The notes beneath the pieces were generated by a model. That model worked only from the letters and a program-made list of their open reading frames with translations. It ran no database searches and was not told the origin of the DNA. Both the position numbers and the translations under genes were made by a program. A stretch of 64,000 nt of DNA, taken from assembly GCA_002748265.1 (NCBI GenBank), contig PDRY01000019.1, forward strand, positions 1 through 64,000, given 5' to 3'. The DNA comes from Rhodobacterales bacterium. Lineage in GTDB: Bacteria; Pseudomonadota; Alphaproteobacteria; Rhodobacterales; Rhodobacteraceae. Below are positions 1-64,000 of this stretch, piece after piece; position 1 is the first letter of the stretch; the number at the start of each line of letters is the position of its first letter.

Positions 1-192
1 AGTCGCCGCGATCTTGGTGCCGATATGGCCGCTCTTGCCCATGCCCGAGACGATCACCCGGCCCTTGGCCGTCAGCATCAGCTCCGCCGCGCGGACGAAA
101 TCATCCCCGAACGTCTCGGCCAGGGCCGCAACCGCCTTGCCCTCTTCGAGCGCAACACGGCGGGCGGATTCTATGAGTGCTTCACGTTCCAT
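1..192 (-). CDS. kdsD: Arabinose-5-phosphate isomerase KdsD, N-terminal part (runs off window)
   Basis: Only the first 64 codons are in the window; the rest lies beyond base 1. The family interconverts ribulose 5-phosphate and arabinose 5-phosphate for Kdo synthesis in the cytoplasm. The visible part has the helical lead-in followed by the SIS-domain sugar-phosphate loop (VSGMGKSGHIGTKIAA, about residues 48-63), typical of KdsD/KpsF/GutQ. The ATG at 192 overlaps the TGA of the upstream RNase D gene as TGATG, so translation is probably coupled. The C-terminal CBS pair that separates KdsD from GutQ-like forms cannot be seen, so the exact subtype is inferred. Confidence 0.8.
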   Translation of the reverse strand, partial: MEREALIESARRVALEEGKAVAALAETFGDDFVRAAELMLTAKGRVIVSGMGKSGHIGTKIAAT

Positions 193-803
193 CAATGAGA
201 AAAGATGTCCTGTTCCGGCCAGCCTTCAAGGTCCAGCAGCGCCCGCGTGGGCAGAAAATCGAAGCATTTATTGGCAAGATCCAGCCGATCCTCGCGTTCC
301 ATACGCTCGATCAGCTTCTCGCGCAGGCGGTGCAGGTGCAGCACGTCAGAGGCGGCATAGTCCTGCTGCGCGGCGGTCAGCTCTGCGGCGCCCCAGTCGC
401 TCATTTGTTGCTGTTTAGAGATATCGACCCCGATCAGCTCCTGCGTCAGCATCTTGAGCCCGTGGCGATCCGTATAGGTCCGCACCAGCTTGCTGGCGAT
501 CTTGGTACACCAGACCGGCGCGGCCAGAGCGCCAAAGGCGTGATACATCGCGGCAATGTCGAAACGACCGAAATGGAACAGTTTCAGCACATCGGGGTTG
601 CGCAGCATGGCTTCTAGGTTGGGCGCCGATGTCTGCCCCTTGGCGATCTGCACCAGATGCGCGTTGCCATCCCCGCCCGACATCTGCACCAGGCACAGCC
701 GGTCGCGGTGGGGGTTGAGCCCCATGGTTTCGCAGTCGATCGCCACGATCGGACCCAGATCCAGCCCGTCCGGCAGATCGCCCTGATAAAGATGATTGGC
801 CAT
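192..803 (-). CDS. rnd: Ribonuclease D, short single-domain form
   Basis: Predicted 3'-5' exoribonuclease acting on tRNA precursors and other stable RNA. At 203 residues it holds only the DEDD exonuclease domain; E. coli RNase D (about 375 residues) also has two HRDC domains. The catalytic set is visible: D23 and E25 in IDCET, D82 in HFGRFD, and the YxxxD motif Y149-D153. Such short versions are usual in alphaproteobacteria. The gene is translationally coupled to kdsD downstream. Family assignment is secure; the RNA substrate is inferred. Confidence 0.88.
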   Translation of the reverse strand: MANHLYQGDLPDGLDLGPIVAIDCETMGLNPHRDRLCLVQMSGGDGNAHLVQIAKGQTSAPNLEAMLRNPDVLKLFHFGRFDIAAMYHAFGALAAPVWCTKIASKLVRTYTDRHGLKMLTQELIGVDISKQQQMSDWGAAELTAAQQDYAASDVLHLHRLREKLIERMEREDRLDLANKCFDFLPTRALLDLEGWPEQDIFSH

Positions 804-862
804 GTCGCCCTCTTTCCTCTGTTACCGCGGGTGATGCCCCAGCCATGGCGTCAGAGCAAGGC

Positions 863-2986
863 TCAGGCCATCAGCGCCGCGCGAACCTCCGCGATCTTGG
901 CCGCTGCCACGGTCAGCACTTCGGTGCCGCAGGACACCACCACATCGCGCCCCGCCTTGGTGACCAACGGCTCGCCCATCACGGTCCAGTCGGTCACGTC
1001 GATGCTGCCGCCATTGAACCCTTCGATCCGCTGCGGAAGGCCGGTGCGGGCGAAGGTGATCCGCGTGTCGGCCTCTTTGGTCATGACGATCACCGATTGC
1101 CCCTTGGCGGCGAAGATCTCATTGCGCCCGCCGCCGCAGGTGATGTGGTTGCGGCCCGATCCGCAATGGACCACGTCCTCCTCGTCGCCGCAGATCACGG
1201 TCAGATCGCCGGTGGCGCCGAACACCTCGGTGCGGGCCCGCTCGCTTTCCACCCGGTCGTGGCCGCTGCCGCAATAGACCTGCGCATCGGCCGATCCGGT
1301 GTTCACCACATTGTCGCCCCGCGTCAGGTGGGCAGTCAGCGGATCGAGATTCACCTCGATGAAATCGTCCCCCGCGCCGTCTTCGACGGTCAGGTGGAAC
1401 CGCTTGTGCCCGCCCTTGAACAGCACCCGGTTGCCGTCATCGTTCAGCACGATCCGCAGATCGGTGAGCGATCCGATCACATCAGCCGCGAGCGAGACTT
1501 CGCGGTAGCCCGGCGGGACATGGACCGTGCCGTTTTCCGGCAAGGTCACATAGAACCGCCGCATCCCCGGCGCACCCGGCGCATCCGGCAGATCGCCCAC
1601 CGAAACGGCGCCCCGACTGGCCGCGCGCACCGGCCCGCGCACGCCGCGCAGCACCGACAGGTAGGTCGTCGGATCGGGCACCGCCTCTTCGTGGTCCAGC
1701 TGGGTCAGCCCATAGGCGCGCGTGGTCTCATCCAGAGCCTTGCGCATCTCGGGCATCAGGGGGCTGTCCTTGGACAGATCGTGCAGTTGCGAGAGATCCT
1801 CGGTCACGTCGTAGAGCTGCTCTGACCCGTCCTGATAGCGGATGTAGCGATAGTTGCCCTTGCGGATCGCGGCGCTGCCGAACCACACGGTCGGCACGGC
1901 GCGCTCCGCATCTGGGGCGGCGCCCTCCACCATGGGCCGCAAGGACCGCCCGGCGCAGCCCTGAAGCGGTGCGCTGTCGGTGTAATCCATCACCGTGGGC
2001 CCCACATCCAGCGTGGCCACCGGCGTCGTGATCTCGCGGCCCACCGGGTTATCGGGATCGAAGATGATCATCGGCACCCCGGTCGCTTCCTCCCAAAGGG
2101 AGAATTTGCGGAACCGGTGCTTGTCGCCCAGATGGTAGCCGTGATCGGCCATGATGATGACCACCGTGTTGTCAGCATGGGGCGACGCCTGAAGCGCGTC
2201 CCACACCCGGCCGATATGGCTGTCCACATGGGTCAGGGCCGAGAAGTAGTTGCGCACACTCTTGCGCCAATGCTCCAGATCGGACTGGTCGTAATTTTCC
2301 GGCACGAACTCTTCGACGAAAGCAGAGCTGTCCATCCCCCCGGCCCAGTCTTCGGGCTGGGAGAAGTCCTCTTCGTCATACATCTGCTTGAACCGGTCGG
2401 GCGTGCGGAACGGCGGATGCGGGTGGTGGAAGCCAACCTCTCGGTAGAAGGGCGCATCGCCCTCATAGCCGTTCAGGAACCGGATCGCGTCCTGAGCCGA
2501 GCGCGCATCGTAATACTGGCGGTCCAGCTTTTCGTCGGTGGTGCCCACGCCCCCCATCAGCCCGCCATATTTGTTGTGGGCCGCGTCGCGCTTTGGTCCA
2601 AAGAACACGTGCCGCGACGGATGGTTGTAGAGCGTGTCATGCTGCTCATCGGGGAGCGGCTTGAACATGTGGTGCACCTTGCCCGCGGTCGAGCAATAGT
2701 AACCCTTCAGCTTGAGCCGGTAGGACCACATCTGTTCGGGCCGCAGCACATCAAAGACCGACGTGTAGTTGTCAAACACCCCGGTCTGGTGCGGTGCCAT
2801 GCCCGACATAAAACTGGCACGGGACGGCCCACAGACCGGCACCTGGCAATAGGCGGCCTGGAACGCCGTGGCCTGTTCGCAAATGCGGTCCAGATTCGGG
2901 GTCTGAAGCCTGGCGCCATAGACGTTGCGATACCGCCAATAGGCGAAGCAATCGTCCATGCTCATCAAAAGGACGTTCTTGGTCAT
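863..2986 (-). CDS. Type I sulfatase with repeat-rich C-terminal tail
   Basis: Formylglycine-dependent sulfatase (alkaline phosphatase superfamily), 707 residues. The N-terminal metal Asp pair (D11-D12) and the modification motif C52-G-P-S-R56 are intact, followed by a metal-binding ADHGYHLGDKH stretch near residue 285. The catalytic part ends near residue 460. The remaining 250 residues contain Gly/Asp/Cys-rich repeats (CGSGHDRVE, CGSGRNHIT, CGGGRNEIF) that resemble degenerate RTX-type beta-rolls. No signal peptide is visible, so export through a type I system is possible but inferred. The ATG at 2986 overlaps the upstream TGA (TGATG); a GTG lies one codon earlier. C52 should be matured by the FGE at 7330-8313. 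The substrate is unknown; a sulfated glycan is likely. Confidence 0.85.
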   Translation of the reverse strand: MTKNVLLMSMDDCFAYWRYRNVYGARLQTPNLDRICEQATAFQAAYCQVPVCGPSRASFMSGMAPHQTGVFDNYTSVFDVLRPEQMWSYRLKLKGYYCSTAGKVHHMFKPLPDEQHDTLYNHPSRHVFFGPKRDAAHNKYGGLMGGVGTTDEKLDRQYYDARSAQDAIRFLNGYEGDAPFYREVGFHHPHPPFRTPDRFKQMYDEEDFSQPEDWAGGMDSSAFVEEFVPENYDQSDLEHWRKSVRNYFSALTHVDSHIGRVWDALQASPHADNTVVIIMADHGYHLGDKHRFRKFSLWEEATGVPMIIFDPDNPVGREITTPVATLDVGPTVMDYTDSAPLQGCAGRSLRPMVEGAAPDAERAVPTVWFGSAAIRKGNYRYIRYQDGSEQLYDVTEDLSQLHDLSKDSPLMPEMRKALDETTRAYGLTQLDHEEAVPDPTTYLSVLRGVRGPVRAASRGAVSVGDLPDAPGAPGMRRFYVTLPENGTVHVPPGYREVSLAADVIGSLTDLRIVLNDDGNRVLFKGGHKRFHLTVEDGAGDDFIEVNLDPLTAHLTRGDNVVNTGSADAQVYCGSGHDRVESERARTEVFGATGDLTVICGDEEDVVHCGSGRNHITCGGGRNEIFAAKGQSVIVMTKEADTRITFARTGLPQRIEGFNGGSIDVTDWTVMGEPLVTKAGRDVVVSCGTEVLTVAAAKIAEVRAALMA

Positions 2987-5259
2987 CACGCAAACTCCGT
3001 CCGCATCAGGCGGATCCGGCCCGACAACGCATAGCGGTGCAGGGTCTGACCCGGCGCCAACAGGCTGGGCGCGGCATAGCCGTCCCTCAGGGTGCCCCGG
3101 TTGGCGGCGTGCCCGTCCCCGGCATCGCCCTGCGCGCCCCAGGCATAGGTGATGTGCACGTCATCCCCTTCGGGCGCGGCGTCGAGCTCCAGCAGGACGG
3201 TCTTGCCCTCCACACGGGCGGACAGGATTTCGGGGGCGTTGGCGGCCTCGATGGCGAAACCCGCCGGCGCGCCCTCGAACTCCAGATCGGTGAGCGCGTT
3301 GAACGCGACCCGCAGCGTGGTGCCCCGCAGATCGGCCTGCCGCAGGGAGGGGCAATACCACCGGGCGCCGCTCTGAATCGTGGCGACGGCCTGCGCCTCC
3401 AGCTCGTCGATCAGCATCTGCGCCTCGGGCGCGTGGGTCGCGGCGGTGCCCTCCATCAGCGCGAAGGGGTATTTGGGCGTTGCCACCACGGCCCCCAGGG
3501 CGGGGCACAAGATGTCCAGCATCCCCTCAGCCAGAGCCACCGTGCTGCGCCCGTCATCGCGAGTGCCCGCGCTCTGGCTTACGACCAGCAGCGGCGCGGT
3601 GCTCTGCCCGGCGGCCTGCGCCACGGCGCGGGCCAGGGCCTCCCCGGCGGTCGCATAATGCGCGACGGCGTCGTCAAAAGGCGTCTCCGGCGCGCCGCCC
3701 AGAAGCGACAGCGCAATGCGGTCGACGAACAGCACCTTGTCCCAGGCCTCCATCGCGCGCGCGGCCTGTTCGACCTGCGCGAGCAGAGCGCGGGCGGGGG
3801 CGGCATCCATTGCGGCATCGCGGGCCACAGCGCCAGAGATGGGCTGATCCATGGCGATCACCGTGCTCAGCGCGCGGGCCGCGTGATCGGCCTGCCCCAG
3901 CAGCGCAACGCCATGGGCCGCCGCCGCGTGAGGCGCGGGGGGCTCTGCGATGGCGGGACGGCGCAGGTGATAGTCGAACCGCTCCGGCAAGGGGCGCTGC
4001 ACCGCCGTGCCGCCAAAGCTGGCAGCACCGAGGGCCAGATCGGGGGTCTGGGCCAACGTGACCGCGCCGCGCTGCTCATAGCCCATGACGCGGCCCGCAT
4101 ACTGGTCCGACAGATAGGCCATGCCGTGATCGGTGGCGCGGGCCATCCAGACATTGCCGCGCGTGCGTGGGCGGGGGGCATCGGTTTGAGACACCTTTGG
4201 CGCCGCCTGGGGCGGGTTTTCCTCGGGCGCGCGGTAGACGATCGGATCGGGCTCCGTCGCCGCCGGAGCAGAGATGACAGGCACCTCCGGCCGGATCGCT
4301 TCGGGCTGGGGCGCGGCAGGCTCCGCTATCGGCGGGGCTTCCGCAGGCTCGGGGTCAGGATTGTCCTGCGCCTCGGCAGCGGCCTTTTGTCGCGACCGGG
4401 TCTGGAATGCTTTGCGGAACTGCGGGATCAGGCTGTCGCGCCCGCGATCCGCCAAGTGCTCCTCCATCGCGCGGCGATAGACATAGAGATCTTTCCGCGC
4501 GCGGATGAGGCTGTAGAACTCCGCCTCTGTCAGCGTGCCGTTGATCGCCCCCGCCATCACCGGTTTGAGCCGCTCCATCCTCCGCAGCAAAAGCGCCGTC
4601 TTGTGCCCCAGCCCGAACCCTTTCAAGTGGACAAGATTGTCCTGCGGCAGGCGCTCCACATGGGCCAGATCAGCAGCAAGGAACGGATCATAGAGCACAT
4701 AGGCCCGCCCCAAACGGCCCAGTTGATCGGCCGCATCGGAATAGGGCAGGCTCCAGTCCTGCGCCTGGCCCTTCTGAAACCGGCTTTCCCAGCCCACCAG
4801 ATTGCGATCCAAAGTGGATTGCGGGCTCATCGCGACCACGGTGGCCCCGGGGGCCAGCGACGAAAAGGTCAGCGCGGCAAAGGCGCCCATCGACGTACCG
4901 ACCATGGCGACGCGCTTGAACTGAGAGAAAAAGCCCTGATCGCGCAGCAGCTCGAGGAAGCCGATGATCTGCGCATCGCGGAACCAAGTCGGCCCCTGGG
5001 CCATCACGCCCAGATGGCTCCAGCCGTTCTGGCGGATGAATTTCGTAGCCCAGGGCTCGGGATCGTAGCCCGGATAGCCCGCATCCGAGAGGTTGTCGAA
5101 GCTCACGACAAGCTGGTGATCGCCCCGGTCCACGAAAGCGGCGCTGTGCTGGCCCAGCTTGTGATAGAACCCGTCGCGCGGCCCGGCAGGAAAGATCTCG
5201 GCATACCAGCTTGAGATGCGGGAATGGATGTCGTCGAAATCTGGATCTTGCTCGCTCAC
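2986..5259 (-). CDS. Two-part putative esterase: alpha/beta-hydrolase plus SGNH/carbohydrate-esterase-like C-terminus
   Basis: Protein of 757 residues, unnamed. Residues 1-270 form an alpha/beta-hydrolase with nucleophile elbow GTSMG (Ser123), a YDPF acid-loop candidate and GLGHKT as likely catalytic His. Residues about 340-390 are a Pro/Ala/Glu-rich linker. The C-terminal part (about 390-757) has a late ATHAPEA motif followed by a small beta-domain, reminiscent of sialate-O-acetylesterase-like SGNH proteins, although no clear GDS/GQSN block was found. The GTG at 5259 is preferred because the hydrolase homology starts just after it and the longer frame upstream is low-complexity. It is coupled to the sulfatase downstream by an overlapping stop/start. 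Relatives are sometimes labelled PAPS reductase in databases; nothing here supports that. Confidence 0.7.
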   Translation of the reverse strand: MSEQDPDFDDIHSRISSWYAEIFPAGPRDGFYHKLGQHSAAFVDRGDHQLVVSFDNLSDAGYPGYDPEPWATKFIRQNGWSHLGVMAQGPTWFRDAQIIGFLELLRDQGFFSQFKRVAMVGTSMGAFAALTFSSLAPGATVVAMSPQSTLDRNLVGWESRFQKGQAQDWSLPYSDAADQLGRLGRAYVLYDPFLAADLAHVERLPQDNLVHLKGFGLGHKTALLLRRMERLKPVMAGAINGTLTEAEFYSLIRARKDLYVYRRAMEEHLADRGRDSLIPQFRKAFQTRSRQKAAAEAQDNPDPEPAEAPPIAEPAAPQPEAIRPEVPVISAPAATEPDPIVYRAPEENPPQAAPKVSQTDAPRPRTRGNVWMARATDHGMAYLSDQYAGRVMGYEQRGAVTLAQTPDLALGAASFGGTAVQRPLPERFDYHLRRPAIAEPPAPHAAAAHGVALLGQADHAARALSTVIAMDQPISGAVARDAAMDAAPARALLAQVEQAARAMEAWDKVLFVDRIALSLLGGAPETPFDDAVAHYATAGEALARAVAQAAGQSTAPLLVVSQSAGTRDDGRSTVALAEGMLDILCPALGAVVATPKYPFALMEGTAATHAPEAQMLIDELEAQAVATIQSGARWYCPSLRQADLRGTTLRVAFNALTDLEFEGAPAGFAIEAANAPEILSARVEGKTVLLELDAAPEGDDVHITYAWGAQGDAGDGHAANRGTLRDGYAAPSLLAPGQTLHRYALSGRIRLMRTEFA

Positions 5260-5443
5260 GGGCGCACCCTTGCATCTACTTGTTATCGCGCCGATGGCCG
5301 GGCCCAAAGGCTTTGACCCGTTGTGCGCGGCGCGCGCGCTCAGGTCAAGTTTGGCAGCCGCCTCAGCGACATCGGGGCGCAGACGCAATCTGGCGTGCGC
5401 GGACGGGGTCGCGTATGACAGGCGAAACAGGAGACCGGGGCAG

Positions 5444-6361
5444 ATGGCAGACAGCGACAAGCAGGCACGCGCCGCCCAGTGGCGCGAGACGCTCAAGGAT
5501 ATCGCCCGCGAAAAGGGCTTCTTCGAAGAGGTCGGTCCCGCCCACAAGGCGATCTATATCCCGCAGGAAGGCCCCGCCGGAAAAACGCTGGTGGTGGCTT
5601 TCGACAATCTCGACGATGTGCGCCAAAGCAGCGACCGCCTGCCTTGGGCGGTGGATTTCATCTCGTCGCAGGGGTGGTCGTCGCTGGGGTTCATGGCCCA
5701 TGGCATGACCTGGTATCGCGACGATCACGTGCATGATTTCTTCGACCGGATGCAGGCAGAGCGGTTCTTTGATCAGTTCGAGCGCGTCGTGTTCTACGGC
5801 ACCTCCATGGGCGGCTATGCGGCCAGCGTGTTTTCATCGGCGGCGCCGGGATCGACGGTGGTGGCGATCAACCCGCAGGCCACGCTGTCGCGCGAGCGCG
5901 CCGGGTGGGAGCGCCGCTTCCGCCCAGCATGGCGCAATGACTGGACGGGCCGCTACGGCTATGCGCCCGACATGGTGCGCGACGCCGAAAAGGTCTGGCT
6001 GTTCTATGACAGCTCCAACGCGCCGGACAGCATGCATGTCGCGCTCTATCGCGGTGAGAACATCGAAAAGGTGGCCTGCCCCTTCATGGGGCATGGAATG
6101 CTCACCGTGTGGCGCGACATGGGGGTTTTGAAACCCGTCGTGTCCGGCTGCATCAATGGCACTGCCTCGCGGCTGGAGATCGCCCGTCTGATGCGCGCCC
6201 GGCACTTGTCGGGGGCCTATCAAAAGATGCTGCTCAAGCATCTGGAACAGACCGGAGACCACGCGAAGATCGCAAGGCTGTGCCGTTTCGTCATCTCTAA
6301 ACGCCACGCGCCCCATTTCCGCAATGCTCTGGCGCGGGCCGAAGAAGCGCTAGCCCGCTAA
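5444..6361 (+). CDS. Alpha/beta-hydrolase, paralogue 2 of the cluster
   Basis: A 305-residue protein clearly related to the N-terminal half of the product of 2986-5259 and to that of 6358-7269. The shared order is VAFDNLDD, GWSSLGFMAHG-TWYR, the elbow YGTSMGGYAASVFSS (Ser121), INPQATL, FYD and FMGHGML (candidate catalytic His). It is a single domain with no signal peptide, hence probably cytoplasmic. The ATG at 5444 follows a GGAGA-type ribosome site; the longer upstream frame lacks homology. It is divergent from the 2986-5259 gene across 184 bases and converges on the next paralogue with a 4-base overlap of stop codons. The substrate is unknown; esterase activity is inferred from the fold. 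Confidence 0.75.
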   Translation: MADSDKQARAAQWRETLKDIAREKGFFEEVGPAHKAIYIPQEGPAGKTLVVAFDNLDDVRQSSDRLPWAVDFISSQGWSSLGFMAHGMTWYRDDHVHDFFDRMQAERFFDQFERVVFYGTSMGGYAASVFSSAAPGSTVVAINPQATLSRERAGWERRFRPAWRNDWTGRYGYAPDMVRDAEKVWLFYDSSNAPDSMHVALYRGENIEKVACPFMGHGMLTVWRDMGVLKPVVSGCINGTASRLEIARLMRARHLSGAYQKMLLKHLEQTGDHAKIARLCRFVISKRHAPHFRNALARAEEALAR

Positions 6362-7269
6362 CCCCGCGCGGCCTCCAACGCCGCCGCGAAATGCGGGCGG
6401 GCGGTGGGGGCGCTGTCGTCCAGTACAGCGGCGCAGTATTGCGCGATCCGGGCGGGGCGGCCCCGCTCTGTCAGAAGGCTCAGCATCCGTTTCTGGAAGA
6501 AGGGATGATGCCGCCGCTGCGCCAGAAGCGCGTGGATCGCGCGCGCGTCCAGCTCTCCGCGATAGAGCCCTTCAAGGAGCGGCGTGAGCACCCCCACCCG
6601 CGCCAGAGCCTGATGCACATCCCCGCCCAGATGCGGCAGGCGCAGCCGGGTCACGTTGGGCGTGTCGAACAAAGCCGCATGCATGGCGTCTTCGAACACG
6701 AAGGGATCGAACAGCAGGAACACATCCTGCGCCGCCAAGACCTCTTCGGGCGCATAGCCATAGCGCCCCGTGAAATCGCACGCCCAGCCCTGACGGAACC
6801 TCGGCTCCCAGCCTTTCGTCACGGACCGGTCCAGCGTGGCCTGCGGGCCAAAGGCGATCACGGTCGCGCCGGGGCTGGCGCTGCTGTAGGCGCAGGCCGC
6901 ATAGCCTCCACTGGAGGCGCCGCGAAAGATGACCCTCTCGAACCCGCGGAAAAAGCCCTCATCGCGCAGCTCATCGAAGAAGTCCCAAACCGCCGGGCTG
7001 CGATACCAGGTCCAGCCATGGGCCAGGATGCCCAGGGCCGACCAGCCGCCTGCGCAGGTCGCGGCCATCTCGCGGGGCATGTCGGCCTTGAGCGACTGGC
7101 GCGGATCATCGAGCCGTTCGAAATTCACGACCAGCGTTCCGCCGCCCTGCCCCGATCCTTCGACGAACAAAGCGTGATGCGCCCCATCCAGATCGGTGTG
7201 AAGCCCACGCTCCGCCGCTATGGCGTGAAGCCGGGGGGCCCAATCGGCATGGCTGTGGTCTTGCGGCAT
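6358..7269 (-). CDS. Alpha/beta-hydrolase, paralogue 3 with altered active-site region
   Basis: A 303-residue paralogue of the two hydrolases above: VNFERLDD, GWSALGILAHGWTWYR, elbow RGASSGGYAACAYSS (Ser119), FGPQATLDRS, LFDPF. The elbow is GASSG rather than GTSMG. At the position of the Gly-His pair in its siblings (MGHGM, LGHKT) it reads HLGGDVHQ, so the presumed catalytic His is displaced or lost. It may have changed substrate or lost activity. The ATG at 7269 has a GAAGGA-type ribosome site. Its stop overlaps that of the convergent paralogue by four bases. Confidence 0.72.
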   Translation of the reverse strand: MPQDHSHADWAPRLHAIAAERGLHTDLDGAHHALFVEGSGQGGGTLVVNFERLDDPRQSLKADMPREMAATCAGGWSALGILAHGWTWYRSPAVWDFFDELRDEGFFRGFERVIFRGASSGGYAACAYSSASPGATVIAFGPQATLDRSVTKGWEPRFRQGWACDFTGRYGYAPEEVLAAQDVFLLFDPFVFEDAMHAALFDTPNVTRLRLPHLGGDVHQALARVGVLTPLLEGLYRGELDARAIHALLAQRRHHPFFQKRMLSLLTERGRPARIAQYCAAVLDDSAPTARPHFAAALEAARG

Positions 7270-7329
7270 CTCTGTCGTCCTTCGGCTGCGCCCGCGCGAC
7301 GCTATCACGGCGCGCGGCGCGGCCCAAGA

Positions 7330-8313
7330 TCATCCCGCATCGGCGGCGGGCCGGAACCCGATATGCCCGGTGGAGCTGTCCGGCGTGATGAGCGTGCGCG
7401 AATGGACGAAATACCGCTCGCAATACGAGGCTTGACACAGGTGCGAGCCGCCCCGGATCACCTTGCCCGGCCCCTGATCCGGACCTTTCGGGTCACTGGG
7501 CGGCGGCATAGAGGCCTCGGGCAGTGGGCCGAACCACGTATCGGTCCAGTCCCAGACATTGCCGGTCATCTCGTAAAGGCCATAGCCATTGGCTGGATAG
7601 CTGCGCACCGGCGCCGTGCCCGCATAGCCATCGCCCAGCGTATTCTCGATCGGGAAGCGCCCCTGCCAGACGTTGTGCAGGTGTTTTCCGCCCGGCTCTA
7701 GCGCATTGCCCCACGGGAATTTCGCACGCTTGCGCCCGCCCCGCGCGGCGCATTCCCACTCTGCCTCGGTCGGAAGGCGCATGCCGGTGAAGTCGCAAAA
7801 AGCCTGTGCATCGAACCAGCTCACATGGACCACAGGGTGATCCTCGCGCCCCTCCACGGAGCTGCCGGGGCCTTCGGGCTGATCCCAGCGGGCATGCTGC
7901 ACCGGGCGCCACCACGGGGTCGCGGCAGGGCCGGGCGGGTGGCGGTCGGGATCGTCCAGAAAGCTGACGAACACAGCGGACCAGCCTTCCGCCTCGGCGG
8001 TGGTCTGATAGCCGCTCTCTTCGATGAACCGGGCAAACAGCGCATTGGTCACGCAGGTCTCGGCCAGCCGAAACGGCGACAGCCGCACCCGGCGCGGGGG
8101 GCTGTCCAGATCGGGCGCATGGCGCACATTGCGCGCGCCCATCTCAAAGAACCCGCCGGGGATCGGGCGCAAAAGTGCATGCACATCGGCCCGCAGCGCA
8201 TCCGAAGCGCGCGTGGTCAAGGCCGGCACAGCGCCCCCTTTGCGCGCCATCGGCGCACCGCCATCGCGCGCCATCGGCGCGACACAACAGCCCTGATAAA
8301 CCTTATCCGTCAT
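7330..8313 (-). CDS. Formylglycine-generating enzyme (sulfatase maturase, SUMF1/EgtB-type fold)
   Basis: Converts the cysteine of sulfatase CxPxR motifs to formylglycine, an aerobic copper-dependent reaction in the cytoplasm. The product has 327 residues and the full FGE-sulfatase fold: GGFFEMG near the start, HPVVHVSWFDAQAFCDF, RLPTEAEWECAARGG, GLYEMTGNVWDWT and VIRGGSHLCQASYCERY. Both active-site cysteines are present with the correct spacing (C293 and C298). That separates a true FGE from EgtB/SenA relatives, which lack the pair. The sulfatase with a CGPSR motif at 863-2986 is the obvious local client. The ATG at 8313 lies 76 bases from the divergent GSCFA gene. Confidence 0.92.
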   Translation of the reverse strand: MTDKVYQGCCVAPMARDGGAPMARKGGAVPALTTRASDALRADVHALLRPIPGGFFEMGARNVRHAPDLDSPPRRVRLSPFRLAETCVTNALFARFIEESGYQTTAEAEGWSAVFVSFLDDPDRHPPGPAATPWWRPVQHARWDQPEGPGSSVEGREDHPVVHVSWFDAQAFCDFTGMRLPTEAEWECAARGGRKRAKFPWGNALEPGGKHLHNVWQGRFPIENTLGDGYAGTAPVRSYPANGYGLYEMTGNVWDWTDTWFGPLPEASMPPPSDPKGPDQGPGKVIRGGSHLCQASYCERYFVHSRTLITPDSSTGHIGFRPAADAG

Positions 8314-8389
8314 GGCCGGACCTTCCGCCCCCGCCCGGCTTGTGTCAATCTCGCCCCGAAACCCCAAATGTCGCAGCCCCGGAGCGCCC

Positions 8390-9550
8390 ATGGCCCGCAG
8401 AGCGATCGTCCACCAGTTCCAGTCCACCAAAGCCGAAGAGGGCGTCCACTCCACCTGGTTCCGGGGGGAGCACACCAACTTCAACCCGACCCGGCTGCAA
8501 ATGGTCGGCGTCAATGGCGTGCCGGAATTCGTTCTGAAAGGCTGGGCGCCCGAAGCCCCGCTGATCACGCCCGACACGCAGATCACCGCGTTCGGGTCGT
8601 GCTTTGCGCACAATATCTCGAACTGGCTGTCGAAACGGCACTTCCGCGTGCTCAACAAGGCCGAAGACGCAAAGCGCGCCTATATCGTGGCCTTTGGGGA
8701 AGGCATGGTGAACAGCTTTGTGATCCGCCAGCAATTCGAATGGGCCTGGGAAGGCAAGGTCTTCGATCAGCCGCTCTGGCACGGCTATGACGCGCAGGAA
8801 TACGGCTACGATCCCCAGGTGCAGGCCGAAACCAAGCGGATCTTTGATGAAACCGACGTGTTCATCCTGACCTTCGGCCTGTCGGAGGTCTGGTATGACG
8901 AACCCACCGGAAACGTGTTCTGGCGCACGATCCCGAAAGACGCCTACGACCCCGAACGGCACAAGTTCCGTGTGTCCTCCGTCGAGGAGAACGAAGAGAA
9001 CATCCGCGCGATCTACGCCCTGATCCGCAAGCACCGGCCCGACGCGAAGATCATCATCACCCTGTCCCCGATCCCGCTGATCGCCACCTTCCGGGACAAT
9101 TCCTGCCTGACCTCCAACGCGGTCTCAAAGGCGGTGCTGCGCGTGGCGATCGACAACGTGATGCGCGATCTGGGGGAGGAAGGCGCGATCTTCTACTGGC
9201 CGTCCTACGAGCTGGTCACGGATGTGCTCTCCCTGCCCTACAAGCCCGACCGGCGGCACCCCTACACGGACACGCTGGACTACATTATGACGCTGTTCGA
9301 ACATGTCTGGTGCGTCACCAGCGACGACAATCCCCCGCCGCCGCTTCTGGATGCCTGGGTCAGGGCGCTCGCCGCCGCCGACATCCTGCCTCGGGAACTG
9401 GGCCCGATGGTGGAGGGCAAACGCCCCTGGAAAACCCGAGCCGTCTCCCACCGCGAAGAGCCGCTCGACCCCGACCCGGAGATCGACGCGGCCCTGCGCC
9501 AGATGCTCCGCGATCTGGTGGCCACCTGGCTGGAGGCGGGGGCGGGGTAG
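8390..9550 (+). CDS. GSCFA-domain protein
   Basis: A 386-residue protein with the family signature near the start (TAFGSCFAHNIS, Gly69-Ser70-Cys71), then an FGEGMVNSF block and a conserved LSEVWYDEPTG. The GSCFA family is related to SGNH/GDSL hydrolases and is often found beside polysaccharide genes; its reaction is not well established. LTFGLSEVW and TLSPIPLIATF are the conserved strands, as in other members. ATG 8390 was chosen because the conserved sequence starts there and a GGAGC motif precedes it; a longer frame starts at 8312 inside the FGE start region. Its neighbours suggest a role in glycan ester chemistry, which is inference. Confidence 0.82.
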   Translation: MARRAIVHQFQSTKAEEGVHSTWFRGEHTNFNPTRLQMVGVNGVPEFVLKGWAPEAPLITPDTQITAFGSCFAHNISNWLSKRHFRVLNKAEDAKRAYIVAFGEGMVNSFVIRQQFEWAWEGKVFDQPLWHGYDAQEYGYDPQVQAETKRIFDETDVFILTFGLSEVWYDEPTGNVFWRTIPKDAYDPERHKFRVSSVEENEENIRAIYALIRKHRPDAKIIITLSPIPLIATFRDNSCLTSNAVSKAVLRVAIDNVMRDLGEEGAIFYWPSYELVTDVLSLPYKPDRRHPYTDTLDYIMTLFEHVWCVTSDDNPPPPLLDAWVRALAAADILPRELGPMVEGKRPWKTRAVSHREEPLDPDPEIDAALRQMLRDLVATWLEAGAG

Positions 9551-9705
9551 ATACAACTCCAAGGAGATAGAGCACCCGCCATCACCTGGCCCGTCGCCTG
9601 ACGTCCAAAGCCCAATCCATTCAACATCCAGATCGGGGATCGAACACCTAGCCCGACAAGCCCCCGTAGGCTAGGGTCCGTCGAGCAGACGAAAGGGGAC
9701 GACAA

Positions 9706-10788
9706 GTGACTCAGGACATTAGACAGTTCCCCGGCTTTGACACGATCCGCGTCATCGCTGCTGCAGCGGTTGTCTTTTCGCACAGCTTCTTGTTGGCCGA
9801 AGGCTTCGAAACCAATGAGCCGGTCGCAAAGCACACAGGCACAGTCCTGGGCGTCTACGCCGTCCTTGTGTTCTTGATCCTAAGCGGATTCCTCGTCACC
9901 GACTCCGCCGAGCGCAGCAAATCTTTTTTGCAATATGCATCAAAACGACTGCGGCGGATCGCTCCGGGCTTCATCTTCAACGTGCTGTTCGTCACCGTGT
10001 TTCTGTGCGCGATTTTCGCGGTGGATCGCGGCGTCGATTTCCTGTCACGAAGCGCAACCTGGCTTAACGTTTTCAAGGTACTAACGTTCCAGGAACCCGG
10101 GCTCTATTTCCCGGATGTCTGGTTTTACACACCGACCCCGGGACAGGACACTGCATTGCCATCGGTCGCAAATGGCGTGCTGTGGACAATCAGACTGGAA
10201 GCGGCTTGCTATCTGATCGTTGGGCTTCTCATGGTCACGCGACTTCTGACGAAAGCTTCGGCTCTGGTGCTGCTGCTAGCATCGTTTGGTCTGGCCTTCG
10301 CATACGATTGGCAGGTGATCCGGTTGCTTACGGATTTCTTCTTCGTCTTTCCCAGTTTCATGGTTGGAGTCGTTTTTCAAAAGTTCGCCGGCCACCATCA
10401 AGCCCATGGCGGGATCGCACTGGGATCACTCATCGCGCTGGTCGTGCTGTCGCTGGTGCTGCCCGTCTGGCCATGGGCACTGGCGGCGCTTTTTCCGGTC
10501 CTCGCCGTATACCCGCTAGTGTGGGCCGGGCAACGCGACTGGTTCGCGCTCAGGTGGCTCCACCGCCACGGAGACCCCTCCTATGGCATGTACTTGTGGG
10601 GCTGGCCGATCCAGCAGGTCACACGCGCGATCGTCGGTCCGGGCTGGTCTGGATTCGGCTTTGCGCTGCTGACGATCCCGCTGACTTGGTTGGCCGGGGT
10701 GATATCATGGAAATACATCGAAGCACCAATGCTCGGCCGCAATCGCTCCGCCCGACGGAAAGAGGCGGACACGGATGGATCAGCGTAA
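9706..10788 (+). CDS. Membrane acyltransferase, family 3 (OafA-like)
   Basis: A 360-residue integral membrane protein with about ten hydrophobic segments. It starts with the family signature FPGFDTIRVIAAAAVVFSHSF, which includes the conserved Arg and the catalytic His. Family members transfer acetyl or other acyl groups to sugars of O-antigen, exopolysaccharide or Nod factor at the inner membrane. A C-terminal SYGMYLWGWPIQQ segment is also typical. Start is GTG at 9706 after GAAAGGGGA. The gene is visibly less GC-rich and more mixed in codon use than its neighbours, compatible with transfer from another genome. It lies 155 bases downstream of the GSCFA gene on the same strand, so joint transcription is possible. 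Confidence 0.87.
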   Translation: MTQDIRQFPGFDTIRVIAAAAVVFSHSFLLAEGFETNEPVAKHTGTVLGVYAVLVFLILSGFLVTDSAERSKSFLQYASKRLRRIAPGFIFNVLFVTVFLCAIFAVDRGVDFLSRSATWLNVFKVLTFQEPGLYFPDVWFYTPTPGQDTALPSVANGVLWTIRLEAACYLIVGLLMVTRLLTKASALVLLLASFGLAFAYDWQVIRLLTDFFFVFPSFMVGVVFQKFAGHHQAHGGIALGSLIALVVLSLVLPVWPWALAALFPVLAVYPLVWAGQRDWFALRWLHRHGDPSYGMYLWGWPIQQVTRAIVGPGWSGFGFALLTIPLTWLAGVISWKYIEAPMLGRNRSARRKEADTDGSA

Positions 10789-10834
10789 GATCAAGCGATC
10801 TGCGTCCGCCCTCTGATCCTGGCGCACTCCCTGC

Positions 10835-11842
10835 TTACTGCCCCACCGCCGCCGTCGAGGCCCGCTCCACCAACGCGCATGCCAGCTCGACCCGCCGGGC
10901 GGGGATGGATGTGCCCGCCTCGGCCGCCTGAAGCGTCTGGTGCAGCAGGTCCAGCGCGGCGGCGCCCACCTCGCGCATCGGGATCGCGACGGAGCTGAGC
11001 GGCGGATCCACCAGCCTGCTTTGCGGCAGCCCGTCGATGCCCATGACGGACATGTCACGCGGCACCACAATCCCGGCGCGGCGCAGTGCCATGATCGCCC
11101 CTGCCGCCAGCACATCGCCGGTCGCTAGAATGGCCGTGGCCTGACCGCCCTGGGCCAGCCACTCGGTCACCGCAGCTTCGGCCAGATCGGCGCGCCAGTC
11201 GTCGACCCCGATCACCAGCGCCGGGTCGTGATCCGCGCCCATCGCGTCGCGCCAGCCCTCCTGGCGGCGCAGGATCGTGCGGCGCCCGGCCCGCGTCAGG
11301 AACGCGATGCGCCGGTGCCCCAGCCCGCGCAGATGCTGTGTGGCCAGCGCCGCCGCCGAGCGATTGCAGGGCGCGACCGAGCTCAGCCCCATGTCGGGAT
11401 CGTCGCCGTTGATCAGCACCACCGGCACCGGAAGAGCACGAGCCAGCTCCAGCAGATCGTCATCCACGGTCAGCATCAGAACTCCGGCCAGCCCCTCGGC
11501 CCCGGCCTCCGCGCGCAGCGCGGCCTCCTCAGCCGGGGACACCAGCGTGCGGTTTTCGATCCGCACGCCCAGCCTCTCGGCGCGGGCGCTCAGCCCTTCC
11601 AGCACGTGCAGCGTGAACTGGTTGCGCTCAAAGTCCACCATCGCCTCGCGCGAGGCGGCGAGGATCACGCGCTGCCCGTCCAGGCTGCGCGCCGGGCCAT
11701 AGCCCAGCTCTGCCGCGCAGGCCCGGATCCGCTGCGCCAGATCGTCGCGCACATAGCCCTGCCCAGACAGCGCACGCGATACGGTCGCCGTGGAAACACC
11801 AAGGCGATCAGCAATATCGGACAGGCGGGGGCGTCGGGTCAT
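10835..11842 (-). CDS. LacI-family transcriptional regulator of the oligouronide operon
   Basis: A 335-residue repressor-type protein. The N-terminal helix-turn-helix and hinge (RLSDIADRLGVSTATVSRAL, about residues 5-24) precede a periplasmic-binding-protein-like sugar domain ending near residue 330. ATG 11842 starts directly at the HTH; the longer upstream frame has no homology. It is divergent from the GH105-kduI-transport operon with 72 bases between the starts, the standard arrangement for a local repressor released by a pathway sugar. The effector is unknown; a uronate derivative such as 2-keto-3-deoxygluconate is plausible from context. Confidence 0.88.
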   Translation of the reverse strand: MTRRPRLSDIADRLGVSTATVSRALSGQGYVRDDLAQRIRACAAELGYGPARSLDGQRVILAASREAMVDFERNQFTLHVLEGLSARAERLGVRIENRTLVSPAEEAALRAEAGAEGLAGVLMLTVDDDLLELARALPVPVVLINGDDPDMGLSSVAPCNRSAAALATQHLRGLGHRRIAFLTRAGRRTILRRQEGWRDAMGADHDPALVIGVDDWRADLAEAAVTEWLAQGGQATAILATGDVLAAGAIMALRRAGIVVPRDMSVMGIDGLPQSRLVDPPLSSVAIPMREVGAAALDLLHQTLQAAEAGTSIPARRVELACALVERASTAAVGQ

Positions 11843-11914
11843 GGCCCAACATGAAAAGAAATTACAGATTGTGCAACGGATTTCACCCTGCAACGCTCAC
11901 GTCAGGAGGATCCC
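11843..11914. promoter_or_regulatory. Divergent promoter/operator region of LacI gene and uronate operon
   Basis: The 72-base region between the divergent starts carries two copies of TGCAACG (11872-11878 and 11889-11895), 17 bases apart, and a strong CAGGAGGA ribosome site just before the GH105 start. The repeats may be half-sites for the regulator, but no full LacI-type palindrome with a central CG is obvious, so this is only a suggestion. Confidence 0.3.
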
Positions 11915-13024
11915 ATGCCCGAAGATTCGCCCCCACCGCTGACCCGCGCCCGGCTCGATGCCGCGCTGGAGCAGCTTGTGGGCGGACTCACCGGGCTGGC
12001 CGATGGCGGGCTCTTCGATGAGCCGAACCTTGACGGCACCCCCGGCGATTACATCAGCTTCGATGCCTGGGAATGGCCGCAGGGCGTGGGGCTCTACGGG
12101 CTCGCGCAGCTTTGGCGCGCGCGGGGGCACGATCCGCAGCTCACTGGGGTTCTGACCGACTGGTATGACCGTGCCATCCATCGCGGCTTGCCGGTGATGA
12201 ACGTCAACACCACCGCGCCCATGCTGGGGCTGTCGCTCCTGTGGGAGCAGACCCGAGAGCCCCGCTTTGCCCCCGTTCTCGACGGCTGGGCCGACACCGT
12301 GATGACCACAGCCCCCCGCACGCCGATGGGCGGCCTCCAGCACGATGTCAGCGACAAGCTCAACGCCGGAGAGCTGTGGGACGATACGCTCTTCATGGTG
12401 GCGCTGTTCCTGGCCCATTACGGTCAAGCCAGCGGGCGGCGCGATCTGGTGGACGAGGCCGAGCGGCAATTCCTGATCCACGCGCGCTACCTGTCGGACC
12501 CCGAAACCGGCCTGTGGTTCCACGGCTGGAGCTTTGAGGGCCGCCACAACTTTGCCCGCGCCCGCTGGGCCCGGGGCAATGCCTGGATCACCGCCGGGAT
12601 CCTCGATCTGATCGAACTGGCCCGGATCGCCCCCGGCACGCGCGCCTTCCTACTGGACGTGCTGCGCGAACAGGTCGCCGCACTGATCCCGCTTCAGGCG
12701 GCATCCGGCCGCTGGCACACCTTGCTGGACGATCCCGGCAGCTACGAGGAGACCTCGGCCACCGCCGGGTTCGCCTATGGGCTGCTCAAAGGCGCCCGGC
12801 TGGGCATCGGCACGCCCGATTGGCAGGCCGCGGGAGAGCGCGCCTTGCACGCCGTACTGCGCGCCATCGACCCCGGCGGCGTGGTGCAGGGCGTCAGCTA
12901 CGGCACCCGCATGGGCCACGATCTGCAACATTACCGCGACATTCCCGTCCAGCCCACGGGCTACGGCCAGTCGCTCGCCATGCTGGCCCTGATCGAGGGC
13001 CGCCACCTCACCAAGGAGACGTGA
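11915..13024 (+). CDS. GH105 unsaturated uronyl hydrolase (YteR/RhiN-like)
   Basis: Cleaves the unsaturated uronic acid from the non-reducing end of lyase-produced oligosaccharides by hydration of the double bond. The 369-residue product has the (alpha/alpha)6 barrel pattern of GH88/GH105. The ELWDDTLFM motif carries the putative catalytic Asp157 (compare QLWMDTLFM in YteR), and RWARGNAWITAGILDL matches the conserved helix further on. There is no signal peptide, so it acts in the cytoplasm on imported oligosaccharides. First gene of the operon; kduI follows one base after its stop. The uronate (galacturonyl-rhamnose, glucuronyl-rhamnose of ulvan, or other) cannot be told from sequence. Confidence 0.87.
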   Translation: MPEDSPPPLTRARLDAALEQLVGGLTGLADGGLFDEPNLDGTPGDYISFDAWEWPQGVGLYGLAQLWRARGHDPQLTGVLTDWYDRAIHRGLPVMNVNTTAPMLGLSLLWEQTREPRFAPVLDGWADTVMTTAPRTPMGGLQHDVSDKLNAGELWDDTLFMVALFLAHYGQASGRRDLVDEAERQFLIHARYLSDPETGLWFHGWSFEGRHNFARARWARGNAWITAGILDLIELARIAPGTRAFLLDVLREQVAALIPLQAASGRWHTLLDDPGSYEETSATAGFAYGLLKGARLGIGTPDWQAAGERALHAVLRAIDPGGVVQGVSYGTRMGHDLQHYRDIPVQPTGYGQSLAMLALIEGRHLTKET

Positions 13025-13025
13025 C

Positions 13026-13862
13026 ATGACCATGGGCCAACGCTACGGGGCCGGACCCGAGCATATCGACATGATGGACACCGATGCCCTGCGCGCGGAA
13101 TTCATGGTCGAAGGCAGCTTCGCTCCCGGAGACATCGCCTTCACCTACACCCATTACGACCGCATGATCGTGGGCGGCGCGGTACCTCTGACGGATCCGC
13201 TGACCTTCGGGTCGGGCGAGGACGTGGGCACCGACCGCTTCTTTGACGCGCGCGAAATGGGCATCGCCAATCTCGGCGGCGCGGGCTGGGCCGAGGTGGA
13301 CGGCACCCGCTATGTGCTCTCCAACCGCGACATCCTCTATGTCGGGCGGGGCACCGGCTCGGTGACGCTGGGCAGCGACGATCCCGCCGCGCCCGCGTGG
13401 TTCTACATGAACTCCGTCCCCGCCGGGGCGGACATCCCCACGCGGCTGATCCCCAAGGCCGAGGCCAAAGTCATCACCATGGGCGATGAGGCGAAAAGCA
13501 ATGTCCGCTCGCTCGCAATGTATATCCACCCCGAAGTCGCGCCCTCGTGCCTGCTGCTGATGGGCATCACCGACCCGGCGCCCGGTTCGGTCTGGAACAC
13601 GATGCCGCCCCACCTGCATGAACGCCGGATGGAAGCCTATTGCTACTTTGACATGGCAGACGAAAACCGCGTGATGCATTTCATGGGCCGCCCGGACAAC
13701 ACCCGCCACCTGGTCGTGGCGAATGGCGATGTGGTGCTGTCTCCGGCCTGGTCCATCCATATGGGCGCGGGCACCGGGCCCTATGCCTTTGTCTGGGGTA
13801 TGACCGGCGAAAATCAGGCCTATACCGATGTCGATCCCGTCGCGATCGCGGAGCTGCGGTAA
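13026..13862 (+). CDS. kduI: 5-dehydro-4-deoxy-D-glucuronate isomerase
   Basis: Isomerises 4-deoxy-5-keto-hexuronate to 2,5-diketo-3-deoxygluconate, the step between the GH105 product and KduD. The 278-residue cupin matches the family length. The zinc ligands sit at the positions known for E. coli KduI: H196 and H198 in PPHLHERRMEAY, E203, and H245 in WSIHMG. It is in the same operon as GH105 and the transporter; the ATG at 13026 is preceded by AAGGAGA within the end of the GH105 gene. Confidence 0.95.
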   Translation: MTMGQRYGAGPEHIDMMDTDALRAEFMVEGSFAPGDIAFTYTHYDRMIVGGAVPLTDPLTFGSGEDVGTDRFFDAREMGIANLGGAGWAEVDGTRYVLSNRDILYVGRGTGSVTLGSDDPAAPAWFYMNSVPAGADIPTRLIPKAEAKVITMGDEAKSNVRSLAMYIHPEVAPSCLLLMGITDPAPGSVWNTMPPHLHERRMEAYCYFDMADENRVMHFMGRPDNTRHLVVANGDVVLSPAWSIHMGAGTGPYAFVWGMTGENQAYTDVDPVAIAELR

Positions 13863-13863
13863 C

Positions 13864-16317
13864 ATGCTGGCGCCGGGCACGCCCCTGACCCACTGGCAGG
13901 TCGCGCGCGCGCCCGATCTGGGTTTTGACGTGCCCGATCAGCCGATGGAGGGGGAGATGGATTCGCTCTTCTTCCTCACCAAGGACCGGAACGTCATCCC
14001 CCACACCTATCCCTGCCGCACGGCCTATATCGCGCAGGCACGCGACAAAAAGCCCACGCCCGGCCCCGCGCCGGATTGGACGCGCGCCGAAAACTGGCTC
14101 CCATTTGGGGCGCCTTTGCTGGATCTGTCGGGCTTTTGGTTCCGTGCCACCCGCGTGTCGGGATGGGCCCGCACATCGGTGCAGTGCGAGGCTGATGGCC
14201 CCGCCCGGCTGCGACTGGGCACCTGCGGCGGGGCGCTCTTGTTCGTGAACGGGCACGAAGCCGGGTGGATCGCGCCCGCCACACGCAACGCCATGGCCGA
14301 GGCCGAAATCGCCGTGACCCTGCGCGCGGGCGAAAACGATCTGGTGATCTGGTATGACGACCTGTGCGAGCGGGACGCGCGGGTGCTGGTGTCTCTGGTC
14401 TGGGAGGGCGGCCCCACGGCCACCAGGATCAGGCCCTATCCCGCGGAACAGAGCCTGTCATTCGTCACCGAAAAGGCGCTCAGCGCGCTTCATTTCACGC
14501 AGCCCCGCTACGACAGCGGAGAGGACATCACCCTGACCTTCCCGGTCCCCCTGCCCGTGGACGCTCAGGTAGAAATCACCATCGCCGGGGATTTCATGTC
14601 CCACCAGGCCGAACGCCTCACCCGCACGCTGCCCGCGGGGGAAACCCGGCTGACCCTTGGCCCGGCACGCGGGGTCCGGGCGGATTACCGCCATTTCCAC
14701 ATCGCGCTCACCGTGGACGGCCACCGCTTTGCCCGCACGCTGGGGGTGGAGGTATCTAACCGCACGGATCAGGGCGCTGCCCCCGCCACGCTGCCGGAGC
14801 GGATCGCTGAGGCGCTCTCCCATATCGCCGCGATGGCCGAGCCCGACACCGTGCGCGCGCTTGCCTGCCTCGCCACCGGCGCGGACGGTGCCGAGGACAT
14901 GATCGCCGCCAGCCTCCCGCCGATTGAAGAGTGCTGGGACTGCGCCGATTTCGCGCTTGTTCCGCTGCTCTGGGCGCGGATGGCCTATGGCGACGGGATA
15001 GACCCGAACCTCCGCGATAGGGTCGATCGCGCGATCCTTGGCTATCGCTACTGGATGGATGAGCCCGGGAATGACGTGCAGTGGTATTTCAGCGAAAACC
15101 ACGCTCTCTTGTTCCACACCGGCGCCTATCTGGCCGGGCATCTGTTCCCCGATGCCGCCTTCGCCCGCTCGGGCCGCTCCGGGCGGGACCAGTCCGCTGT
15201 GGGACGCGCGCGGGTGCGTGCCTGGCTCGATCACTTCGAGACGTGCGAAATGGCGGAATTCAACTCCGCCCCCTATTTCCCCATCGACCTCAAAGGGCTC
15301 TGTGCGCTCCATGCGCTCGCCCCAGATGAGGACATCCGCAGCCGCGCCGCCAAAGGCATCGCGCGGCTGGTGGAGGTGATCGCCAACTCCACCCATCAGG
15401 GCGTCATGACCGGCGCGCAGGGCCGCAGCTATGAGCACACGCTCTGCGCCGGGGAAACGCTGGAGCTGTCGGGCATCGCCCGGATGCTCTGGGGGCGGGG
15501 CAGCTATGGCGCACGGGTCCACGCGCTGCCGCTGCTCGCCCTGTGCCTGCGCGATCACGGGCTGGGCTTGCCCGACCTCACCGATCGCGCCTGCTGGCCC
15601 GATCCGGCGACGCAGCAGGAATGGACGTTCCAGCAGGGGCAGAACGCCTTTGCGCGGCTCTATCATGCGAAATCGGCACACACCGCGCTGGGCTCCGCCG
15701 CGCTCTATCGCTGGGGCGATTGGGGCTATCAGGAAACGCTGGTCCATGCCCGGATCGGCTCCGATCCGCAGGCGCAGGTCTGGATCAACATGCCCGGAGA
15801 GCTGATCCAGTGCGGCTATGGCCGCCCCTCCTACTGGGGCGGGTCGGCCTCCGTGCCGCGCGTCCAGCAATACCGCGATCTTGCGGTGGTGCTGTTCGAT
15901 GGCGAAGCGCCCCAGCCCGATCTGACCCACGCCTGGTTCCCCACCATGGTGTTCGACGACTGGGTCGTCGATGGCCCGCGCGCCCATGCCCGCCAAGGCA
16001 AAGGACATGTGATGCTGGCGGCCTCCGGGGTGCTGCACCTGACGGATACCGGCCCCTCCGCCGGGCGCGAGCTGACCCTGCCGGGTCGCCGCGCCGCTTG
16101 GGTGATCCGAACCGGACAAGGCGCCGATTTCACCGCGCGCCACAGCGCTCTGGCGGCGCCCGACTTCACCACCGGCGCGCTCACGATCAACGATGCCGAT
16201 TACGGCCCCGTCACCTTCCGCCCCGACGGAACCGTCTCCGCCGAGGGCCGCACGCTTGACCCCCGCGACTGGTCGCTGACAGGATCGCGGAGGACCATGC
16301 CCCAGCACGGGGCATAA
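13864..16317 (+). CDS. Large protein of unknown function in the uronate operon; (alpha/alpha)6-barrel enzyme candidate
   Basis: An 817-residue protein I cannot assign to a named family. Residues about 60-190 look like a beta-sandwich with a VNGHEAGW turn, similar to galactose-binding modules. Residues about 310-620 are helical, with repeated aromatic/His motifs (QWYFSENHALLFHTGAYLAG, YFPIDLKGLCALHAL, GRSYEHTLCAGE). This suggests an (alpha/alpha)6 barrel as in polysaccharide lyases and several glycosidases. Residues about 690-800 form a C-terminal beta-domain starting with THAWFP..VFDDW, a motif of the lyase/heparinase-like type. No signal peptide is visible. The start at 13864 follows the kduI stop by one base. 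Position between kduI and the importer points to a cytoplasmic oligosaccharide-cleaving enzyme, which is inference. Confidence 0.7.
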   Translation: MLAPGTPLTHWQVARAPDLGFDVPDQPMEGEMDSLFFLTKDRNVIPHTYPCRTAYIAQARDKKPTPGPAPDWTRAENWLPFGAPLLDLSGFWFRATRVSGWARTSVQCEADGPARLRLGTCGGALLFVNGHEAGWIAPATRNAMAEAEIAVTLRAGENDLVIWYDDLCERDARVLVSLVWEGGPTATRIRPYPAEQSLSFVTEKALSALHFTQPRYDSGEDITLTFPVPLPVDAQVEITIAGDFMSHQAERLTRTLPAGETRLTLGPARGVRADYRHFHIALTVDGHRFARTLGVEVSNRTDQGAAPATLPERIAEALSHIAAMAEPDTVRALACLATGADGAEDMIAASLPPIEECWDCADFALVPLLWARMAYGDGIDPNLRDRVDRAILGYRYWMDEPGNDVQWYFSENHALLFHTGAYLAGHLFPDAAFARSGRSGRDQSAVGRARVRAWLDHFETCEMAEFNSAPYFPIDLKGLCALHALAPDEDIRSRAAKGIARLVEVIANSTHQGVMTGAQGRSYEHTLCAGETLELSGIARMLWGRGSYGARVHALPLLALCLRDHGLGLPDLTDRACWPDPATQQEWTFQQGQNAFARLYHAKSAHTALGSAALYRWGDWGYQETLVHARIGSDPQAQVWINMPGELIQCGYGRPSYWGGSASVPRVQQYRDLAVVLFDGEAPQPDLTHAWFPTMVFDDWVVDGPRAHARQGKGHVMLAASGVLHLTDTGPSAGRELTLPGRRAAWVIRTGQGADFTARHSALAAPDFTTGALTINDADYGPVTFRPDGTVSAEGRTLDPRDWSLTGSRRTMPQHGA

Positions 16318-16355
16318 CCAGCCCATCCGGGCCAACCATCTGGGAGGATGAGAAA

Positions 16356-17636
16356 ATGCAAGCGAAGTCCCTGAAAGCCCGCCTTGTGGCGGCCACCATG
16401 GCGGGCGCGCTGCTGCCCGCGAGCGCCATGGCCGAGGAAGTCCGCGTCATGTGGTATTCCGACGGCGTCGAAGGAGAGGTGATCGCCGATCTGCTGGAGC
16501 GGTTCGAAGCGGAAAACCCCGATATCGACGTGGTGCTGGACAATGTGTCCTACCAAGTCATCAAGGAACAGCTCCCCATCGCGCTTGAGGCGGGCGAAGG
16601 CCCCGACATCGCGCGTGTCACCGACATCAAGGCGCTGGCCGATCACTGGCTGGACCTGCGCCCCTATGTGGCCGATCCGGCCTATTGGGATGAAAATTTC
16701 GGGGACAAGGCCGACTGGATGCGCCCGGACGGGTCCGACCAGATCAGCGGCTTCATGACCCAGCTCACGTTGGTGGGCGGCTATGCCAACAAGACCCTGT
16801 TCGAACAGGCGGGCGTTGATCTGCCCGGCGAAGGCGCGACCTGGGACGACTGGGTGGCCGCCTCGGCCAAGGTGGCAGAGAGCCAGGGCTCGGTGGCGGC
16901 CTTCGCGATCGACCGCTCGGGCCACCGGATTTCGGGCCCCAATGTCAGCTACGGCGCCAACTATATCGGCGAAGACGGCCTGCCTGCCCCCGTCGATGAC
17001 GGCACCAAGGCCTTCGTGACCAAACTGGTCGGCTGGACCGATGAGGGCCTGCACCTGAAAGACACATGGGTGTCGGCGGCGGGATCGACCTACCGCGCGG
17101 CGGCGGATGATTTCATCAACGCGCAGCTTCCGTTCTACTATTCGGGCTCGTGGCAGATCGCGAACCTCTCCACCAAGATCGAAGATGCGTTCGACTGGGT
17201 CGCCACCGGCTCGCCCTGCGGCACCGAGGCGTGCTCGGGCCTTGCGGGCGGCGCGGCTCTGGTGGCGGTGAAATACACCGACCACCCCGAAGCGGTTGCC
17301 AAGGTGATGGACTACCTCGCCAGCGAAGACGTGGTGCGCGAATTCACCGAACGCACCCTGTTCCTGCCCGCCCATAAGGGCGTCGTGGAAGCCGGCGGTC
17401 TGGAGTTCGTCACGGACGATCCGAACGTCTCCGCCGCGCTGGAGAAATTCGTTGCCGCCTCCGCCGAGGTCGCCCCGAACGCCGCCGCGCTGCCCGCGTG
17501 GAAATGGGCTTCGACCTATTACAACGCGCTGGTGACCCGTGCGAGCCAGGCCATGGCCGGGGAAATGACTCTGGACGAAGCCTTTGCCCGCATGGATGCC
17601 GACATCGCTGAACAGGTCGCACAGGCCAGCCAGTAA
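16356..17636 (+). CDS. Sugar ABC transporter, substrate-binding protein (family 1)
   Basis: Periplasmic binding protein of 426 residues. The signal peptide has a KSLKAR basic head, a hydrophobic core and an AMA-E cleavage site near residue 25. The mature part starts VRVMWYSDGVEGEVIADLLERF, the usual first strand-helix of MalE/UgpB-type proteins, and contains the GEGPDIARV loop and the WDDWVAASAKV hinge. It would capture oligouronides for the two permeases encoded directly downstream. It starts 38 bases after the unknown enzyme gene with a GGGAGGA site. Confidence 0.92.
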   Translation: MQAKSLKARLVAATMAGALLPASAMAEEVRVMWYSDGVEGEVIADLLERFEAENPDIDVVLDNVSYQVIKEQLPIALEAGEGPDIARVTDIKALADHWLDLRPYVADPAYWDENFGDKADWMRPDGSDQISGFMTQLTLVGGYANKTLFEQAGVDLPGEGATWDDWVAASAKVAESQGSVAAFAIDRSGHRISGPNVSYGANYIGEDGLPAPVDDGTKAFVTKLVGWTDEGLHLKDTWVSAAGSTYRAAADDFINAQLPFYYSGSWQIANLSTKIEDAFDWVATGSPCGTEACSGLAGGAALVAVKYTDHPEAVAKVMDYLASEDVVREFTERTLFLPAHKGVVEAGGLEFVTDDPNVSAALEKFVAASAEVAPNAAALPAWKWASTYYNALVTRASQAMAGEMTLDEAFARMDADIAEQVAQASQ

Positions 17637-18638
17637 GTGACCGGCCTGACACAAAAGCTCGGCGCGGGGTTGCTCGCGCCGATCCGGGGGCTGGCCGCTG
17701 TCGCGGACTGGCCCCTGCGCCGGTGGCAAAGCCTTACCGGCACGCGCGGGATGATCGCGTTTTTCCTGCTGCCGAATATGGCGATCTTCGGGATCTTTGT
17801 GCTGTTCCCGCTGGTGACCAATTTCGCCTATTCGATGACCGGCGGGATCAACCTGTTCCTGCCCGACCGGCCCTTCGTGGGAGGGGCGCAGTACGGGCGA
17901 CTGCTGGACTGCGCCAACCATCTCGATCCCAATTCCTGCCGCGAGGATCTGTTCTGGATTGCCGTCTGGAACACCGCGCGCTTCGTGGTGCTTCAGGTCA
18001 GCCTGATGACCCTGGCCGCCATGGTGACCGCGCTGATCCTCAACCGCGAAATCCGCGCCCGCGGCTTTTGGCGGGCGGTGTTCTTTTTTCCGGTGCTGCT
18101 GTCTCCGGTCGTGGTCGGCCTGATCTGGCGCTGGATCCTGCAACGGCAGGGCCTGTTGAACCTGATCGTCTTTGAGGCGGGCGGAGAGCCGGTGAACTGG
18201 CTGACCGAACGCTCCTGGGCCTTCTCCGCCACCGTGGGGGTATCGGTCTGGGCCCATGTCGGGTTCTACGCGCTGATCCTGTTGGCCGGGCTGCAAGCGA
18301 TCCCCCGCGATCTCTACGAGGCCGCCGAAATGGACGGCACAAAACCGGCCCGCGTGTTCCGCCGCATCACCTTGCCGCTGCTTTGGCCCAATCTTCTGGT
18401 GGTGATCGTCCTGTCGCTGATCCGCGCGGTGCAGATCTTTGATGAAGCCTACGTGCTGACCGGAGGAGGCCCCGGCACCTCCACCCTCTATCTGACGCAG
18501 TATATCTACGAGGTCGGCTTTGCCTCTCCGCTGCGCAATCCGGGGCTGGCGGCGGCGGCGTCGATCCTGATGGGATCGGTGCTGGTGGTGCTCACGCTCA
18601 CCCAGCTGGGCCTCACCCGCTGGAGGGACCGGCGATGA
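17637..18638 (+). CDS. Sugar ABC transporter permease (MalF/UgpA type)
   Basis: Inner-membrane permease of 333 residues with six to seven hydrophobic segments. The cytoplasmic coupling motif EAAEMDGTKPARVFRRITLPLL is present near residue 222. The GTG start at 17637 directly follows the TAA of the binding-protein gene, and the end overlaps the second permease by four bases (ATGA). A periplasmic loop with two Cys (LLDCANHLDPNSCRED) after the first core helix is a minor peculiarity. Confidence 0.92.
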   Translation: MTGLTQKLGAGLLAPIRGLAAVADWPLRRWQSLTGTRGMIAFFLLPNMAIFGIFVLFPLVTNFAYSMTGGINLFLPDRPFVGGAQYGRLLDCANHLDPNSCREDLFWIAVWNTARFVVLQVSLMTLAAMVTALILNREIRARGFWRAVFFFPVLLSPVVVGLIWRWILQRQGLLNLIVFEAGGEPVNWLTERSWAFSATVGVSVWAHVGFYALILLAGLQAIPRDLYEAAEMDGTKPARVFRRITLPLLWPNLLVVIVLSLIRAVQIFDEAYVLTGGGPGTSTLYLTQYIYEVGFASPLRNPGLAAAASILMGSVLVVLTLTQLGLTRWRDRR

Positions 18639-19681
18639 GATGGCTCTTTGCCCGCCGCGCCCGCACGGGGTGGCACTGGACGGACGTGGTGACGTTCCTC
18701 TGGCTGGGGGCGGGGCTGGTTTTGATGTTCGGCCCGGCGCTCTGGCTGGTGCTGTCATCCTTCAAGACCCCCGCCGCGCTGTCGGAATTTCCGCCCACGA
18801 TCCTGCCCTATGTCGCCCAAACCGCCGAGGTGGAGGTGAAAGGCACGCCCAAAGAGCTGCCGCTCTACCGCGTCACCTTCGAAGACGGCACCCAGAAAAC
18901 CCTGGCCGAGCTGCGCCGCATCGGCATCGTCGCCCAGATGCTGGACCCCGCCGCGCCGGGCGAGGTGGTCAAGATCAACATAGCAGACCGCACCCCCGAG
19001 CGCGAAATCGGCTTCGCCTGGGAGAACTACACGCGCCCGTTCCTGGATTTCAATTTCATGGTCTACCTGCGCAATTCGGTCTTCGTCACCGCCATGGCGA
19101 CGCTGATCACGCTGCTGACCAACTCCATGGCTGCTTTCGCGCTGTCGAAATACAGCTTCCGGGGGCGGGGCGCGGTGATGCTCCTGATCGTAGCGACGCT
19201 GATGGTGCCGCTGTCGGTGATCCTGGTGCCGCTCTATTCCGTGATCTCGTCGATGGGGCTTTTGAATTCGCTCTGGGGGGTGATCTTGCCGACAGTGGCG
19301 ACGCCAACGGGGGTGTTTTTGCTGCGGCAATACATGCTGACGATCCCGGATGAATTGCTGGACGCGGCGCGGATGGACAAGGCATCGGAGTGGCAGATCT
19401 ACTGGCGGATCGTGCTGCCCCTGACGGCGCCCGCGCTTGCGGTCCTGGCGATCTTCTCGGTCGTGTGGCGGTGGAACGATTTCCTGTGGCCGCTGATCGT
19501 GCTGTCGCGCAAGGAACTCTACACACTGCAGGTGGGGCTGAATACCTATGCCGGAGAGCTGAACGTCCAGTGGCACTACATCCTGGCCATGACCGTCGCG
19601 ACGATGATCCCGGTCGTGCTGGTGTTCGTGTTCCTGCAACGGTTCATCACCACAGGCATCGCCGGGGCGGGGTTGAAATGA
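18635..19681 (+). CDS. Sugar ABC transporter permease (MalG/UgpE type) with enlarged first periplasmic loop
   Basis: Partner permease of 348 residues. After transmembrane helix 1 (about residues 15-42) there is a hydrophilic periplasmic insert of roughly 95 residues rich in beta-strand sequence, with lines such as LYRVTFEDGTQKTLAELR, before helix 2 near residue 145. Typical MalG-type proteins of about 280 residues lack it. The coupling motif ARMDKASEWQIYWRIVLPL is intact. It is coupled to the preceding permease by ATGA. The insert may contact the binding protein or substrate; that is inference. Confidence 0.92.
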   Translation: MRWLFARRARTGWHWTDVVTFLWLGAGLVLMFGPALWLVLSSFKTPAALSEFPPTILPYVAQTAEVEVKGTPKELPLYRVTFEDGTQKTLAELRRIGIVAQMLDPAAPGEVVKINIADRTPEREIGFAWENYTRPFLDFNFMVYLRNSVFVTAMATLITLLTNSMAAFALSKYSFRGRGAVMLLIVATLMVPLSVILVPLYSVISSMGLLNSLWGVILPTVATPTGVFLLRQYMLTIPDELLDAARMDKASEWQIYWRIVLPLTAPALAVLAIFSVVWRWNDFLWPLIVLSRKELYTLQVGLNTYAGELNVQWHYILAMTVATMIPVVLVFVFLQRFITTGIAGAGLK

Positions 19682-19690
19682 GGGCGCATA

Positions 19691-19823
19691 GGGCAGCGCC
19701 CGACCCTGGGTGGGCGCCTGAGAACGCAGGGGCTTGGCGCTTTATCTCGCAAGTATCGGATAACGCGTGGGCGACGAACGACATCGCCAAAGCGCCCTCC
19801 CGGGGGAGGGTCGGGCGCTGCCC
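19691..19823. repeat. Inverted-repeat element between permease and ATPase genes
   Basis: A perfect 17-base inverted repeat, GGGCAGCGCCCGACCCT at 19691-19707 and its complement at 19807-19823, brackets 99 bases. An inner GGCGCTTT (about 19736-19743) pairs with AAAGCGCC (about 19790), so the whole element can fold into a long hairpin. Just outside lie two GCCCGGGC palindromes (about 19820-19840). It occupies most of the 177-base gap inside an otherwise tight operon. It has the look of a dispersed intergenic palindrome of Rhodobacteraceae and may lower expression of the downstream genes or stabilise the upstream mRNA. Confidence 0.65.
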
Positions 19824-19858
19824 GGGCTGGTCGCCCGGGCACGACGGAAGGAACTGCA

Positions 19859-20872
19859 ATGGGCCAGATTGATCTGACCAACATCACCAAGAGCTTCGGC
19901 AAGGTCGAAGTGATCCACGACGTGTCGCTCTCCATCCGCGAAGGCGAATTGGTCGTCTTCGTCGGCCCCTCGGGCTGCGGCAAATCCACCCTGCTGCGGC
20001 TGATTTCGGGGCTCGATCAACCCAGCTCGGGCACGATCTCGATCAACGGCACGGATGTGACGCGCGCCTCTGCCGCTGATCGCGGGCTGGCTATGGTGTT
20101 CCAAAGCTATGCGCTCTACCCGCATATGACCGTGCGGCAGAACATGGCCTTCGGGCTGGAGAACACCCACACCGACAAGGCCGAAATCGCCCGCCGCATC
20201 ACCGATGCCGCCGGTATGCTGGGGCTGGCCGATCTGCTCTCCCGCCGCCCCGGCCAGCTTTCGGGTGGGCAGCGCCAGCGGGTGGCTATCGGGCGGGCCA
20301 TTGTGCGCGACCCGACCGCCTTCCTGCTGGATGAGCCGCTCTCAAACCTCGATGCCGAACTGCGCGTGTCGATGCGGGCCGAGCTCGCCGCGCTCCATGA
20401 TCGGCTGAAGACGACGATGATCTACGTCACCCATGACCAGATCGAAGCGATGACCCTGGCCGACCGCATCGTGGTGCTGCGCGACGGGCGGATCGAACAG
20501 ATCGCCACGCCGATTGACCTGTTCAACCGCCCCGCCAACACCTTTGTTGCGGGGTTCATCGGCGCGCCGAACATGAACATGCTCACCGCAGCAGAGGCCG
20601 AGCCGATCCTGAACGGCCACCCCGGCGCTGCCACCATCGGCATCCGGCCCCAACATCTGCGCCCGGCGGAAACCGGACTCCGGCTCACCGTGACGCTGGT
20701 CGAAGCCCTGGGCACCGAAACCGTGGTCCATGGCGAAACCGCCTCGGGTCACGCGGTGCTGGCGGTGCTGCCGGGGCAGAGCGATGTGAAAGCCGGGGCG
20801 CCCCTGACGCTGAGCGCCGATCCGGCGGATCTGCATTTCTTCGACGATCGCGGCCAACGGCAGGAGGCATAG
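19859..20872 (+). CDS. Sugar ABC transporter ATP-binding protein (UgpC/MalK type)
   Basis: The 337-residue ATPase energises the importer encoded upstream. All nucleotide-binding motifs are visible: Walker A GPSGCGKST (about residues 36-44), Q-loop VFQSYALYPHM, signature LSGGQRQRVAIGRA, Walker B FLLDEPLSNLD and H-loop VTHDQIEAM. The C-terminal 100 residues form the TOBE/OB regulatory domain (IGIRPQHLRP). It starts after AAGGAACTGCA and is separated from the permeases by the inverted-repeat element. Confidence 0.93.
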   Translation: MGQIDLTNITKSFGKVEVIHDVSLSIREGELVVFVGPSGCGKSTLLRLISGLDQPSSGTISINGTDVTRASAADRGLAMVFQSYALYPHMTVRQNMAFGLENTHTDKAEIARRITDAAGMLGLADLLSRRPGQLSGGQRQRVAIGRAIVRDPTAFLLDEPLSNLDAELRVSMRAELAALHDRLKTTMIYVTHDQIEAMTLADRIVVLRDGRIEQIATPIDLFNRPANTFVAGFIGAPNMNMLTAAEAEPILNGHPGAATIGIRPQHLRPAETGLRLTVTLVEALGTETVVHGETASGHAVLAVLPGQSDVKAGAPLTLSADPADLHFFDDRGQRQEA

Positions 20873-20875
20873 CCC

Positions 20876-21640
20876 ATGGTATCCTTTTCCCTGAACGGGC
20901 AGCGCGCCCTCGTCACCGGCGGGGCTGCCGGGATCGGGCAGGCCATCGCCGTGGCTCTGGCCGAAGCGGGCGCCGATGTCGCGGTCACGCAAAACCGCGC
21001 GCCCGCCGATGCCACGCTGGAGGCGATCCAAAGCGCAGGCCGCACCGCCGCCGCGCTGACCGCCGACCTGAGCACCCTGACACAGCCCGCCGCCGAAGCG
21101 CTCATCGCGCAGGCCGAAGAGGCGCTGTCCGGCCCGCTCGACATCCTTGTGAACAACGCCGGGATCATCCGCCGTGCCGATGCGGTGGAGCACCCGGAGG
21201 CCGATTGGCGCGCCGTCATGGCGACCAACCTCGATGCGGTCTGGCTGCTTAGCCAGGCGGCAGGGCGCGGGATGGTGGCGCGCGGGGCGGGGCGGATCGT
21301 GCAGATTGCCTCCCTCCTGTCCTTTCAGGGCGGGATCCGCGTGCCGGGCTACACGGCGGCCAAGCACGGCGTGGCCGGGCTGACCAAGGCGCTCGCCAAC
21401 GAATGGGCGGGCTCCGGCGTCGGCGTCAACGCCATCGCGCCCGGCTATATCGCCACGGACAACACCCAAGCCCTGCGCGAAGACCCGGAACGGTCCCGCC
21501 AGATCCTGGAGCGCATCCCCGCCGATCGCTGGGGGCGCCCCGAAGACATCGCCGGGGCGGCGGTGTTTCTCGCCTCCCCCGCCGCGCAGTATGTGAACGG
21601 AGAGATCCTCACCGTGGATGGCGGCTGGATGGGCCGTTAG
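20876..21640 (+). CDS. kduD: 2-deoxy-D-gluconate 3-dehydrogenase / KduD-type SDR
   Basis: NAD-dependent short-chain dehydrogenase of 254 residues. It would reduce 2,5-diketo-3-deoxygluconate (the KduI product) to 2-keto-3-deoxygluconate. The cofactor motif TGGAAGIG (about residues 14-21), NNAG (93-96), Ser146 and catalytic Y159-xxx-K163 are all present, and the C-terminus GEILTVDGGWMGR is typical of KduD. Three bases separate it from the ATPase gene. It closes the operon; KDG kinase and aldolase are not in the window. Among many similar SDRs the name rests on the kduI context. Confidence 0.87.
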   Translation: MVSFSLNGQRALVTGGAAGIGQAIAVALAEAGADVAVTQNRAPADATLEAIQSAGRTAAALTADLSTLTQPAAEALIAQAEEALSGPLDILVNNAGIIRRADAVEHPEADWRAVMATNLDAVWLLSQAAGRGMVARGAGRIVQIASLLSFQGGIRVPGYTAAKHGVAGLTKALANEWAGSGVGVNAIAPGYIATDNTQALREDPERSRQILERIPADRWGRPEDIAGAAVFLASPAAQYVNGEILTVDGGWMGR

Positions 21641-21647
21641 GCCGCGC

Positions 21648-22508
21648 TCACTCCGCCGCCAGGGACCGCGCAGCGCCAGCCCCGATCTGCGCGAGCTCCG
21701 CCATCACGGGCAAAAGCCGCTCTCGGAAGGCGTGGAACTTCGGCCCTTGCTCAAGCGCGCCGGGTTTTTCCAGATAGAGCGTGCGGTCAATTTCGATCTG
21801 AACGCAGTGCACCCCCCGCGCGGGGCGGCCATAGGTCTGGGTGATATAGGCCCCGGCGAAAGGCGTGTTCCGCGCCACCTTGAACCCGGCATCGGCAAAG
21901 GCGGCCTCCACCCGGTCGGTCACGGTGCTGGCGGCCGAGGCGCCGTAGCGGTCGCCCAGAACGATCTCGGGCCGCGGCATTCGTGTCACGCTGTCCAGTG
22001 CCTCGGGCGGCATGGAATGGATGTCGAGCAAGATCGCCTCGCCGAACAGGGCCGCGCTTTCGCGCAGAAGGCCGGACAAGGCGGCGTGGTAGGGGCGCCA
22101 GAACAAGGCGATTCGCCGCTGCGCCTCCGCCATGGGGATCTTGCCGTCGTAAATCGGCCGCCCCCCGGCCACTACGCGCGGGATCACGCCGAGCCCGCTG
22201 CTGATGCGCGCGTTAAACCCACGGCTGCGCACGCCGTGCACCAGAGCCGGGTCCAGCTCTTCGGCGGCGCGGTTCATGTCGACATAGGCGCGCGGCACCC
22301 CGGCCCGGATCAGCGGAGCCCCGAAATCGGGGACACGATCCACCAGAAGATCAACATATATGTCTTCCGAGCTGCGAATCTCCGCATCGCACAGACGGGC
22401 GCGGCGCAGGAAGCTCTGCGGGTAGGCCCGCCCGGAATGGGGCGAGGCGAAGACAACCGGACTGAGACGACGCGCAGGATGTGCGATCTTGTGGGTAAGT
22501 GCGGACAT
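21648..22508 (-). CDS. N-formylglutamate amidohydrolase family protein
   Basis: Zinc-dependent hydrolase of 286 residues in the HutG2/FGase family, which releases formate from N-formylglutamate in some histidine pathways. Conserved stretches include VFASPHSGRAYP near the N-terminus, DMNRAAEELDP, LLDIHSMPP and VHCVQIEIDRTLYLE near the C-terminus. No hut genes are adjacent, so another N-acyl amino acid may be the substrate. The start at ATG 22508 follows AAAGGGTCC; the longer frame to 22535 lacks homology. It converges on kduD with seven bases between. Confidence 0.83.
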   Translation of the reverse strand: MSALTHKIAHPARRLSPVVFASPHSGRAYPQSFLRRARLCDAEIRSSEDIYVDLLVDRVPDFGAPLIRAGVPRAYVDMNRAAEELDPALVHGVRSRGFNARISSGLGVIPRVVAGGRPIYDGKIPMAEAQRRIALFWRPYHAALSGLLRESAALFGEAILLDIHSMPPEALDSVTRMPRPEIVLGDRYGASAASTVTDRVEAAFADAGFKVARNTPFAGAYITQTYGRPARGVHCVQIEIDRTLYLEKPGALEQGPKFHAFRERLLPVMAELAQIGAGAARSLAAE

Positions 22509-22663
22509 CAGGACCCTTTTTGTTGACCGCAGCATAGCCTTTCAAAGACAATCTGCGAAAGCCCTTGCGCTAGGTCGCAAGTCTTTATATGTCACCGCTC
22601 ACCCGAAGCCCGCGCCTCGGGGGTGATCCTTTGGATTTGCCCCACCTGCGCAGGTCACGGGAC

Positions 22664-22738
<75 letters not shown>

Positions 22739-22826
22739 TGAATTCGCCGGATCAAGGCCAGATGGCCTTCGATCCATACGCAACCCCAGGCGCATCGCAG
22801 CGCCGCGAAGAGGAAAGGAGTGTGCC

Positions 22827-22952
22827 ATGAAGGTTCGCAACTCTCTCCGCTCGCTCAAGCAGCGCCATCGCGATTGCCGCGTGGTGCGCCGCAAGGGTCG
22901 GGTCTATGTCATCAACAAGACCCAGCGGAAGTTCAAAGCCCGTCAGGGCTGA
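22827..22952 (+). CDS. ykgO: 50S ribosomal protein L36, YkgO type
   Basis: Small basic ribosomal protein of 41 residues, [20 protein letters not shown] at the start and a [12 protein letters not shown] end. It is the form that lacks the zinc-binding cysteine set of RpmJ (only one Cys is seen), as is standard in alphaproteobacteria. A strong AGGAAAGGAG ribosome site lies 9-10 bases before the ATG, and a terminator hairpin follows. Confidence 0.95.
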
Positions 22953-22982
22953 TCTTTCGCCATAGCGGAACGATCTTGCGAG

Positions 22983-23012
22983 GGCCGTCTCTGGAAACAG
23001 GGGCGGCCTTTT
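22983..23012 (+). terminator. Rho-independent terminator after the L36 gene
   Basis: GGCCGTCTCTG, loop GAAA, CAGGGGCGGCC followed by TTTT: a GC-rich imperfect stem with a short T-run 30 bases after the stop codon. Confidence 0.75.
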
Positions 23013-23062
23013 GCTGTTGGGGGCGTCGTGACTGACGCCGCGATCCGTATGGGCTCCGACCG

Positions 23063-24394
23063 TTATTCGCCCAGCATACGGACTTCGCGCTGCGGGAAGG
23101 GAATGGAGATCCCGTGTTCCTTGAACGCGTCCCACAGCGCCAGATAGACGTTGCCGCGGATATTGGTCAGCCCGCCGGACGGATCGCGGATCCAGAAGCG
23201 CAGGATGTAATCGACGCTGCTGTCTCCGAACCCGGTGATGTGGCACACGGGCCGGTGGCTCTCCAGCACACGGTCCACGCTCGCGGCGGCTTCGATGGCA
23301 ATCTTGCGCACCAGATGCGGGTCATCCGCGTAGGCCGTGCCGAAATGGATATCGAGCCGCACGAAATCGTTGGAGTGGGACCAGTTCACCACCTGGCCCG
23401 TAATGAGGTCTTCGTTCGGGATCAGGTATTCCTTCCCGTCCCGCGTGGTGATCGACACGTAGCGCGCGCCCAGCGTGTTGATCCAGCCAAACGTGTCACC
23501 CAGAGAGATCACGTCCCCCGGCTTGATGGATTTATCCAGCAGCAGGATCACCCCCGACACGAGGTTCGACACCACCTTCTGCAGACCAAAGCCGAGGCCG
23601 ACACCGATCGCCCCCGACAGCACCGCAAGGCCGGTCAGATCCACCCCCACTGCCTTGAGCCCGATGAAGAACGCCGCGCCATAGGCGAGCACCTGCACCA
23701 GCTTGATCGTGAGCACCCGCATCGACGGGCTAACCGCCTCGCTGCGAGTCAGCCGCGCGGCCGTGCTGCGGGACAGGAACCGGGCCAACGCGAACAGAAG
23801 GCCGATGACGACGACCGCCTGGATCACCGTCCAGACGGAAATGCGCAGCGTCCCCATCTCAAGCGCCAGCCGGTCGAGCAGCGATGCCGCTTCCGCCGTA
23901 AGGCCCAGCACCCATAGCGTGACCCAGATCCAGCCGCCCAGCCGCACGAGACCGCGCAGCGCCGTGTTGCCGATCAGCCGCGTGATGAGCGCGATGGCCA
24001 GCCAGCCGCTCGCCAGCTGGGCAATGATCCCGAGCAGGTAGGACCGCGACGGCCAGGTGATTTCGCGCATGATCGCCCAGGCCGCCCAAAGCAGCAGCAC
24101 CAGCACAATCAGCCGCAGCCTCTTAAGCACGACCAGCAGCGCCCGGTAGCGCCATTTGGGCCAGTCTTCGCGGCTGCGCATCCAGCTGCGCAAGCGGGGC
24201 TCAATCGCCGCGCGCAGCAGATGGGCCAGCAGAAACAACCCCAGCGCGATGCCGACCTGATAGGCATTCCATGGCCGCAGGAACATATCGGCCAGCGCAT
24301 CGGCGCGGGCCCAAAGCCGTTCGCCCAGCGAAAGCAGCGATTGCGCCTGGTCGGCGAAATCGGGCAAGGCGTCCTGGGCGGATTGCGTTTCCAT
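23063..24394 (-). CDS. MscS-family mechanosensitive channel (1)
   Basis: A 443-residue membrane protein. At least five hydrophobic helices (about residues 45-230) precede the MscS core, with the pore helix GLAVLSGAIGVGLGFGLQ near residue 285 and the beta domain LDKSIKPGDVISLGDTFGWI after it. It opens under membrane tension to release solutes during osmotic downshock. It is longer than E. coli MscS (286 residues) because of extra N-terminal helices. It stands alone and converges with the L36 gene; a second MscS lies at 42350-43669. Confidence 0.93.
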   Translation of the reverse strand: METQSAQDALPDFADQAQSLLSLGERLWARADALADMFLRPWNAYQVGIALGLFLLAHLLRAAIEPRLRSWMRSREDWPKWRYRALLVVLKRLRLIVLVLLLWAAWAIMREITWPSRSYLLGIIAQLASGWLAIALITRLIGNTALRGLVRLGGWIWVTLWVLGLTAEAASLLDRLALEMGTLRISVWTVIQAVVVIGLLFALARFLSRSTAARLTRSEAVSPSMRVLTIKLVQVLAYGAAFFIGLKAVGVDLTGLAVLSGAIGVGLGFGLQKVVSNLVSGVILLLDKSIKPGDVISLGDTFGWINTLGARYVSITTRDGKEYLIPNEDLITGQVVNWSHSNDFVRLDIHFGTAYADDPHLVRKIAIEAAASVDRVLESHRPVCHITGFGDSSVDYILRFWIRDPSGGLTNIRGNVYLALWDAFKEHGISIPFPQREVRMLGE

Positions 24395-24449
24395 GGCGCT
24401 ATGATGGACCGGGCTTTGCCCCGCGTCCAGATCGGGCTAAGCCTCTGCC

Positions 24450-24905
24450 ATGGCCAACCTGACGCTCCGCACCGCGCGCCCTGCCGACGCTGACGCGCTC
24501 TCTGCGCTGATCGTGCGGACGCTGCACGTGTCGAACCTGCCCGATTACGGAGAGGAAAACGTCGCCCGCGTTGCCGCAAATTTCACGCCCGAGCTGATCC
24601 GCAGCTACATGGCGCGGTGGACCATGTTCGTGGCCGAGCAAGACGGCACCCTGATCGGCACTGCCAGCCATTTCGAGGGCTCCGCCCGCGCGGTCTTCGT
24701 GGATCCGGACGTCCAACGCAGCGGCGCAGGGCGAGCCCTGATGGAGGCCGTGATCGACCAGGCCCGGCGCGAGGGCGACACCGCCCTGACCCTGCGCGCC
24801 TCTCTTGCGGCGGTGCCGTTTTACACGGCGCTTGGCTTCGCCTCGGGGCGTGATCTGTGGAACGGCACCGAGCGAACGGTCGAAATGTCCCGCCCCCTGT
24901 CCTGA
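24450..24905 (+). CDS. GNAT-family N-acetyltransferase
   Basis: A 151-residue single GNAT domain: LRTARPADADALSALI at the start, VFVDPDVQRSGAGRALMEAV as the acetyl-CoA loop (R/Q-x-x-G-x-G/A) around residues 88-107, and VPFYTALGF near the end. The substrate cannot be told. It is divergent from the MscS gene with 55 bases between starts. Confidence 0.88.
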   Translation: MANLTLRTARPADADALSALIVRTLHVSNLPDYGEENVARVAANFTPELIRSYMARWTMFVAEQDGTLIGTASHFEGSARAVFVDPDVQRSGAGRALMEAVIDQARREGDTALTLRASLAAVPFYTALGFASGRDLWNGTERTVEMSRPLS

Positions 24906-24970
24906 CCGCGGCGCTTGCGAGGCCGAGCCCCGCCCCCTACATCTGAAGGGAGCAACAGGAGCCCCACAGG

Positions 24971-25390
24971 ATGCAGGATACCCCCCCTCTCACCGCGCAA
25001 GACAGCCTCGCCACCCTGATGATCGCGGTGTCGGCTTCGGATGCCAATATCCGCGCCTCGGAGCTTCTCAAGATCACGTCGATCGTCAACAACCTCCCTG
25101 TTTTCGCGGATTTCGACGATGCGCGGCTCACCATGCTGAGCCAGCTGGTGTTCGACCTGTTCGAACAAGAGGACGGGCTGGATGCTCTGTTCGGCCTGAT
25201 CCGAGATGCGCTGCCCGAACGGCTCTATGAAACGGCCTATGCGCTCGCCTGCGACGTCGCTGCCGCCGATGGCCTTATTGCGGAAACCGAAGGCCGAATG
25301 CTCGAAGAAATCCGCTACGAGCTGGAGCTGGACCGGCTCCACGCCGCCGCGATTGAGCGGGGTGCTCGGGCCCGGCACATGACCCTTTGA
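24971..25390 (+). CDS. TerB-like (tellurite resistance B family) protein
   Basis: A 139-residue all-helical protein with the TerB pattern: LATLMIAVSASDANIRASELLKI, then ETAYALACDVAAADGLIAETEGRMLEEIR, whose acidic repeats (SDANIR, ADGLI-E-E) are presumed metal-binding. No other ter genes are nearby, so tellurite resistance itself is not implied. It is followed 16 bases later by a small membrane protein gene on the same strand, a probable two-gene unit. Confidence 0.83.
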   Translation: MQDTPPLTAQDSLATLMIAVSASDANIRASELLKITSIVNNLPVFADFDDARLTMLSQLVFDLFEQEDGLDALFGLIRDALPERLYETAYALACDVAAADGLIAETEGRMLEEIRYELELDRLHAAAIERGARARHMTL

Positions 25391-25406
25391 GCAAAGGAGA
25401 ACAGAC

Positions 25407-25583
25407 ATGCTGAACTGGATTGCAGGCGTTATTGTCTTCTGGGCGGGGGTATATGCGATCTTCCGCATCTGGATCTCATCGGCCGAGACCCAAGCGAAGA
25501 TCCTCTGGACCCTGCTCGTGGCGCTACTACCCTTGCTGGGCTTCATCATCTGGTGGTTCGCCGGTCCCAAGGACCGCGCGTAG
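25407..25583 (+). CDS. Small PLDc_N-type membrane protein
   Basis: A 58-residue protein with two hydrophobic helices (about residues 3-22 and 33-52), ending FIIWWFAGPKDRA. The IWWF-GP end is the hallmark of the PLDc_N domain that precedes cardiolipin synthase; here it stands alone. The AAAGGAGA ribosome site is excellent. Its function is unknown; it lies in a likely unit with the TerB-like gene. Its stop is two bases from the stop of the convergent irr gene. Confidence 0.8.
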   Translation: MLNWIAGVIVFWAGVYAIFRIWISSAETQAKILWTLLVALLPLLGFIIWWFAGPKDRA

Positions 25584-25585
25584 GC

Positions 25586-26023
25586 TCAGTCCTTGCGCAG
25601 CCGGATCACCAGGTCCACGCCCGAGATTGTCGCGCCCTCTGGCGCGTCGGGCAGGCCGGAGATCCGAAGATCGGACGTCGGGGCATCGGTCAGCCGGTCT
25701 TCGTCTTCCCAGAAGAAATGCGGATGGTCGGTGGTGTTCGTGTCGAACCGGGTCTTCGCCCCGTCCACCATCAATTCGCGCAACAGACCGGCCTGTGAGA
25801 ACGCGTGAAGCGTATTGTAGACGGTCGCCAGGGACACGCTGATATCGGCCCCGCGCGCCGCGGCATAGAGCCCTTCAGCCGTGACATGCCGGTGCCCGCC
25901 ATCCCCGATCAACAGCTCGGCCAACGCCATGCGCTGACGGGTGGGGCGGAGGCCGCCGCCCTTCAGCCAGCTTGCCGCACGCTGTTCCGGGGTGATTGTC
26001 TTGCTGGTGCTAATCGTCTTCAT
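25586..26023 (-). CDS. irr: Iron response regulator Irr (Fur superfamily)
   Basis: A 145-residue Fur-family regulator. The winged helix (LRPTRQRMALAELLIGDGGHRHVTAEGLY, residues about 25-53) is followed by the dimerisation domain with TDHPHFFWEDEDRL. The HxH there matches the haem/metal site of Irr rather than the Cys-rich zinc site of Fur. Irr represses or activates haem and iron genes under low iron. The ATG at 26023 begins at MKTISTSK; the longer frame is antisense to fabA. It is divergent from fabA, a linkage conserved in this family. Confidence 0.9.
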   Translation of the reverse strand: MKTISTSKTITPEQRAASWLKGGGLRPTRQRMALAELLIGDGGHRHVTAEGLYAAARGADISVSLATVYNTLHAFSQAGLLRELMVDGAKTRFDTNTTDHPHFFWEDEDRLTDAPTSDLRISGLPDAPEGATISGVDLVIRLRKD

Positions 26024-26134
26024 TCGTTGAAAATAGGGGCTCCGCCCGCGAAGTGCAATCTGCCCCGGCTGCCCTTGCGGCACGATCCCCACGGGTGATA
26101 CGAGGGGCAAACTGCGAGAGCCAAAGAGGGCCCG

Positions 26135-26644
26135 ATGACCACTTACCCCACCTCCTTTTCCCGTGACGACCTGCTGAAATGCGCGCGCGGAGAGCTGTTC
26201 GGCCCCGGCAATGCCCAGCTTCCGGCCCCGCCCATGCTGATGATGGACCGGATCACCGACATCTCCGGCGATGGCGGGTTGCATGGCAAAGGGCACGTTG
26301 TCGCTGAATTCGACATCACGCCCGAGCTGTGGTTCTTCGATTGCCACTTCCCCGGCAACCCGATCATGCCCGGCTGCCTCGGGCTCGATGGCCTGTGGCA
26401 GCTCACCGGGTTTAACCTCGGCTGGCGCGGCTGGCTGGGGCGCGGCTATGCTCTGGGCGTGGGCGAAGTGAAGCTGACCGGCATGGTCCGCCCGGACCGC
26501 AAGATGCTGACTTACAAGGTGGATTTCACCAAGGCGATCCAGACTCGCCGCCTGACCATGGGCGTGGCCGACGGCATCGTCGAAGCCGATGGCGAGGTGA
26601 TCTACCAGGTCAAGGACATGAAGGTCGCGCTCAGCGAAAGCTGA
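26135..26644 (+). CDS. fabA: 3-hydroxyacyl-[ACP] dehydratase/isomerase FabA
   Basis: Introduces the cis double bond for unsaturated fatty acids by dehydrating 3-hydroxydecanoyl-ACP and isomerising the product. The 169-residue hot-dog protein has both active-site elements: His in [12 protein letters not shown] and Asp in [11 protein letters not shown]. The start follows AAAGAGGG. It is divergent from irr. In relatives fabB and fabI usually follow; here a perfect hairpin and then the convergent bluB gene follow, so fabB must be elsewhere. Confidence 0.96.
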
Positions 26645-26652
26645 GCGCTGCG

Positions 26653-26688
26653 CTGACCGCCAGACCGCGCAGGCGGTCTGGCGGTCAG
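26653..26688. terminator. Perfect 16-bp hairpin after fabA
   Basis: CTGACCGCCAGACCGC at 26653-26668, loop GCAG, then the exact complement to 26688. There is no T-run on either side, so it may be a transcript-stabilising hairpin, a shared terminator-like structure between convergent fabA and bluB, or a repeat copy. Confidence 0.6.
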
Positions 26689-26719
26689 AGCGGACAACTG
26701 GCCCGGCCACTCCGAAGCG

Positions 26720-27421
<702 letters not shown>

Positions 27422-27469
27422 TTAGGGAAAATCAGCGCAGCGCCGCCGTCCATACGGCGCATGCCATGT

Positions 27470-27625
27470 CGTCAGGCCGGTCTTCTGGCTTGAGCTCATC
27501 CGCACCCCGGCGCCTTCCCGGATTGCTCCAGTGGCCTTGTGCCTGTGCGTCGCTCTTACAGCGGCGGGCCCGCGTCGGCTCTTCCCCGACTTCCCGATTC
27601 TCCCCTGAAATAGGGGCACCTGACT
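27470..27625 (-). promoter_or_regulatory. Cobalamin riboswitch upstream of bluB
   Basis: Read on the minus strand, the leader contains the expected ordered elements: GGTGCC near 27620, GAATCGGGAA, the CGCTGTAAGAGCG core arm, GGCCACTGG, CCGGGAAGGCG, and the B12 box AAGCCAGAAGACCGGCC near 27475-27491. Downstream, before the ribosome site, a GCGCCG/CGGCGGCGC hairpin could serve as expression platform. It should turn bluB down when adenosylcobalamin is plentiful. Confidence 0.92.
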
Positions 27626-27693
27626 CGGGCAGATATGTCGAAGCCACGCAGCCATTGCAAGGCGCGCGCCCGTCAGACGAGCACGCCGCGCGC

Positions 27694-28284
27694 TCACCCT
27701 GTCGCCAGCATCCAAAGCACCGACGCGACCAGAAGCAAAGCCATCGACCGATTGAACAGCCGCCCATAGGCGGGCGGGATTTGGGCGCCCATCACGACCC
27801 AGCCCGCCAGAGACAGCCAGCAGATCACCAGATAGAGCCCGGCGAACAGCGCCAGCCCTCCGGCGCGGTTGTCCAGCGGCAGCACAAAGGTCGCCAGCGC
27901 CGAGACCACCACCAGCCAGGCCTTTGGGTTCAACCCTTGTATCACCACGCCATCCCAAAAGGATGGCCGCCCAGAGGCATCGCTCTCCATCGCCGGGGCC
28001 GGAGCGCCCGCGAGGCGCCAAGCCAGCCACAGGAGGTAAGCCGCGCCCAGCCAGCTCAGCGGGGCGGAAACGCGCTCCACCCAGCCCACCCCGGCAATCG
28101 TGCCGGTGCCCAGCCCGACCAGCTGCGCAACAAAACAAAGCGTCGCCCCGGTCACGAACGGCAGAGCCCGCGCCACACCATGGCGCGCGCCGGTCATGGC
28201 GCAGACGATGTTGACCGGCCCCGGAGATGCAGAGGTCGTAATCGCAAACAGCCCCATGGCCAGCGCAACGGAGAGATCGGGCAT
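27694..28284 (-). CDS. LysE/RhtB-family amino-acid exporter
   Basis: A 196-residue inner-membrane protein with six hydrophobic segments. The family signature SASPGPVNIVCAMTGARHGV (about residues 18-37) and the QGLNPKAWLVVVSALATFV stretch are clear. Members export lysine, threonine, homoserine lactone or similar molecules. The ATG at 28284 lies 127 bases downstream of an AraC-type gene on the same strand, a common regulator-exporter pairing. The substrate is unknown. Confidence 0.88.
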   Translation of the reverse strand: MPDLSVALAMGLFAITTSASPGPVNIVCAMTGARHGVARALPFVTGATLCFVAQLVGLGTGTIAGVGWVERVSAPLSWLGAAYLLWLAWRLAGAPAPAMESDASGRPSFWDGVVIQGLNPKAWLVVVSALATFVLPLDNRAGGLALFAGLYLVICWLSLAGWVVMGAQIPPAYGRLFNRSMALLLVASVLWMLATG

Positions 28285-28411
28285 CAGCGCAGACCTCCGG
28301 ATCGGATGGCGTGCGCATGTGGTTGGTAAAGGGGGAGTACGATCATGCAGGGGTCCTTTCAGGCCCCCGCCTAGCATCCGATGCCCTGAGCGGAATTGGA
28401 CAAAATTGACC

Positions 28412-29212
28412 TTAGTGGACCGTCAGATGGCGTGGGGTCACCCCGATCTGGCGGCGCATATGGCGGATCATGTGCGATTGATCGAAGAACCCTGCGTCCT
28501 GCGCGGCCTCGGTCCCGCTCTGTCCGGCGATGATCGCAGCTTTGGCCCGTTCAACCCGGCAGCGCAAAACGTAGGCGTGGGGGGAGATCCCCACCGTCCG
28601 GCGAAAACTGCGGACCAGGTAGCTGGGGTGAAGCTGGGCCAGATCCCCCAGCCGCCGCAGAGAGATATCGCCGCCCTCGGCGACCCCCTCGCGGATGGCG
28701 TCCCGTACCTTGGCGATGGCGGCGGGTTCTGCTCCGGGGCGGCGCAGCTGCGCACCGCCATGGGTCACGAACACCAAAGCCAGCGCGTCATGCACGGTTT
28801 CCTCGATGGCCAGATCCTGGCCCGGCCCTGCGACATTCAACAGCTCGGCAAGCCGGGCCAGCAGAGCGCTCAGCTCCGCACCGCCGCCTTGGGGCGTCAC
28901 CTCACGAAACCCGCGCAGCGCCTCGATCCCGAGCACCGCACACACCGCCTCTTCGCTAGCGTAGAGCATATTGTAGTGCAGCCGCGCACTATGGGCATGG
29001 CCGGTATGGGGCTCTTCGGGGTTCATCAGGGACAAAGACCCGGCGGGCAGCACCATGTTTTCCCCTCGGCAAACATATCCGCCCACCCCTTGTGCGATAG
29101 CTCCGATGGCGAAGCCTTCGTGAGAATGACGCCCAAAGCTCTGTGTGCTCAGCCGGGCCTCGAACAGCTCGATCCCGTGGAGGGAACTCAGATGGTGGTA
29201 TCGGTTTGTCAT
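28412..29212 (-). CDS. AraC-family transcriptional regulator
   Basis: A 266-residue regulator with an N-terminal cupin-like sensing domain (RHSHEGFAIGAIAQGVGGY, MNPEEPHTGHAH) and a C-terminal double helix-turn-helix (ISLRRLGDLAQLHPSYLVRSFRRTVG and DAGFFDQSHMIRHMRRQIGVTP). It probably controls the LysE-type exporter just downstream in response to an amino acid. A start at 29212 fits the family N-terminus. Confidence 0.88.
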   Translation of the reverse strand: MTNRYHHLSSLHGIELFEARLSTQSFGRHSHEGFAIGAIAQGVGGYVCRGENMVLPAGSLSLMNPEEPHTGHAHSARLHYNMLYASEEAVCAVLGIEALRGFREVTPQGGGAELSALLARLAELLNVAGPGQDLAIEETVHDALALVFVTHGGAQLRRPGAEPAAIAKVRDAIREGVAEGGDISLRRLGDLAQLHPSYLVRSFRRTVGISPHAYVLRCRVERAKAAIIAGQSGTEAAQDAGFFDQSHMIRHMRRQIGVTPRHLTVH

Positions 29213-29338
29213 GGCGCGACGCTACGGGGACGGGGCGCGCAGGGAAAGGGGGCGCCAGGCCCATTGCCCTCTGGTCGCAGGGCTGGGCTAGGGTAGATGC
29301 CCCCGCCCCGACCTTCTTCTTAAGGCAATATGTTTGAC

Positions 29339-29986
29339 CTAAGCGCGCGCGCCGAAAATGGCAGAGCCCACACGGATGTGAGTCGCACCAAAGGCAATGG
29401 CCTCTTCGAAATCGCTGCTCATCCCCATGGAGAGACCTTCAAGCCCGTTGCGAGCCGCAATTTTCGCCAGCAGCGAAAAATGAAGCGACGGCGTCTCTTC
29501 CACCGGGGGGATACACATGACCCCTTTGATCGGAAGATCAAGCGCACGGGCCTGTGCAATAAAGTCATCTGCCTCGGCGGGCAGAATCCCCGCCTTTTGC
29601 GGCTCCTCCCCGGTGTTCACCTGCACGAAGAGATCGGGGCAGTGCCCTTCTTCTTGCGCGATGCGAGCGATCGTTGTGGCCAGCTTCGGGCGGTCGAGCG
29701 AATGGATCGCATTGGCGAGAGCCATGGCCTGCCGGGCCTTATTGGTCTGAAGCGGGCCGATGATGTGCAAGCGGGTCTGGGGAAAGACCTCTTTCCATTC
29801 CGGCCACTTACCAGCCGCTTCCTGCACGCGATTCTCTCCGAAATCACGGTGACCGGCCTCAAGCACCGGCAAGACGCGGTCGTTGGGCTGCATCTTGGAA
29901 ACCGCAATGAGCGTCACCGCTCCGGGCGCACGCCCTGCTGCGGTTTCTGCGTTGCGAACGCGCTGTTCGATATCGGGCAAGGCCAT
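29339..29986 (-). CDS. yggS: YggS-type pyridoxal-phosphate homeostasis protein
   Basis: A PLP-binding TIM-barrel protein of 215 residues that buffers vitamin B6 levels. The PLP lysine lies in LIAVSKMQP (about residue 31). FGENRVQEA, HIIGPLQTNKA and LSMGMSSDFEEAIAFGATHIRVGSAIFG are the classical family blocks. The ATG at 29986 follows AGGAGCACCCC, which decides it over the frame start at 30016. Confidence 0.95.
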   Translation of the reverse strand: MALPDIEQRVRNAETAAGRAPGAVTLIAVSKMQPNDRVLPVLEAGHRDFGENRVQEAAGKWPEWKEVFPQTRLHIIGPLQTNKARQAMALANAIHSLDRPKLATTIARIAQEEGHCPDLFVQVNTGEEPQKAGILPAEADDFIAQARALDLPIKGVMCIPPVEETPSLHFSLLAKIAARNGLEGLSMGMSSDFEEAIAFGATHIRVGSAIFGARA

Positions 29987-30192
29987 GGGGTGCTCCTGAT
30001 GCTGCTCGTGCGGCAAAGTCCGGCTGGCCCCGGTGTTAGCGTTAGGGGGACCTGTGGCGCAACTGCATCATTTCTGGGACGTCCCGCGCCAAGGACCGCG
30101 TTTGACCTTGAGTGCGGGCCGGAACCGGAGCAAGACACCATCAATGCTAGGTCCACTGGCATTCTCGGGAATGCACAACACGAGGGAATCCC

Positions 30193-31368
30193 ATGAAACG
30201 CATCCTTCTTACCTCGACCGCTCTGGTTGCTTTCGCTGGCGCTGCCGCCGCTGAAGTCTCCTGGAACGGCGACGCCGAAATCGGCTATAACGACGAAGTT
30301 GAAGACGGCTTCTACTTCACCGCTGGCCTGAAAATCAACGGCTCCGCCGAGCTGAACAACGGCATCGAAGCTGGTTTCTTCTTCGACGTCGACGTTGACT
30401 TCGCTGGCAACTCCGTTGGCTCCACCAACGACGACGGCGCTTGGGACGGCATCGACTTCGACGCCTCCGACTACTATGTGTACATGAAGAGCGACATCGC
30501 TTCCCTGTACCTGGGCGACACCAAGACCGCTGCTGAGAAGATCTTCATCGGCAACCTGAAGACCCCGGTCAAAGGCCTGACCTTCTTCGGCACCGAAGGC
30601 TTCGTCGAAGATGGCGACGTGGATGATGGCGCCAAGAAAGGCGACTTCGTTGACGCCGTGATCCGCGCTGAGAGCTCCTTCAACAACATCAACTTCGCCG
30701 TGTCCGGTCTGCTCTACAACGACCCCGACGCGACCGAAGATGACATGCGTATGGTCGGCACCCAAGTTGCCGTTGCTGGCTCCGCTGGCGCGTTCAACTT
30801 CGGCATGGCCTACCAGGACGAAGAAAAAGGCACCGTCTACAACAGTGGCCCGGTTGACGAAATCTTCGGTCTGTATGTCGGCACCTCCCTGTCCGGCTTC
30901 GATGTGACCCTTGGCTACACCAAGAACAACACCGATGACGAAGACACCGTTGGTCTGATCGCCTCCTACACCATGGGCGACTTCACCATCGGCGGCGTGT
31001 TCGCCAAAGAAAGCCAGAAAAACGCTGACGGCGACGACACCACCGCCGGCATCGAATTCGGCTACAACAACGGCGCAGCCGACGTCAAAGTCTGGTACCT
31101 GGATGGCTACATGGAAGAAGCCGGCATCGAAGGTTCCTATGACCTGGGCAACGGCCTGAAACTGTACGCTGGCTACATGCAGTACAACGGCGACAGCGAC
31201 ACCCACGAAGCCTACGTTGCTGGTGAATACGACCTGGGCGGCGGCGCGACCCTGCTGGCCTCCTACGGCGAAACCGGCGACCTGTCGGGCGACAAAGGTA
31301 CCGACTCCGTTGGCGACGACTACGAAGTCAACGACGGCACCACCATCGCAGTGTCCTTCAAGTTCTAA
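30193..31368 (+). CDS. Major outer-membrane porin (Rhodobacter type)
   Basis: A 391-residue general porin. The signal peptide MKRILLTSTALVAFAGAAAA is followed by AEVSWNGDAEIGYND, the first strand. A very acidic 16-strand beta-barrel pattern ends in the terminal aromatic residue (VSFKF) recognised by the BAM machinery. Codon use differs from neighbours (rich in GCT, GTT, TCC, CTG, AAA), the bias of a very highly expressed gene. It is monocistronic with a UUCG-loop terminator. It allows passive entry of small polar solutes. Confidence 0.94.
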   Translation: MKRILLTSTALVAFAGAAAAEVSWNGDAEIGYNDEVEDGFYFTAGLKINGSAELNNGIEAGFFFDVDVDFAGNSVGSTNDDGAWDGIDFDASDYYVYMKSDIASLYLGDTKTAAEKIFIGNLKTPVKGLTFFGTEGFVEDGDVDDGAKKGDFVDAVIRAESSFNNINFAVSGLLYNDPDATEDDMRMVGTQVAVAGSAGAFNFGMAYQDEEKGTVYNSGPVDEIFGLYVGTSLSGFDVTLGYTKNNTDDEDTVGLIASYTMGDFTIGGVFAKESQKNADGDDTTAGIEFGYNNGAADVKVWYLDGYMEEAGIEGSYDLGNGLKLYAGYMQYNGDSDTHEAYVAGEYDLGGGATLLASYGETGDLSGDKGTDSVGDDYEVNDGTTIAVSFKF

Positions 31369-31391
31369 TCCAATCTGGATTTAGAGCCTTT

Positions 31392-31417
31392 GGGGCGGCC
31401 TTCGGGCCGCCCCTTTT
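31392..31417 (+). terminator. Rho-independent terminator of the porin gene
   Basis: GGGGCGGCC, loop TTCG, GGCCGCCCC, then TTTT: a perfect 9-bp stem with a stable UUCG tetraloop, 23 bases after the porin stop. Confidence 0.92.
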
Positions 31418-31505
31418 CGTTTGAGGACCCTAAGCTAGCGGCTGTCTCTTGTCGCAGCGCGCCCCCTTCGCTAGAGGTTAGGGGACAAGGGAAAGGACCG
31501 CCGAC

Positions 31506-31931
31506 ATGACCTCACGCTCCGCGCTTCTCATCGCCGCACTGGCCGCCGCGACCACGCTTGGCGGCTGCGGCATGTTCGGCAAGCGGCAAGGCCCCGACGC
31601 GGTGACCCAGGCGGCCCGCGCGCGCGGCGCCGAAAGCGTGGCCGTGAACCGTTATCTCTGGTCTGCCTCTCTGGATGTGCTGTCCTTCCTGCCCGTGCAG
31701 CAGGCCGATCCGTTCACCGGCGTGATTGTCACCGGCTATGGTCGCCCGCCGGGCGGAGGCCGCGCCTACCGCGCGACGATCCATATCAGCGATCCCGCGC
31801 TCGATGCGCGCTCGCTCAACGTGTCGCTGATGACATCCGGCGGTCCGGTCGCGGCCGAAACGCGCCGCGCCGTGGAAGATGCGATCCTGGCCCGCGCCCG
31901 TCAGATGCGGATCGGCGACGGCGCGCTTTAA
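31506..31931 (+). CDS. DUF3576 lipoprotein
   Basis: A 141-residue lipoprotein: signal MTSRSALLIAALAAATTLGG with lipobox LGGC (Cys21). The DUF3576-type body includes AVNRYLWSASLDVLSFLPV, the DPFTGVIVTGYGRPPGG stretch and a C-terminal AVEDAILARARQMRI helix. Its role is unknown. It normally sits beside leuS in Rhodobacterales; here a convergent glycosyltransferase gene intervenes, overlapping its stop by four bases. Confidence 0.85.
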   Translation: MTSRSALLIAALAAATTLGGCGMFGKRQGPDAVTQAARARGAESVAVNRYLWSASLDVLSFLPVQQADPFTGVIVTGYGRPPGGGRAYRATIHISDPALDARSLNVSLMTSGGPVAAETRRAVEDAILARARQMRIGDGAL

Positions 31932-33181
31932 GGCCCCGGTGCCCGCGGCGGAAGCGCCGCCAGCCCGTCAACCCATGCGATCTGCGCCGGTAGGCAGATC
32001 GATTTGAGATCGTAGTGATCCACGATATGCGCACGCGCCGCCTGCCCCATGGCATGGCGGCGTGTTTCGTTTTCGGCCAGCTCTGACACGGCCTCGACCA
32101 AGGCGTTTGGATCGGGGAACTTGATCAGTTCTGCCATCTCACCGCTCGGGATCACCTCCCGGACCGGGGTCACGTCGCTGGCCACGATGGCGCACCCCGT
32201 GGCCATGGCTTCCATCAGCCCCCAGCTGACCACGAAGGGCCGGGTGAGATAGATATGCACGCGGCTGACCTGCAAGAACGCCCGGAACTGATCGTGAGGA
32301 ATGTTGCCCAGGAAATGCACCCGATCGAGATCGCCGGGCGCCAGCCGCGATGCAATCTTCCCCAGCAGATAGGTTTTCCAGCTCCCTCCGCCCGGAGGGT
32401 GCGCCCCGTAGCTGACATCCTCACGCCCAACGACGACGATCTCCGCGTTCGGGCGCGCCCGCAGAAGATCCGGCAGCGCCTCCATGAAGACGTCAAACCC
32501 ACGCATCGGCTCTAGCGATCGGGAGACATAGGTGATGACCTCATCCGCGCGGGTCAGCGCGCGGCCCGAGGGCAGGCTGAACCGCACATCGGGGTCGGGG
32601 CGCGACAGTCCGGTGTCGATCCCGTCATGCTGCAACGTGATCCGCTCGCGCCACTCGGGCGGGTAAGAAGAAAGCTGGAACCGGGTCGGGCAGAGCCCCG
32701 CATCCATCAGATCCTGATGCAAAAGCCCGTTCACATTGCGCACCCGCATCTTGAGCCGGAAGCTCAGCTCTTCGGTCTCTGACCGCTCTGCGCGGTTGGA
32801 TTCGTGGTCCGGGTCGTAATGCAGCTCACAGTAGAGCCCCATTCGGGCCTCAGGCCAGATATGCTTGAGGAACTGCGTCTCTCCCCAGCCATAGTGGCCG
32901 ATGATGAGGTCGGGAACGTAGCCCGCCTGCCGCAGTCTCAGCGCCTCTTGCGCACAGGACTGCGCCCGCAAAAGCCGCGTCTCGAACTCCCGCGCCCAGG
33001 GGTGGCCGCCCTCGGGCAGGCCCCCGCGAATCCGGTAGGGGTGAACCTTCACCCCGTCGATCTCTACCGGCTTGTCGAACCGGCAGGACAGCGCCCGCAC
33101 GTCATCCCCGCGCTGCAACAGTGCCGGGGCCAAGTGGCGAAACTGACCGGGGTAGTTCTGATGGATGAAAAGGATGTTCAT
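31928..33181 (-). CDS. Glycosyltransferase family 4/1 (GT-B fold)
   Basis: A 417-residue glycosyltransferase. The N-terminal nucleotide-sugar-acceptor domain starts MNILFIHQNYPGQFRHLAPAL. The C-terminal donor domain has the hinge YVSRSLEPMRGFDVFMEALP, VVGRED, VHFLGNIPHDQFRAFL and the donor-binding PFVVSWGLMEAMATGCAIVASD with the E-x7-E-type region. The ATG at 33181 fits the first strand. It is a lone gene between DUF3576 and leuS, antisense to both. The acceptor may be a surface polysaccharide; unproven. Confidence 0.88.
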   Translation of the reverse strand: MNILFIHQNYPGQFRHLAPALLQRGDDVRALSCRFDKPVEIDGVKVHPYRIRGGLPEGGHPWAREFETRLLRAQSCAQEALRLRQAGYVPDLIIGHYGWGETQFLKHIWPEARMGLYCELHYDPDHESNRAERSETEELSFRLKMRVRNVNGLLHQDLMDAGLCPTRFQLSSYPPEWRERITLQHDGIDTGLSRPDPDVRFSLPSGRALTRADEVITYVSRSLEPMRGFDVFMEALPDLLRARPNAEIVVVGREDVSYGAHPPGGGSWKTYLLGKIASRLAPGDLDRVHFLGNIPHDQFRAFLQVSRVHIYLTRPFVVSWGLMEAMATGCAIVASDVTPVREVIPSGEMAELIKFPDPNALVEAVSELAENETRRHAMGQAARAHIVDHYDLKSICLPAQIAWVDGLAALPPRAPGP

Positions 33182-33265
33182 CGCGATGTCTGCTCTCTTT
33201 ATGCCCGCTCTGGACCATAGCGCGGCCAAGCCCTATCACCCAAGGGGCAGACCAAAGGAAGATAA

Positions 33266-35809
33266 ATGTCGCGTTACAGCCCCGCAGATCTTGAGCCCCG
33301 CTGGCAGGACGCCTGGGACCGTGCCGAGAGCTTCACCGCGAAGCCCGATCCGGCGCGCCCGAAATACTACGTGCTGGAGATGTTCCCCTACCCGTCCGGC
33401 AAGCTCCATATCGGGCATGTGCGGAACTATACGATGGGCGATCTCGTGGCGCGCTACAAGCGGGCGCAAGGGTTCAACGTGCTTCATCCGATGGGCTGGG
33501 ACGCCTTCGGGATGCCCGCCGAAAATGCCGCGATGGCCTCGGGCGGTCATCCCAAGGACTGGACCTACGGCAATATCGACGCGATGCGCGGGCAGATGAA
33601 GCCGCTGGGCCTGTCCATAGACTGGTCCCGCGAACTGGCGACCTGCGATCCCGAGTATTACGGCCAGCAGCAGGCTCTGTTCCTCGACATGCTGGAGGCC
33701 GGTCTGGTCTACCGCAAGAACGCCGTGGTCAACTGGGACCCGGTGGACATGACCGTTCTGGCCAATGAACAGGTGATCGACGGCAAAGGCTGGCGCTCCG
33801 GCGCCGAGGTCGAGCGGCGCGAACTGACGCAGTGGTTCTTCCGCATCTCGGACATGGCCGAAGAGCTGCTGGAGGCTCTGGACACGCTGGACGACTGGCC
33901 CGCCAAAGTGCGCCTGATGCAGGAGAACTGGATCGGCAAATCCCGCGGGCTGCAATTTGCGTTCTCGCTGATCGACGGACCCGAAGATCACGACCGGGTC
34001 GAGGTCTACACCACCCGCCCCGACACCCTGATGGGCGCGAGCTTTGTCGGGATCTCTCCCGATCACCCGCTCGCCAAAGAGCTGGAGGCCGGGAACCCCG
34101 AACTGGCCGCCTTCAACGCCGAATGCCGCAAGGGCGGGACGACCGAAGAGGCGTTGGAAAAGGCCGAAAAGAAGGGCTTTGACACCGGGCTGCGCGTGCG
34201 CCACCCGTTCGATACCTCCTGGGAACTGCCCGTCTATGTCGCCAACTTTATCCTGATGGATTACGGCACCGGCGCGATTTTCGGCTGCCCGGCCCATGAT
34301 GAGCGCGACCACGCGTTTGCCAGCAAATACGGCCTGCCGATCAACGCGGTGTTCGAGCCGCTGGACGGCAAAGCGGACGGCGCCTTTGTGCCGCCGAAGA
34401 CCGAAAAAGTCCGCTATGTGCGGGGCTTTGCCGGGGATGAGACCCAGACCGGCGATGACGCGGTCAACGCCGCCGTCGATTTCTGCGAAGCGCAGGGGGT
34501 CGGCCAGGGCGTGACCAAGTTCCGCCTGCGCGATTGGGGCCTGTCGCGGCAGCGCTACTGGGGTTGTCCGATCCCGGTCGTCCATTGCGAGGCGTGTGGC
34601 GTGGTGCCCGAGCGCAAGGAAAACCTGCCCGTGCGCCTGCCCGACGATGTCAGCTTTGACCATCCGGGCAACCCGCTGGACCGGCACCCGACCTGGCGCG
34701 ACTGCGCCTGCCCGAAATGCGGCAAACCCGCCCGACGTGAAACCGACACGATGGACACGTTCGTGGACAGCTCGTGGTACTACGCCCGCTTCACCAGCCC
34801 GCGCGCCGAAACGCCGACCACGGACGAGGCCGAGTACTGGATGAATGTCGACCAGTATATCGGCGGCATCGAACACGCGATCCTGCACCTGCTGTATTCG
34901 CGATTCTTCGCCCGCGCCATGATCCGCACCGGCCACCTGCCCGACCGCGCGGCAGAGCCGTTCACCGCGCTCTTCACGCAAGGGATGGTGACCCATGCGA
35001 TCTACAAGACCACCGGCGAAGATGGCCGCCCGGTCTATCACTACCCCTATGAGGTCGAGCTGAAGGGCGACAAAGCGTTCCTGGAGGATGGCCGCGAGGT
35101 GGAGATCATCCCCTCTGCCAAGATGTCGAAATCCAAGAACAACGTCGTCGACCCGGCCGCCATCATCGAACAATACGGCGCCGACACGGCCCGTTGGTTT
35201 GTGCTGTCCGACAGCCCGCCGGAACGGGACGTCGAATGGACGGCATCGGGTGCGGAGGCCTCGAACAAGCATCTGACCCGCGTTTGGCGCATGGCCAGCG
35301 ATATTGCGGAAAGCAGCGATCCCGATCAGCCGGGCGATGCTGATCTGACCCGCGCGCTGCATAAGGCCGTTCATGATGTGACGCAGGCAATCGACAGCTT
35401 TGGCTTCAACGCCGCCATCGCAAAGCTCTACGCCTTTACCGGCACGCTGGCAAAGGCCAAGGCAGGCCGTGCGGCCAAGGCCGACGCGATGAAGGTGCTT
35501 GCGCAGCTCATGGCGCCGATGACCCCGCACCTGTCAGAGGCCATCTGGTCGCTGCTGGAAGGCGACGGGATGATCGTCGATCAGCCCTGGCCGGTGGCCG
35601 ATGAAAGCCTGCTGGTGGAAGACAGCGTGACTCTGCCGATCCAGATCAACGGCAAACGCCGGAGCGAGATCACCGTGCCGAAGGACATGCCCAAAGACGC
35701 TGTTGAAGCGCAGGCCATGGCCGATCCGGCGGTGGTGAAGGCTCTGGACGGCGGGACGCCCAAGAAGGTGATCGTCGTGCCCGGTCGCATCATCAATGTC
35801 GTGGTCTAG
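33266..35809 (+). CDS. leuS: Leucyl-tRNA synthetase
   Basis: Charges tRNA-Leu. The 847-residue class I synthetase has the HIGH-type motif [14 protein letters not shown] (about residues 44-57), the CP1 editing insertion (about 230-420 with [13 protein letters not shown]) and [12 protein letters not shown] as the KMSKS loop (about residue 621). A two-Cys [18 protein letters not shown] zinc-like insert lies near residues 443-490. lptE starts within its last 14 bases and holA follows, an operon conserved in alphaproteobacteria. Confidence 0.98.
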
Positions 35810-36257
35810 GCGCCATATCCTTCTGGCGCCGCTGGCGCTGACGGCCTGCGGGTTCTCGCCCGTTCTGGGCCCTGGCTCGGCTGCGCCGCGCGGCGCCTTT
35901 GCGCTCAAAACGCCCGAAACGCCGCTGGGGTTCGCCTTGCTGGGCCGGTTGGAAGACCGGCTCGGCCCGCCGGACGCCCCGCGCTATCTGCTGTCGGTGC
36001 GAATCGACCTAGACGAGGCGACATCCGTCGTCACCGACGATCAGGAAACGCAGCGCTACACGCTCGTGGGTCGCGCCCACTGGACCTTGAGCGAATCGGG
36101 CACGGAGCGGGCCACTGGAACGGTCGATAGCTTCGCCAGCTACTCCGCCAGCGGTACGACCGTGGCCACGGAATCGGCACGGGACGACGCGGAAGAGCGG
36201 CTGGCCACCGGGTTGGCCGACCGAATCGTAACGCGGGTCTGGGCGACACTGCCATGA
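35796..36257 (+). CDS. lptE: LPS-assembly lipoprotein LptE
   Basis: A 153-residue outer-membrane lipoprotein that plugs and supports LptD in LPS insertion. The signal [18 protein letters not shown] has its lipid-bearing Cys18. The body [17 protein letters not shown] and the [15 protein letters not shown] strand fit alphaproteobacterial LptE, which diverges from E. coli. It overlaps leuS by 14 bases and holA by four, supporting coupled translation. Confidence 0.88.
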
Positions 36258-37279
36258 AGCTGAAGGCCCACGAGGTCGCCCCTTATGTGAAGGCCCCGCC
36301 CGAAAGCGACGCGGCCCTGCTGCTCTTTGGAGAAGACGCCATGCGCGTGGCCGATGCTCGCGCCGCCTATACGCTCGCCGTGGCGGGCCCGCAGGCGGAG
36401 GCCGACATGCGGCTGGAGCGGCTCGACGCGGGGGATCTGCGACGCGATCCTGCGGCTCTGATCGACGCGCTCAAGGCACGGGGCTTCTTCGACGGCCCGC
36501 GCGTGGTGATCGTCGAAGACGCCACGGACGGGCTTTCCTCTGTTCTGGAACAGGGGCTCTCTGCCTGGGAGCCAGGCGATGCGCGGCTGGTCGTCACCGC
36601 CGGATCGCTCACCGCACGGTCCAAACTGCGCAAGCTTTTCGAATCGGCCAAACACGCGAAGGCGGGCGGGCTCTATGATCGCCCCATGACGCGGGACGAG
36701 ATCGCGGACGCCCTGCGCCACGCGGGTTTGAAGCAGATCGCCCCCGACGGCGAGCAGGCACTGAACCAGCTGGCACAGGCAATTGAGCCGGGCGATTTCC
36801 GTCAGGTGGTTGAGAAGCTCGCGCTCTACATGCGGTCCGTGGACGCGCCTGTAACAGCAGAGGATGTAGCCGCCTGCGCGCCGCGCTCAACCGAGGCCGA
36901 TCTGGACGATCTGCTGGACATTGTGGCCGATGGCCGCACTCCCGAGATCGGCCCGACCCTGCAGCGCGTCTACGCGCAGGGCACGCTGCCCGTGGCCATC
37001 TGCATTTCACTGCTGCGTCATTTCCGAATGCTGCATCGAGCGGCGAGTGACCCCGAGGGCGTGGCCGCCGGTGTCGGGCGCCTCCGCCCGCCAGTCTATG
37101 GACCGCGCCGCGATAAGATCGCGCGCCAAGCAGGACGATGGCGGAGCGCAAAGCTGGAAACGGCCCTGACACTGATCCTGGACACGGATCTGGCCCTTAG
37201 GGGCGGCAGCAGCCACGCACCGCAGCAAGCGCTGTTGGAGCGCGCCTTGATTCGGCTGGCCATGCAACCGGGACGGTGA
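36254..37279 (+). CDS. holA: DNA polymerase III delta subunit
   Basis: Clamp-loader wrench subunit of 341 residues. It has the degenerate AAA domain beginning LLLFGEDAMRVADARAAYTLAV, the VVIVEDATDGL strand and a C-terminal collar domain (LPVAICISLLRHFRMLHRAASDPEGV, ALLERALIRLAMQPGR). Walker motifs are not expected in delta and are not seen. Third gene of leuS-lptE-holA; a hairpin follows the stop. Confidence 0.94.
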   Translation: MKLKAHEVAPYVKAPPESDAALLLFGEDAMRVADARAAYTLAVAGPQAEADMRLERLDAGDLRRDPAALIDALKARGFFDGPRVVIVEDATDGLSSVLEQGLSAWEPGDARLVVTAGSLTARSKLRKLFESAKHAKAGGLYDRPMTRDEIADALRHAGLKQIAPDGEQALNQLAQAIEPGDFRQVVEKLALYMRSVDAPVTAEDVAACAPRSTEADLDDLLDIVADGRTPEIGPTLQRVYAQGTLPVAICISLLRHFRMLHRAASDPEGVAAGVGRLRPPVYGPRRDKIARQAGRWRSAKLETALTLILDTDLALRGGSSHAPQQALLERALIRLAMQPGR

Positions 37280-37311
37280 ATCGCGCCCGTTAGTTCAAAT
37301 AGTCCAAAATG

Positions 37312-37342
37312 AAAAAGGGCACGGTAACCCGCGCCCTTTCTG
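37312..37342. terminator. Probable bidirectional terminator after holA
   Basis: AAAGGGC (37314-37320) pairs with GCCCTTT (37333-37339) around a 12-base loop. A-run and T-run on the two flanks allow termination of holA and of the convergent small-protein gene. Confidence 0.65.
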
Positions 37343-37363
37343 CTTAGTCTTTCGACCGAAGGA

Positions 37364-37603
37364 TCAGTCGTCGTGATCAGCTTCGTCATCGTCGGAAGCC
37401 GAGATGGCAGCCGCAACGCCCAGGACGCCGAGAGCGACCAGGAGCGGGGTAGCACCACCGAGGGAACCGAGGGAACCGGTAGCAACCGGCTCAGCAACAA
37501 TGATCGGCTGTTCGATCACTTCGGCATCATAGCCACCGGCGGTGGCGGAAACAGCAGCCAGCGACAGAGCGGCGGCGGCGACGAGGGTGTTTTTAACGCG
37601 CAT
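37364..37603 (-). CDS. Small exported/membrane protein next to yjbF-yjbH (YjbE-like position)
   Basis: A 79-residue protein with signal peptide MRVKNTLVAAAALSLAAVSATA. A short Ala/Val/Glu region, a hydrophobic helix (ATPLLVALGVLGVAAAISA, about residues 52-70) and a very acidic tail SDDDEADHDD follow. ATG 37603 has a GGAG site nine bases upstream; ATG 37618 is an alternative. Its size, export signal and place beside yjbF/yjbH recall E. coli YjbE, but sequence similarity is not evident to me. It is probably transcribed as the last gene of the yjb unit or from its own promoter in the 82-base gap. Confidence 0.7.
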   Translation of the reverse strand: MRVKNTLVAAAALSLAAVSATAGGYDAEVIEQPIIVAEPVATGSLGSLGGATPLLVALGVLGVAAAISASDDDEADHDD

Positions 37604-37685
37604 TTTCAGATACTCCATAGAGTGCAAACACAGTGATGTCCTAACTGCTTCGGGCCTCCGACACAAGCCGTCAACAAAAAAGCGC

Positions 37686-38345
37686 TCAGGAAAGCGACTC
37701 TGTCTGCAAATATCCCACACTTTTCGAGATCCACTGACGCGAACGGCGCAGTTTTCCTTCTGCATCAACCCAATAGCGATTCTCAAAGATACGGGAATCG
37801 TTGCGACAGACGTCTTTGATGAGCGTTGTCCGATAGCTCCGGTCCAGGATGGTAATGGTTTGAGCGCCTTCACGCTCAAGCTGACAGGTATAATGCTCAC
37901 GGACCGTTTCATTCCGCCCGTTGAGGAACTCCATCTCGCGTGTATACGTACCATTGGACCGCATCGCGGCGCTGAAGCCACGGACTTCCAGGGCCTGCAA
38001 ATCCTCGCCGAGCGCGCGTGTTGCGATGATATAGCCCGCCTGCGTCGTGACCGATTTCCCATCGGGGCTGATCCAGGTGATCTTGGAGCCGTTCACCGCA
38101 GCGGGCGACACGGTTGCAACACCATTCACGCTGGGCTGACGAATCAGGAGCAGCCCGTTGGGATTCGCCTCGATCATCTCCCGCGTGAGTGACTTTGTAG
38201 GATCCTGCACAGCGCGCTCAGAGCCGGACACCGTCTTGCGAAGATTGCTAAGCGTGAAATCCCGCAGTTCGGATTTTCCGCCGCTTCCGCATCCCGTCAG
38301 CGCGGTCAGCGCAAGGGCTGCACCCAGTTTGATCCATGCCATCAT
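37686..38345 (-). CDS. yjbF: YjbF/GfcB-family lipoprotein
   Basis: A 219-residue outer-membrane lipoprotein of the exopolysaccharide-associated YjbF (GfcB) family. The lipobox is LTGC (Cys19). The beta-rich body has LLIRQPSVNGVATVSPAAVNGSKITWISPDG, and a C-terminal domain includes VREHYTCQLEREGAQTITILDR and FENRYWVDAEGKLRRSRQWIS. It starts ATGATGG overlapping the yjbH stop. In E. coli the yjbEFGH operon belongs to the Rcs-controlled envelope response and affects extracellular polysaccharide; the biochemical role is unknown. Confidence 0.88.
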   Translation of the reverse strand: MMAWIKLGAALALTALTGCGSGGKSELRDFTLSNLRKTVSGSERAVQDPTKSLTREMIEANPNGLLLIRQPSVNGVATVSPAAVNGSKITWISPDGKSVTTQAGYIIATRALGEDLQALEVRGFSAAMRSNGTYTREMEFLNGRNETVREHYTCQLEREGAQTITILDRSYRTTLIKDVCRNDSRIFENRYWVDAEGKLRRSRQWISKSVGYLQTESLS

Positions 38346-40468
38346 TGCCAGAACCTGCCCCAATTCGCTTCAAGTTGCCGCTCATGCCCTTCACGCACGA
38401 TCGGATACAGCCGGTCGCTGATTCGCACCCGCTGGCCGCCATCACGCGCGCCCATGACCAACGTGGTCTGCTGAGACGAGCGGCTCGGCCTGCCGATCAG
38501 CCACTCGGTCGGGATCGTGACCCGAACACCCTTGTCGAAAGAGCCGGTGCCAAAATCATCGAACGGCATATTGGTGACCGTGAAATACCCGCCAACTTTC
38601 CAGCCATTGGGGAATTCACGATCCAAAGAAACGGTGGCGCCCCAATCCCCGGCCAGATAGCGGCCCACATCGACCTGGCCGACATAGTCGTTGTCGAACT
38701 CGTAATAGGCGGACAGATGGCCGGATGTTGTCTTGAAATCAGTGAATCCGAAATCCATCGCCGGATCACGCTTGATCGCGTAGTTAAGCTCTGCACCAAG
38801 CGCGAGACGGCTGCCGACCGGCTTCCAAAGCACCTCACCGGACACCCCACCGAACTGCTTCTCGAAGTAACCCAGGCTGGCGCGGGTATAGACGTCAGGC
38901 CCAAGGCGGCCATAATGGGACAGCGTCATGTGCTGCAAGGTCAGGTCGCTTTCGCGCCCATATTTCGAAACATCCCGCCGGACAAGCGGCCAGTCCCCCC
39001 GCGCCCGGCGATCTTCCGGCTCCCCTTGGGAACCACCCAGCTTGTAGCGCACCTGAGCGGAGGCCACGAGATTGGGGGCAAACTCGTAGGACACATCGCC
39101 CTGAACACCGTAGTGATACTGGATCGGATTATCCAGATCGAACAGCGTGTAGGAGAAATACGGATTGATGCCCCAGCTCAGGCGGGGGCGATCCGTGCCG
39201 ATCGGCACCAAACCGTCGACCGGTTTCGCGGCCGTAATCTGGGTCGTTTCCCACAGACGCTCCACCGCGCCCAGTTCGTTGTCCAACTGCTCGACCGCGC
39301 TGCGCGACAGGCGGACATTGGAAACCGGAATACCTTCGGCGAGCTGCTCCAGCTCAAAGTAATCAACCGAGGGCGCTGCCGCATGGGTCAGCATGCGCGT
39401 CAGGCGCCCCATGGCCTCGGCAGATGCGGCATAGCGGTTGTTTTCATAGCGGATACGCAGCGTGTTGCCGCGGGCCTCTACGCCGCGCAGGATCAGACCT
39501 TCGGTCTTCATCGCTTCGGCCAGAGCATCACCGAACTGCCGGGTGGTGTTGGTGTCAGGCGCCCAGGTCGCTGCGGCACGGGCATTCGCCGGGCGGACCG
39601 CCACGGGCAGCGGCGCACTGCGCAGCGGCGGCGCGAAACTGCGGGCATGCGGATCGAGCGAAACCGTCGCGCCAACCCCGAATTCCGATCCGTTGATCGA
39701 ATAGGCTCCGATGTGGAAATGCTCGCTGGGGCTGTAGGTCAGACCGAAATTGAACGGCGATTTCTGATCAAAAACCGGCTTTCCGAGAATGATGTATTCG
39801 TCGGACGAATATTCCGCCTTGAAACGGAGCGACGGTGAGATCGTGTACTCGATCCCGCCGAAAAATGCCGCGTCCCCGCGGAAGAATGCCGCCCCGTTGA
39901 CGGTGCCACCAGTGTCCACTTCGAACAGAGACCGTTCGTTGAAGCGGTCACCAAAGAGTGCGGCAAAGGGATTGTCGAAACCGCCACGCCCGCCAAGCTG
40001 GCCCCAGCCGACCCCGGCGGTGGCCTGCAGGCGAGATCCAAACGTCTTGGTCGCCACGATATATTCAGATGAGTACAGCCCGGTACCCAGGAAATCGCGC
40101 AAACCGATTGCGAGCGCCGGAAGCCGGTCGGTTTCGTCCAGTACGCGGTATTGCAGATCGAAGCTGCGATCATAGTAGTCGAAATCATCGTAATCCAGCG
40201 TAGCCATTCGAGAATAACGGAAGCTGGCTGTCAGGCGCGGGGTTGCCTGGAATGTCACAGTCGTGCGGGTCTGGTCTCCGAAGTGACCGACCGTCGTCGA
40301 CAATGTGCCGTCAGAGAGCCGCCCCGCGGTCGGCATTTCGATCAAGCCAGGCGTACCGAAGAGCGTATAGCTCGACTTCCATTCCTGTGCGGTCAAAGAC
40401 CCGGCGCCTGCGATCAAAGCCAGAATACTGACCAGACCAGCTCTGTTGCGTCGTGACATCATTATCAT
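38342..40468 (-). CDS. yjbH: YjbH/GfcD-family outer-membrane exopolysaccharide protein
   Basis: A 708-residue outer-membrane beta-barrel protein of the YjbH family. The signal peptide (RRNRAGLVSILALIAGAGSLTA) precedes the mature start QEWKSSYTLFGTPGLIEMPTAGRL, a family hallmark. Alternating aromatic strands (FRYSRMATLDYDDFDYYDRSF, FGLTYSPSEHFHIGAYSING) then lead to a second barrel-like half with DFKTTSGHLSAYYEFDNDY. Three in-frame ATGs (40468, 40462, 40459) lie after GAGGA. YjbF is coupled downstream. It probably takes part in secretion or anchoring of a polysaccharide; no synthase gene is adjacent. Confidence 0.9.
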   Translation of the reverse strand: MIMMSRRNRAGLVSILALIAGAGSLTAQEWKSSYTLFGTPGLIEMPTAGRLSDGTLSTTVGHFGDQTRTTVTFQATPRLTASFRYSRMATLDYDDFDYYDRSFDLQYRVLDETDRLPALAIGLRDFLGTGLYSSEYIVATKTFGSRLQATAGVGWGQLGGRGGFDNPFAALFGDRFNERSLFEVDTGGTVNGAAFFRGDAAFFGGIEYTISPSLRFKAEYSSDEYIILGKPVFDQKSPFNFGLTYSPSEHFHIGAYSINGSEFGVGATVSLDPHARSFAPPLRSAPLPVAVRPANARAAATWAPDTNTTRQFGDALAEAMKTEGLILRGVEARGNTLRIRYENNRYAASAEAMGRLTRMLTHAAAPSVDYFELEQLAEGIPVSNVRLSRSAVEQLDNELGAVERLWETTQITAAKPVDGLVPIGTDRPRLSWGINPYFSYTLFDLDNPIQYHYGVQGDVSYEFAPNLVASAQVRYKLGGSQGEPEDRRARGDWPLVRRDVSKYGRESDLTLQHMTLSHYGRLGPDVYTRASLGYFEKQFGGVSGEVLWKPVGSRLALGAELNYAIKRDPAMDFGFTDFKTTSGHLSAYYEFDNDYVGQVDVGRYLAGDWGATVSLDREFPNGWKVGGYFTVTNMPFDDFGTGSFDKGVRVTIPTEWLIGRPSRSSQQTTLVMGARDGGQRVRISDRLYPIVREGHERQLEANWGRFWQ

Positions 40469-40623
40469 CGTTCCTCAGCCCATTGCCCCCACTCCTAACG
40501 ACCATCCGGCCCGGGGGGAAGAGATCAGAGACGCAAACCGCGCAATCTCGGCGGCGCGTTGCACAAATGGCTTGTCAATCCGCGCGGCGCGGGAAACCCT
40601 GCGGCCAGAGAAGGAGATCGCAC

Positions 40624-41217
40624 ATGTATGAAGTCATCGGCAGTGCCAAGACCCGCGCGTTCCGTGTTTTGTGGATGCTGGAGGAGCTCGACCAGGACTA
40701 CGACCACCTGCCCGAAAGCCCCGGCAGCGAAGAGGCGCGCACCCTGAGCCCAACGGGCAAGCTGCCCGCCATGAAGGTCGATGGCGAAACCCTGACGGAC
40801 AGCGCCGCGATTCTCACCTATCTCGCGGACAAGCACGGGGCGTTGACCTATCCCGCCGGGACGCTGGAGCGCGCGTATCAGGACGGGTTCACCCACCTGA
40901 TCCTTGATGAGCTCGACGCCGTTCTGTGGACCGCCGCCCGGCACAGTTTCGTGCTGCCCGAAGGGCGCCGCGTGCCCGAGGTCAAGGACAGCCTTCGCTG
41001 GGAATTCGGAGAATCGCTCGCGCGGATCGCGGACCGGATGAAGGGCGATTGGGTGATGGGCGATGTGTTCACCGTACCCGACATTCTTCTGGCCCATTGC
41101 CTGATCTGGGCGCGGGCGGCGAAGTTCGACGTGACCCAGCCCGAGCTTCTGACCTTCCTCAAGCGCGCCACGTATCGCCCAGCCTACAAGCGCGCTGCGG
41201 AAGCCTATTCGGCATAG
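40624..41217 (+). CDS. Glutathione S-transferase family protein
   Basis: A 197-residue GST with a thioredoxin-like N-terminal domain (SAKTRAFRVLWMLEEL, then SPTGKLPAMKVDGETLTDSAAILTYLADKHG, the glutathione gamma-Glu site with DSAAI) and an all-helical C-terminal domain. ATG 40624 directly precedes the first strand; the longer frame includes unrelated sequence. The substrate is unknown. Its 3' end overlaps the convergent flavoprotein gene by 13 bases. Confidence 0.88.
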   Translation: MYEVIGSAKTRAFRVLWMLEELDQDYDHLPESPGSEEARTLSPTGKLPAMKVDGETLTDSAAILTYLADKHGALTYPAGTLERAYQDGFTHLILDELDAVLWTAARHSFVLPEGRRVPEVKDSLRWEFGESLARIADRMKGDWVMGDVFTVPDILLAHCLIWARAAKFDVTQPELLTFLKRATYRPAYKRAAEAYSA

Positions 41218-42353
41218 CGCAGCGCCGCGCGGGCCGCGTGTCGGCCCGTCGCGAAGCAGGCCGTCAGAAGATAGCCCCCTGTGGGCGCTTCCCAGTCCAG
41301 CATCTCTCCGCAAGCGAAGATGCCGGGCCGGGCGCGGATCATCAGCCCTTCGTCCAGAGCCTCGAACCTCAGCCCTCCGGCGGAGGATATCGCGCGTTCC
41401 AGCCCCATTGTGCCCTGATGAGGTATCGGGAGGGCCTTGATCGCCGCAGCCAGATCGGGCGCCTCACGCGCATATTCCTGAACGAGAGCAACCTTCACCG
41501 GGGTCAGCCCCGCTTTGCGCAGGCGGTTGGTCTGGCTCGTTTTGGGGCCAGGCCGGGCCAGCCTTTCGCGCAGGGCCTCCACGGTCAGATCGGGCATCAG
41601 GTCGATGGTCAGTGGCGCTCCGTCCCGCAAGGGCGGGGTGAGCGTATAAATCCCCCCGCCTTCGATCCCTGAGGCGGTCAAAACCACCTCTCCGCGCGAT
41701 GCCAGCCCCCCGGCGCGCAGCGCGATTCCCTTCAGTGGCGCGCCAAAATGGCGGGTCATATGATCGGACCATGCGACGCGCAGCCCCGCATTTGCCGGGG
41801 CATAGGGCGCCACGTCCCCGACCCAGCCGGACCAAGCCCCGTCGGAGCCAAGCCGTGGCCAGCTGGCCCCGCCCACAGCCAAGATCGTGACATCGGCGCG
41901 CAGTGTTTCGGGCCCGCCGGGCGTGTCGAACACGCTCGCGTCACCGTCCCAGCCGCGCCAGGCCCAGCGGGAGCGCAGCTCCACCCCCAGATCGGCCAGC
42001 CGCGCAAGCCAGGCCCGCAGCAGCGGAGACGCCTTCATCGCCTTGGGAAACACCCGGCCGGATGAGCCGGTAAAGACCTCTTGCCCCAGCGCCTCAGCAA
42101 AGGCGATCACCTCGGCCGGACCGAACGCATCAAGCGCTGCGCGCAAGGCCGCGGGCGGATCGGGATAGGCGCTCAGGAACGCCGCACCCGGCGCGTCCTT
42201 GGTCAGGTTCAGCCCTGATTTGCCGGCCATCAGGAACTTGCGCGCGGGCGAGGGCATCCGGTCCGCGACCGTCACCCGCGCCCCGCCTTCGGCCAGCACC
42301 TGCGCGGCCATCAGCCCCGCCGGGCCCGCCCCGATGACAAGCGCGGTGGTCAC
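41205..42353 (-). CDS. HI0933-like FAD-dependent oxidoreductase (TIGR03862 type)
   Basis: A 382-residue flavoprotein of unknown physiological role. It has the FAD-binding dinucleotide fold VIGAGPAGLMAAQVLAEGGARVTVAD at the N-terminus, the family block GKSGLNLTKD, and GIFACGEMLDWEAPTGGYLLTACFATGRHAA at the C-terminus. It is coupled to the upstream MscS gene by a 4-base ATGA overlap and converges with the GST gene. Confidence 0.88.
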   Translation of the reverse strand: MTTALVIGAGPAGLMAAQVLAEGGARVTVADRMPSPARKFLMAGKSGLNLTKDAPGAAFLSAYPDPPAALRAALDAFGPAEVIAFAEALGQEVFTGSSGRVFPKAMKASPLLRAWLARLADLGVELRSRWAWRGWDGDASVFDTPGGPETLRADVTILAVGGASWPRLGSDGAWSGWVGDVAPYAPANAGLRVAWSDHMTRHFGAPLKGIALRAGGLASRGEVVLTASGIEGGGIYTLTPPLRDGAPLTIDLMPDLTVEALRERLARPGPKTSQTNRLRKAGLTPVKVALVQEYAREAPDLAAAIKALPIPHQGTMGLERAISSAGGLRFEALDEGLMIRARPGIFACGEMLDWEAPTGGYLLTACFATGRHAARAALRYAE

Positions 42354-43669
42354 GCCTCAGCCGGTTGCGGCAGCGCGCCTTTGAATTCGACAACGCGGTG
42401 CGGATAGGGGATTTGGATCCCGGCATCCTTAAGCGCGTTCCAGATGCAGAACATCACATGCGACGTGTACTTGTTCTGCCCGTCGTCGATCCCGTTCACC
42501 CAGAATTCAACGCAGAAGTCGATGCCACTGTCTCCGAACCCGCGCAGTTCGCAATCGGGGCCTTCGGGCTCCTGGAGCACGAAATCCAGCTTCGACACGG
42601 CGGCTTCGATCACCTCGGGCACCTTGTTGATGTCGGTGTCATAGCTGACGGAAAACGGCGCTTCATAGCGGTTGGCGCTGCCCTGGTCGGAATAGTTGAC
42701 GACGCGGGTGGTGATGAAGTCCTCGTTGGGGACAACGATCCAGCGGCCATCGAAGGTCTCTAGGATCGCGGCGCGGGCGGTCATCTTGACGATGGTGCCC
42801 GCCTCGCCGCCGTCCAGCTCGACATAATCGCCCACGGTGGCCTGCCCTTCGAGCAGCAAGATCACGCCCGAGATGAAGTTCGACGCGATCTTCTGCAGGC
42901 CGAACCCGAGCCCGACACCGATCGCACCGGTCAGCACCGCCAGCGAGGTGAGCGAGATCCCCATGATGTTCATCAGCACCAGGAAGGCGACGCCGAAGAT
43001 CGCGAATTCAGCCGTTTTCACGGCCAGTTGCCGGGTCGCGGGGCGCATTTCCTCTTGCGAGTTGATCAGCGCGGAGGACTGGTCATTCGACCACCGCCCC
43101 AGCCAGAAGATCACCCCCGCGACGACCACGAATTGCAGCGCCCAGAACAGGTTGAAGGACAGATTGCCCAGCGGCACCACGGTGTTTTCAAGCGCCGTCG
43201 TCACCGGCGGCAGCAATCCGAGCGCATAGAGCGCGGCGACCGGGATCAGAACGAACCGCCCCAACAGGCGCAGCATCGGATCGGTCAGCATGTCGCGGGC
43301 AAAGGCGCGCACGGCCAGGAACAGGAAGACCCTCTTGCCCAGAGCGATCACCGCGCCCGATCCGAACAGGCTCCGCGTGATCTGCTCGCCCGCGGCCGTG
43401 AAGGCAAAGGCCAAAAGCGGAAGCACCAGCGGCAGGAACATGGCCACGAAGCGCCGCGCCTTGGCGAAAAGCGATGTGTCCTCGTCTTCGGGCGTGAGCA
43501 GCGCCTTGAGCTTGGGAAGCACCGCCCGCGTGATCAGCAGCGCCGCAACCCAGGACACAACCAGCAGCGCAAATTGCGACCAAGCGGCGGGGCTAAGCAG
43601 CCAGGTCTTGGCGATGTCGATCCCCTGATCGAGATAGCCACGCATCTGGTCCATCAAGGCGCTGTCCAT
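42350..43669 (-). CDS. MscS-family mechanosensitive channel (2)
   Basis: A 439-residue channel with about five N-terminal membrane helices, the pore helix LAVLTGAIGVGLGFGLQKIASN near residue 255, the beta domain LLEGQATVGDYVELDGGEAGTIVKM and a C-terminal vestibule ending VVEFKGALPQPAEA. It is similar in architecture to the one at 23063-24394 but clearly distinct in sequence. It forms a two-gene unit with the flavoprotein. Confidence 0.93.
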   Translation of the reverse strand: MDSALMDQMRGYLDQGIDIAKTWLLSPAAWSQFALLVVSWVAALLITRAVLPKLKALLTPEDEDTSLFAKARRFVAMFLPLVLPLLAFAFTAAGEQITRSLFGSGAVIALGKRVFLFLAVRAFARDMLTDPMLRLLGRFVLIPVAALYALGLLPPVTTALENTVVPLGNLSFNLFWALQFVVVAGVIFWLGRWSNDQSSALINSQEEMRPATRQLAVKTAEFAIFGVAFLVLMNIMGISLTSLAVLTGAIGVGLGFGLQKIASNFISGVILLLEGQATVGDYVELDGGEAGTIVKMTARAAILETFDGRWIVVPNEDFITTRVVNYSDQGSANRYEAPFSVSYDTDINKVPEVIEAAVSKLDFVLQEPEGPDCELRGFGDSGIDFCVEFWVNGIDDGQNKYTSHVMFCIWNALKDAGIQIPYPHRVVEFKGALPQPAEA

Positions 43670-43763
43670 GAGGGCATCCCTTTCGTTGCTCCGGCGAGGT
43701 TTTGCCAGTCTTTACCTAATCTCGCAACGATTGCGTGTCGGGATTCTATAGCCAGATGAGGGG

Positions 43764-45692
43764 TCAGGCGCGGCGAGTGATCTGATCGACGCCCAAGACC
43801 GCAAGCACCTTGGTCTCGATTGAGGCCGCGTCCACCCCCGCCTCTTCGTTCATCTGGGCCGGAGTGGCTTGGTCGATGAAGTGATCGGGGAAGGTCATCG
43901 AGCGGAAACGCAAGCCGCTGTCGAACACGCCTTCCTCGGCCAAGAGCTGCGCAACATGGGAGCCAAAGCCCCCCACCGCGCCCTCTTCGAGTGTGATCAG
44001 CACATCATGGTCGCGGGCGAGGCTCAGGATCAGGTCGCGATCCAGCGGTTTGGCAAAGCGCGCATCGGCCACGGTCGGGGAGATCCCGCGCGCGCCAAGC
44101 GCCTCAGCCGCCTGCTGCGCGGCCTCCAGCCGGGTTCCGAAGGACAAGAGCGCCACGCCTTTGCCCTCGCGGACGATGCGGCCCTTGCCGATTTCAAGCG
44201 GCGCGGCGTCTTCGGGGATATCGACCCCCACGCCTTCGCCGCGCGGGAAGCGGAACGCGATCGGGCCTGTATCGTGGCGAGCGGCGGTGAAGACCATGCG
44301 AGTCAGCTCGGCCTCATCGGCGGCGGCCATGACGACCATGCCCGGGAGGCTGGCCATGAACCCGATGTCATAGCTGCCCGCATGGGTCGGACCATCGGCC
44401 CCCACAAGCCCCGCGCGGTCGATGGCAAAGCGCACGGGCAAGCCCTGCACCGCCACATCATGCACGATCTGGTCGTATCCGCGCTGAAGGAAGGTCGAAT
44501 AGATCGCCACGAACGGCCGCATTCCGCCCGCCGCCATCCCGGCGGCAAAGGTCACGGCATGCTGTTCCGCGATGCCCACATCGAAGCAGCGCGAGGGGTA
44601 GCGCTCCATGAAGGCCTTGGTGCCGGTGCCATCGGGCATAGCCGCCGTCACGGCGACGATCTTGTCGTCGCGGGCGGCCTCTTTCAGCAGGGCCTGAGAG
44701 AAAACGGACGTGTAGCTGGGCGCATTGGAGACGGCCTTGGCCTGTTTTCCGGTTTCGGGATCGAACCTCGCTGTGGCGTGGCCACCATCGGGCTTGCCTT
44801 CCGCGTGGCGATAGCCCTTGCCCTTCTTGGTGACGGCATGGATCAGGATCGGGCCGCGGGCGCGGGCCTTGACGGTGCGCAGCACGCTCAGGAGCTGGTC
44901 CATGTCATGACCGTCGAGCGGACCGACATAGGAAAAGCCCAGCTCTTCGAATAGCGTCCCGCCGACCGCCATGCCCTTGATGAGGTCTTTCGCCCGGCGC
45001 GCGCCCTCCTGGAACGGGGGCGGCAGGAAGCTGACCGCGCCCTTGGCGGCGTCCTTGAGATCCTGGAACGGCGCCCCGGCATAGAGCCCGGACAGATAGC
45101 TGGAGAGCGCGCCAACCGGGGGCGCGATGCTCATCTCGTTGTCGTTCAGAATGACGATCAGGCGCTTTTTCAGGTGGCCTGCGTGGTTCATCGCCTCAAA
45201 GGCCATGCCGCCGGACATGGCGCCGTCCCCGATCACGGCAATCGCATCGCCCAGACCGGCGCCGTCTTCGGGCTGCCCGCCCAGATCGCGCGCCACGGCA
45301 AAGCCAAGCGCGGCAGAGATCGACGTGGAGCTATGCCCGGCCCCGAACGGGTCATAGGCGCTTTCCTTGCGCTTGGTGAACCCGGCGAGCCCGTCCTTCT
45401 GGCGCAGAGTCGGCATCTGGTTCCGGCGTCCAGTCAGGATCTTGTGCGGATAGCACTGGTGGCTCACGTCCCAGATCAGCCGGTCGCGCGGAGTGTCAAA
45501 GACGGCGTGCAGCGCAACGGTCAGCTCCACCACGCCCAGCCCGGCCCCCAGATGCCCGCCTGTCTGGCTGACGGCATGGATCGTCTCGGCCCGCAGCTCA
45601 TCGGCCAGGCGGTGCAGGTCGTCGTCGGACAATCGTTTGAGATCCGCCGAAGCGGTGATTTTGTCGAGCAGGGGCGTGACGGGCGGCGCCAT
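43764..45692 (-). CDS. dxs: 1-deoxy-D-xylulose-5-phosphate synthase
   Basis: Condenses pyruvate and glyceraldehyde 3-phosphate with thiamine diphosphate, the entry to the MEP isoprenoid pathway. The 642-residue product has the TPP motif [18 protein letters not shown]-...-NDNEMS, the catalytic Glu in [15 protein letters not shown] and the transketolase C-domain. It lies nine bases downstream of the prenyl synthase gene, giving the unit deacetylase-xseB-ispA-dxs, a conserved order that supplies quinone, carotenoid and undecaprenol precursors. Confidence 0.97.
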
Positions 45693-45701
45693 GGTGGGCT
45701 C

Positions 45702-46580
45702 CTAGTGGCTGCGCTCCAGGGTGAAGCGGGCAAGCTGCGCAAGGGTGCCCCCTTCTGCGCCATAAGGGGCCAGGGCTTCAAGGGCTGCGTCGATCAACCG
45801 CGCGGCTTCCCGCCGGGCACCATCCACGCCCAGAAGGCTGACAAAGGTCGCCTTGCCTGCATCCGCATCCTTGCCCAGAGCCTTGCCGACCGCAGCCGCA
45901 TCGCCATCCACATCCAGCAGATCGTCGCGGATCTGGAAGGCGCGGCCCATCGCTTCGGCGTAGGCGTGCAGGGGGGCGGGATCCTCCCCGGCCAGCACCG
46001 GGCCGACAGTAGCGGACCATTCAAACAGCGCGCCGGTCTTTTGCGCCTGGATCAGGGCCACGCCGCTCATCCCCTGGGGCGCGGTGCGTTCGGCCAGAAT
46101 GTCGCGCATCTGCCCGCCGACCATCCCGGCATTCCCCGCGGCACGGGCCAGCCCGGCGGAGAGCTGCAGGACACGCTCCGCAGGTGCAGCGCCGATCCCG
46201 GCCAGCAGCGCAAAGCCCAAAGCCTGCAAACCGTCACCGACAAGGATCGCGGTCGCGGGGTCGTAGGCGATATGGCAGGTGGGTTTGCCCCGGCGCATGT
46301 CGTCATCGTCCATGGCGGGCAGATCGTCATGCACCAGGCTGTAGGCATGGATACACTCGACCGCCGCCCCGGCATCAAGCCCGGCAGACGCGGCAACGCC
46401 ACTGATCCGTGCGCTCTCCATGGCAAGGAAGGCCCGCAGCCGCTTGCCGCCGCCAAGCGCGGCATAGGCCGTGGCCTCGCGCAGGCGGGACGGAACGGTG
46501 GGGCCATCGTCGATGGCGGCTTTCAGCCGCGCTTCGACCTGCGCCTGCGCGGTGGCCAGAGCCGATGCCAGATCAGTCAT
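45702..46580 (-). CDS. ispA: Polyprenyl (farnesyl/geranylgeranyl) diphosphate synthase
   Basis: Chain-elongating prenyltransferase of 292 residues. The first Asp-rich motif is DDLPAMDDDD (about residues 84-93), the second DDLLDVDGD; GGGKRLRAFLA is the IPP-binding block. The position before dxs and after xseB is that of ispA (farnesyl diphosphate synthase). A geranylgeranyl function cannot be excluded by eye. The ATG at 46580 overlaps xseB by eight bases. Confidence 0.92.
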   Translation of the reverse strand: MTDLASALATAQAQVEARLKAAIDDGPTVPSRLREATAYAALGGGKRLRAFLAMESARISGVAASAGLDAGAAVECIHAYSLVHDDLPAMDDDDMRRGKPTCHIAYDPATAILVGDGLQALGFALLAGIGAAPAERVLQLSAGLARAAGNAGMVGGQMRDILAERTAPQGMSGVALIQAQKTGALFEWSATVGPVLAGEDPAPLHAYAEAMGRAFQIRDDLLDVDGDAAAVGKALGKDADAGKATFVSLLGVDGARREAARLIDAALEALAPYGAEGGTLAQLARFTLERSH

Positions 46581-46809
46581 CGAGAGGCGCGGTCCCCGTG
46601 GGGTTGCCCTGGGCATCAGTGGTGATGCGGGCGATCTTTTCTTCGGCTTCTTTCAGCTTCGCATCGCAATGCGCCTTGAGCGCCGCCCCGCGATCATAAA
46701 GCGCGATCATCTGCTCCAGCGGCACATCGCCACTGTCGAGCTTGCCCACCACGGTTTCGAACTCCCGCAGGGCGGTCTCGAAACTCATCTCTTTGATGTC
46801 GTCGCTCAT
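46573..46809 (-). CDS. xseB: Exodeoxyribonuclease VII small subunit
   Basis: A 78-residue helical hairpin that binds XseA: SFETALREFETVVGKLDSGDVPLEQMIALYDRGAALKAHC is the family core. It overlaps the upstream deacetylase-like gene by four bases and ispA downstream by eight, consistent with coupled translation. Confidence 0.95.
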   Translation of the reverse strand: MSDDIKEMSFETALREFETVVGKLDSGDVPLEQMIALYDRGAALKAHCDAKLKEAEEKIARITTDAQGNPTGTAPLDD

Positions 46810-47732
46810 TTGCCTCTCCCGATCAGCACTTCGACATGGGCCCGCGCACAGCGACCCAGCGCGGCAAGGTCATAGCCGCCTTCCAGCGCAGAGACCAGCT
46901 TCCCGCCGCACAGATCCTCCGCCAGATCGCAAAGCTGCCCGGTCAGCCAGGTGAAATCACGCTCATGCCACCGCAGCCCGGCCAGGGGATCATCGGCATG
47001 GGCGTCAAACCCGGCAGAGACGAGGATCAGATCAGGCCGATGCGCGCGGATCGCGGGGAAGACCTCGCGGGTGTAGATGTCACGCATGACGGCGCCATCC
47101 GAGCCATCAGCCAGCGCGATGTTGAGCACATTATTGTCCACCCCCGTCTCGGACGGATCGCCCGTGCCGGGATAAAGCGGCATCTGATGGGACGATACGA
47201 ACAGGATGCGCGGGTCGTCCTCGCACAGATCCTGCGTGCCATTGCCGTGGTGCACGTCAAAATCCACGATTGCGACACGCTCCAGCCCGTGATGGTCCAG
47301 CGCATATTTGGCCGCCATGGCGACATTGCCAAAAAGACAGAACCCCATCGGCTTTTCACGCTCTGCATGGTGGCCCGGCGGGCGCCCGGCGGCAAAGGCG
47401 TTGCCGGCCTCACCGCCCAGCACCATATCCACGGCGCGCAGCACTCCGCCCGCAGAGCGATGCGCCGCCGCCATCGAGCCCGGCGAGACCCACGTATCGG
47501 CATCCAGAGGCGCCTGCCCCTGATCGGGCACCGCCGCGCGCAGGGCATCAAGATGGCTTTGCGGATGGACCCGCAGCACATCGTCATCGGCAGCCAGAGG
47601 CGCGGTGACGCGCAGCAGATCCAGTCCCTCAAGGGCATCCAGAACGGCAGCAAGCCGCGCGACCTGCTCTGGATGGCCGTCCGGGTTGACGTGGCCAGTG
47701 CAATCGGGATGGGTGATCAAAGCTGTGGTCAT
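46806..47732 (-). CDS. Histone-deacetylase-like amidohydrolase
   Basis: A 308-residue arginase/HDAC-fold enzyme. The zinc and catalytic motifs are clear: RPPGHHAEREKPMGFCLFGN (tandem His), VDFDVHHGNGTQD, and SAGFDAHADDPLAGL. Bacterial members deacetylate polyamines, acetoin-pathway proteins or other small acyl amides; the substrate here is unknown. The ATG at 47732 starts at the first strand; it heads the xseB-ispA-dxs unit. Confidence 0.92.
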   Translation of the reverse strand: MTTALITHPDCTGHVNPDGHPEQVARLAAVLDALEGLDLLRVTAPLAADDDVLRVHPQSHLDALRAAVPDQGQAPLDADTWVSPGSMAAAHRSAGGVLRAVDMVLGGEAGNAFAAGRPPGHHAEREKPMGFCLFGNVAMAAKYALDHHGLERVAIVDFDVHHGNGTQDLCEDDPRILFVSSHQMPLYPGTGDPSETGVDNNVLNIALADGSDGAVMRDIYTREVFPAIRAHRPDLILVSAGFDAHADDPLAGLRWHERDFTWLTGQLCDLAEDLCGGKLVSALEGGYDLAALGRCARAHVEVLIGRGK

Positions 47733-47791
47733 GGGCTCACCTTGGCCGCGCTGCATTTATTTGACAACGATTGACACCAAGAGTTTTTCTC

Positions 47792-48319
47792 ATGCGCCTC
47801 GCTCTCATTGCCGCTTGCCTGACCACCCCGGCCCTCGCCGACCCGCTGATCACCACACTGTCGGCGGACCTGACCGGAGACGGCGCCCCCGAACAGATGT
47901 TCGTGATCCGGGGCGACGACGCCAGCGCCCATCTTCTGATCAGCCAGGGCGACGGAGGCTATGTCTATACCGGTAAGATCGCGTTCGCCGGGGGCATCGG
48001 CCAGGAGCCCGAGCTGGAGCTCGCGAAGAACGGCTCCCTGAAACTCATATCCATGAACGAATCGATCGGTCGGCACCGCTGGCGCGAGACCCTGACCATC
48101 GCCTGGCGCTATGACGTCTTTGTCGTCGCGGGGTACACATACCGCTGGTATGACACGCTATCGCTCGAACACGGGCTGTGCGATGTGAACCTTCTGACCG
48201 GGCAGGCCGAGCGCACGGAAAACGACGGCCCCACCGAAACCACCCAGCTTGCGCCCCGCGCGCTGCCGGTTTGGGAATGGGGCGAACACGCCGTCCCCGA
48301 ATTCTGTGCAATGGGTTAA
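47792..48319 (+). CDS. Secreted protein of unknown function
   Basis: A 175-residue exported protein. The signal peptide MRLALIAACLTTPALA-D has a clean AxA cleavage site. The mature part begins LITTLSADLTGDGAPEQMFVI, a DxTGDG pattern like one FG-GAP/integrin-type calcium loop, then strands with many aromatics and a two-Cys pattern (GLCDVN and PEFCAMG) that may form a disulfide. It stands alone and converges with petR by a four-base overlap. Function unknown. Confidence 0.75.
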   Translation: MRLALIAACLTTPALADPLITTLSADLTGDGAPEQMFVIRGDDASAHLLISQGDGGYVYTGKIAFAGGIGQEPELELAKNGSLKLISMNESIGRHRWRETLTIAWRYDVFVVAGYTYRWYDTLSLEHGLCDVNLLTGQAERTENDGPTETTQLAPRALPVWEWGEHAVPEFCAMG

Positions 48320-49008
48320 TCCGTGACCAGCCGATAGCCTTCGCCGCGCACCGTTTGGAGGTAGCGGGGCTGTTTGGGATCATCCTCGATCTTGCGGCGC
48401 AGGCGGGTGATCTGCACGTCCACCGCCCGCTCCTGAGCCTGCCCTCCGGCACGGCCCAGCTCTTCGACCAGAAACGCGCGGGACAGCGGCGTCGCCAGCC
48501 GTGCCGCGAAAACCCGCATCAGAAGCACTTCGGTCGCGGTGAGCCGAACCGGCTCACCCTCGCGGCTCATCTCGCTGGTCGAGGGGTCATAGCGGATCGC
48601 GCCCAACCGGATCGGCTGGGCAATCGAAGCGGCGTCAGGAGCCGCCGGACGCCTCAGGATCGCGTTGATCCGCAGCACCAGCTCTTTGGGATCGAAAGGC
48701 TTTGCCAGATAGTCATCTGCACCGGCTTCGAGCCCGGAGATCCGGTCCTCGGTCTCTCCGCGCGCGGTGAGCAGCAGGATCGGAACGGCGCTTTGCGCCC
48801 GCAGCGCCCGGCAAAAACTGATCCCGTCCTCACCCGGCATCATGACGTCCAGAACGATCAGATCGAACTCCAACCCTTCGATCAGCCGCCGCGCATGGGC
48901 GGCGTCGCGGGCACGGCTGACCAGAAACCCCCCGCGCCGGAGAAAGGTGGTGAGCAGCCCACGCAGGCGTTCATCGTCATCGACGATCAGGATGTGGGGC
49001 TCATCCAT
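48316..49008 (-). CDS. petR: OmpR-type response regulator PetR
   Basis: A 230-residue response regulator. The receiver domain has acidic D10-D12, phospho-acceptor D54 (LIVLDVMMPG), Thr82 region LLLTARG and Lys104 region LAKPF. The winged-helix DNA-binding domain ends RAVDVQITRLRRKIEDDPKQPRYLQTVRGEGYRL. With the MarR gene directly upstream (8-base overlap) it matches the petP-petR pair known from Rhodobacter capsulatus. No histidine kinase is adjacent, as in that organism. Regulon in this organism unknown. Confidence 0.85.
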   Translation of the reverse strand: MDEPHILIVDDDERLRGLLTTFLRRGGFLVSRARDAAHARRLIEGLEFDLIVLDVMMPGEDGISFCRALRAQSAVPILLLTARGETEDRISGLEAGADDYLAKPFDPKELVLRINAILRRPAAPDAASIAQPIRLGAIRYDPSTSEMSREGEPVRLTATEVLLMRVFAARLATPLSRAFLVEELGRAGGQAQERAVDVQITRLRRKIEDDPKQPRYLQTVRGEGYRLVTD

Positions 49009-49504
49009 GGGTGTCGTCTCCCTGCAAGGACATGAACTGCCGGCGCATCTCCGGGTCCATCATTGATTCCAAAACAGCTCGAAAGCCTTGAACAGCCTCC
49101 GGCCCGGCTTCGCGGTAAGCCCGGCGCATCCGGTCACGCTGCACCGTCGAGAGCGTCTCTTCAAGAGCCTCCCCCTCTTCGGTCAAGAACAGGTGCCGTT
49201 CGCGCCGATCCGCGCGCCCCACCTCGGCGCGAACCAGCCCGGCATCGGACAGCCCCCGCAAGACGCGGTTGAGCGATTGCTTGGTGATCCCCAGGATCGT
49301 CAGAAGATTGTTGACCGTGGTCCCGGGATAGCGGTGAATAAAGTGAAGAGCCCGGTGATGGGCGCGGCCAAACTCCGCTGGCAGCATCCGATCCGGGTCC
49401 GAGATCAACCCGCGATAGGCAAAGAACATCGCCTCGATTCCACGACGAAGCTGGTCGTCCGTCAAAAACAGCAGCCCGGAGCTTGCGGCGGGTCGGTTGT
49501 CCAT
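49001..49504 (-). CDS. petP: MarR-family regulator PetP
   Basis: A 167-residue MarR-type winged-helix protein: EFGRAHHRALHFIHRYPGTTVNNLLTILGITKQSLNRVLRGLSDAGLV is the HTH, and RADRRERHLFLTEEGEAL the wing. ATG 49504 has GAGGAT at the right distance, preferred to 49519. Linked to petR with overlapping genes. Ligand unknown. Confidence 0.84.
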   Translation of the reverse strand: MDNRPAASSGLLFLTDDQLRRGIEAMFFAYRGLISDPDRMLPAEFGRAHHRALHFIHRYPGTTVNNLLTILGITKQSLNRVLRGLSDAGLVRAEVGRADRRERHLFLTEEGEALEETLSTVQRDRMRRAYREAGPEAVQGFRAVLESMMDPEMRRQFMSLQGDDTHG

Positions 49505-49648
49505 GGCGATCCTCATCACATCTAGGGCGAGAATACGTCAGCGTTATTGACATTCCAACCCTTGAGGCGTAGCGATTCGACGAAAATGCGCAACATTGTG
49601 TCCGAAACGGACCAATTTTAGTAACTTTCCAAATGGAGGACCGCTTTG

Positions 49649-50518
49649 ATGGAACAGAACTACGACGACCGCGATGGCAAGATCTGGCTTGACGGAAAGC
49701 TGGTGGAGTGGCGCGACGCCAAGGTCCATGTTCTGACCCATGCGCTGCACTATGCATCCTCGGTGTTCGAGGGGGAGCGTTGCTACAACGGCAAGATCTT
49801 CCTGGGCCATGAGCATTCGGAACGCCTGCGCAAATCCGCGAGCCTGCTGGATTTCGAAATCCCCTACTCCGCCGATGAAATCGACGCCGCCAAGGAAGAA
49901 ACGCTCAAGGCCAACGGCCTGACCGATGCCTATGTGCGCGCCTTCGCCTGGCGCGGCGCGGGGCCGGATATGGGAGTCGCATCGGCGCGCAATCCCGTGC
50001 GCATGGCCATCGCCACCTGGGCCTGGGGCAACTACTATGGCGATGCCAAGACCAAGGGCGCCAAGCTGGACATCGCCAAATGGCGCCGCCCGGATCCGGC
50101 GACGATCCCGTCTGAGGCCAAGGCCGCCGGGCTCTACATGATCTGCACCATGTCCAAACACGCGGCTGAGGCCAAAGGCTGCTCGGACGCGATGATGTTC
50201 GACTATCGCGGCTACGTGGCCGAGGCGACGGGGGCCAATGTCTTCTTCGTCAAGGACGGAGAGGTGCACACCCCGCTGCCCGACTGCTTCCTGAACGGGC
50301 TGACCCGGCAGACCGTGGTCAAGATGCTCAAGGAAAAAGGCATCACCGTCCACGAGCGCCACATCATGCCCGAGGAGCTGGAGAGCTTTGAGCAATGCTG
50401 GCTCACCGGCACCGCCGCCGAGGTCACCCCGGTGGGGCAGATCGGGGACTACAATTTCGAGGTCGGCGCTCTGACGCTGGACGTGGCGGACAGCTACGAG
50501 AAGCTGGTGCGGAGCTGA
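49649..50518 (+). CDS. ilvE: Branched-chain amino acid aminotransferase
   Basis: PLP class IV transaminase of 289 residues for the last step of Val, Leu and Ile synthesis. Motifs include WRDAKVHVLTHALHYASSVFEGERCY, GYVAEATGANVFFVKDG, TPLPDCFLNGLTRQTVVKML and CWLTGTAAEVTPVGQIG. The ATG at 49649 follows GGAGG at nine bases. Upstream 129 bases to petP hold the divergent promoters. Confidence 0.95.
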   Translation: MEQNYDDRDGKIWLDGKLVEWRDAKVHVLTHALHYASSVFEGERCYNGKIFLGHEHSERLRKSASLLDFEIPYSADEIDAAKEETLKANGLTDAYVRAFAWRGAGPDMGVASARNPVRMAIATWAWGNYYGDAKTKGAKLDIAKWRRPDPATIPSEAKAAGLYMICTMSKHAAEAKGCSDAMMFDYRGYVAEATGANVFFVKDGEVHTPLPDCFLNGLTRQTVVKMLKEKGITVHERHIMPEELESFEQCWLTGTAAEVTPVGQIGDYNFEVGALTLDVADSYEKLVRS

Positions 50519-50569
50519 GGTCAAGGCCGGGGCGTGAGAGCGCCCCGGCTGTCGCAGGCGAAGGTGCGG

Positions 50570-51094
50570 TTATCGAACCACCGACCTCAGTTTTTCCATC
50601 TCGCATGCAATAGTCGCGGCACAGTCTTCGACGCTACTGACACTGGTGTCCACAACAAGCCGGTTGGCACACCACGGTTCGAACTCTCGGTTGGAGACCG
50701 TTTTCCAGTTTGGGACGACAAGCCCCTCGATGTCGCTGCTACGGGTCTCGACCCGTCGCCGATGGACATCTGCATCTGAGCAAACAACTTCGACGTTTAA
50801 GAGTTGAGCCGACGCCGCGGCGGCAGTTGAGGCCCACAATTCCCTTGTGATTTCAAGTGGATTCACTGTGTCGGCAATGACGTCGAAACCGAGCAAGAGG
50901 TTGTCTTTCGCGACAGCCGCGATTGCTAAGTACCCTGCATCCTCTGCCGAGTGGATGTTTAGCAGGCTTCTCTTCAGTGCCGCCTCAACAGAATCCACAC
51001 GTAGATGCACGGCCTTGCTCAGTGCAGATAAGCTCTTTGAGATCGTTGTCTTACCGACCCCTGGAAGACCTGAGAGGGAAACCAATATCGCCAT
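50570..51094 (-). CDS. P-loop ATPase/kinase-like protein, probably acquired
   Basis: A 174-residue P-loop protein. The Walker A SGLPGVGKTTIS (about residues 8-19) is followed by RVDSVEAAL, DVIADTVNPLEITRELWAS and ADVHRRRVETR (a lid-like Arg segment). The pattern fits small-molecule kinases of the AAA_33/adenylylsulfate-kinase-like group. Its DNA is strikingly AT-richer than the flanks and its codon choice is unlike its neighbours, which suggests recent transfer. It stands alone between ilvE and phoD. Substrate unknown. Confidence 0.78.
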   Translation of the reverse strand: MAILVSLSGLPGVGKTTISKSLSALSKAVHLRVDSVEAALKRSLLNIHSAEDAGYLAIAAVAKDNLLLGFDVIADTVNPLEITRELWASTAAAASAQLLNVEVVCSDADVHRRRVETRSSDIEGLVVPNWKTVSNREFEPWCANRLVVDTSVSSVEDCAATIACEMEKLRSVVR

Positions 51095-51158
51095 TCGACA
51101 ACGATAGGACCATCTCCACGTTAAAGACAACACAGCCCCCGACGGCGGACCTTACCCC

Positions 51159-51188
51159 TCGTCACCCAACCATCACATCCCCGTCACG
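51159..51188 (+). promoter_or_regulatory. Pho-box-like direct repeats upstream of the phosphatase gene
   Basis: Three copies of (G/A)TCAC at 51161-51165, 51172-51176 and 51183-51187 recur every 11 bases, each preceded by C-rich bases. This is the spacing of PhoB half-sites (consensus CTGTCAT/C every 11 bases). The last copy lies 56 bases before the phoD ATG. Confidence 0.6.
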
Positions 51189-51243
51189 CCCGGCTTACAG
51201 ATTCGGCCTTTCCTGAGGCTTCACTTCCCTCAGGAGCATCCTC

Positions 51244-52794
51244 ATGACCCTCATCAGACCCAACCGCCGTCAGGTCCTGATCGGCGGCACGGCCCTCACC
51301 GCCTCCCTTGCCATGCCCGCCATTTCCCGCGCTGCGGCCCGCCCCGTGTTCACCCACGGCGTGCAGTCCGGCGATGTGGACGCCGCCTCCGGTATGATCT
51401 GGACCCGCACCGACCGCCCCGCCCGCGTCGCCATGGAGATCGCAACGACGGAGAGCTTTGACGACGCCCGCCAGCTGGCATCGATGGACGCTCTGGACAG
51501 CAGCGATTTCGCCGTGAAGCGCCTGGTCCAAGGCCTGCCCGCCGATCAGCAGATTTTCTACCGCATGACCGCGACCGACCTGCACGACACCAACGCCGTG
51601 TCCGAGCCGATCATCGGCCAGTTCCGCACCGCCCCCAGCACCAAGCGCGACATTCGCTTTGTCTGGTCCGGGGACACCGCCGGTCAGGGTTGGGGCATCA
51701 ACGAAGAAGGTATGAAGACCTACGCCACCATGGCGCAGCACCAGCCTGATTTCTTCATCCATTCGGGCGACACCGTCTATGCCGATGGCCCGATGAAATC
51801 CGAGGTCGAAACCGATTACGGCCTGTGGAAAAACGTCGTCCTGACCGAAGAAAAGACCAAGGTCGCGGAAACGCTGGACGAATATCGCGGCCAGTGGAAA
51901 TACAACATGATGGACGAGCATGTGCGCGCTCTGTCTGCGATCTGCCCGACCTTCTTCCAGTGGGATGACCATGAGGTCGTGAACAACTGGTCCGGCTCCA
52001 AGGACCTGGGTGCCGATGACCGCTACACGGAAAAATCCGTGGCCCTTCTGGCCGCCCGCGCGGGTCGCGCCTTCCACGAGATGACCCCGATCCGCTACAC
52101 CCCCGCCGAGCCCGGTCGCGTCTATCGCAAGATCGCCTACGGCCCGTCGCTGGACGTGTTCTTCCTCGACCTGCGCTCCTATCGTGGCCCGAACCACGAC
52201 AGCATGGAAACCGAGCTGACCACCGACGCCCGCGTGCTGGGCGCCGAGCAGATGGAATGGCTCAAGCGCGAGCTGAAAGCGTCGAACGCCACCTGGAAGG
52301 TCATCGCCTGCGACATGCCCATCGGGCTGATCGTCTGGGACAACTGGAAGGAACAGGCTGGCGCCGAAGCCGTCGCGCAGGGCGATCACGGTGCGCCCAA
52401 GGGCCGCGAGCTGGAATTCGCGGAGCTGCTGCAGTTCATGAAGTCCGAGGGCATCAAGAACACCGTCTGGCTCACCGCCGATGTGCACTATACCGCCGCG
52501 CATCACTACAGCCCCGACCGCGCCCAGTTCCAGGAGTTCGATCCGTTCTGGGAATTCGTCTCCGGCCCGCTCCATGCCGGGACGTTTGGCCCCAACGCTC
52601 TGGACGGCACCTTCGGCCCTGAAGTCCGATTCGTGAAGGCGCCCGAGGACGGCAAGGCCAACCTGCCGCCCTCCGCCGGTCTGCAGTTCTTCGGCCTCGT
52701 CGATATCGACGGCGAGACGGAGCAAATGAAGGTCCGCCTGATGGACAGCGGCGACACCGAGCTGTGGTCCATCACGCTCGACCCCGAAGCCTGA
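51244..52794 (+). CDS. phoD: PhoD-type alkaline phosphatase/phosphodiesterase
   Basis: A 516-residue metallophosphatase of the PhoD family, released to the periplasm or outside to liberate phosphate from organic esters. The Tat signal has the NRRQVLIGG twin-arginine and an ISRAAA cleavage region. The N-terminal beta domain (FTHGVQSGDVDAASGMIWTRTDRPA) and the metal-binding FVWSGDTAGQGWG, FFIHSGDTVYADG, WDDHEVVNNWSG and WLTADVHYTAAHHY blocks are all present. It is preceded by a Pho-box-like array and followed by a 10-bp hairpin. Confidence 0.92.
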   Translation: MTLIRPNRRQVLIGGTALTASLAMPAISRAAARPVFTHGVQSGDVDAASGMIWTRTDRPARVAMEIATTESFDDARQLASMDALDSSDFAVKRLVQGLPADQQIFYRMTATDLHDTNAVSEPIIGQFRTAPSTKRDIRFVWSGDTAGQGWGINEEGMKTYATMAQHQPDFFIHSGDTVYADGPMKSEVETDYGLWKNVVLTEEKTKVAETLDEYRGQWKYNMMDEHVRALSAICPTFFQWDDHEVVNNWSGSKDLGADDRYTEKSVALLAARAGRAFHEMTPIRYTPAEPGRVYRKIAYGPSLDVFFLDLRSYRGPNHDSMETELTTDARVLGAEQMEWLKRELKASNATWKVIACDMPIGLIVWDNWKEQAGAEAVAQGDHGAPKGRELEFAELLQFMKSEGIKNTVWLTADVHYTAAHHYSPDRAQFQEFDPFWEFVSGPLHAGTFGPNALDGTFGPEVRFVKAPEDGKANLPPSAGLQFFGLVDIDGETEQMKVRLMDSGDTELWSITLDPEA

Positions 52795-52806
52795 GGCGAA
52801 AACGAA

Positions 52807-52833
52807 GAGCGCGCACCCGGGTGGTGCGCGCTC
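52807..52833 (+). terminator. Hairpin after phoD
   Basis: GAGCGCGCAC (52807-52816), seven-base loop, GTGCGCGCTC (52824-52833): a perfect 10-bp stem 12 bases after the stop. It lacks a T-run, so termination is likely but not certain. Confidence 0.6.
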
Positions 52834-52859
52834 ACGTCGCAGTCTGGAATTGGTCTAAA

Positions 52860-52875
52860 TTTGACGCAGGTCAAA
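52860..52875 (+). promoter_or_regulatory. FNR/Crp-type palindrome upstream of cytochrome c peroxidase
   Basis: TTTGACGCAGGTCAAA is a perfect 6+4+6 palindrome matching the TTGAC-N4-GTCAA variant of FnrL/DnrR-type sites. It is centred about 79 bases upstream of the peroxidase ATG, with no other gene in between. Confidence 0.65.
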
Positions 52876-52946
52876 CGCCGGACATCTGAGAGCGATATCC
52901 TTGACCCGTTCGCCCTTTGCGAGGGCTTCAACGAAAGGATATCCCC

Positions 52947-53984
52947 ATGCGTCCTGTTCTACTTGCTGCACTACCCGCCCTGTTGGCTGGCCCGGTGCTG
53001 GCCGATGATTTCCGCGACTTCATCGACGGTATGTTCGAGCCGCTGCCATCGACGGTCCCGGCTCTGGCTGACAATATCGTCACCGACGAAAAGATCGAAC
53101 TTGGCCACAAGCTGTTCTTCGATCCGCGCCTGTCCGCCTCGGGACTGTTTTCGTGCAACTCTTGTCACAACCTGTCCACTGGCGGGGATGACAACCTGGA
53201 GACCTCCATCGGGCACGGCTGGCAAAAAGGCCCCCGCAACGCCCCGACGGTGCTGAACGCCGTGTTCAACGACGCCCAGTTCTGGGATGGCCGCGCCGAC
53301 GACCTTGCCGCGCAGGCCAAGGGCCCGATTCAGGCCGGTGTCGAAATGGCCAACACCCCGGAACAGGTGGTCGAGACCCTGAACTCGATGCCGGAATACG
53401 TGGATTGGTTCAAAGCCGCCTTCCCCGGTGAAGGAGACCCGGTCACCTTCGACAATATGGCCAAGGCGATTGAAGCCTATGAGGCGACGCTCATCACCCC
53501 GGCGCCGTTCGACGCCTGGCTGAACGGCACTGATACCGCCCTGACGGCGGAGCAGCGCGAAGGTCTGGAGATCTTCGTCAACACCGGCTGCTCTTCCTGC
53601 CATGGCGGGGTGAACCTGGGTGGCAATGGCTACTACCCGTTCGGCCTGATCGAAAAGCCCGGCAGCGACGTTCTGCCCGAAGGCGACAAGGGCCGCTTTG
53701 CCGTGACCGAAACCGCCGACGACAGCTACGTGTTCCGCGCCGCGCCGCTGCGCAACATCACGCTGACCGCGCCTTACTTCCACTCCGGCAAGGTCTGGGA
53801 TCTCAAGCAGGCCGTGGCCATCATGGCCGAAAGCCAGCTTGGCGCCGAGCTGACCGATGACGAACTGAACAAGGTCGTCGCCTTCCTCGGTGCGCTCGAA
53901 GGCAAAATGCCCGAAGTGATCTATCCGATCCTGCCGGTGGAGCGGGCAGACACCCCGCGCCCGACCGCAGAAATCCTGCGCTGA
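52947..53984 (+). CDS. ccpA: Di-haem cytochrome c peroxidase
   Basis: Periplasmic peroxidase of 345 residues reducing hydrogen peroxide with electrons from cytochrome c. The signal peptide MRPVLLAALPALLAGPVLA is followed by the peroxidatic haem site CNSCH (C70-H74) and the electron-transfer haem site CSSCH (C215-H219). RNAPTVLNAVFN, FWDGRADDL and RAAPLRNITLTAPYFHSG are family blocks. The Met ligand candidate is in IMAESQLG. The FNR-type box upstream fits induction at low oxygen. ATG 52947 was chosen because it starts the signal peptide. Confidence 0.94.
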   Translation: MRPVLLAALPALLAGPVLADDFRDFIDGMFEPLPSTVPALADNIVTDEKIELGHKLFFDPRLSASGLFSCNSCHNLSTGGDDNLETSIGHGWQKGPRNAPTVLNAVFNDAQFWDGRADDLAAQAKGPIQAGVEMANTPEQVVETLNSMPEYVDWFKAAFPGEGDPVTFDNMAKAIEAYEATLITPAPFDAWLNGTDTALTAEQREGLEIFVNTGCSSCHGGVNLGGNGYYPFGLIEKPGSDVLPEGDKGRFAVTETADDSYVFRAAPLRNITLTAPYFHSGKVWDLKQAVAIMAESQLGAELTDDELNKVVAFLGALEGKMPEVIYPILPVERADTPRPTAEILR

Positions 53985-54004
53985 TCGGCTGATCCCAAAA
54001 ACGA

Positions 54005-54040
54005 AGCCCCCGCGTCCGATCCGGTCGCGGGGGCTTTTTT
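54005..54040 (+). terminator. Rho-independent terminator of the peroxidase gene
   Basis: AGCCCCCGCG (54005-54014) pairs exactly with CGCGGGGGCT (54026-54035), followed by a T-run to 54040. It lies between the peroxidase and the convergent sulfotransferase gene. Confidence 0.93.
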
Positions 54041-54055
54041 GTCTGCGCCGGGGGC

Positions 54056-54889
54056 TTAGCGCCCGAGCTTGGCGTGGACTTCGTCCAGGTCGATCTCTCC
54101 GATCGGCATTTTGTTGGACGGATCCTCAGCATCGTATTTGAACATGAGGAAGTCGTTCTTGTAGATCTCATAGACGAGATGCATCGACAGATCGTCGAAA
54201 TAGTCTTCGACCGGATGCGCCCGCTTGGGACCGTGGCCTTCGCTTTCATTGAAGCGCGGCACCTCGTCCAGCTTGATCTCGTGCGGGGTCTCGATGGCGT
54301 CCAGAACAGACTGCATCCCGTCGTTGAACTTTTCGGTCCAGAAAATGTTGTCGTAGCGCCCGCCATTCACGATGAAGGTCGACACATGGCCCGACATGGC
54401 AGACCAATGGATGTCCGGCTCCATCGGGCGGCGCCAGCGGATGGTGTCGCGGGCGAATAGCAGGAACCGGCGGAAGCTCTTGATCTGGTCGAACTCGAAC
54501 CCGTCCTCGGGGCTGCCGACCTCGATGCCGTATTTCTGGATCAGAAGCGGCACGAGGTTCCCGCGATACCGCTTCCCGTTGCGCTGAATGCCGCAGATCT
54601 TGTCGAAGAAGGATGACAGGATCCGCGTGTAGGGGTTGCGCACGCAGGTGAAAGTGTAGGTCGTCTGCTCTTTCACGCGCTTGGTGATCAGGGGCTGGCT
54701 CGCCTCCATCGCCCATTTGTGCATCCCGCCGGTGGCATCGTGGATGTCGCCGTCAAAGTATTCTCCGTGGTCGGAAAAATACATGATCTGACCGATGGTC
54801 GAACACGCGCATTTCGGCACGACCCGATAGACCACGCTTTCACTTTCAGTCATCCAGGTGCCCGGAAAGCCCATTGCCTTATCCTTCAC
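54056..54889 (-). CDS. Carbohydrate sulfotransferase family 2
   Basis: Transfers sulfate from PAPS, probably to a glycan or glycolipid. In the 277-residue product the PAPS 5'-phosphosulfate loop is VPKCACSTIG (about residues 24-33). The 3'-phosphate motif is FTCVRNPYTRILSSFFDK (about 80-97), both in the order of Sulfotransfer_2 enzymes. It is divergent from a GT14 glycosyltransferase gene (107 bases between starts), suggesting that the pair builds a sulfated sugar structure. This is the functional opposite of the sulfatase at 863-2986. Confidence 0.87.
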   Translation of the reverse strand: MKDKAMGFPGTWMTESESVVYRVVPKCACSTIGQIMYFSDHGEYFDGDIHDATGGMHKWAMEASQPLITKRVKEQTTYTFTCVRNPYTRILSSFFDKICGIQRNGKRYRGNLVPLLIQKYGIEVGSPEDGFEFDQIKSFRRFLLFARDTIRWRRPMEPDIHWSAMSGHVSTFIVNGGRYDNIFWTEKFNDGMQSVLDAIETPHEIKLDEVPRFNESEGHGPKRAHPVEDYFDDLSMHLVYEIYKNDFLMFKYDAEDPSNKMPIGEIDLDEVHAKLGR

Positions 54890-54996
54890 GACTTTTCGTC
54901 TTCACTGAGCACAAATCGCAAACTTCCCCTGTTTATTCAACGTCCATGGCGGTTATCTAGGGCGCAGCAGTACGACTGAGCGTTTTCGGAGACACA

Positions 54997-56574
54997 ATGG
55001 CGCAGATTGCCTTCATCCTTTTGTGCCACAAGGACCCCCAGGCCATCGTCCGCCAGGCGGAGCAACTGACAGCGCTCGGGGATTTCATCTCGATCCACTT
55101 TGATGCCCGCGCCCCGCGCTCCGCATTCGAGACGATCCGCAACGGGCTCAAGGACAACCCGCGCGTCACCTACGCCACCAAGCGGATCAAATGCGGCTGG
55201 GGAGAATGGAGCCTCGTCGAAGCCACGCTCTACGCCATCGAAGCCGCTGTGCGCGATTTCCCCCGCGCGACCCATTTCTACATGGTGTCGGGCGATTGCA
55301 TGGCGATCAAAAGCCGGGACTACGCCGCGCGGTTCCTGGATGCGGATGATTGCGACTATGTGGAAAGCTTCGATTTCTTCGAAAGCGACTGGATCAAGAC
55401 CGGGCTCAAGGAAGAGCGGCTGATCTACCGCCACTGGTTCAATGAGCGCACCCAGAAACGCCGGTTCTACGGAATGCTGCGGCTTCAGCAATGGCTGGGC
55501 CTCACCCGGGAGATCCCGCAGGACATCGAGGTGCAGATCGGGTCGCAATGGTGGTGCCTGCGCCGCAAGACGATCGAAGCGATCCTCGAATTCACCCGCA
55601 CCCGCCCTGACGTGATGCGGTTCTTTCGGACGTCTTGGATCCCGGACGAAACCTTCTTTCAGACCCTGGTGCGCCACCTGGTCCCCCGCGCGGAGATCCG
55701 CACCCGGACACTGACCTTCCTGATGTTCTCGGACTATGGGATGCCGGTGACGTTCTACAACGATCACTACGATCTGTTGCTTGCGCAGGACTTCCTGTTC
55801 GCCCGCAAGATCAGCGGTGAGGCCAAGCAGCTCAAGGAGCGGCTCGGTCGGCTCTTTGCTTCGGATCAGACCGAATTCCAGATTTCGGGCGAAGGGCGGT
55901 CGCTGTTCAAGTTCCTGACCGGACAGGGTCGTGTCGGGCGCCGCTTCGCGCCCCGGTTCTGGGAAACCGAAGCCACACTGGGCCGCGACCGTGAATTGCT
56001 GATTGTCACCTGTAAGAAATGGCACGTCGCCAAACGCCTGGTGCGGAAGATCCGCGAGGAAACGGGGATCACGGCTCTCGACTACCTGTTCGATGAAGAA
56101 AGCACCCCCCTGCCCGATCTGGGCGGGATCGAAGGCAAGCTGAGCAAGCGGGCCCGCCACCGCCGCGCGCTGATGCGGATGCTGTTCGACTATCACGACA
56201 CCGACCGGATCCTGATCTGCGTTGATACGGTCCGGCTCGATCTGATCGAAGATTTCTACTCCGACCTCTCGAAAACCCGCCTGCTCGAGATCGACTGCTC
56301 CATGACCGACGACTACCTGATCGGTCACGCCATGCGCGTCGGGCTCGCCGGGGAACGCACGCCCGATGCCACCATGCGCCAGATCCTGCCCACCATCCGC
56401 CAGGACGTCCAAAGCGAAAGCGAACGCATCCGCGATAAGCAGTTCGAGCTGTTCGACCGCATCCGCGAGGTGAACACGCCCGAAGAAAACGCCCCCGCCA
56501 TCGGGCGCTTTTTGTCGGTGGACGACGAGACCGCAAAGCGCATCGCCCAAACCCCGCATCTCTTCGTAGACTAG
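54997..56574 (+). CDS. Core-2/I-branching-type N-acetylglucosaminyltransferase (GT14) with extra C-terminal domain
   Basis: A 525-residue protein. The N-terminal half has the GT14 pattern: AQIAFILLCHKDPQAIVRQA, ISIHFDARAP, HFYMVSGDCMAIKS, QIGSQWWCLRRKTIEAIL and the WIPDETFFQTLV acceptor block. The C-terminal 230 residues (from about 290) form a second domain of the kind called DUF5928 in Rhodobacteraceae. It contains ITCKKWHVAKRLVRKI and MRRQIL-type segments that may bind a nucleotide (ELLIVTCKKWH); I do not know its function. Divergent from the sulfotransferase. The acceptor glycan is unknown. Confidence 0.86.
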   Translation: MAQIAFILLCHKDPQAIVRQAEQLTALGDFISIHFDARAPRSAFETIRNGLKDNPRVTYATKRIKCGWGEWSLVEATLYAIEAAVRDFPRATHFYMVSGDCMAIKSRDYAARFLDADDCDYVESFDFFESDWIKTGLKEERLIYRHWFNERTQKRRFYGMLRLQQWLGLTREIPQDIEVQIGSQWWCLRRKTIEAILEFTRTRPDVMRFFRTSWIPDETFFQTLVRHLVPRAEIRTRTLTFLMFSDYGMPVTFYNDHYDLLLAQDFLFARKISGEAKQLKERLGRLFASDQTEFQISGEGRSLFKFLTGQGRVGRRFAPRFWETEATLGRDRELLIVTCKKWHVAKRLVRKIREETGITALDYLFDEESTPLPDLGGIEGKLSKRARHRRALMRMLFDYHDTDRILICVDTVRLDLIEDFYSDLSKTRLLEIDCSMTDDYLIGHAMRVGLAGERTPDATMRQILPTIRQDVQSESERIRDKQFELFDRIREVNTPEENAPAIGRFLSVDDETAKRIAQTPHLFVD

Positions 56575-56583
56575 GAGCCCGCC

Positions 56584-56946
56584 ATGACCGCCTATGACGA
56601 CAGCAACATCTTCGCCAAGATCCTGCGCGGGGAGATCCCTTGCGACAAGGTCGCGGAAAACGATCACGCGCTTGCCTTCAACGACATCCAGCCGCAGGCG
56701 CCGGTGCATATGCTGGTGATCCCGAAGGGCCCCTATGTCAGCTATGACGATTTCGCCCGCGATGCCTCGGCTGAGGAAATCGCCGGGTTTCACCGGCTGG
56801 TGGCCGAGATCACCGCGCCGCTAACCGCGGGTTTCCGCGCGATCACCAACGCCCGCACCGACGGTGTTCAGGAGGTGCCGCATTTCCACCTGCACATCCT
56901 CGGCGGGCGCCCGATGGGCCGGATGGTGGCAAAACAGGCCGAATAA
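56584..56946 (+). CDS. HIT-family purine nucleoside phosphoramidase (HinT-like)
   Basis: A 120-residue histidine-triad protein. SNIFAKILRGEIPCDKVAENDHALAF at the start and the catalytic triad HFHLHILGG near residue 100 (His-x-His-x-His) fit HinT, which hydrolyses adenosine 5'-phosphoramidates. The ATG follows a GGAG site nine bases after the GT14 stop, so it may be co-transcribed. Confidence 0.94.
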   Translation: MTAYDDSNIFAKILRGEIPCDKVAENDHALAFNDIQPQAPVHMLVIPKGPYVSYDDFARDASAEEIAGFHRLVAEITAPLTAGFRAITNARTDGVQEVPHFHLHILGGRPMGRMVAKQAE

Positions 56947-57008
56947 CGAAACAGCGCGCCGGGTCTGCAGGATCCGGCGCAGCGTGTATGACCATTTCGG
57001 AAGAGAAA

Positions 57009-57096
57009 TGGTGCCCAGAAGAGGACTCGAACCTCCACGTCCATACGGACACTAGCACCTGAAGCTAGCGCGTCTACCAATTCCGCCATCTGGGCA
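57009..57096 (-). tRNA. tRNA-Leu (CAG)
   Basis: Class II tRNA of 88 nucleotides read on the minus strand. Acceptor TGCCCAG pairs with CTGGGCA, the D-arm is typical, and anticodon stem GCTAGC/GCTAGT closes loop TTCAGGT with anticodon CAG. A long variable arm (GTCCGTATGGAC) and a GGTTCGAGTCC T-arm follow, and CCA is encoded. Confidence 0.95.
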
Positions 57097-57212
57097 CGGT
57101 TGGTGAGGAGGGCGTTTACGCGCTTGATTCCCCGCTGTCAACGCGATTTCGCAACCTTGTTTCCGGGCGGCGGCAGCGGTAAGCGTGGGACAGGTTTTCA
57201 GGAGGCGTGGCA

Positions 57213-58205
57213 ATGGCGCAGATGGTCACAATCTTCGGCGGGTCCGGCTTTGTCGGTCGCTATATCGCCCGGCGGATGGCTCAGGCTGGATGGCGGGTGC
57301 GGGTTGCATGCCGCAATCCGAATGAGGCGCTGTTCGTGCGCACCTACGGGGTTGTTGGCCAGGTCGATCCCATCGCCTGCAATATCCGCGACGATGCGTC
57401 GGTGTCGGCGGTGATCGACGGGGCCGATGCCGTGATCAACTGCGTGGGCATCCTGGATGAGCGCCGCGCCAATACGTTCGAAGCCGTTCAGGAGGAAGGC
57501 GCCGCCCGCGTCGCCCGGCTGAGCGCACAGCACGGCGTTGCGCGCCTTGTGCACATCTCCGCGATTGGCGCGGATGAGAACTCTGCCAGCGAATATGCCC
57601 GCACCAAAGCAGCAGGCGAAGCGGCCGTGCTGGAGCACATGCCCCGCGCCGTGATCTTGCGCCCGTCGATCATCTTTGGCCCCGAAGACGATTTCTTCAA
57701 CCGTTTCGGAGAGATGACCCGCATCTCCCCGATCGTCCCCGTCGTTGGCGCGAAGACGCGCTTCCAGCCGGTCTATGTGGATGATGTGGCCAAGGCCGCC
57801 GAACTGGCCGCCACCGGCAACGCCGCACCCGGCGTCTATGAGCTGGGCGGGCCGGATGTCGAAAGCTTCTACGACCTGATGCACCGGATGCTGAAGGTCA
57901 TCCGTCGCCGCCGCGCCGTCATGAGCCTGCCGTTTTGGATGGGAAGCCTTATGGGCCGGGTCTTTGGCATCGCCAACTGGCTCAGCTTTGGCATCGTTCC
58001 GAAGCCGGTCACCGTGGATCAGGTGCGCAATCTGCGCAACGACAATGTCGTGTCCGAAGACGCCAAGGGCTTTGAAGAGCTCGGGATCAAACCGGTCGCG
58101 ATGGAGGCGGTCCTGCCCGACTACCTGTGGCGCTTCCGCCCCCAAGGTCAGTATTCGGAAATCACCGCAAGCGCGCAGAACCTGCGCCACGACTCGAACG
58201 GTTAA
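57213..58205 (+). CDS. NDUFA9-like NAD(P)-binding protein (complex I-associated family)
   Basis: A 330-residue extended-SDR-like protein with the nucleotide motif VTIFGGSGFVGRYIAR. The YxxxK region is degenerate in the EYARTKAAGE stretch. NDUFA9-type blocks (RPSIIFGPEDDFFNRFGEM, PVVGAKTRFQPVYVDDVAKAA) are clear. Mitochondrial homologues are accessory complex I subunits; the bacterial role is unsettled. ATG 57213 follows GGAGG at seven bases; the GTG at 57207 is worse placed. Confidence 0.87.
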   Translation: MAQMVTIFGGSGFVGRYIARRMAQAGWRVRVACRNPNEALFVRTYGVVGQVDPIACNIRDDASVSAVIDGADAVINCVGILDERRANTFEAVQEEGAARVARLSAQHGVARLVHISAIGADENSASEYARTKAAGEAAVLEHMPRAVILRPSIIFGPEDDFFNRFGEMTRISPIVPVVGAKTRFQPVYVDDVAKAAELAATGNAAPGVYELGGPDVESFYDLMHRMLKVIRRRRAVMSLPFWMGSLMGRVFGIANWLSFGIVPKPVTVDQVRNLRNDNVVSEDAKGFEELGIKPVAMEAVLPDYLWRFRPQGQYSEITASAQNLRHDSNG

Positions 58206-58223
58206 GCCCGATAGCGGCGGCGA

Positions 58224-58529
58224 TCAAAGCTGCCGCGTCAACCGCTTCACATTCCGCTTGGTCTTGCGCGACAGCGGCTTCATAGCCGCGCGCGTGATCT
58301 GATCGGGGCGCTTGCCTTTGGCCGCCGCCTCCCCGGCCGCCATGGCGGCGCGGCTGAACGCAGGCCCCTTTTCCAGCACCATGCGCAGAGGCTCATCCGG
58401 CTTCATGCTCCAATAGCCCGCCATGCCGGACAACCGCAGCGCCATAACCATCTGCGTCTGATAGGTCAGTCTCCACCAATCAGCGCCAAGCTTGGCCATA
58501 TCGGCAGGCGTCGGAAACATGTTGGTCAT
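58224..58529 (-). CDS. Small phasin-like protein of unknown function
   Basis: A 101-residue helical protein: ADWWRLTYQTQMVMALRLSGMAGYWSM looks like the amphipathic start of phasin/polyhydroxyalkanoate granule-associated proteins. It then has an Ala-rich helix and a basic C-terminus (MKPLSRKTKRNVKRLTRQL). Function unknown; homologues are common in Rhodobacteraceae under uninformative names. ATG 58529 was preferred over the longer frame on the basis of the MTNMFPTPAD-type N-terminus. Confidence 0.72.
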   Translation of the reverse strand: MTNMFPTPADMAKLGADWWRLTYQTQMVMALRLSGMAGYWSMKPDEPLRMVLEKGPAFSRAAMAAGEAAAKGKRPDQITRAAMKPLSRKTKRNVKRLTRQL

Positions 58530-58586
58530 TGCGGATCCTCGGAATCGACAGGCGGGCATCAGGCCCGCCTGCCATAGGCACCATGC

Positions 58587-59975
58587 TCAGTTCGGGTTGT
58601 CCATACGGATCGCACAGCGCACCTTGCCCTGAACGGCGGTGGGCCAGATCACCTGGATCTGATCCTTGCCGCCCCCCTGCTGGGTCTGCACCCCAGGAAA
58701 CGCATAGCTCTTTGTGCCGTTGGCCTGCTTGATCTGGTTCTCCGGCGCGATGCTTTCCACCTTGCGGGCCCAGCCATCGAAGGGCAACTGCCCGCCCGTA
58801 TCGACCGTCCAGGTGCTCTGCGCACTGCTTTGGGTATGGCCCACGCTGAGCGGGTTGACCGTCTCCACATCGACGCCGTGGAAGACGTTATTCGCAAACA
58901 CGACGTTGCGCATCATGGACCGATCCAGATCGGCGATGGCGGTGTTCACCGTCTCCACCCGCCCGATGGAGCCGTTGAGCGATCGGAACACATTCCCCGT
59001 CACCGTCAGGCCGTGGATGAAATGACCCGGGCCGTAAGGCTTCACGACGATCCAGCGGAACCAATCGGCCACATCGTTATTGGTGAACGTATTCCCGGTG
59101 ATCGTCAGCCCACCAAAGGAATACTGGTTGCCCATGGCCGGGTCGGCCTCGTGCTCGTTGGTCCACTCAATCGCGTTGTTGTCGATATAGTTGCCGGGGA
59201 TCATCGTCTTGGGGTTGGTCTTGGTCAGGACCAGCCCACCCAAGCGCACGCCGTCGGGCTCATTGTCCCCGTGGAACCAGTGGTTGCCGGTCAGAATCGT
59301 CCCATCCCCGCCCAGCACGCAGAAATGGCGGAACCGCACGATCCGGTTGTCGCGGATCTTTACGTCATTGGCATTGGCGTTGAACACCAGCGTCCTGCGG
59401 GTCTGGGCCGGAGCGCTCGCCTCGTTCGACATGAACTGACAGCGATCAATCAGAAGATCCTGACATCCCCGCCCGATGGAGGTCAGCCCACGATCCGCCG
59501 GTTTGGTCATGTGGCAATCGCGCAGTTGGAACGCGAACCCGTCGCGCGCCATCAGAATGCCGCTCGACACACCGTTGCAGGCAAAGGTCACATTGTCGAA
59601 CTGGACATTGCTGAGCTTGTCGAAGCCATCAAACTCCAGCAGGTAGCGGAACCGCGTGAAGGTGAAAGTTTGCGTGCCCTCGGCGTCATAGAGCGGCGCG
59701 CTCAGGGTCAGGGTCTGCGCCCCGATATTGCGGTCCCGCACATAGATCTCGCGCCCGACACCGGTGCCCGTGACCAGCGATCCGATCTCGATATTGGCGA
59801 CGTTGGCGACGTTGCGCAGCGTCTTAGCAGAGCTGCGCGCATAGCTGGCCGAAGAGCTGACCACACGAGTGTTCCACGCCGCGCCGCTTACAGCGCTCAG
59901 CTCCCCGTTGCGGATGGTGCTACGCGCCCGGAATAAACAGAGCCTTGGACCACCGTGACGGAGGATCGCGTCCAT
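58587..59975 (-). CDS. Right-handed parallel beta-helix protein (GH28-related), N-terminally shortened
   Basis: The 462-residue product is rich in solenoid rungs: LEFDGFDKLSNVQFDNVTFACNG, IDRCQFMSN, ITGNTFTNNDV, LTVTGNVFRSLNG, VVFANNVFHG. It resembles the C-terminal two-thirds of longer Rhodobacteraceae proteins (about 750 residues from memory). Those begin with a carbohydrate-binding-like and a pectate-lyase start domain. Here the recognisable part begins only at ARSTIRNGELS, about 20 residues in, and the N-terminus abuts the comM promoter. No signal peptide and no strong ribosome site are visible. It is either a remnant or a shortened active form; GTG 60023 is an alternative start. Confidence 0.62.
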   Translation of the reverse strand: MDAILRHGGPRLCLFRARSTIRNGELSAVSGAAWNTRVVSSSASYARSSAKTLRNVANVANIEIGSLVTGTGVGREIYVRDRNIGAQTLTLSAPLYDAEGTQTFTFTRFRYLLEFDGFDKLSNVQFDNVTFACNGVSSGILMARDGFAFQLRDCHMTKPADRGLTSIGRGCQDLLIDRCQFMSNEASAPAQTRRTLVFNANANDVKIRDNRIVRFRHFCVLGGDGTILTGNHWFHGDNEPDGVRLGGLVLTKTNPKTMIPGNYIDNNAIEWTNEHEADPAMGNQYSFGGLTITGNTFTNNDVADWFRWIVVKPYGPGHFIHGLTVTGNVFRSLNGSIGRVETVNTAIADLDRSMMRNVVFANNVFHGVDVETVNPLSVGHTQSSAQSTWTVDTGGQLPFDGWARKVESIAPENQIKQANGTKSYAFPGVQTQQGGGKDQIQVIWPTAVQGKVRCAIRMDNPN

Positions 59976-59989
59976 TAACCATTCGTTAG
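59975..59989 (+). promoter_or_regulatory. CtrA-type box upstream of comM
   Basis: TTAACCATTCGTTAG matches the CtrA consensus TTAA-N7-TTAA with one mismatch (final G for A) and contains the favoured TTAACCAT half. It ends 24 bases before the comM ATG. Confidence 0.6.
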
Positions 59990-60013
59990 CCTTCCGCGCG
60001 GCAAACAAGGTTA

Positions 60014-61528
60014 ATGGTCGCACGCACGCATACGGTTGCCTTTCAAGGCATCGACGCCCGGTTGATCGAGGTGCAATGCGCCCTGTCGCCCGGCGTTCCG
60101 GGATTTGCCATTGTCGGCCTCCCGGACAAAGCAGTGACCGAAGCCCGCGAGCGGGTAAAATCGGCGCTGATTGAAATGCAGGTGGCGCTACCGTCGAAAC
60201 GGATCACCGTGAACCTGTCGCCCGCAGACTTGCCCAAAACCGGATCGCATTTCGACCTGCCCATCGCCCTGTCCGTCCTTTCCGCCATTGGTGTCCTGCC
60301 CGAAGACAGCGTGGCGGGGCTGGTGTCGCTTGGGGAGCTGTCACTGTCCGGCGCCCTGATCAGCGTGCCCGGAGTGCTTCCGTCCGCCCTGGCCACCGCC
60401 GAAGCCGGGCTGACCCTACTCTGCCCCGCCGCCTGCTCCGCCGAAGCGGCATGGGTCCCCGCCGCCGCGCCCTGCGGCGCTGAAACGCTGGGGCAGATCG
60501 TGTCTCACTTGAACGGCAAAGGGCCGCTGCCCCCTGCCGAACCCGGGGCCGCGCAGCCCGCCACAGGCGGCCCCTGCCTGTCGGACGTGCGCGGCCAGGC
60601 CCGCGCCAAACGCGCGCTCGAAATCGCGGCGGCAGGGCGTCATCACCTGATGATGGTCGGCCCGCCGGGATCGGGGAAGTCGATGCTGGCGCAACGACTC
60701 CCCGGCATTCTGCCCCCGCTGCGCCCGGAAGAGGCGCTCGAAAGCTCGATGATCCATTCGTTGGCCGGACACCTCGGAGAGGGCGGGCTGCTGACAGATC
60801 GGCCCTTCTGCGACCCGCACCATACGGCCTCGCAGGCGGCCATTGTGGGTGGCGGGAAAGGCGCGCGGCCCGGACAGGTGTCGCTGGCTCACCACGGCGT
60901 GCTGTTCATGGACGAGCTGCCAGAGTTCTCACGCAATGTGCTGAACAGCCTCCGCCAACCGATTGAGACAGGGGAAATTCTGATCGCCCGCGCGCAAGCG
61001 AACATGCGCTACCCGAGCCGCTTCCTGTTGGTGGCCGCCGCCAACCCGTGCCGCTGCGGTTATCTTGCGGATGCAGGCCGGGCCTGCGGGCGTGCGCCTG
61101 CCTGCGGACAGGACTACCTCGGCCGCGTCTCGGGGCCCCTCATGGATCGGTTCGATCTGCGGATCGAGCTGCCACCCGTCGCGATCTCCGATCTCGATCG
61201 CCCCCCGGATGGCGAGCGGTCCGAAACCGTCCGCGCCCGCGTCAAAGCAGCGCGCGACCGCCAGGCGGACCGATTTCAGGACATCCCCGGGGCGACCGTC
61301 AATGCCGATGCCGGACCCGATCTGCTCGACAGGTTCGCCCGCCCCGACGACGAAGGACGCAGACTGCTGGCGCGCATCTCTGACAAGTTCTCGCTCACCG
61401 CGCGGGGCTATCACCGGCTGCTGCGCGTGGCACGCACCATCGCGGATCTGTCCGACGCCGATCAGATCGCGGCCAACCACATCGCAGAAGCCGCGAGTTT
61501 CCGGGTCACATTTCTAAGCGGGCACTAA
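60014..61528 (+). CDS. comM: Competence-associated AAA ATPase ComM (YifB)
   Basis: A 504-residue Mg-chelatase-like hexameric helicase that extends recombination tracts during natural transformation. The N-terminal ChlI domain (TVAFQGIDARLIEVQCALSPGVPGFAIVGLPDKAV), Walker A MVGPPGSGKSMLA, Walker B VLFMDELPEFSR and a Cys-rich NPCRCGY--GRACGRAPACGQDYLGRVSGPLMDRFDL segment are present. In Rhodobacter, com genes serve gene-transfer-agent recipients under CtrA control, and a CtrA-like box lies just upstream. It is divergent from the shortened beta-helix gene. Confidence 0.95.
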   Translation: MVARTHTVAFQGIDARLIEVQCALSPGVPGFAIVGLPDKAVTEARERVKSALIEMQVALPSKRITVNLSPADLPKTGSHFDLPIALSVLSAIGVLPEDSVAGLVSLGELSLSGALISVPGVLPSALATAEAGLTLLCPAACSAEAAWVPAAAPCGAETLGQIVSHLNGKGPLPPAEPGAAQPATGGPCLSDVRGQARAKRALEIAAAGRHHLMMVGPPGSGKSMLAQRLPGILPPLRPEEALESSMIHSLAGHLGEGGLLTDRPFCDPHHTASQAAIVGGGKGARPGQVSLAHHGVLFMDELPEFSRNVLNSLRQPIETGEILIARAQANMRYPSRFLLVAAANPCRCGYLADAGRACGRAPACGQDYLGRVSGPLMDRFDLRIELPPVAISDLDRPPDGERSETVRARVKAARDRQADRFQDIPGATVNADAGPDLLDRFARPDDEGRRLLARISDKFSLTARGYHRLLRVARTIADLSDADQIAANHIAEAASFRVTFLSGH

Positions 61529-61550
61529 GCCGCACTGCGCGGCGTCAGTG

Positions 61551-62513
61551 TCAGGAAACAGCCCCCTGACGCGCAACCAAGCGCGCTTCGATGGCATCCC
61601 AAATCTGTCCCGCCACGTCGATCCCGTCGAAGCGTTCAAGTTCCTGAATGCCGGTCGGGGAGGTCACGTTGATCTCCGTCAACCAGTCTCCGATCACATC
61701 GATCCCGACGAAAACCTGCCCCTTCTCGCGCAGGCGCGGGCCGATGGCGGCGCAAATCTCCCGGTCGCGCTCGGTTAGAGCCACCGGCTCCGCACGACCG
61801 CCGACATGCATATTCGAACGCGTCTCGCCCTTCTGCGGCACCCGGTTGATCGCGCCAACCGGCTCCCCGTCGACGAGGATCACACGCTTGTCGCCCTTAG
61901 ACACCGAGGGCAGGAACTTCTGCGCGATCAAAGGTTCACGGCTGATTCCGGTGAACAGCTCATAAAGAGACGACAGATTGGAGTCGTCCGGCGAAAGCTT
62001 GAACACACCCGCCCCGCCGTTGCCGTAAAGCGGCTTGAGGATGATGGTGCCATGATCCGCCCGGAACGCGCGGATCTCATCGATCGAGCGCGTCACCATC
62101 GTCGGCGGTGTCAAATCAGGGTAGTCCAGCACCATCAGCTTTTCGGGATAGTTTCGCACCCAGAACGGGTCATTGACGACCAGCGTCTGATCGCTCACCC
62201 GATCCAGCAGGTGAGTGGTCGTGATATACCCCATATCGAACGGAGGATCCTGCCGCAGCCAAACCACATCGAAGCTGGTTAGATCGCGATACTCCTCGTC
62301 GCCAAGGCTGACGTGATCGCCCTGAACGCGGCGCACAGTGAACGAGCGCCCGACCGCCCCCACCTGACCTTCGCGATAGGTGAGGCTGTCAGGGTGGTAG
62401 GTAAAAAGCTCGAAACCCCGATCCTGAGCCGATTCCGCCAAACGGAACGTGCTGTCGGCGTCAATCGACACCGATTCGATAGGGTCCATCTGAAAAGCGA
62501 TCCTGCGCGACAT
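61551..62513 (-). CDS. gshB: Glutathione synthetase
   Basis: ATP-grasp ligase joining gamma-glutamylcysteine and glycine; 320 residues. The N-terminal [43 protein letters not shown], the ATP-grasp [36 protein letters not shown] and [13 protein letters not shown] blocks are all clear. It lies downstream of yraN and rsmI on the same strand, a conserved order. Confidence 0.97.
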
Positions 62514-62585
62514 GGGTATCCTCCAAGTGGTTGAGAGGAAACTGACCTCTGGCGGTCAGGTTTTCAATCCATGTCTGTCGTGACG

Positions 62586-63023
62586 TCAATCAATGCCCCA
62601 GAAGGCGTTTTCCACGATCTGCACACCACCCTGTCCGTCAACAGCAGCGATATCAAAACGCATATCCGTCAACTGGCCCCGCGGCTGGCCCGCCACATAC
62701 TCTGTTGCGGCGCGCATGATCCGGCGCGCCTGCCGCTGGGTGACACGCGCGATCGCGGCCTCAAAGCTTTTGCTTTTCTTGACTTCGACGAAGATCAACC
62801 CGGCGCCATCTTGCAGGATCAAATCGATCTCCCCGCTTCGCCCACGCCACCGCTGCGCGACAACGGCATGACCCGCAAGACCGTAGCGCCGCGCGACGAT
62901 TTCTTCTGCTGCGGCCCCTGCCAGATAATTCGTCGCGCCCCGACGCTGGCGCGGCATCGCGGGCCCAACCGAAGATCGCTCCAACGCATATGTGGTCATC
63001 CCGCCCGCCCTTGGCTTTCCCAT
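62586..63023 (-). CDS. yraN: YraN-family (UPF0102) endonuclease-like protein
   Basis: A 145-residue protein with the PD-(D/E)XK fold of YraN: RGATNYLAGAAAEEIVARRYG, then GEIDLILQDGAGLIFVEVKKSKSFEAA, with the catalytic-type D and E-x-K. Function is unknown in detail. The start is uncertain: 63023 gives MGKPRAGG, and ATG 62999 (MTTYALE) has a more purine-rich upstream. It lies between rsmI and gshB. Confidence 0.9.
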   Translation of the reverse strand: MGKPRAGGMTTYALERSSVGPAMPRQRRGATNYLAGAAAEEIVARRYGLAGHAVVAQRWRGRSGEIDLILQDGAGLIFVEVKKSKSFEAAIARVTQRQARRIMRAATEYVAGQPRGQLTDMRFDIAAVDGQGGVQIVENAFWGID

Positions 63024-63048
63024 TCAAGGGCACGCTCGCACAAATCAC

Positions 63049-63921
63049 TTAAGATTCGTCTAACATCCCCGAGGACAGCGCGAGCGCCCGTTGATACACA
63101 TCCCGGCGATGCAGGCCAAAGCTGCCAGCCACCGCAGTCGCGGCATCCTTCACGCGCATGGTCTCCAGGGCCGCCCGAAGGGCCGTGTCGATATCGTCCT
63201 CGGACACCGCGCCGGACGCCCCCCGACCGACAACGATCACGCATTCGCCGCGTGGGGGCCGCTCCGCCAAATCGTCACGCAACTCCGCCAGACTGCCACG
63301 GCGGGTTTCTTCGAATCGTTTGGTCAACTCGCGGCACAGCGCCGCCGGGCGATCCGGTCCAAGCGCCTCGGCCAGTTCCTCGAACAAGGCGGCCGCCCGT
63401 TTGGGGCTTTCATACAGAACGAGCGTCGATGGGCTGTTCGCCAGCTCCGCCCATAGAGTCGCCCGCGCGGATTTCTTGGGCGGCGGGAAACCCAGGAATT
63501 CAAACCGATCCGTCGGCAATCCGGCAACGCACAGCGCCGACAGCACCGCCGACGCACCTGGCACCGGCCAAATGGGCAGCCCCTCCGCGATCACATCCCG
63601 CCCCAGGGCGAACCCGGGATCCGAGATCAACGGCGTCCCGGCTTCGGAGACATAGGCGACGGACGCCCCTTCCTTGATTCGCTCGACGAGCTTTTCGCGG
63701 GTCCGGGCGCCGGAATGGTCGTGATAGGCCACGATCTCCCGGCCATTGAGCGGCACGCCATGAATCTCCATCAGCTTGCGGGCTGTGCGCGTGTCCTCGG
63801 CAGCCAAAAGATCCGCCGAAGCCAGCACATCAAGCGCGCGCAGCGTGATGTCGCGCGCGCTCCCGATCGGGGTGGCCACGAGCCAAAGACCCGCTTCAAG
63901 GGGAACAATACGATGATTCAC
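63049..63921 (-). CDS. rsmI: 16S rRNA 2'-O-ribose C1402 methyltransferase
   Basis: A 290-residue SAM-dependent methyltransferase of the tetrapyrrole-methylase fold. LEAGLWLVATPIGSARDITLRALDVL starts the domain; AEDTRTARKLMEIHGV, SEAGTPLISDPGF, FLGFPPPK and LCRELTKRFEE are RsmI blocks. It modifies the ribosomal P-site region of 16S rRNA. First gene of rsmI-yraN-gshB on the minus strand. Confidence 0.96.
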   Translation of the reverse strand: MNHRIVPLEAGLWLVATPIGSARDITLRALDVLASADLLAAEDTRTARKLMEIHGVPLNGREIVAYHDHSGARTREKLVERIKEGASVAYVSEAGTPLISDPGFALGRDVIAEGLPIWPVPGASAVLSALCVAGLPTDRFEFLGFPPPKKSARATLWAELANSPSTLVLYESPKRAAALFEELAEALGPDRPAALCRELTKRFEETRRGSLAELRDDLAERPPRGECVIVVGRGASGAVSEDDIDTALRAALETMRVKDAATAVAGSFGLHRRDVYQRALALSSGMLDES

Positions 63922-63987
63922 GGCTGGATCCTTTTGCCTGCGCGCCTATGATGCGACGGACACCCGGCCCAGATTGAGAGAAGTTCC

Positions 63988-64000
63988 ATGATCGCTCGCT
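63988..64000 (+). CDS. Start of a divergent gene running off the window
   Basis: ATGATCGCTCGC after a GAGAGAAG ribosome-site-like stretch, divergent from rsmI with 66 bases between starts. Relatives usually carry a penicillin-binding-protein activator (LpoA-like lipoprotein) here, but only four codons are visible, so identity is inference. Confidence 0.35.

Follow-up and report, generated by a model that had tools for sequence, protein, structure and literature searches.

A Cys-type sulfatase, an undescribed domain designated HYD1c, hydrolase-like proteins and a GSCFA-family protein form a recurrent island in Rhodobacteraceae, where they co-occur well beyond chance. The window (the whole 64,000-nucleotide stretch analysed, from the contig's first base onward) carries seven genes at 863–10788, all confirmed: a CGPSR sulfatase, an FGE, three hydrolase-like paralogues, a GSCFA protein and an acyltransferase-3 protein. 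We judge the chances to be evenly balanced that this region edits sulfate, and possibly acyl, groups on a surface polysaccharide of the cell's own making. No description of the island was found in the open-licence literature searched, in agreement with the earlier note, which did not recognise the combination from described systems.

Gene content of the locus

The sulfatase gene (863–2986, minus strand) encodes 707 aa with a PF00884 match of 137.7 bits, and comprises a catalytic domain (approximately residues 1–430) and a glycine-rich, RTX-like C-terminal repeat region (approximately residues 430–707). Its start overlaps the stop of HYD1 (2986–5259, minus strand; 757 aa) in the sequence TGATG. 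HYD1 consists of a hydrolase-like N-terminal domain (approximately 4369–5235) fused to HYD1c (approximately 2992–4116); this C-terminal domain of the largest hydrolase was not separated in the earlier reading. The stand-alone paralogue HYD2 (5444–6361, plus strand) and HYD3 (6358–7269, minus strand) are convergent, with a 4-base overlap. They are followed by the FGE gene (7330–8250, minus strand; start candidates 8250, 8274 and 8313), the gene for the GSCFA-family protein of the SGNH clan (8390–9550, plus strand) and, adjoining the island, that for the acyltransferase-3 membrane protein (9706–10788, plus strand; 360 aa).

The sulfatase, true FGE and GSCFA protein named in the earlier note were all borne out (CGPSR within PF00884; PF03781 with CQASYC; PF08885). 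Its divergent promoters were only half so: the genes are divergently arranged, while 700–10900 contains one sigma-70-like site against 1.4 expected, and this site lies inside the acyltransferase gene. No sharp boundary was seen in the sequence composition of the region, and the left flank of the island is out of view because the window begins at contig base 1. A defence role was considered and set aside, as PADLOC gave no match for the seven proteins.

Recurrence in relatives

A HYD1c profile run on 248 family genomes, one per genus, identified 27 places in 25 genomes, with a sulfatase within 5 kb at 20 of them; since these 25 genomes have 79 PF00884 match rows, the chance expectation is approximately 1% per place. 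Thirteen of the 20 are lineage-B loci that were not used for building the profile. The locus counts leave out short loci L021–L027 and seven duplicate loci, and loci L012 and L020 were analysed by six-frame profiles and tblastn. The set is common to two divergent lineages and to plasmid copies, and HYD1c is homologous across both lineages (hhalign 99.9%, 349 columns). Sulfatase and HYD1c are the core pair. Culturable carriers of the island include Thioclava sp., Tateyamaria sp. Alg231-49 and Ruegeria arenilitoris, and Aliiroseovarius sp. M344 has a CAPCR sulfatase of lineage B.

GSCFA genes occurred within 10 kb of 5 of the 20 core sulfatases versus 0 of 59 other PF00884 rows, and in L015 and L020 the corresponding sulfatase is adjoined by homologues 70% and 65% identical to the window protein (PF08885, 153.6 bits against a cut-off of 25). 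An excerpt of a 2022 review names no function for this family (PMC9487903), so membership lends no mechanism; the island gives genomic context to a family without known function. None of the 71 other loci that were examined carried a homologue of the acyltransferase, and on this distribution it is a neighbour of the island, outside the recurrent set. Its Acyl_transf_3 domain (PF01757, 75.1 bits) spans residues 10–329, as in an OafA-type O-acetyltransferase. Full OafA ends in a C-terminal SGNH domain, for which the 360-aa protein gave no match; the label "OafA-like" thus holds for the acyltransferase domain but not for the C-terminus. The earlier note would have given up the idea of one system had the genes not co-occurred in relatives beyond chance; the sulfatase, HYD1c, hydrolases and GSCFA passed this check, with FGE variable and the acyltransferase absent from the relatives' loci searched.

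The sulfatase and its maturation

The window sulfatase carries the [CS]-x-P-x-R motif of S1 FGly sulfatases within its PF00884 domain, and CGPSR was invariant across 14 aligned homologues. Residues 523–647 weakly matched calcium-repeat profiles, and the Pfam scan found no PF00353 match in this protein; one scanned lineage-B sulfatase carries RTX repeats (PF00353, 46 bits), and GGxGxD motifs number 4–5 in intact lineage-B sulfatases versus 0–3 in lineage A. Of 20 genomes, 19 gave a match to a PrtD-type exporter, 18 of them above the cut-off, and the window's own genome has two. No exporter gene adjoins the window sulfatase, and no signal peptide was seen by eye. We infer that the sulfatase works either inside the cell or, as seems likelier, on its surface once exported by the type I route.

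The FGE has a PF03781 match of 239 bits, the C-x4-C active-site pair and matches to FGEs of known structure (E ~1e-84). FGE oxidises the sulfatase motif cysteine to formylglycine, an established chemistry for these families. The adjacency of the two genes, and the FGE being the sole PF03781 match in the assembly (at E 0.001), suggest that they are paired here. Among relatives FGE is a variable member, present in 5 of 14 close loci (Thioclava accounts for two), and its frequency near core sulfatases was hardly above background (2 of 20 versus 1 of 59 other PF00884 rows in the unbiased set). Seven of 19 core genomes encode a CxPxR sulfatase yet lack both a PF03781 match and an anSME above the cut-off. 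Having sulfatases without a recognised maturase, they are candidate genomes in which to look for other ways of forming formylglycine.

HYD1c and the hydrolase family

HYD1, including HYD1c, had no Pfam match above cut-off, and neither HYD1 nor HYD3 had one at 0.01. The three hydrolase domains are paralogues, as the earlier note had proposed: HYD2 shares 43% identity with HYD3 and 38% with HYD1. The note's description of them as alpha/beta-hydrolases fared less well: the label rests on a single marginal match of HYD2 (Abhydrolase_6, 26.9 bits against a cut-off of 26.3) and on GxSxG-like motifs. The family was matched in 192 of 248 genera, and its domain also occurs within plasmid proteins whose annotations read glycosyltransferase, pyruvyl transferase and sulfotransferase. 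Sequence searches against solved structures gave no useful hit for HYD1c, the hydrolases, the GSCFA protein or the acyltransferase. HYD1c was also considered as an SGNH-like domain and rejected, as neither a plasmid protein annotated as sialate O-acetylesterase nor GSCFA aligned with it in profile comparison (probability <1%).

HYD1 and HYD2 retain both the Ser and His columns (GTSMGGY and LGH in HYD2), as do 68 of 101 rows of the family alignment. HYD3 has the Ser (GASSGGY) but lacks the putative catalytic His column, so not all three hydrolases need be active, and HYD3 is possibly not an esterase. Both columns are lost in 25 of the 101 rows, while D189, D195 and H198 are kept in 96, 97 and 95. 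The Ser-less form occurred in each of the 13 common-type loci retrieved, and 10 of these have a PF13704-type gene. The island places this family, with its paired loss of two putative catalytic residues, in a genomic context.

Neighbourhoods in many relatives suggest synthesis

Pfam families were tallied for 141 of 157 neighbouring proteins (the other 16, from L067 and L068, do not enter the tally). Among the families listed (the first 25 of 59 and the first 25 of 53), the PF13704 glycosyltransferase recurred most often, with 10 members among 64 proteins and 11 among 77. Also among the families listed were GT61, GT90, group-1 and rhamnosyl transferases and FkbM, with two or three members each; most of the remainder occurred once and were unrelated. 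The recurrent partners expected of a polysaccharide utilisation cluster were missing, with no glycosidase or polysaccharide-lyase family of at least two members among the families listed (25 of 59 and 25 of 53; 141 proteins). Many relatives' loci carry glycosyltransferases and some carry FkbM methyltransferases. Some neighbour genes encode what we take, from a motif, to be sulfotransferase-like proteins, for which no Pfam match was found. These genes favour the making and tailoring of the cell's own glycan over a scavenged one, and so shift the earlier note's proposal of a surface or scavenged glycan towards the former.

On the Marinibacterium plasmid pLA6_007, a homologue 53% identical to the sulfatase over residues 1–431 sits near genes that bear the deposited names kpsM, kpsT, vexD, vexE, kfoC and sulfotransferase; this tail-less gene may be truncated, as a transposase gene comes after it. 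Other settings differ. Two annotated Thioclava plasmid copies hold a five-gene core without glycosyltransferases nearby, and in the window itself, read from the contig's first base onward, the glycosyltransferase profiles used gave no match.

Alternative explanations

The sulfatase, FGE and hydrolases could instead serve to desulfate and deacylate a sulfated polyuronide that the cell scavenges. A catabolic cluster (10835–21640) adjoins the island, with LacI, GH88 (276.5 bits), KduI (365.8 bits) and a sugar ABC importer that would degrade the product; a Paracoccus plasmid copy, whose sulfatase is 32% identical and accompanied by HYD1c, has a GH16 glycosidase gene immediately upstream and sugar-transport genes in its vicinity; and sulfatase, FGE and glycosyl hydrolase together are the usual degradation signature (see PMC9723792, in part). 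However, GH88 and GH16 are single cases, no GH88 homologue occurs in any of the 71 other loci covered, the acyltransferase and LacI genes separate the two gene sets, and the recurrent neighbours are of the synthesis type described above. We consider this explanation unlikely, and rank it below own-glycan editing. Less probable still is a choline-sulfatase-like enzyme scavenging sulfate or osmolytes beside unrelated lipases or esterases. Choline-sulfatases are the closest solved-structure matches (E 1.3e-35 to 4.6e-34) and one relative's gene is named betC, but the sulfatase scores 190.1 bits against a curated cut-off of 433.45 for TIGR03417, bears an RTX-like tail and has HYD1c as a near-constant partner in settings containing glycosyltransferases.

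A stronger competitor, though one we would still bet against, holds that the hydrolase paralogues are mostly non-catalytic and bind glycan within a synthesis complex, leaving the sulfatase as the sole editing enzyme. The paired loss of Ser and His beside conserved D189, D195 and H198, and the Ser-less form in PF13704-containing loci, are consistent with such a scaffold, while intact residues in HYD1, HYD2 and most family rows argue against it. That the genes are unrelated neighbours with no common function is very improbable: the acyltransferase turned up in none of the other loci searched and FGE and GSCFA are variable, yet the sulfatase frequency at HYD1c places, the GSCFA enrichment and the spread of the set over two lineages and plasmids already contradict this for the sulfatase, HYD1c, hydrolases and GSCFA.

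A proposed model of own-glycan editing

In the own-glycan reading, the region would be a reduced version of a glycan-decoration island of the Rhodobacteraceae. FGE would convert the CGPSR cysteine to formylglycine in the cytoplasm, and the matured sulfatase with its RTX-like tail would take sulfate off a sulfated polysaccharide of the cell's own making. HYD1c perhaps holds or presents the glycan. HYD1 and HYD2 may work on this polysaccharide as serine esterases or in acyl transfer, hydrolases without Ser and/or His, such as HYD3, may serve as non-catalytic partners, and GSCFA would probably attach an O-acyl group or cleave one off. The acyl chemistry and the shared substrate of the set are predictions. 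We are doubtful of a stricter version, in which marine Rhodobacteraceae adjust the sulfate on their own surface polysaccharide once it is assembled, using an exported RTX sulfatase that depends on HYD1c, and the CAPCR sulfatases of lineage B are matured by neither FGE nor the known radical-SAM maturase. Bacterial sulfatases are commonly interpreted as degradative. The one described here comes with a new partner domain and, in many relatives, with synthesis-type neighbours, which makes self-editing of a sulfated coat testable.

Comparison with known systems

Kps/Vex ABC-transporter-dependent capsule clusters are linked to the island by the 53% identical sulfatase of pLA6_007, which lies among genes so named together with sulfotransferase and chondroitin polymerase names; in contrast, the window's seven genes include no exporter or polymerase gene. 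The GSCFA protein is a member of PF08885. FGly-dependent S1 sulfatases (see SulfAtlas, PMC5066984, in part) with FGE resemble the window in the [CS]-x-P-x-R motif, PF00884 and an adjoining FGE. Unlike them, the window sulfatase has an RTX-like tail and a HYD1c partner, and its relatives' neighbours are mostly non-catabolic. In animals, extracellular Sulf endosulfatases edit the cell's own heparan sulfate; likened to them by the shared sulfatase superfamily alone, with no membership claimed, the window sulfatase would act in a similar way if self-editing holds true.

Arrangement of the island

Gene calling and Pfam profiles placed all seven genes where an earlier note, which had read them as one candidate glycan-editing cluster, had put them: a sulfatase (863–2986, minus strand), three hydrolase-like paralogues (HYD1, 2986–5259, minus; HYD2, 5444–6361, plus; HYD3, 6358–7269, minus), FGE (7330–8250, minus), GSCFA (8390–9550, plus) and an acyltransferase (9706–10788, plus). 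The sulfatase start, ATG at 2986, overlaps the HYD1 stop (TGATG), HYD2 and HYD3 are convergent with a 4-base overlap, and FGE follows the orientation of HYD3 with 60 bases between them. FGE and GSCFA diverge across ~140 bases, and GSCFA and the acyltransferase share an orientation. The divergent promoters proposed in that note found no support, as no promoter motif rose above chance in the island region.

Base 1 of the window is base 1 of the contig, so the sequence ends left of an RNase D-like gene (192–803). Adjoining the island, positions 10835–21640 hold a polyuronide-type catabolic cluster (LacI regulator, GH88, KduI and a sugar ABC importer), within which lies an 829-aa protein without a Pfam match (13828–16317).

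A sulfatase–HYD1c core

Sulfatase and HYD1c, the undescribed C-terminal domain of HYD1, occurred together in 14 fetched loci of lineage A, the close relatives of the window island, located by tblastn and profiles (window, L006–L008, L010–L015, L019, L020, L040, L048). A local FGE was present in 5/14 (window, L006, L014 and two Thioclava loci, L007 and L048), GSCFA in 3/14 (window, L015, L020), a PF13704-type glycosyltransferase in 9/14 and the acyltransferase in 1/14. Since 13 of the 14 were found via the hydrolase, hydrolase presence in this set is not independent.

As an unbiased test, the HYD1c profile was run on 248 genomes of the window's family, Rhodobacteraceae going by its named relatives, and matched 27 places in 25 of them. 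A PF00884 sulfatase lay within 5 kb of 20 places, against a chance proximity near 1% per place (~3.4 PF00884 matches per genome, assumed 3.7 Mb). Some lineage-A genomes (window, G010, G235) provided sequences for the profile; the 13 sulfatase-bearing loci of lineage B, a divergent group, contributed none. One of the seven sulfatase-less places lies at a contig end (G028), and the other six (G018, G046, G091, G165 and two in G121, one on a 3.5 kb contig) scored 22–50 bits with partial coverage; a similarly weak place in G183 (44 bits) has a sulfatase.

In lineage B, HYD1c is a separate protein, homologous by profile comparison (99.9%), and the sulfatase has a CAPCR motif and more regular RTX repeats. 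At least seven of these loci encode an additional ~247-aa protein that by eye looks like a ConA/LamG-type lectin; Pfam scans of the L075 and L078 proteins gave no match. It was aligned from L071, L072 and L074–L078 (not L073). Two copies of a third form (CMPSR) occur in G150.

Partners of the core

GSCFA lay within 10 kb of 5/20 core sulfatases versus 0/59 of the remaining PF00884 rows from those genomes (Poisson P about 7e-8, a rough value from at least 18 GSCFA genes among the matches listed). A true FGE lay within 15 kb of 2/20 versus 1/59, so that no preference of FGE for the core sulfatase over other PF00884 rows was seen in the unbiased set. In a Pfam tally of neighbours (141 of 157 proteins scanned, 16 left out), PF13704 was the commonest family (10/64 and 11/77); FkbM, GT61, GT90, group-1 and rhamnosyl transferases and the esterase-like BD-FAE (4/64) had two to four members each, and most families were single, seemingly unrelated occurrences. 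Genes that we take, by motif only, to be sulfotransferase-like follow the sulfatase in L006, L011 and L019 and lie close to it in L008; the one such neighbour scanned had no Pfam match.

The hydrolase family

HYD2 shares 43% identity with HYD3 and 38% with HYD1. Identity to the respective counterparts in a Thioclava genome (L007) is 66% for HYD2, 59% for HYD1 and 51% for HYD3, so the paralogues appear to predate the divergence of the window and Thioclava genomes. The family profile matched in at least 192 of the 248 genomes (one per genus), with at most nine candidates scored per genome in most genomes. In a 101-row alignment, in which each of the three window proteins appears twice and two rows have gaps at these positions, 68 rows retain both the serine of GxSxG and the His column and 25 have neither, with Ser only in 4 (two being window HYD3) and His only in 2; D189, D195 and H198 were present in 96, 97 and 95. 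Loss of the two residues as a pair suggests that they cooperate and that some family members are non-catalytic.

All 13 common-type loci fetched (L053–L060, L062–L066; chosen non-randomly from profile matches) held a Ser-less family member, with PF13704-type genes in 10/13, Sulfotransfer_4-type genes (C13) in 9/13 and FkbM-type genes (C18) in 6/13; we take other neighbours there to be pyrC, pyrE and dnaB. On the Rhodobacterales plasmids L049, L051 and L052, the domain occurs inside proteins that carry the annotations glycosyltransferase, polysaccharide pyruvyl transferase and sulfotransferase, respectively or otherwise.

Sulfatase maturation

The window FGE is canonical (PF03781, 239 bits; C-x4-C pair; E about 1e-84 against FGEs of known structure) and is the sole PF03781 match in its assembly (2.79 Mb, 88% complete). 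At 1e-10, PF00884 matches twice in this genome, in the window sulfatase and in a protein encoded on C20, both CGPSR, so this FGE may serve both. The second gene (L133, C20:508–1599) adjoins what is presumably a phosphonoacetaldehyde hydrolase gene.

CxPxR is kept in 20/20 core sulfatases (in G022 the gene is broken across two reading frames). The maturase search covered PF03781 and, among anSME-like types, TIGR03942 only. True FGE was found in 5/19 core genomes (G000, G150, G183, G235, G240) and anSME over the TIGR03942 cut-off in two (G010, G111); G022, G131, G182, G205 and G221 have weaker PF03781 proteins with the Cys pair absent or outside the alignment. Seven (G023, G084, G100, G104, G117, G129, G191) lacked both PF03781 matches at 1e-5 and above-cut-off TIGR03942 matches, with sub-threshold radical-SAM matches in G023 (105 bits) and G100 (25 bits). 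Some of these absences may reflect assembly gaps; G104 (3 contigs, 100%) and G117 (10 contigs, 99%) are near-complete. G117 belongs to lineage A and the other six to lineage B. The sulfatases of all seven are CxPxR and RTX-like.

Synthesis or catabolism

Copies on plasmids differ in setting. Sulfatase, HYD1, HYD2, FGE and HYD3 are present on two annotated Thioclava plasmids with no glycosyltransferases near, and hydrolase and sulfatase were also matched in a third Thioclava record. An Aliiroseovarius record places the lineage-B set amid GT2, GT90, GT61 and FkbM genes, and a Marinibacterium record has a tail-less, 53% identical sulfatase, a transposase gene downstream and neighbours deposited as kpsM, kpsT, vexD, vexE, kfoC and sulfotransferase. 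A catabolic role draws on a Paracoccus record, in which a 32% identical sulfatase and HYD1c stand beside a GH16 gene, a setting that counts against synthesis and tailoring; nothing equivalent to the window's GH88/KduI cluster turned up in the 71 further loci examined. On balance, the settings of the island copies argue for glycan synthesis and tailoring and not for GH88/KduI-type catabolism.

The island's genes, motifs, homology and co-localisation are observed, and sulfatase, HYD1c, hydrolases and GSCFA very probably belong to a single system. FGE would mature the window sulfatase, which may edit polysaccharide made by the cell itself; the hydrolases and GSCFA would alter acyl groups. The sulfatase tail may serve type I export, for which a PrtD-type exporter, matched in 19/20 genomes (18 over cut-off), is a permissive test only. 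That this system edits self-made polysaccharide we regard as an even proposition.

No description of the gene set was found in the literature searched, and a 2022 review gives GSCFA no known function (PMC9487903). The chemistry is of known types, and the features that stand out most are HYD1c and the maturase gap.
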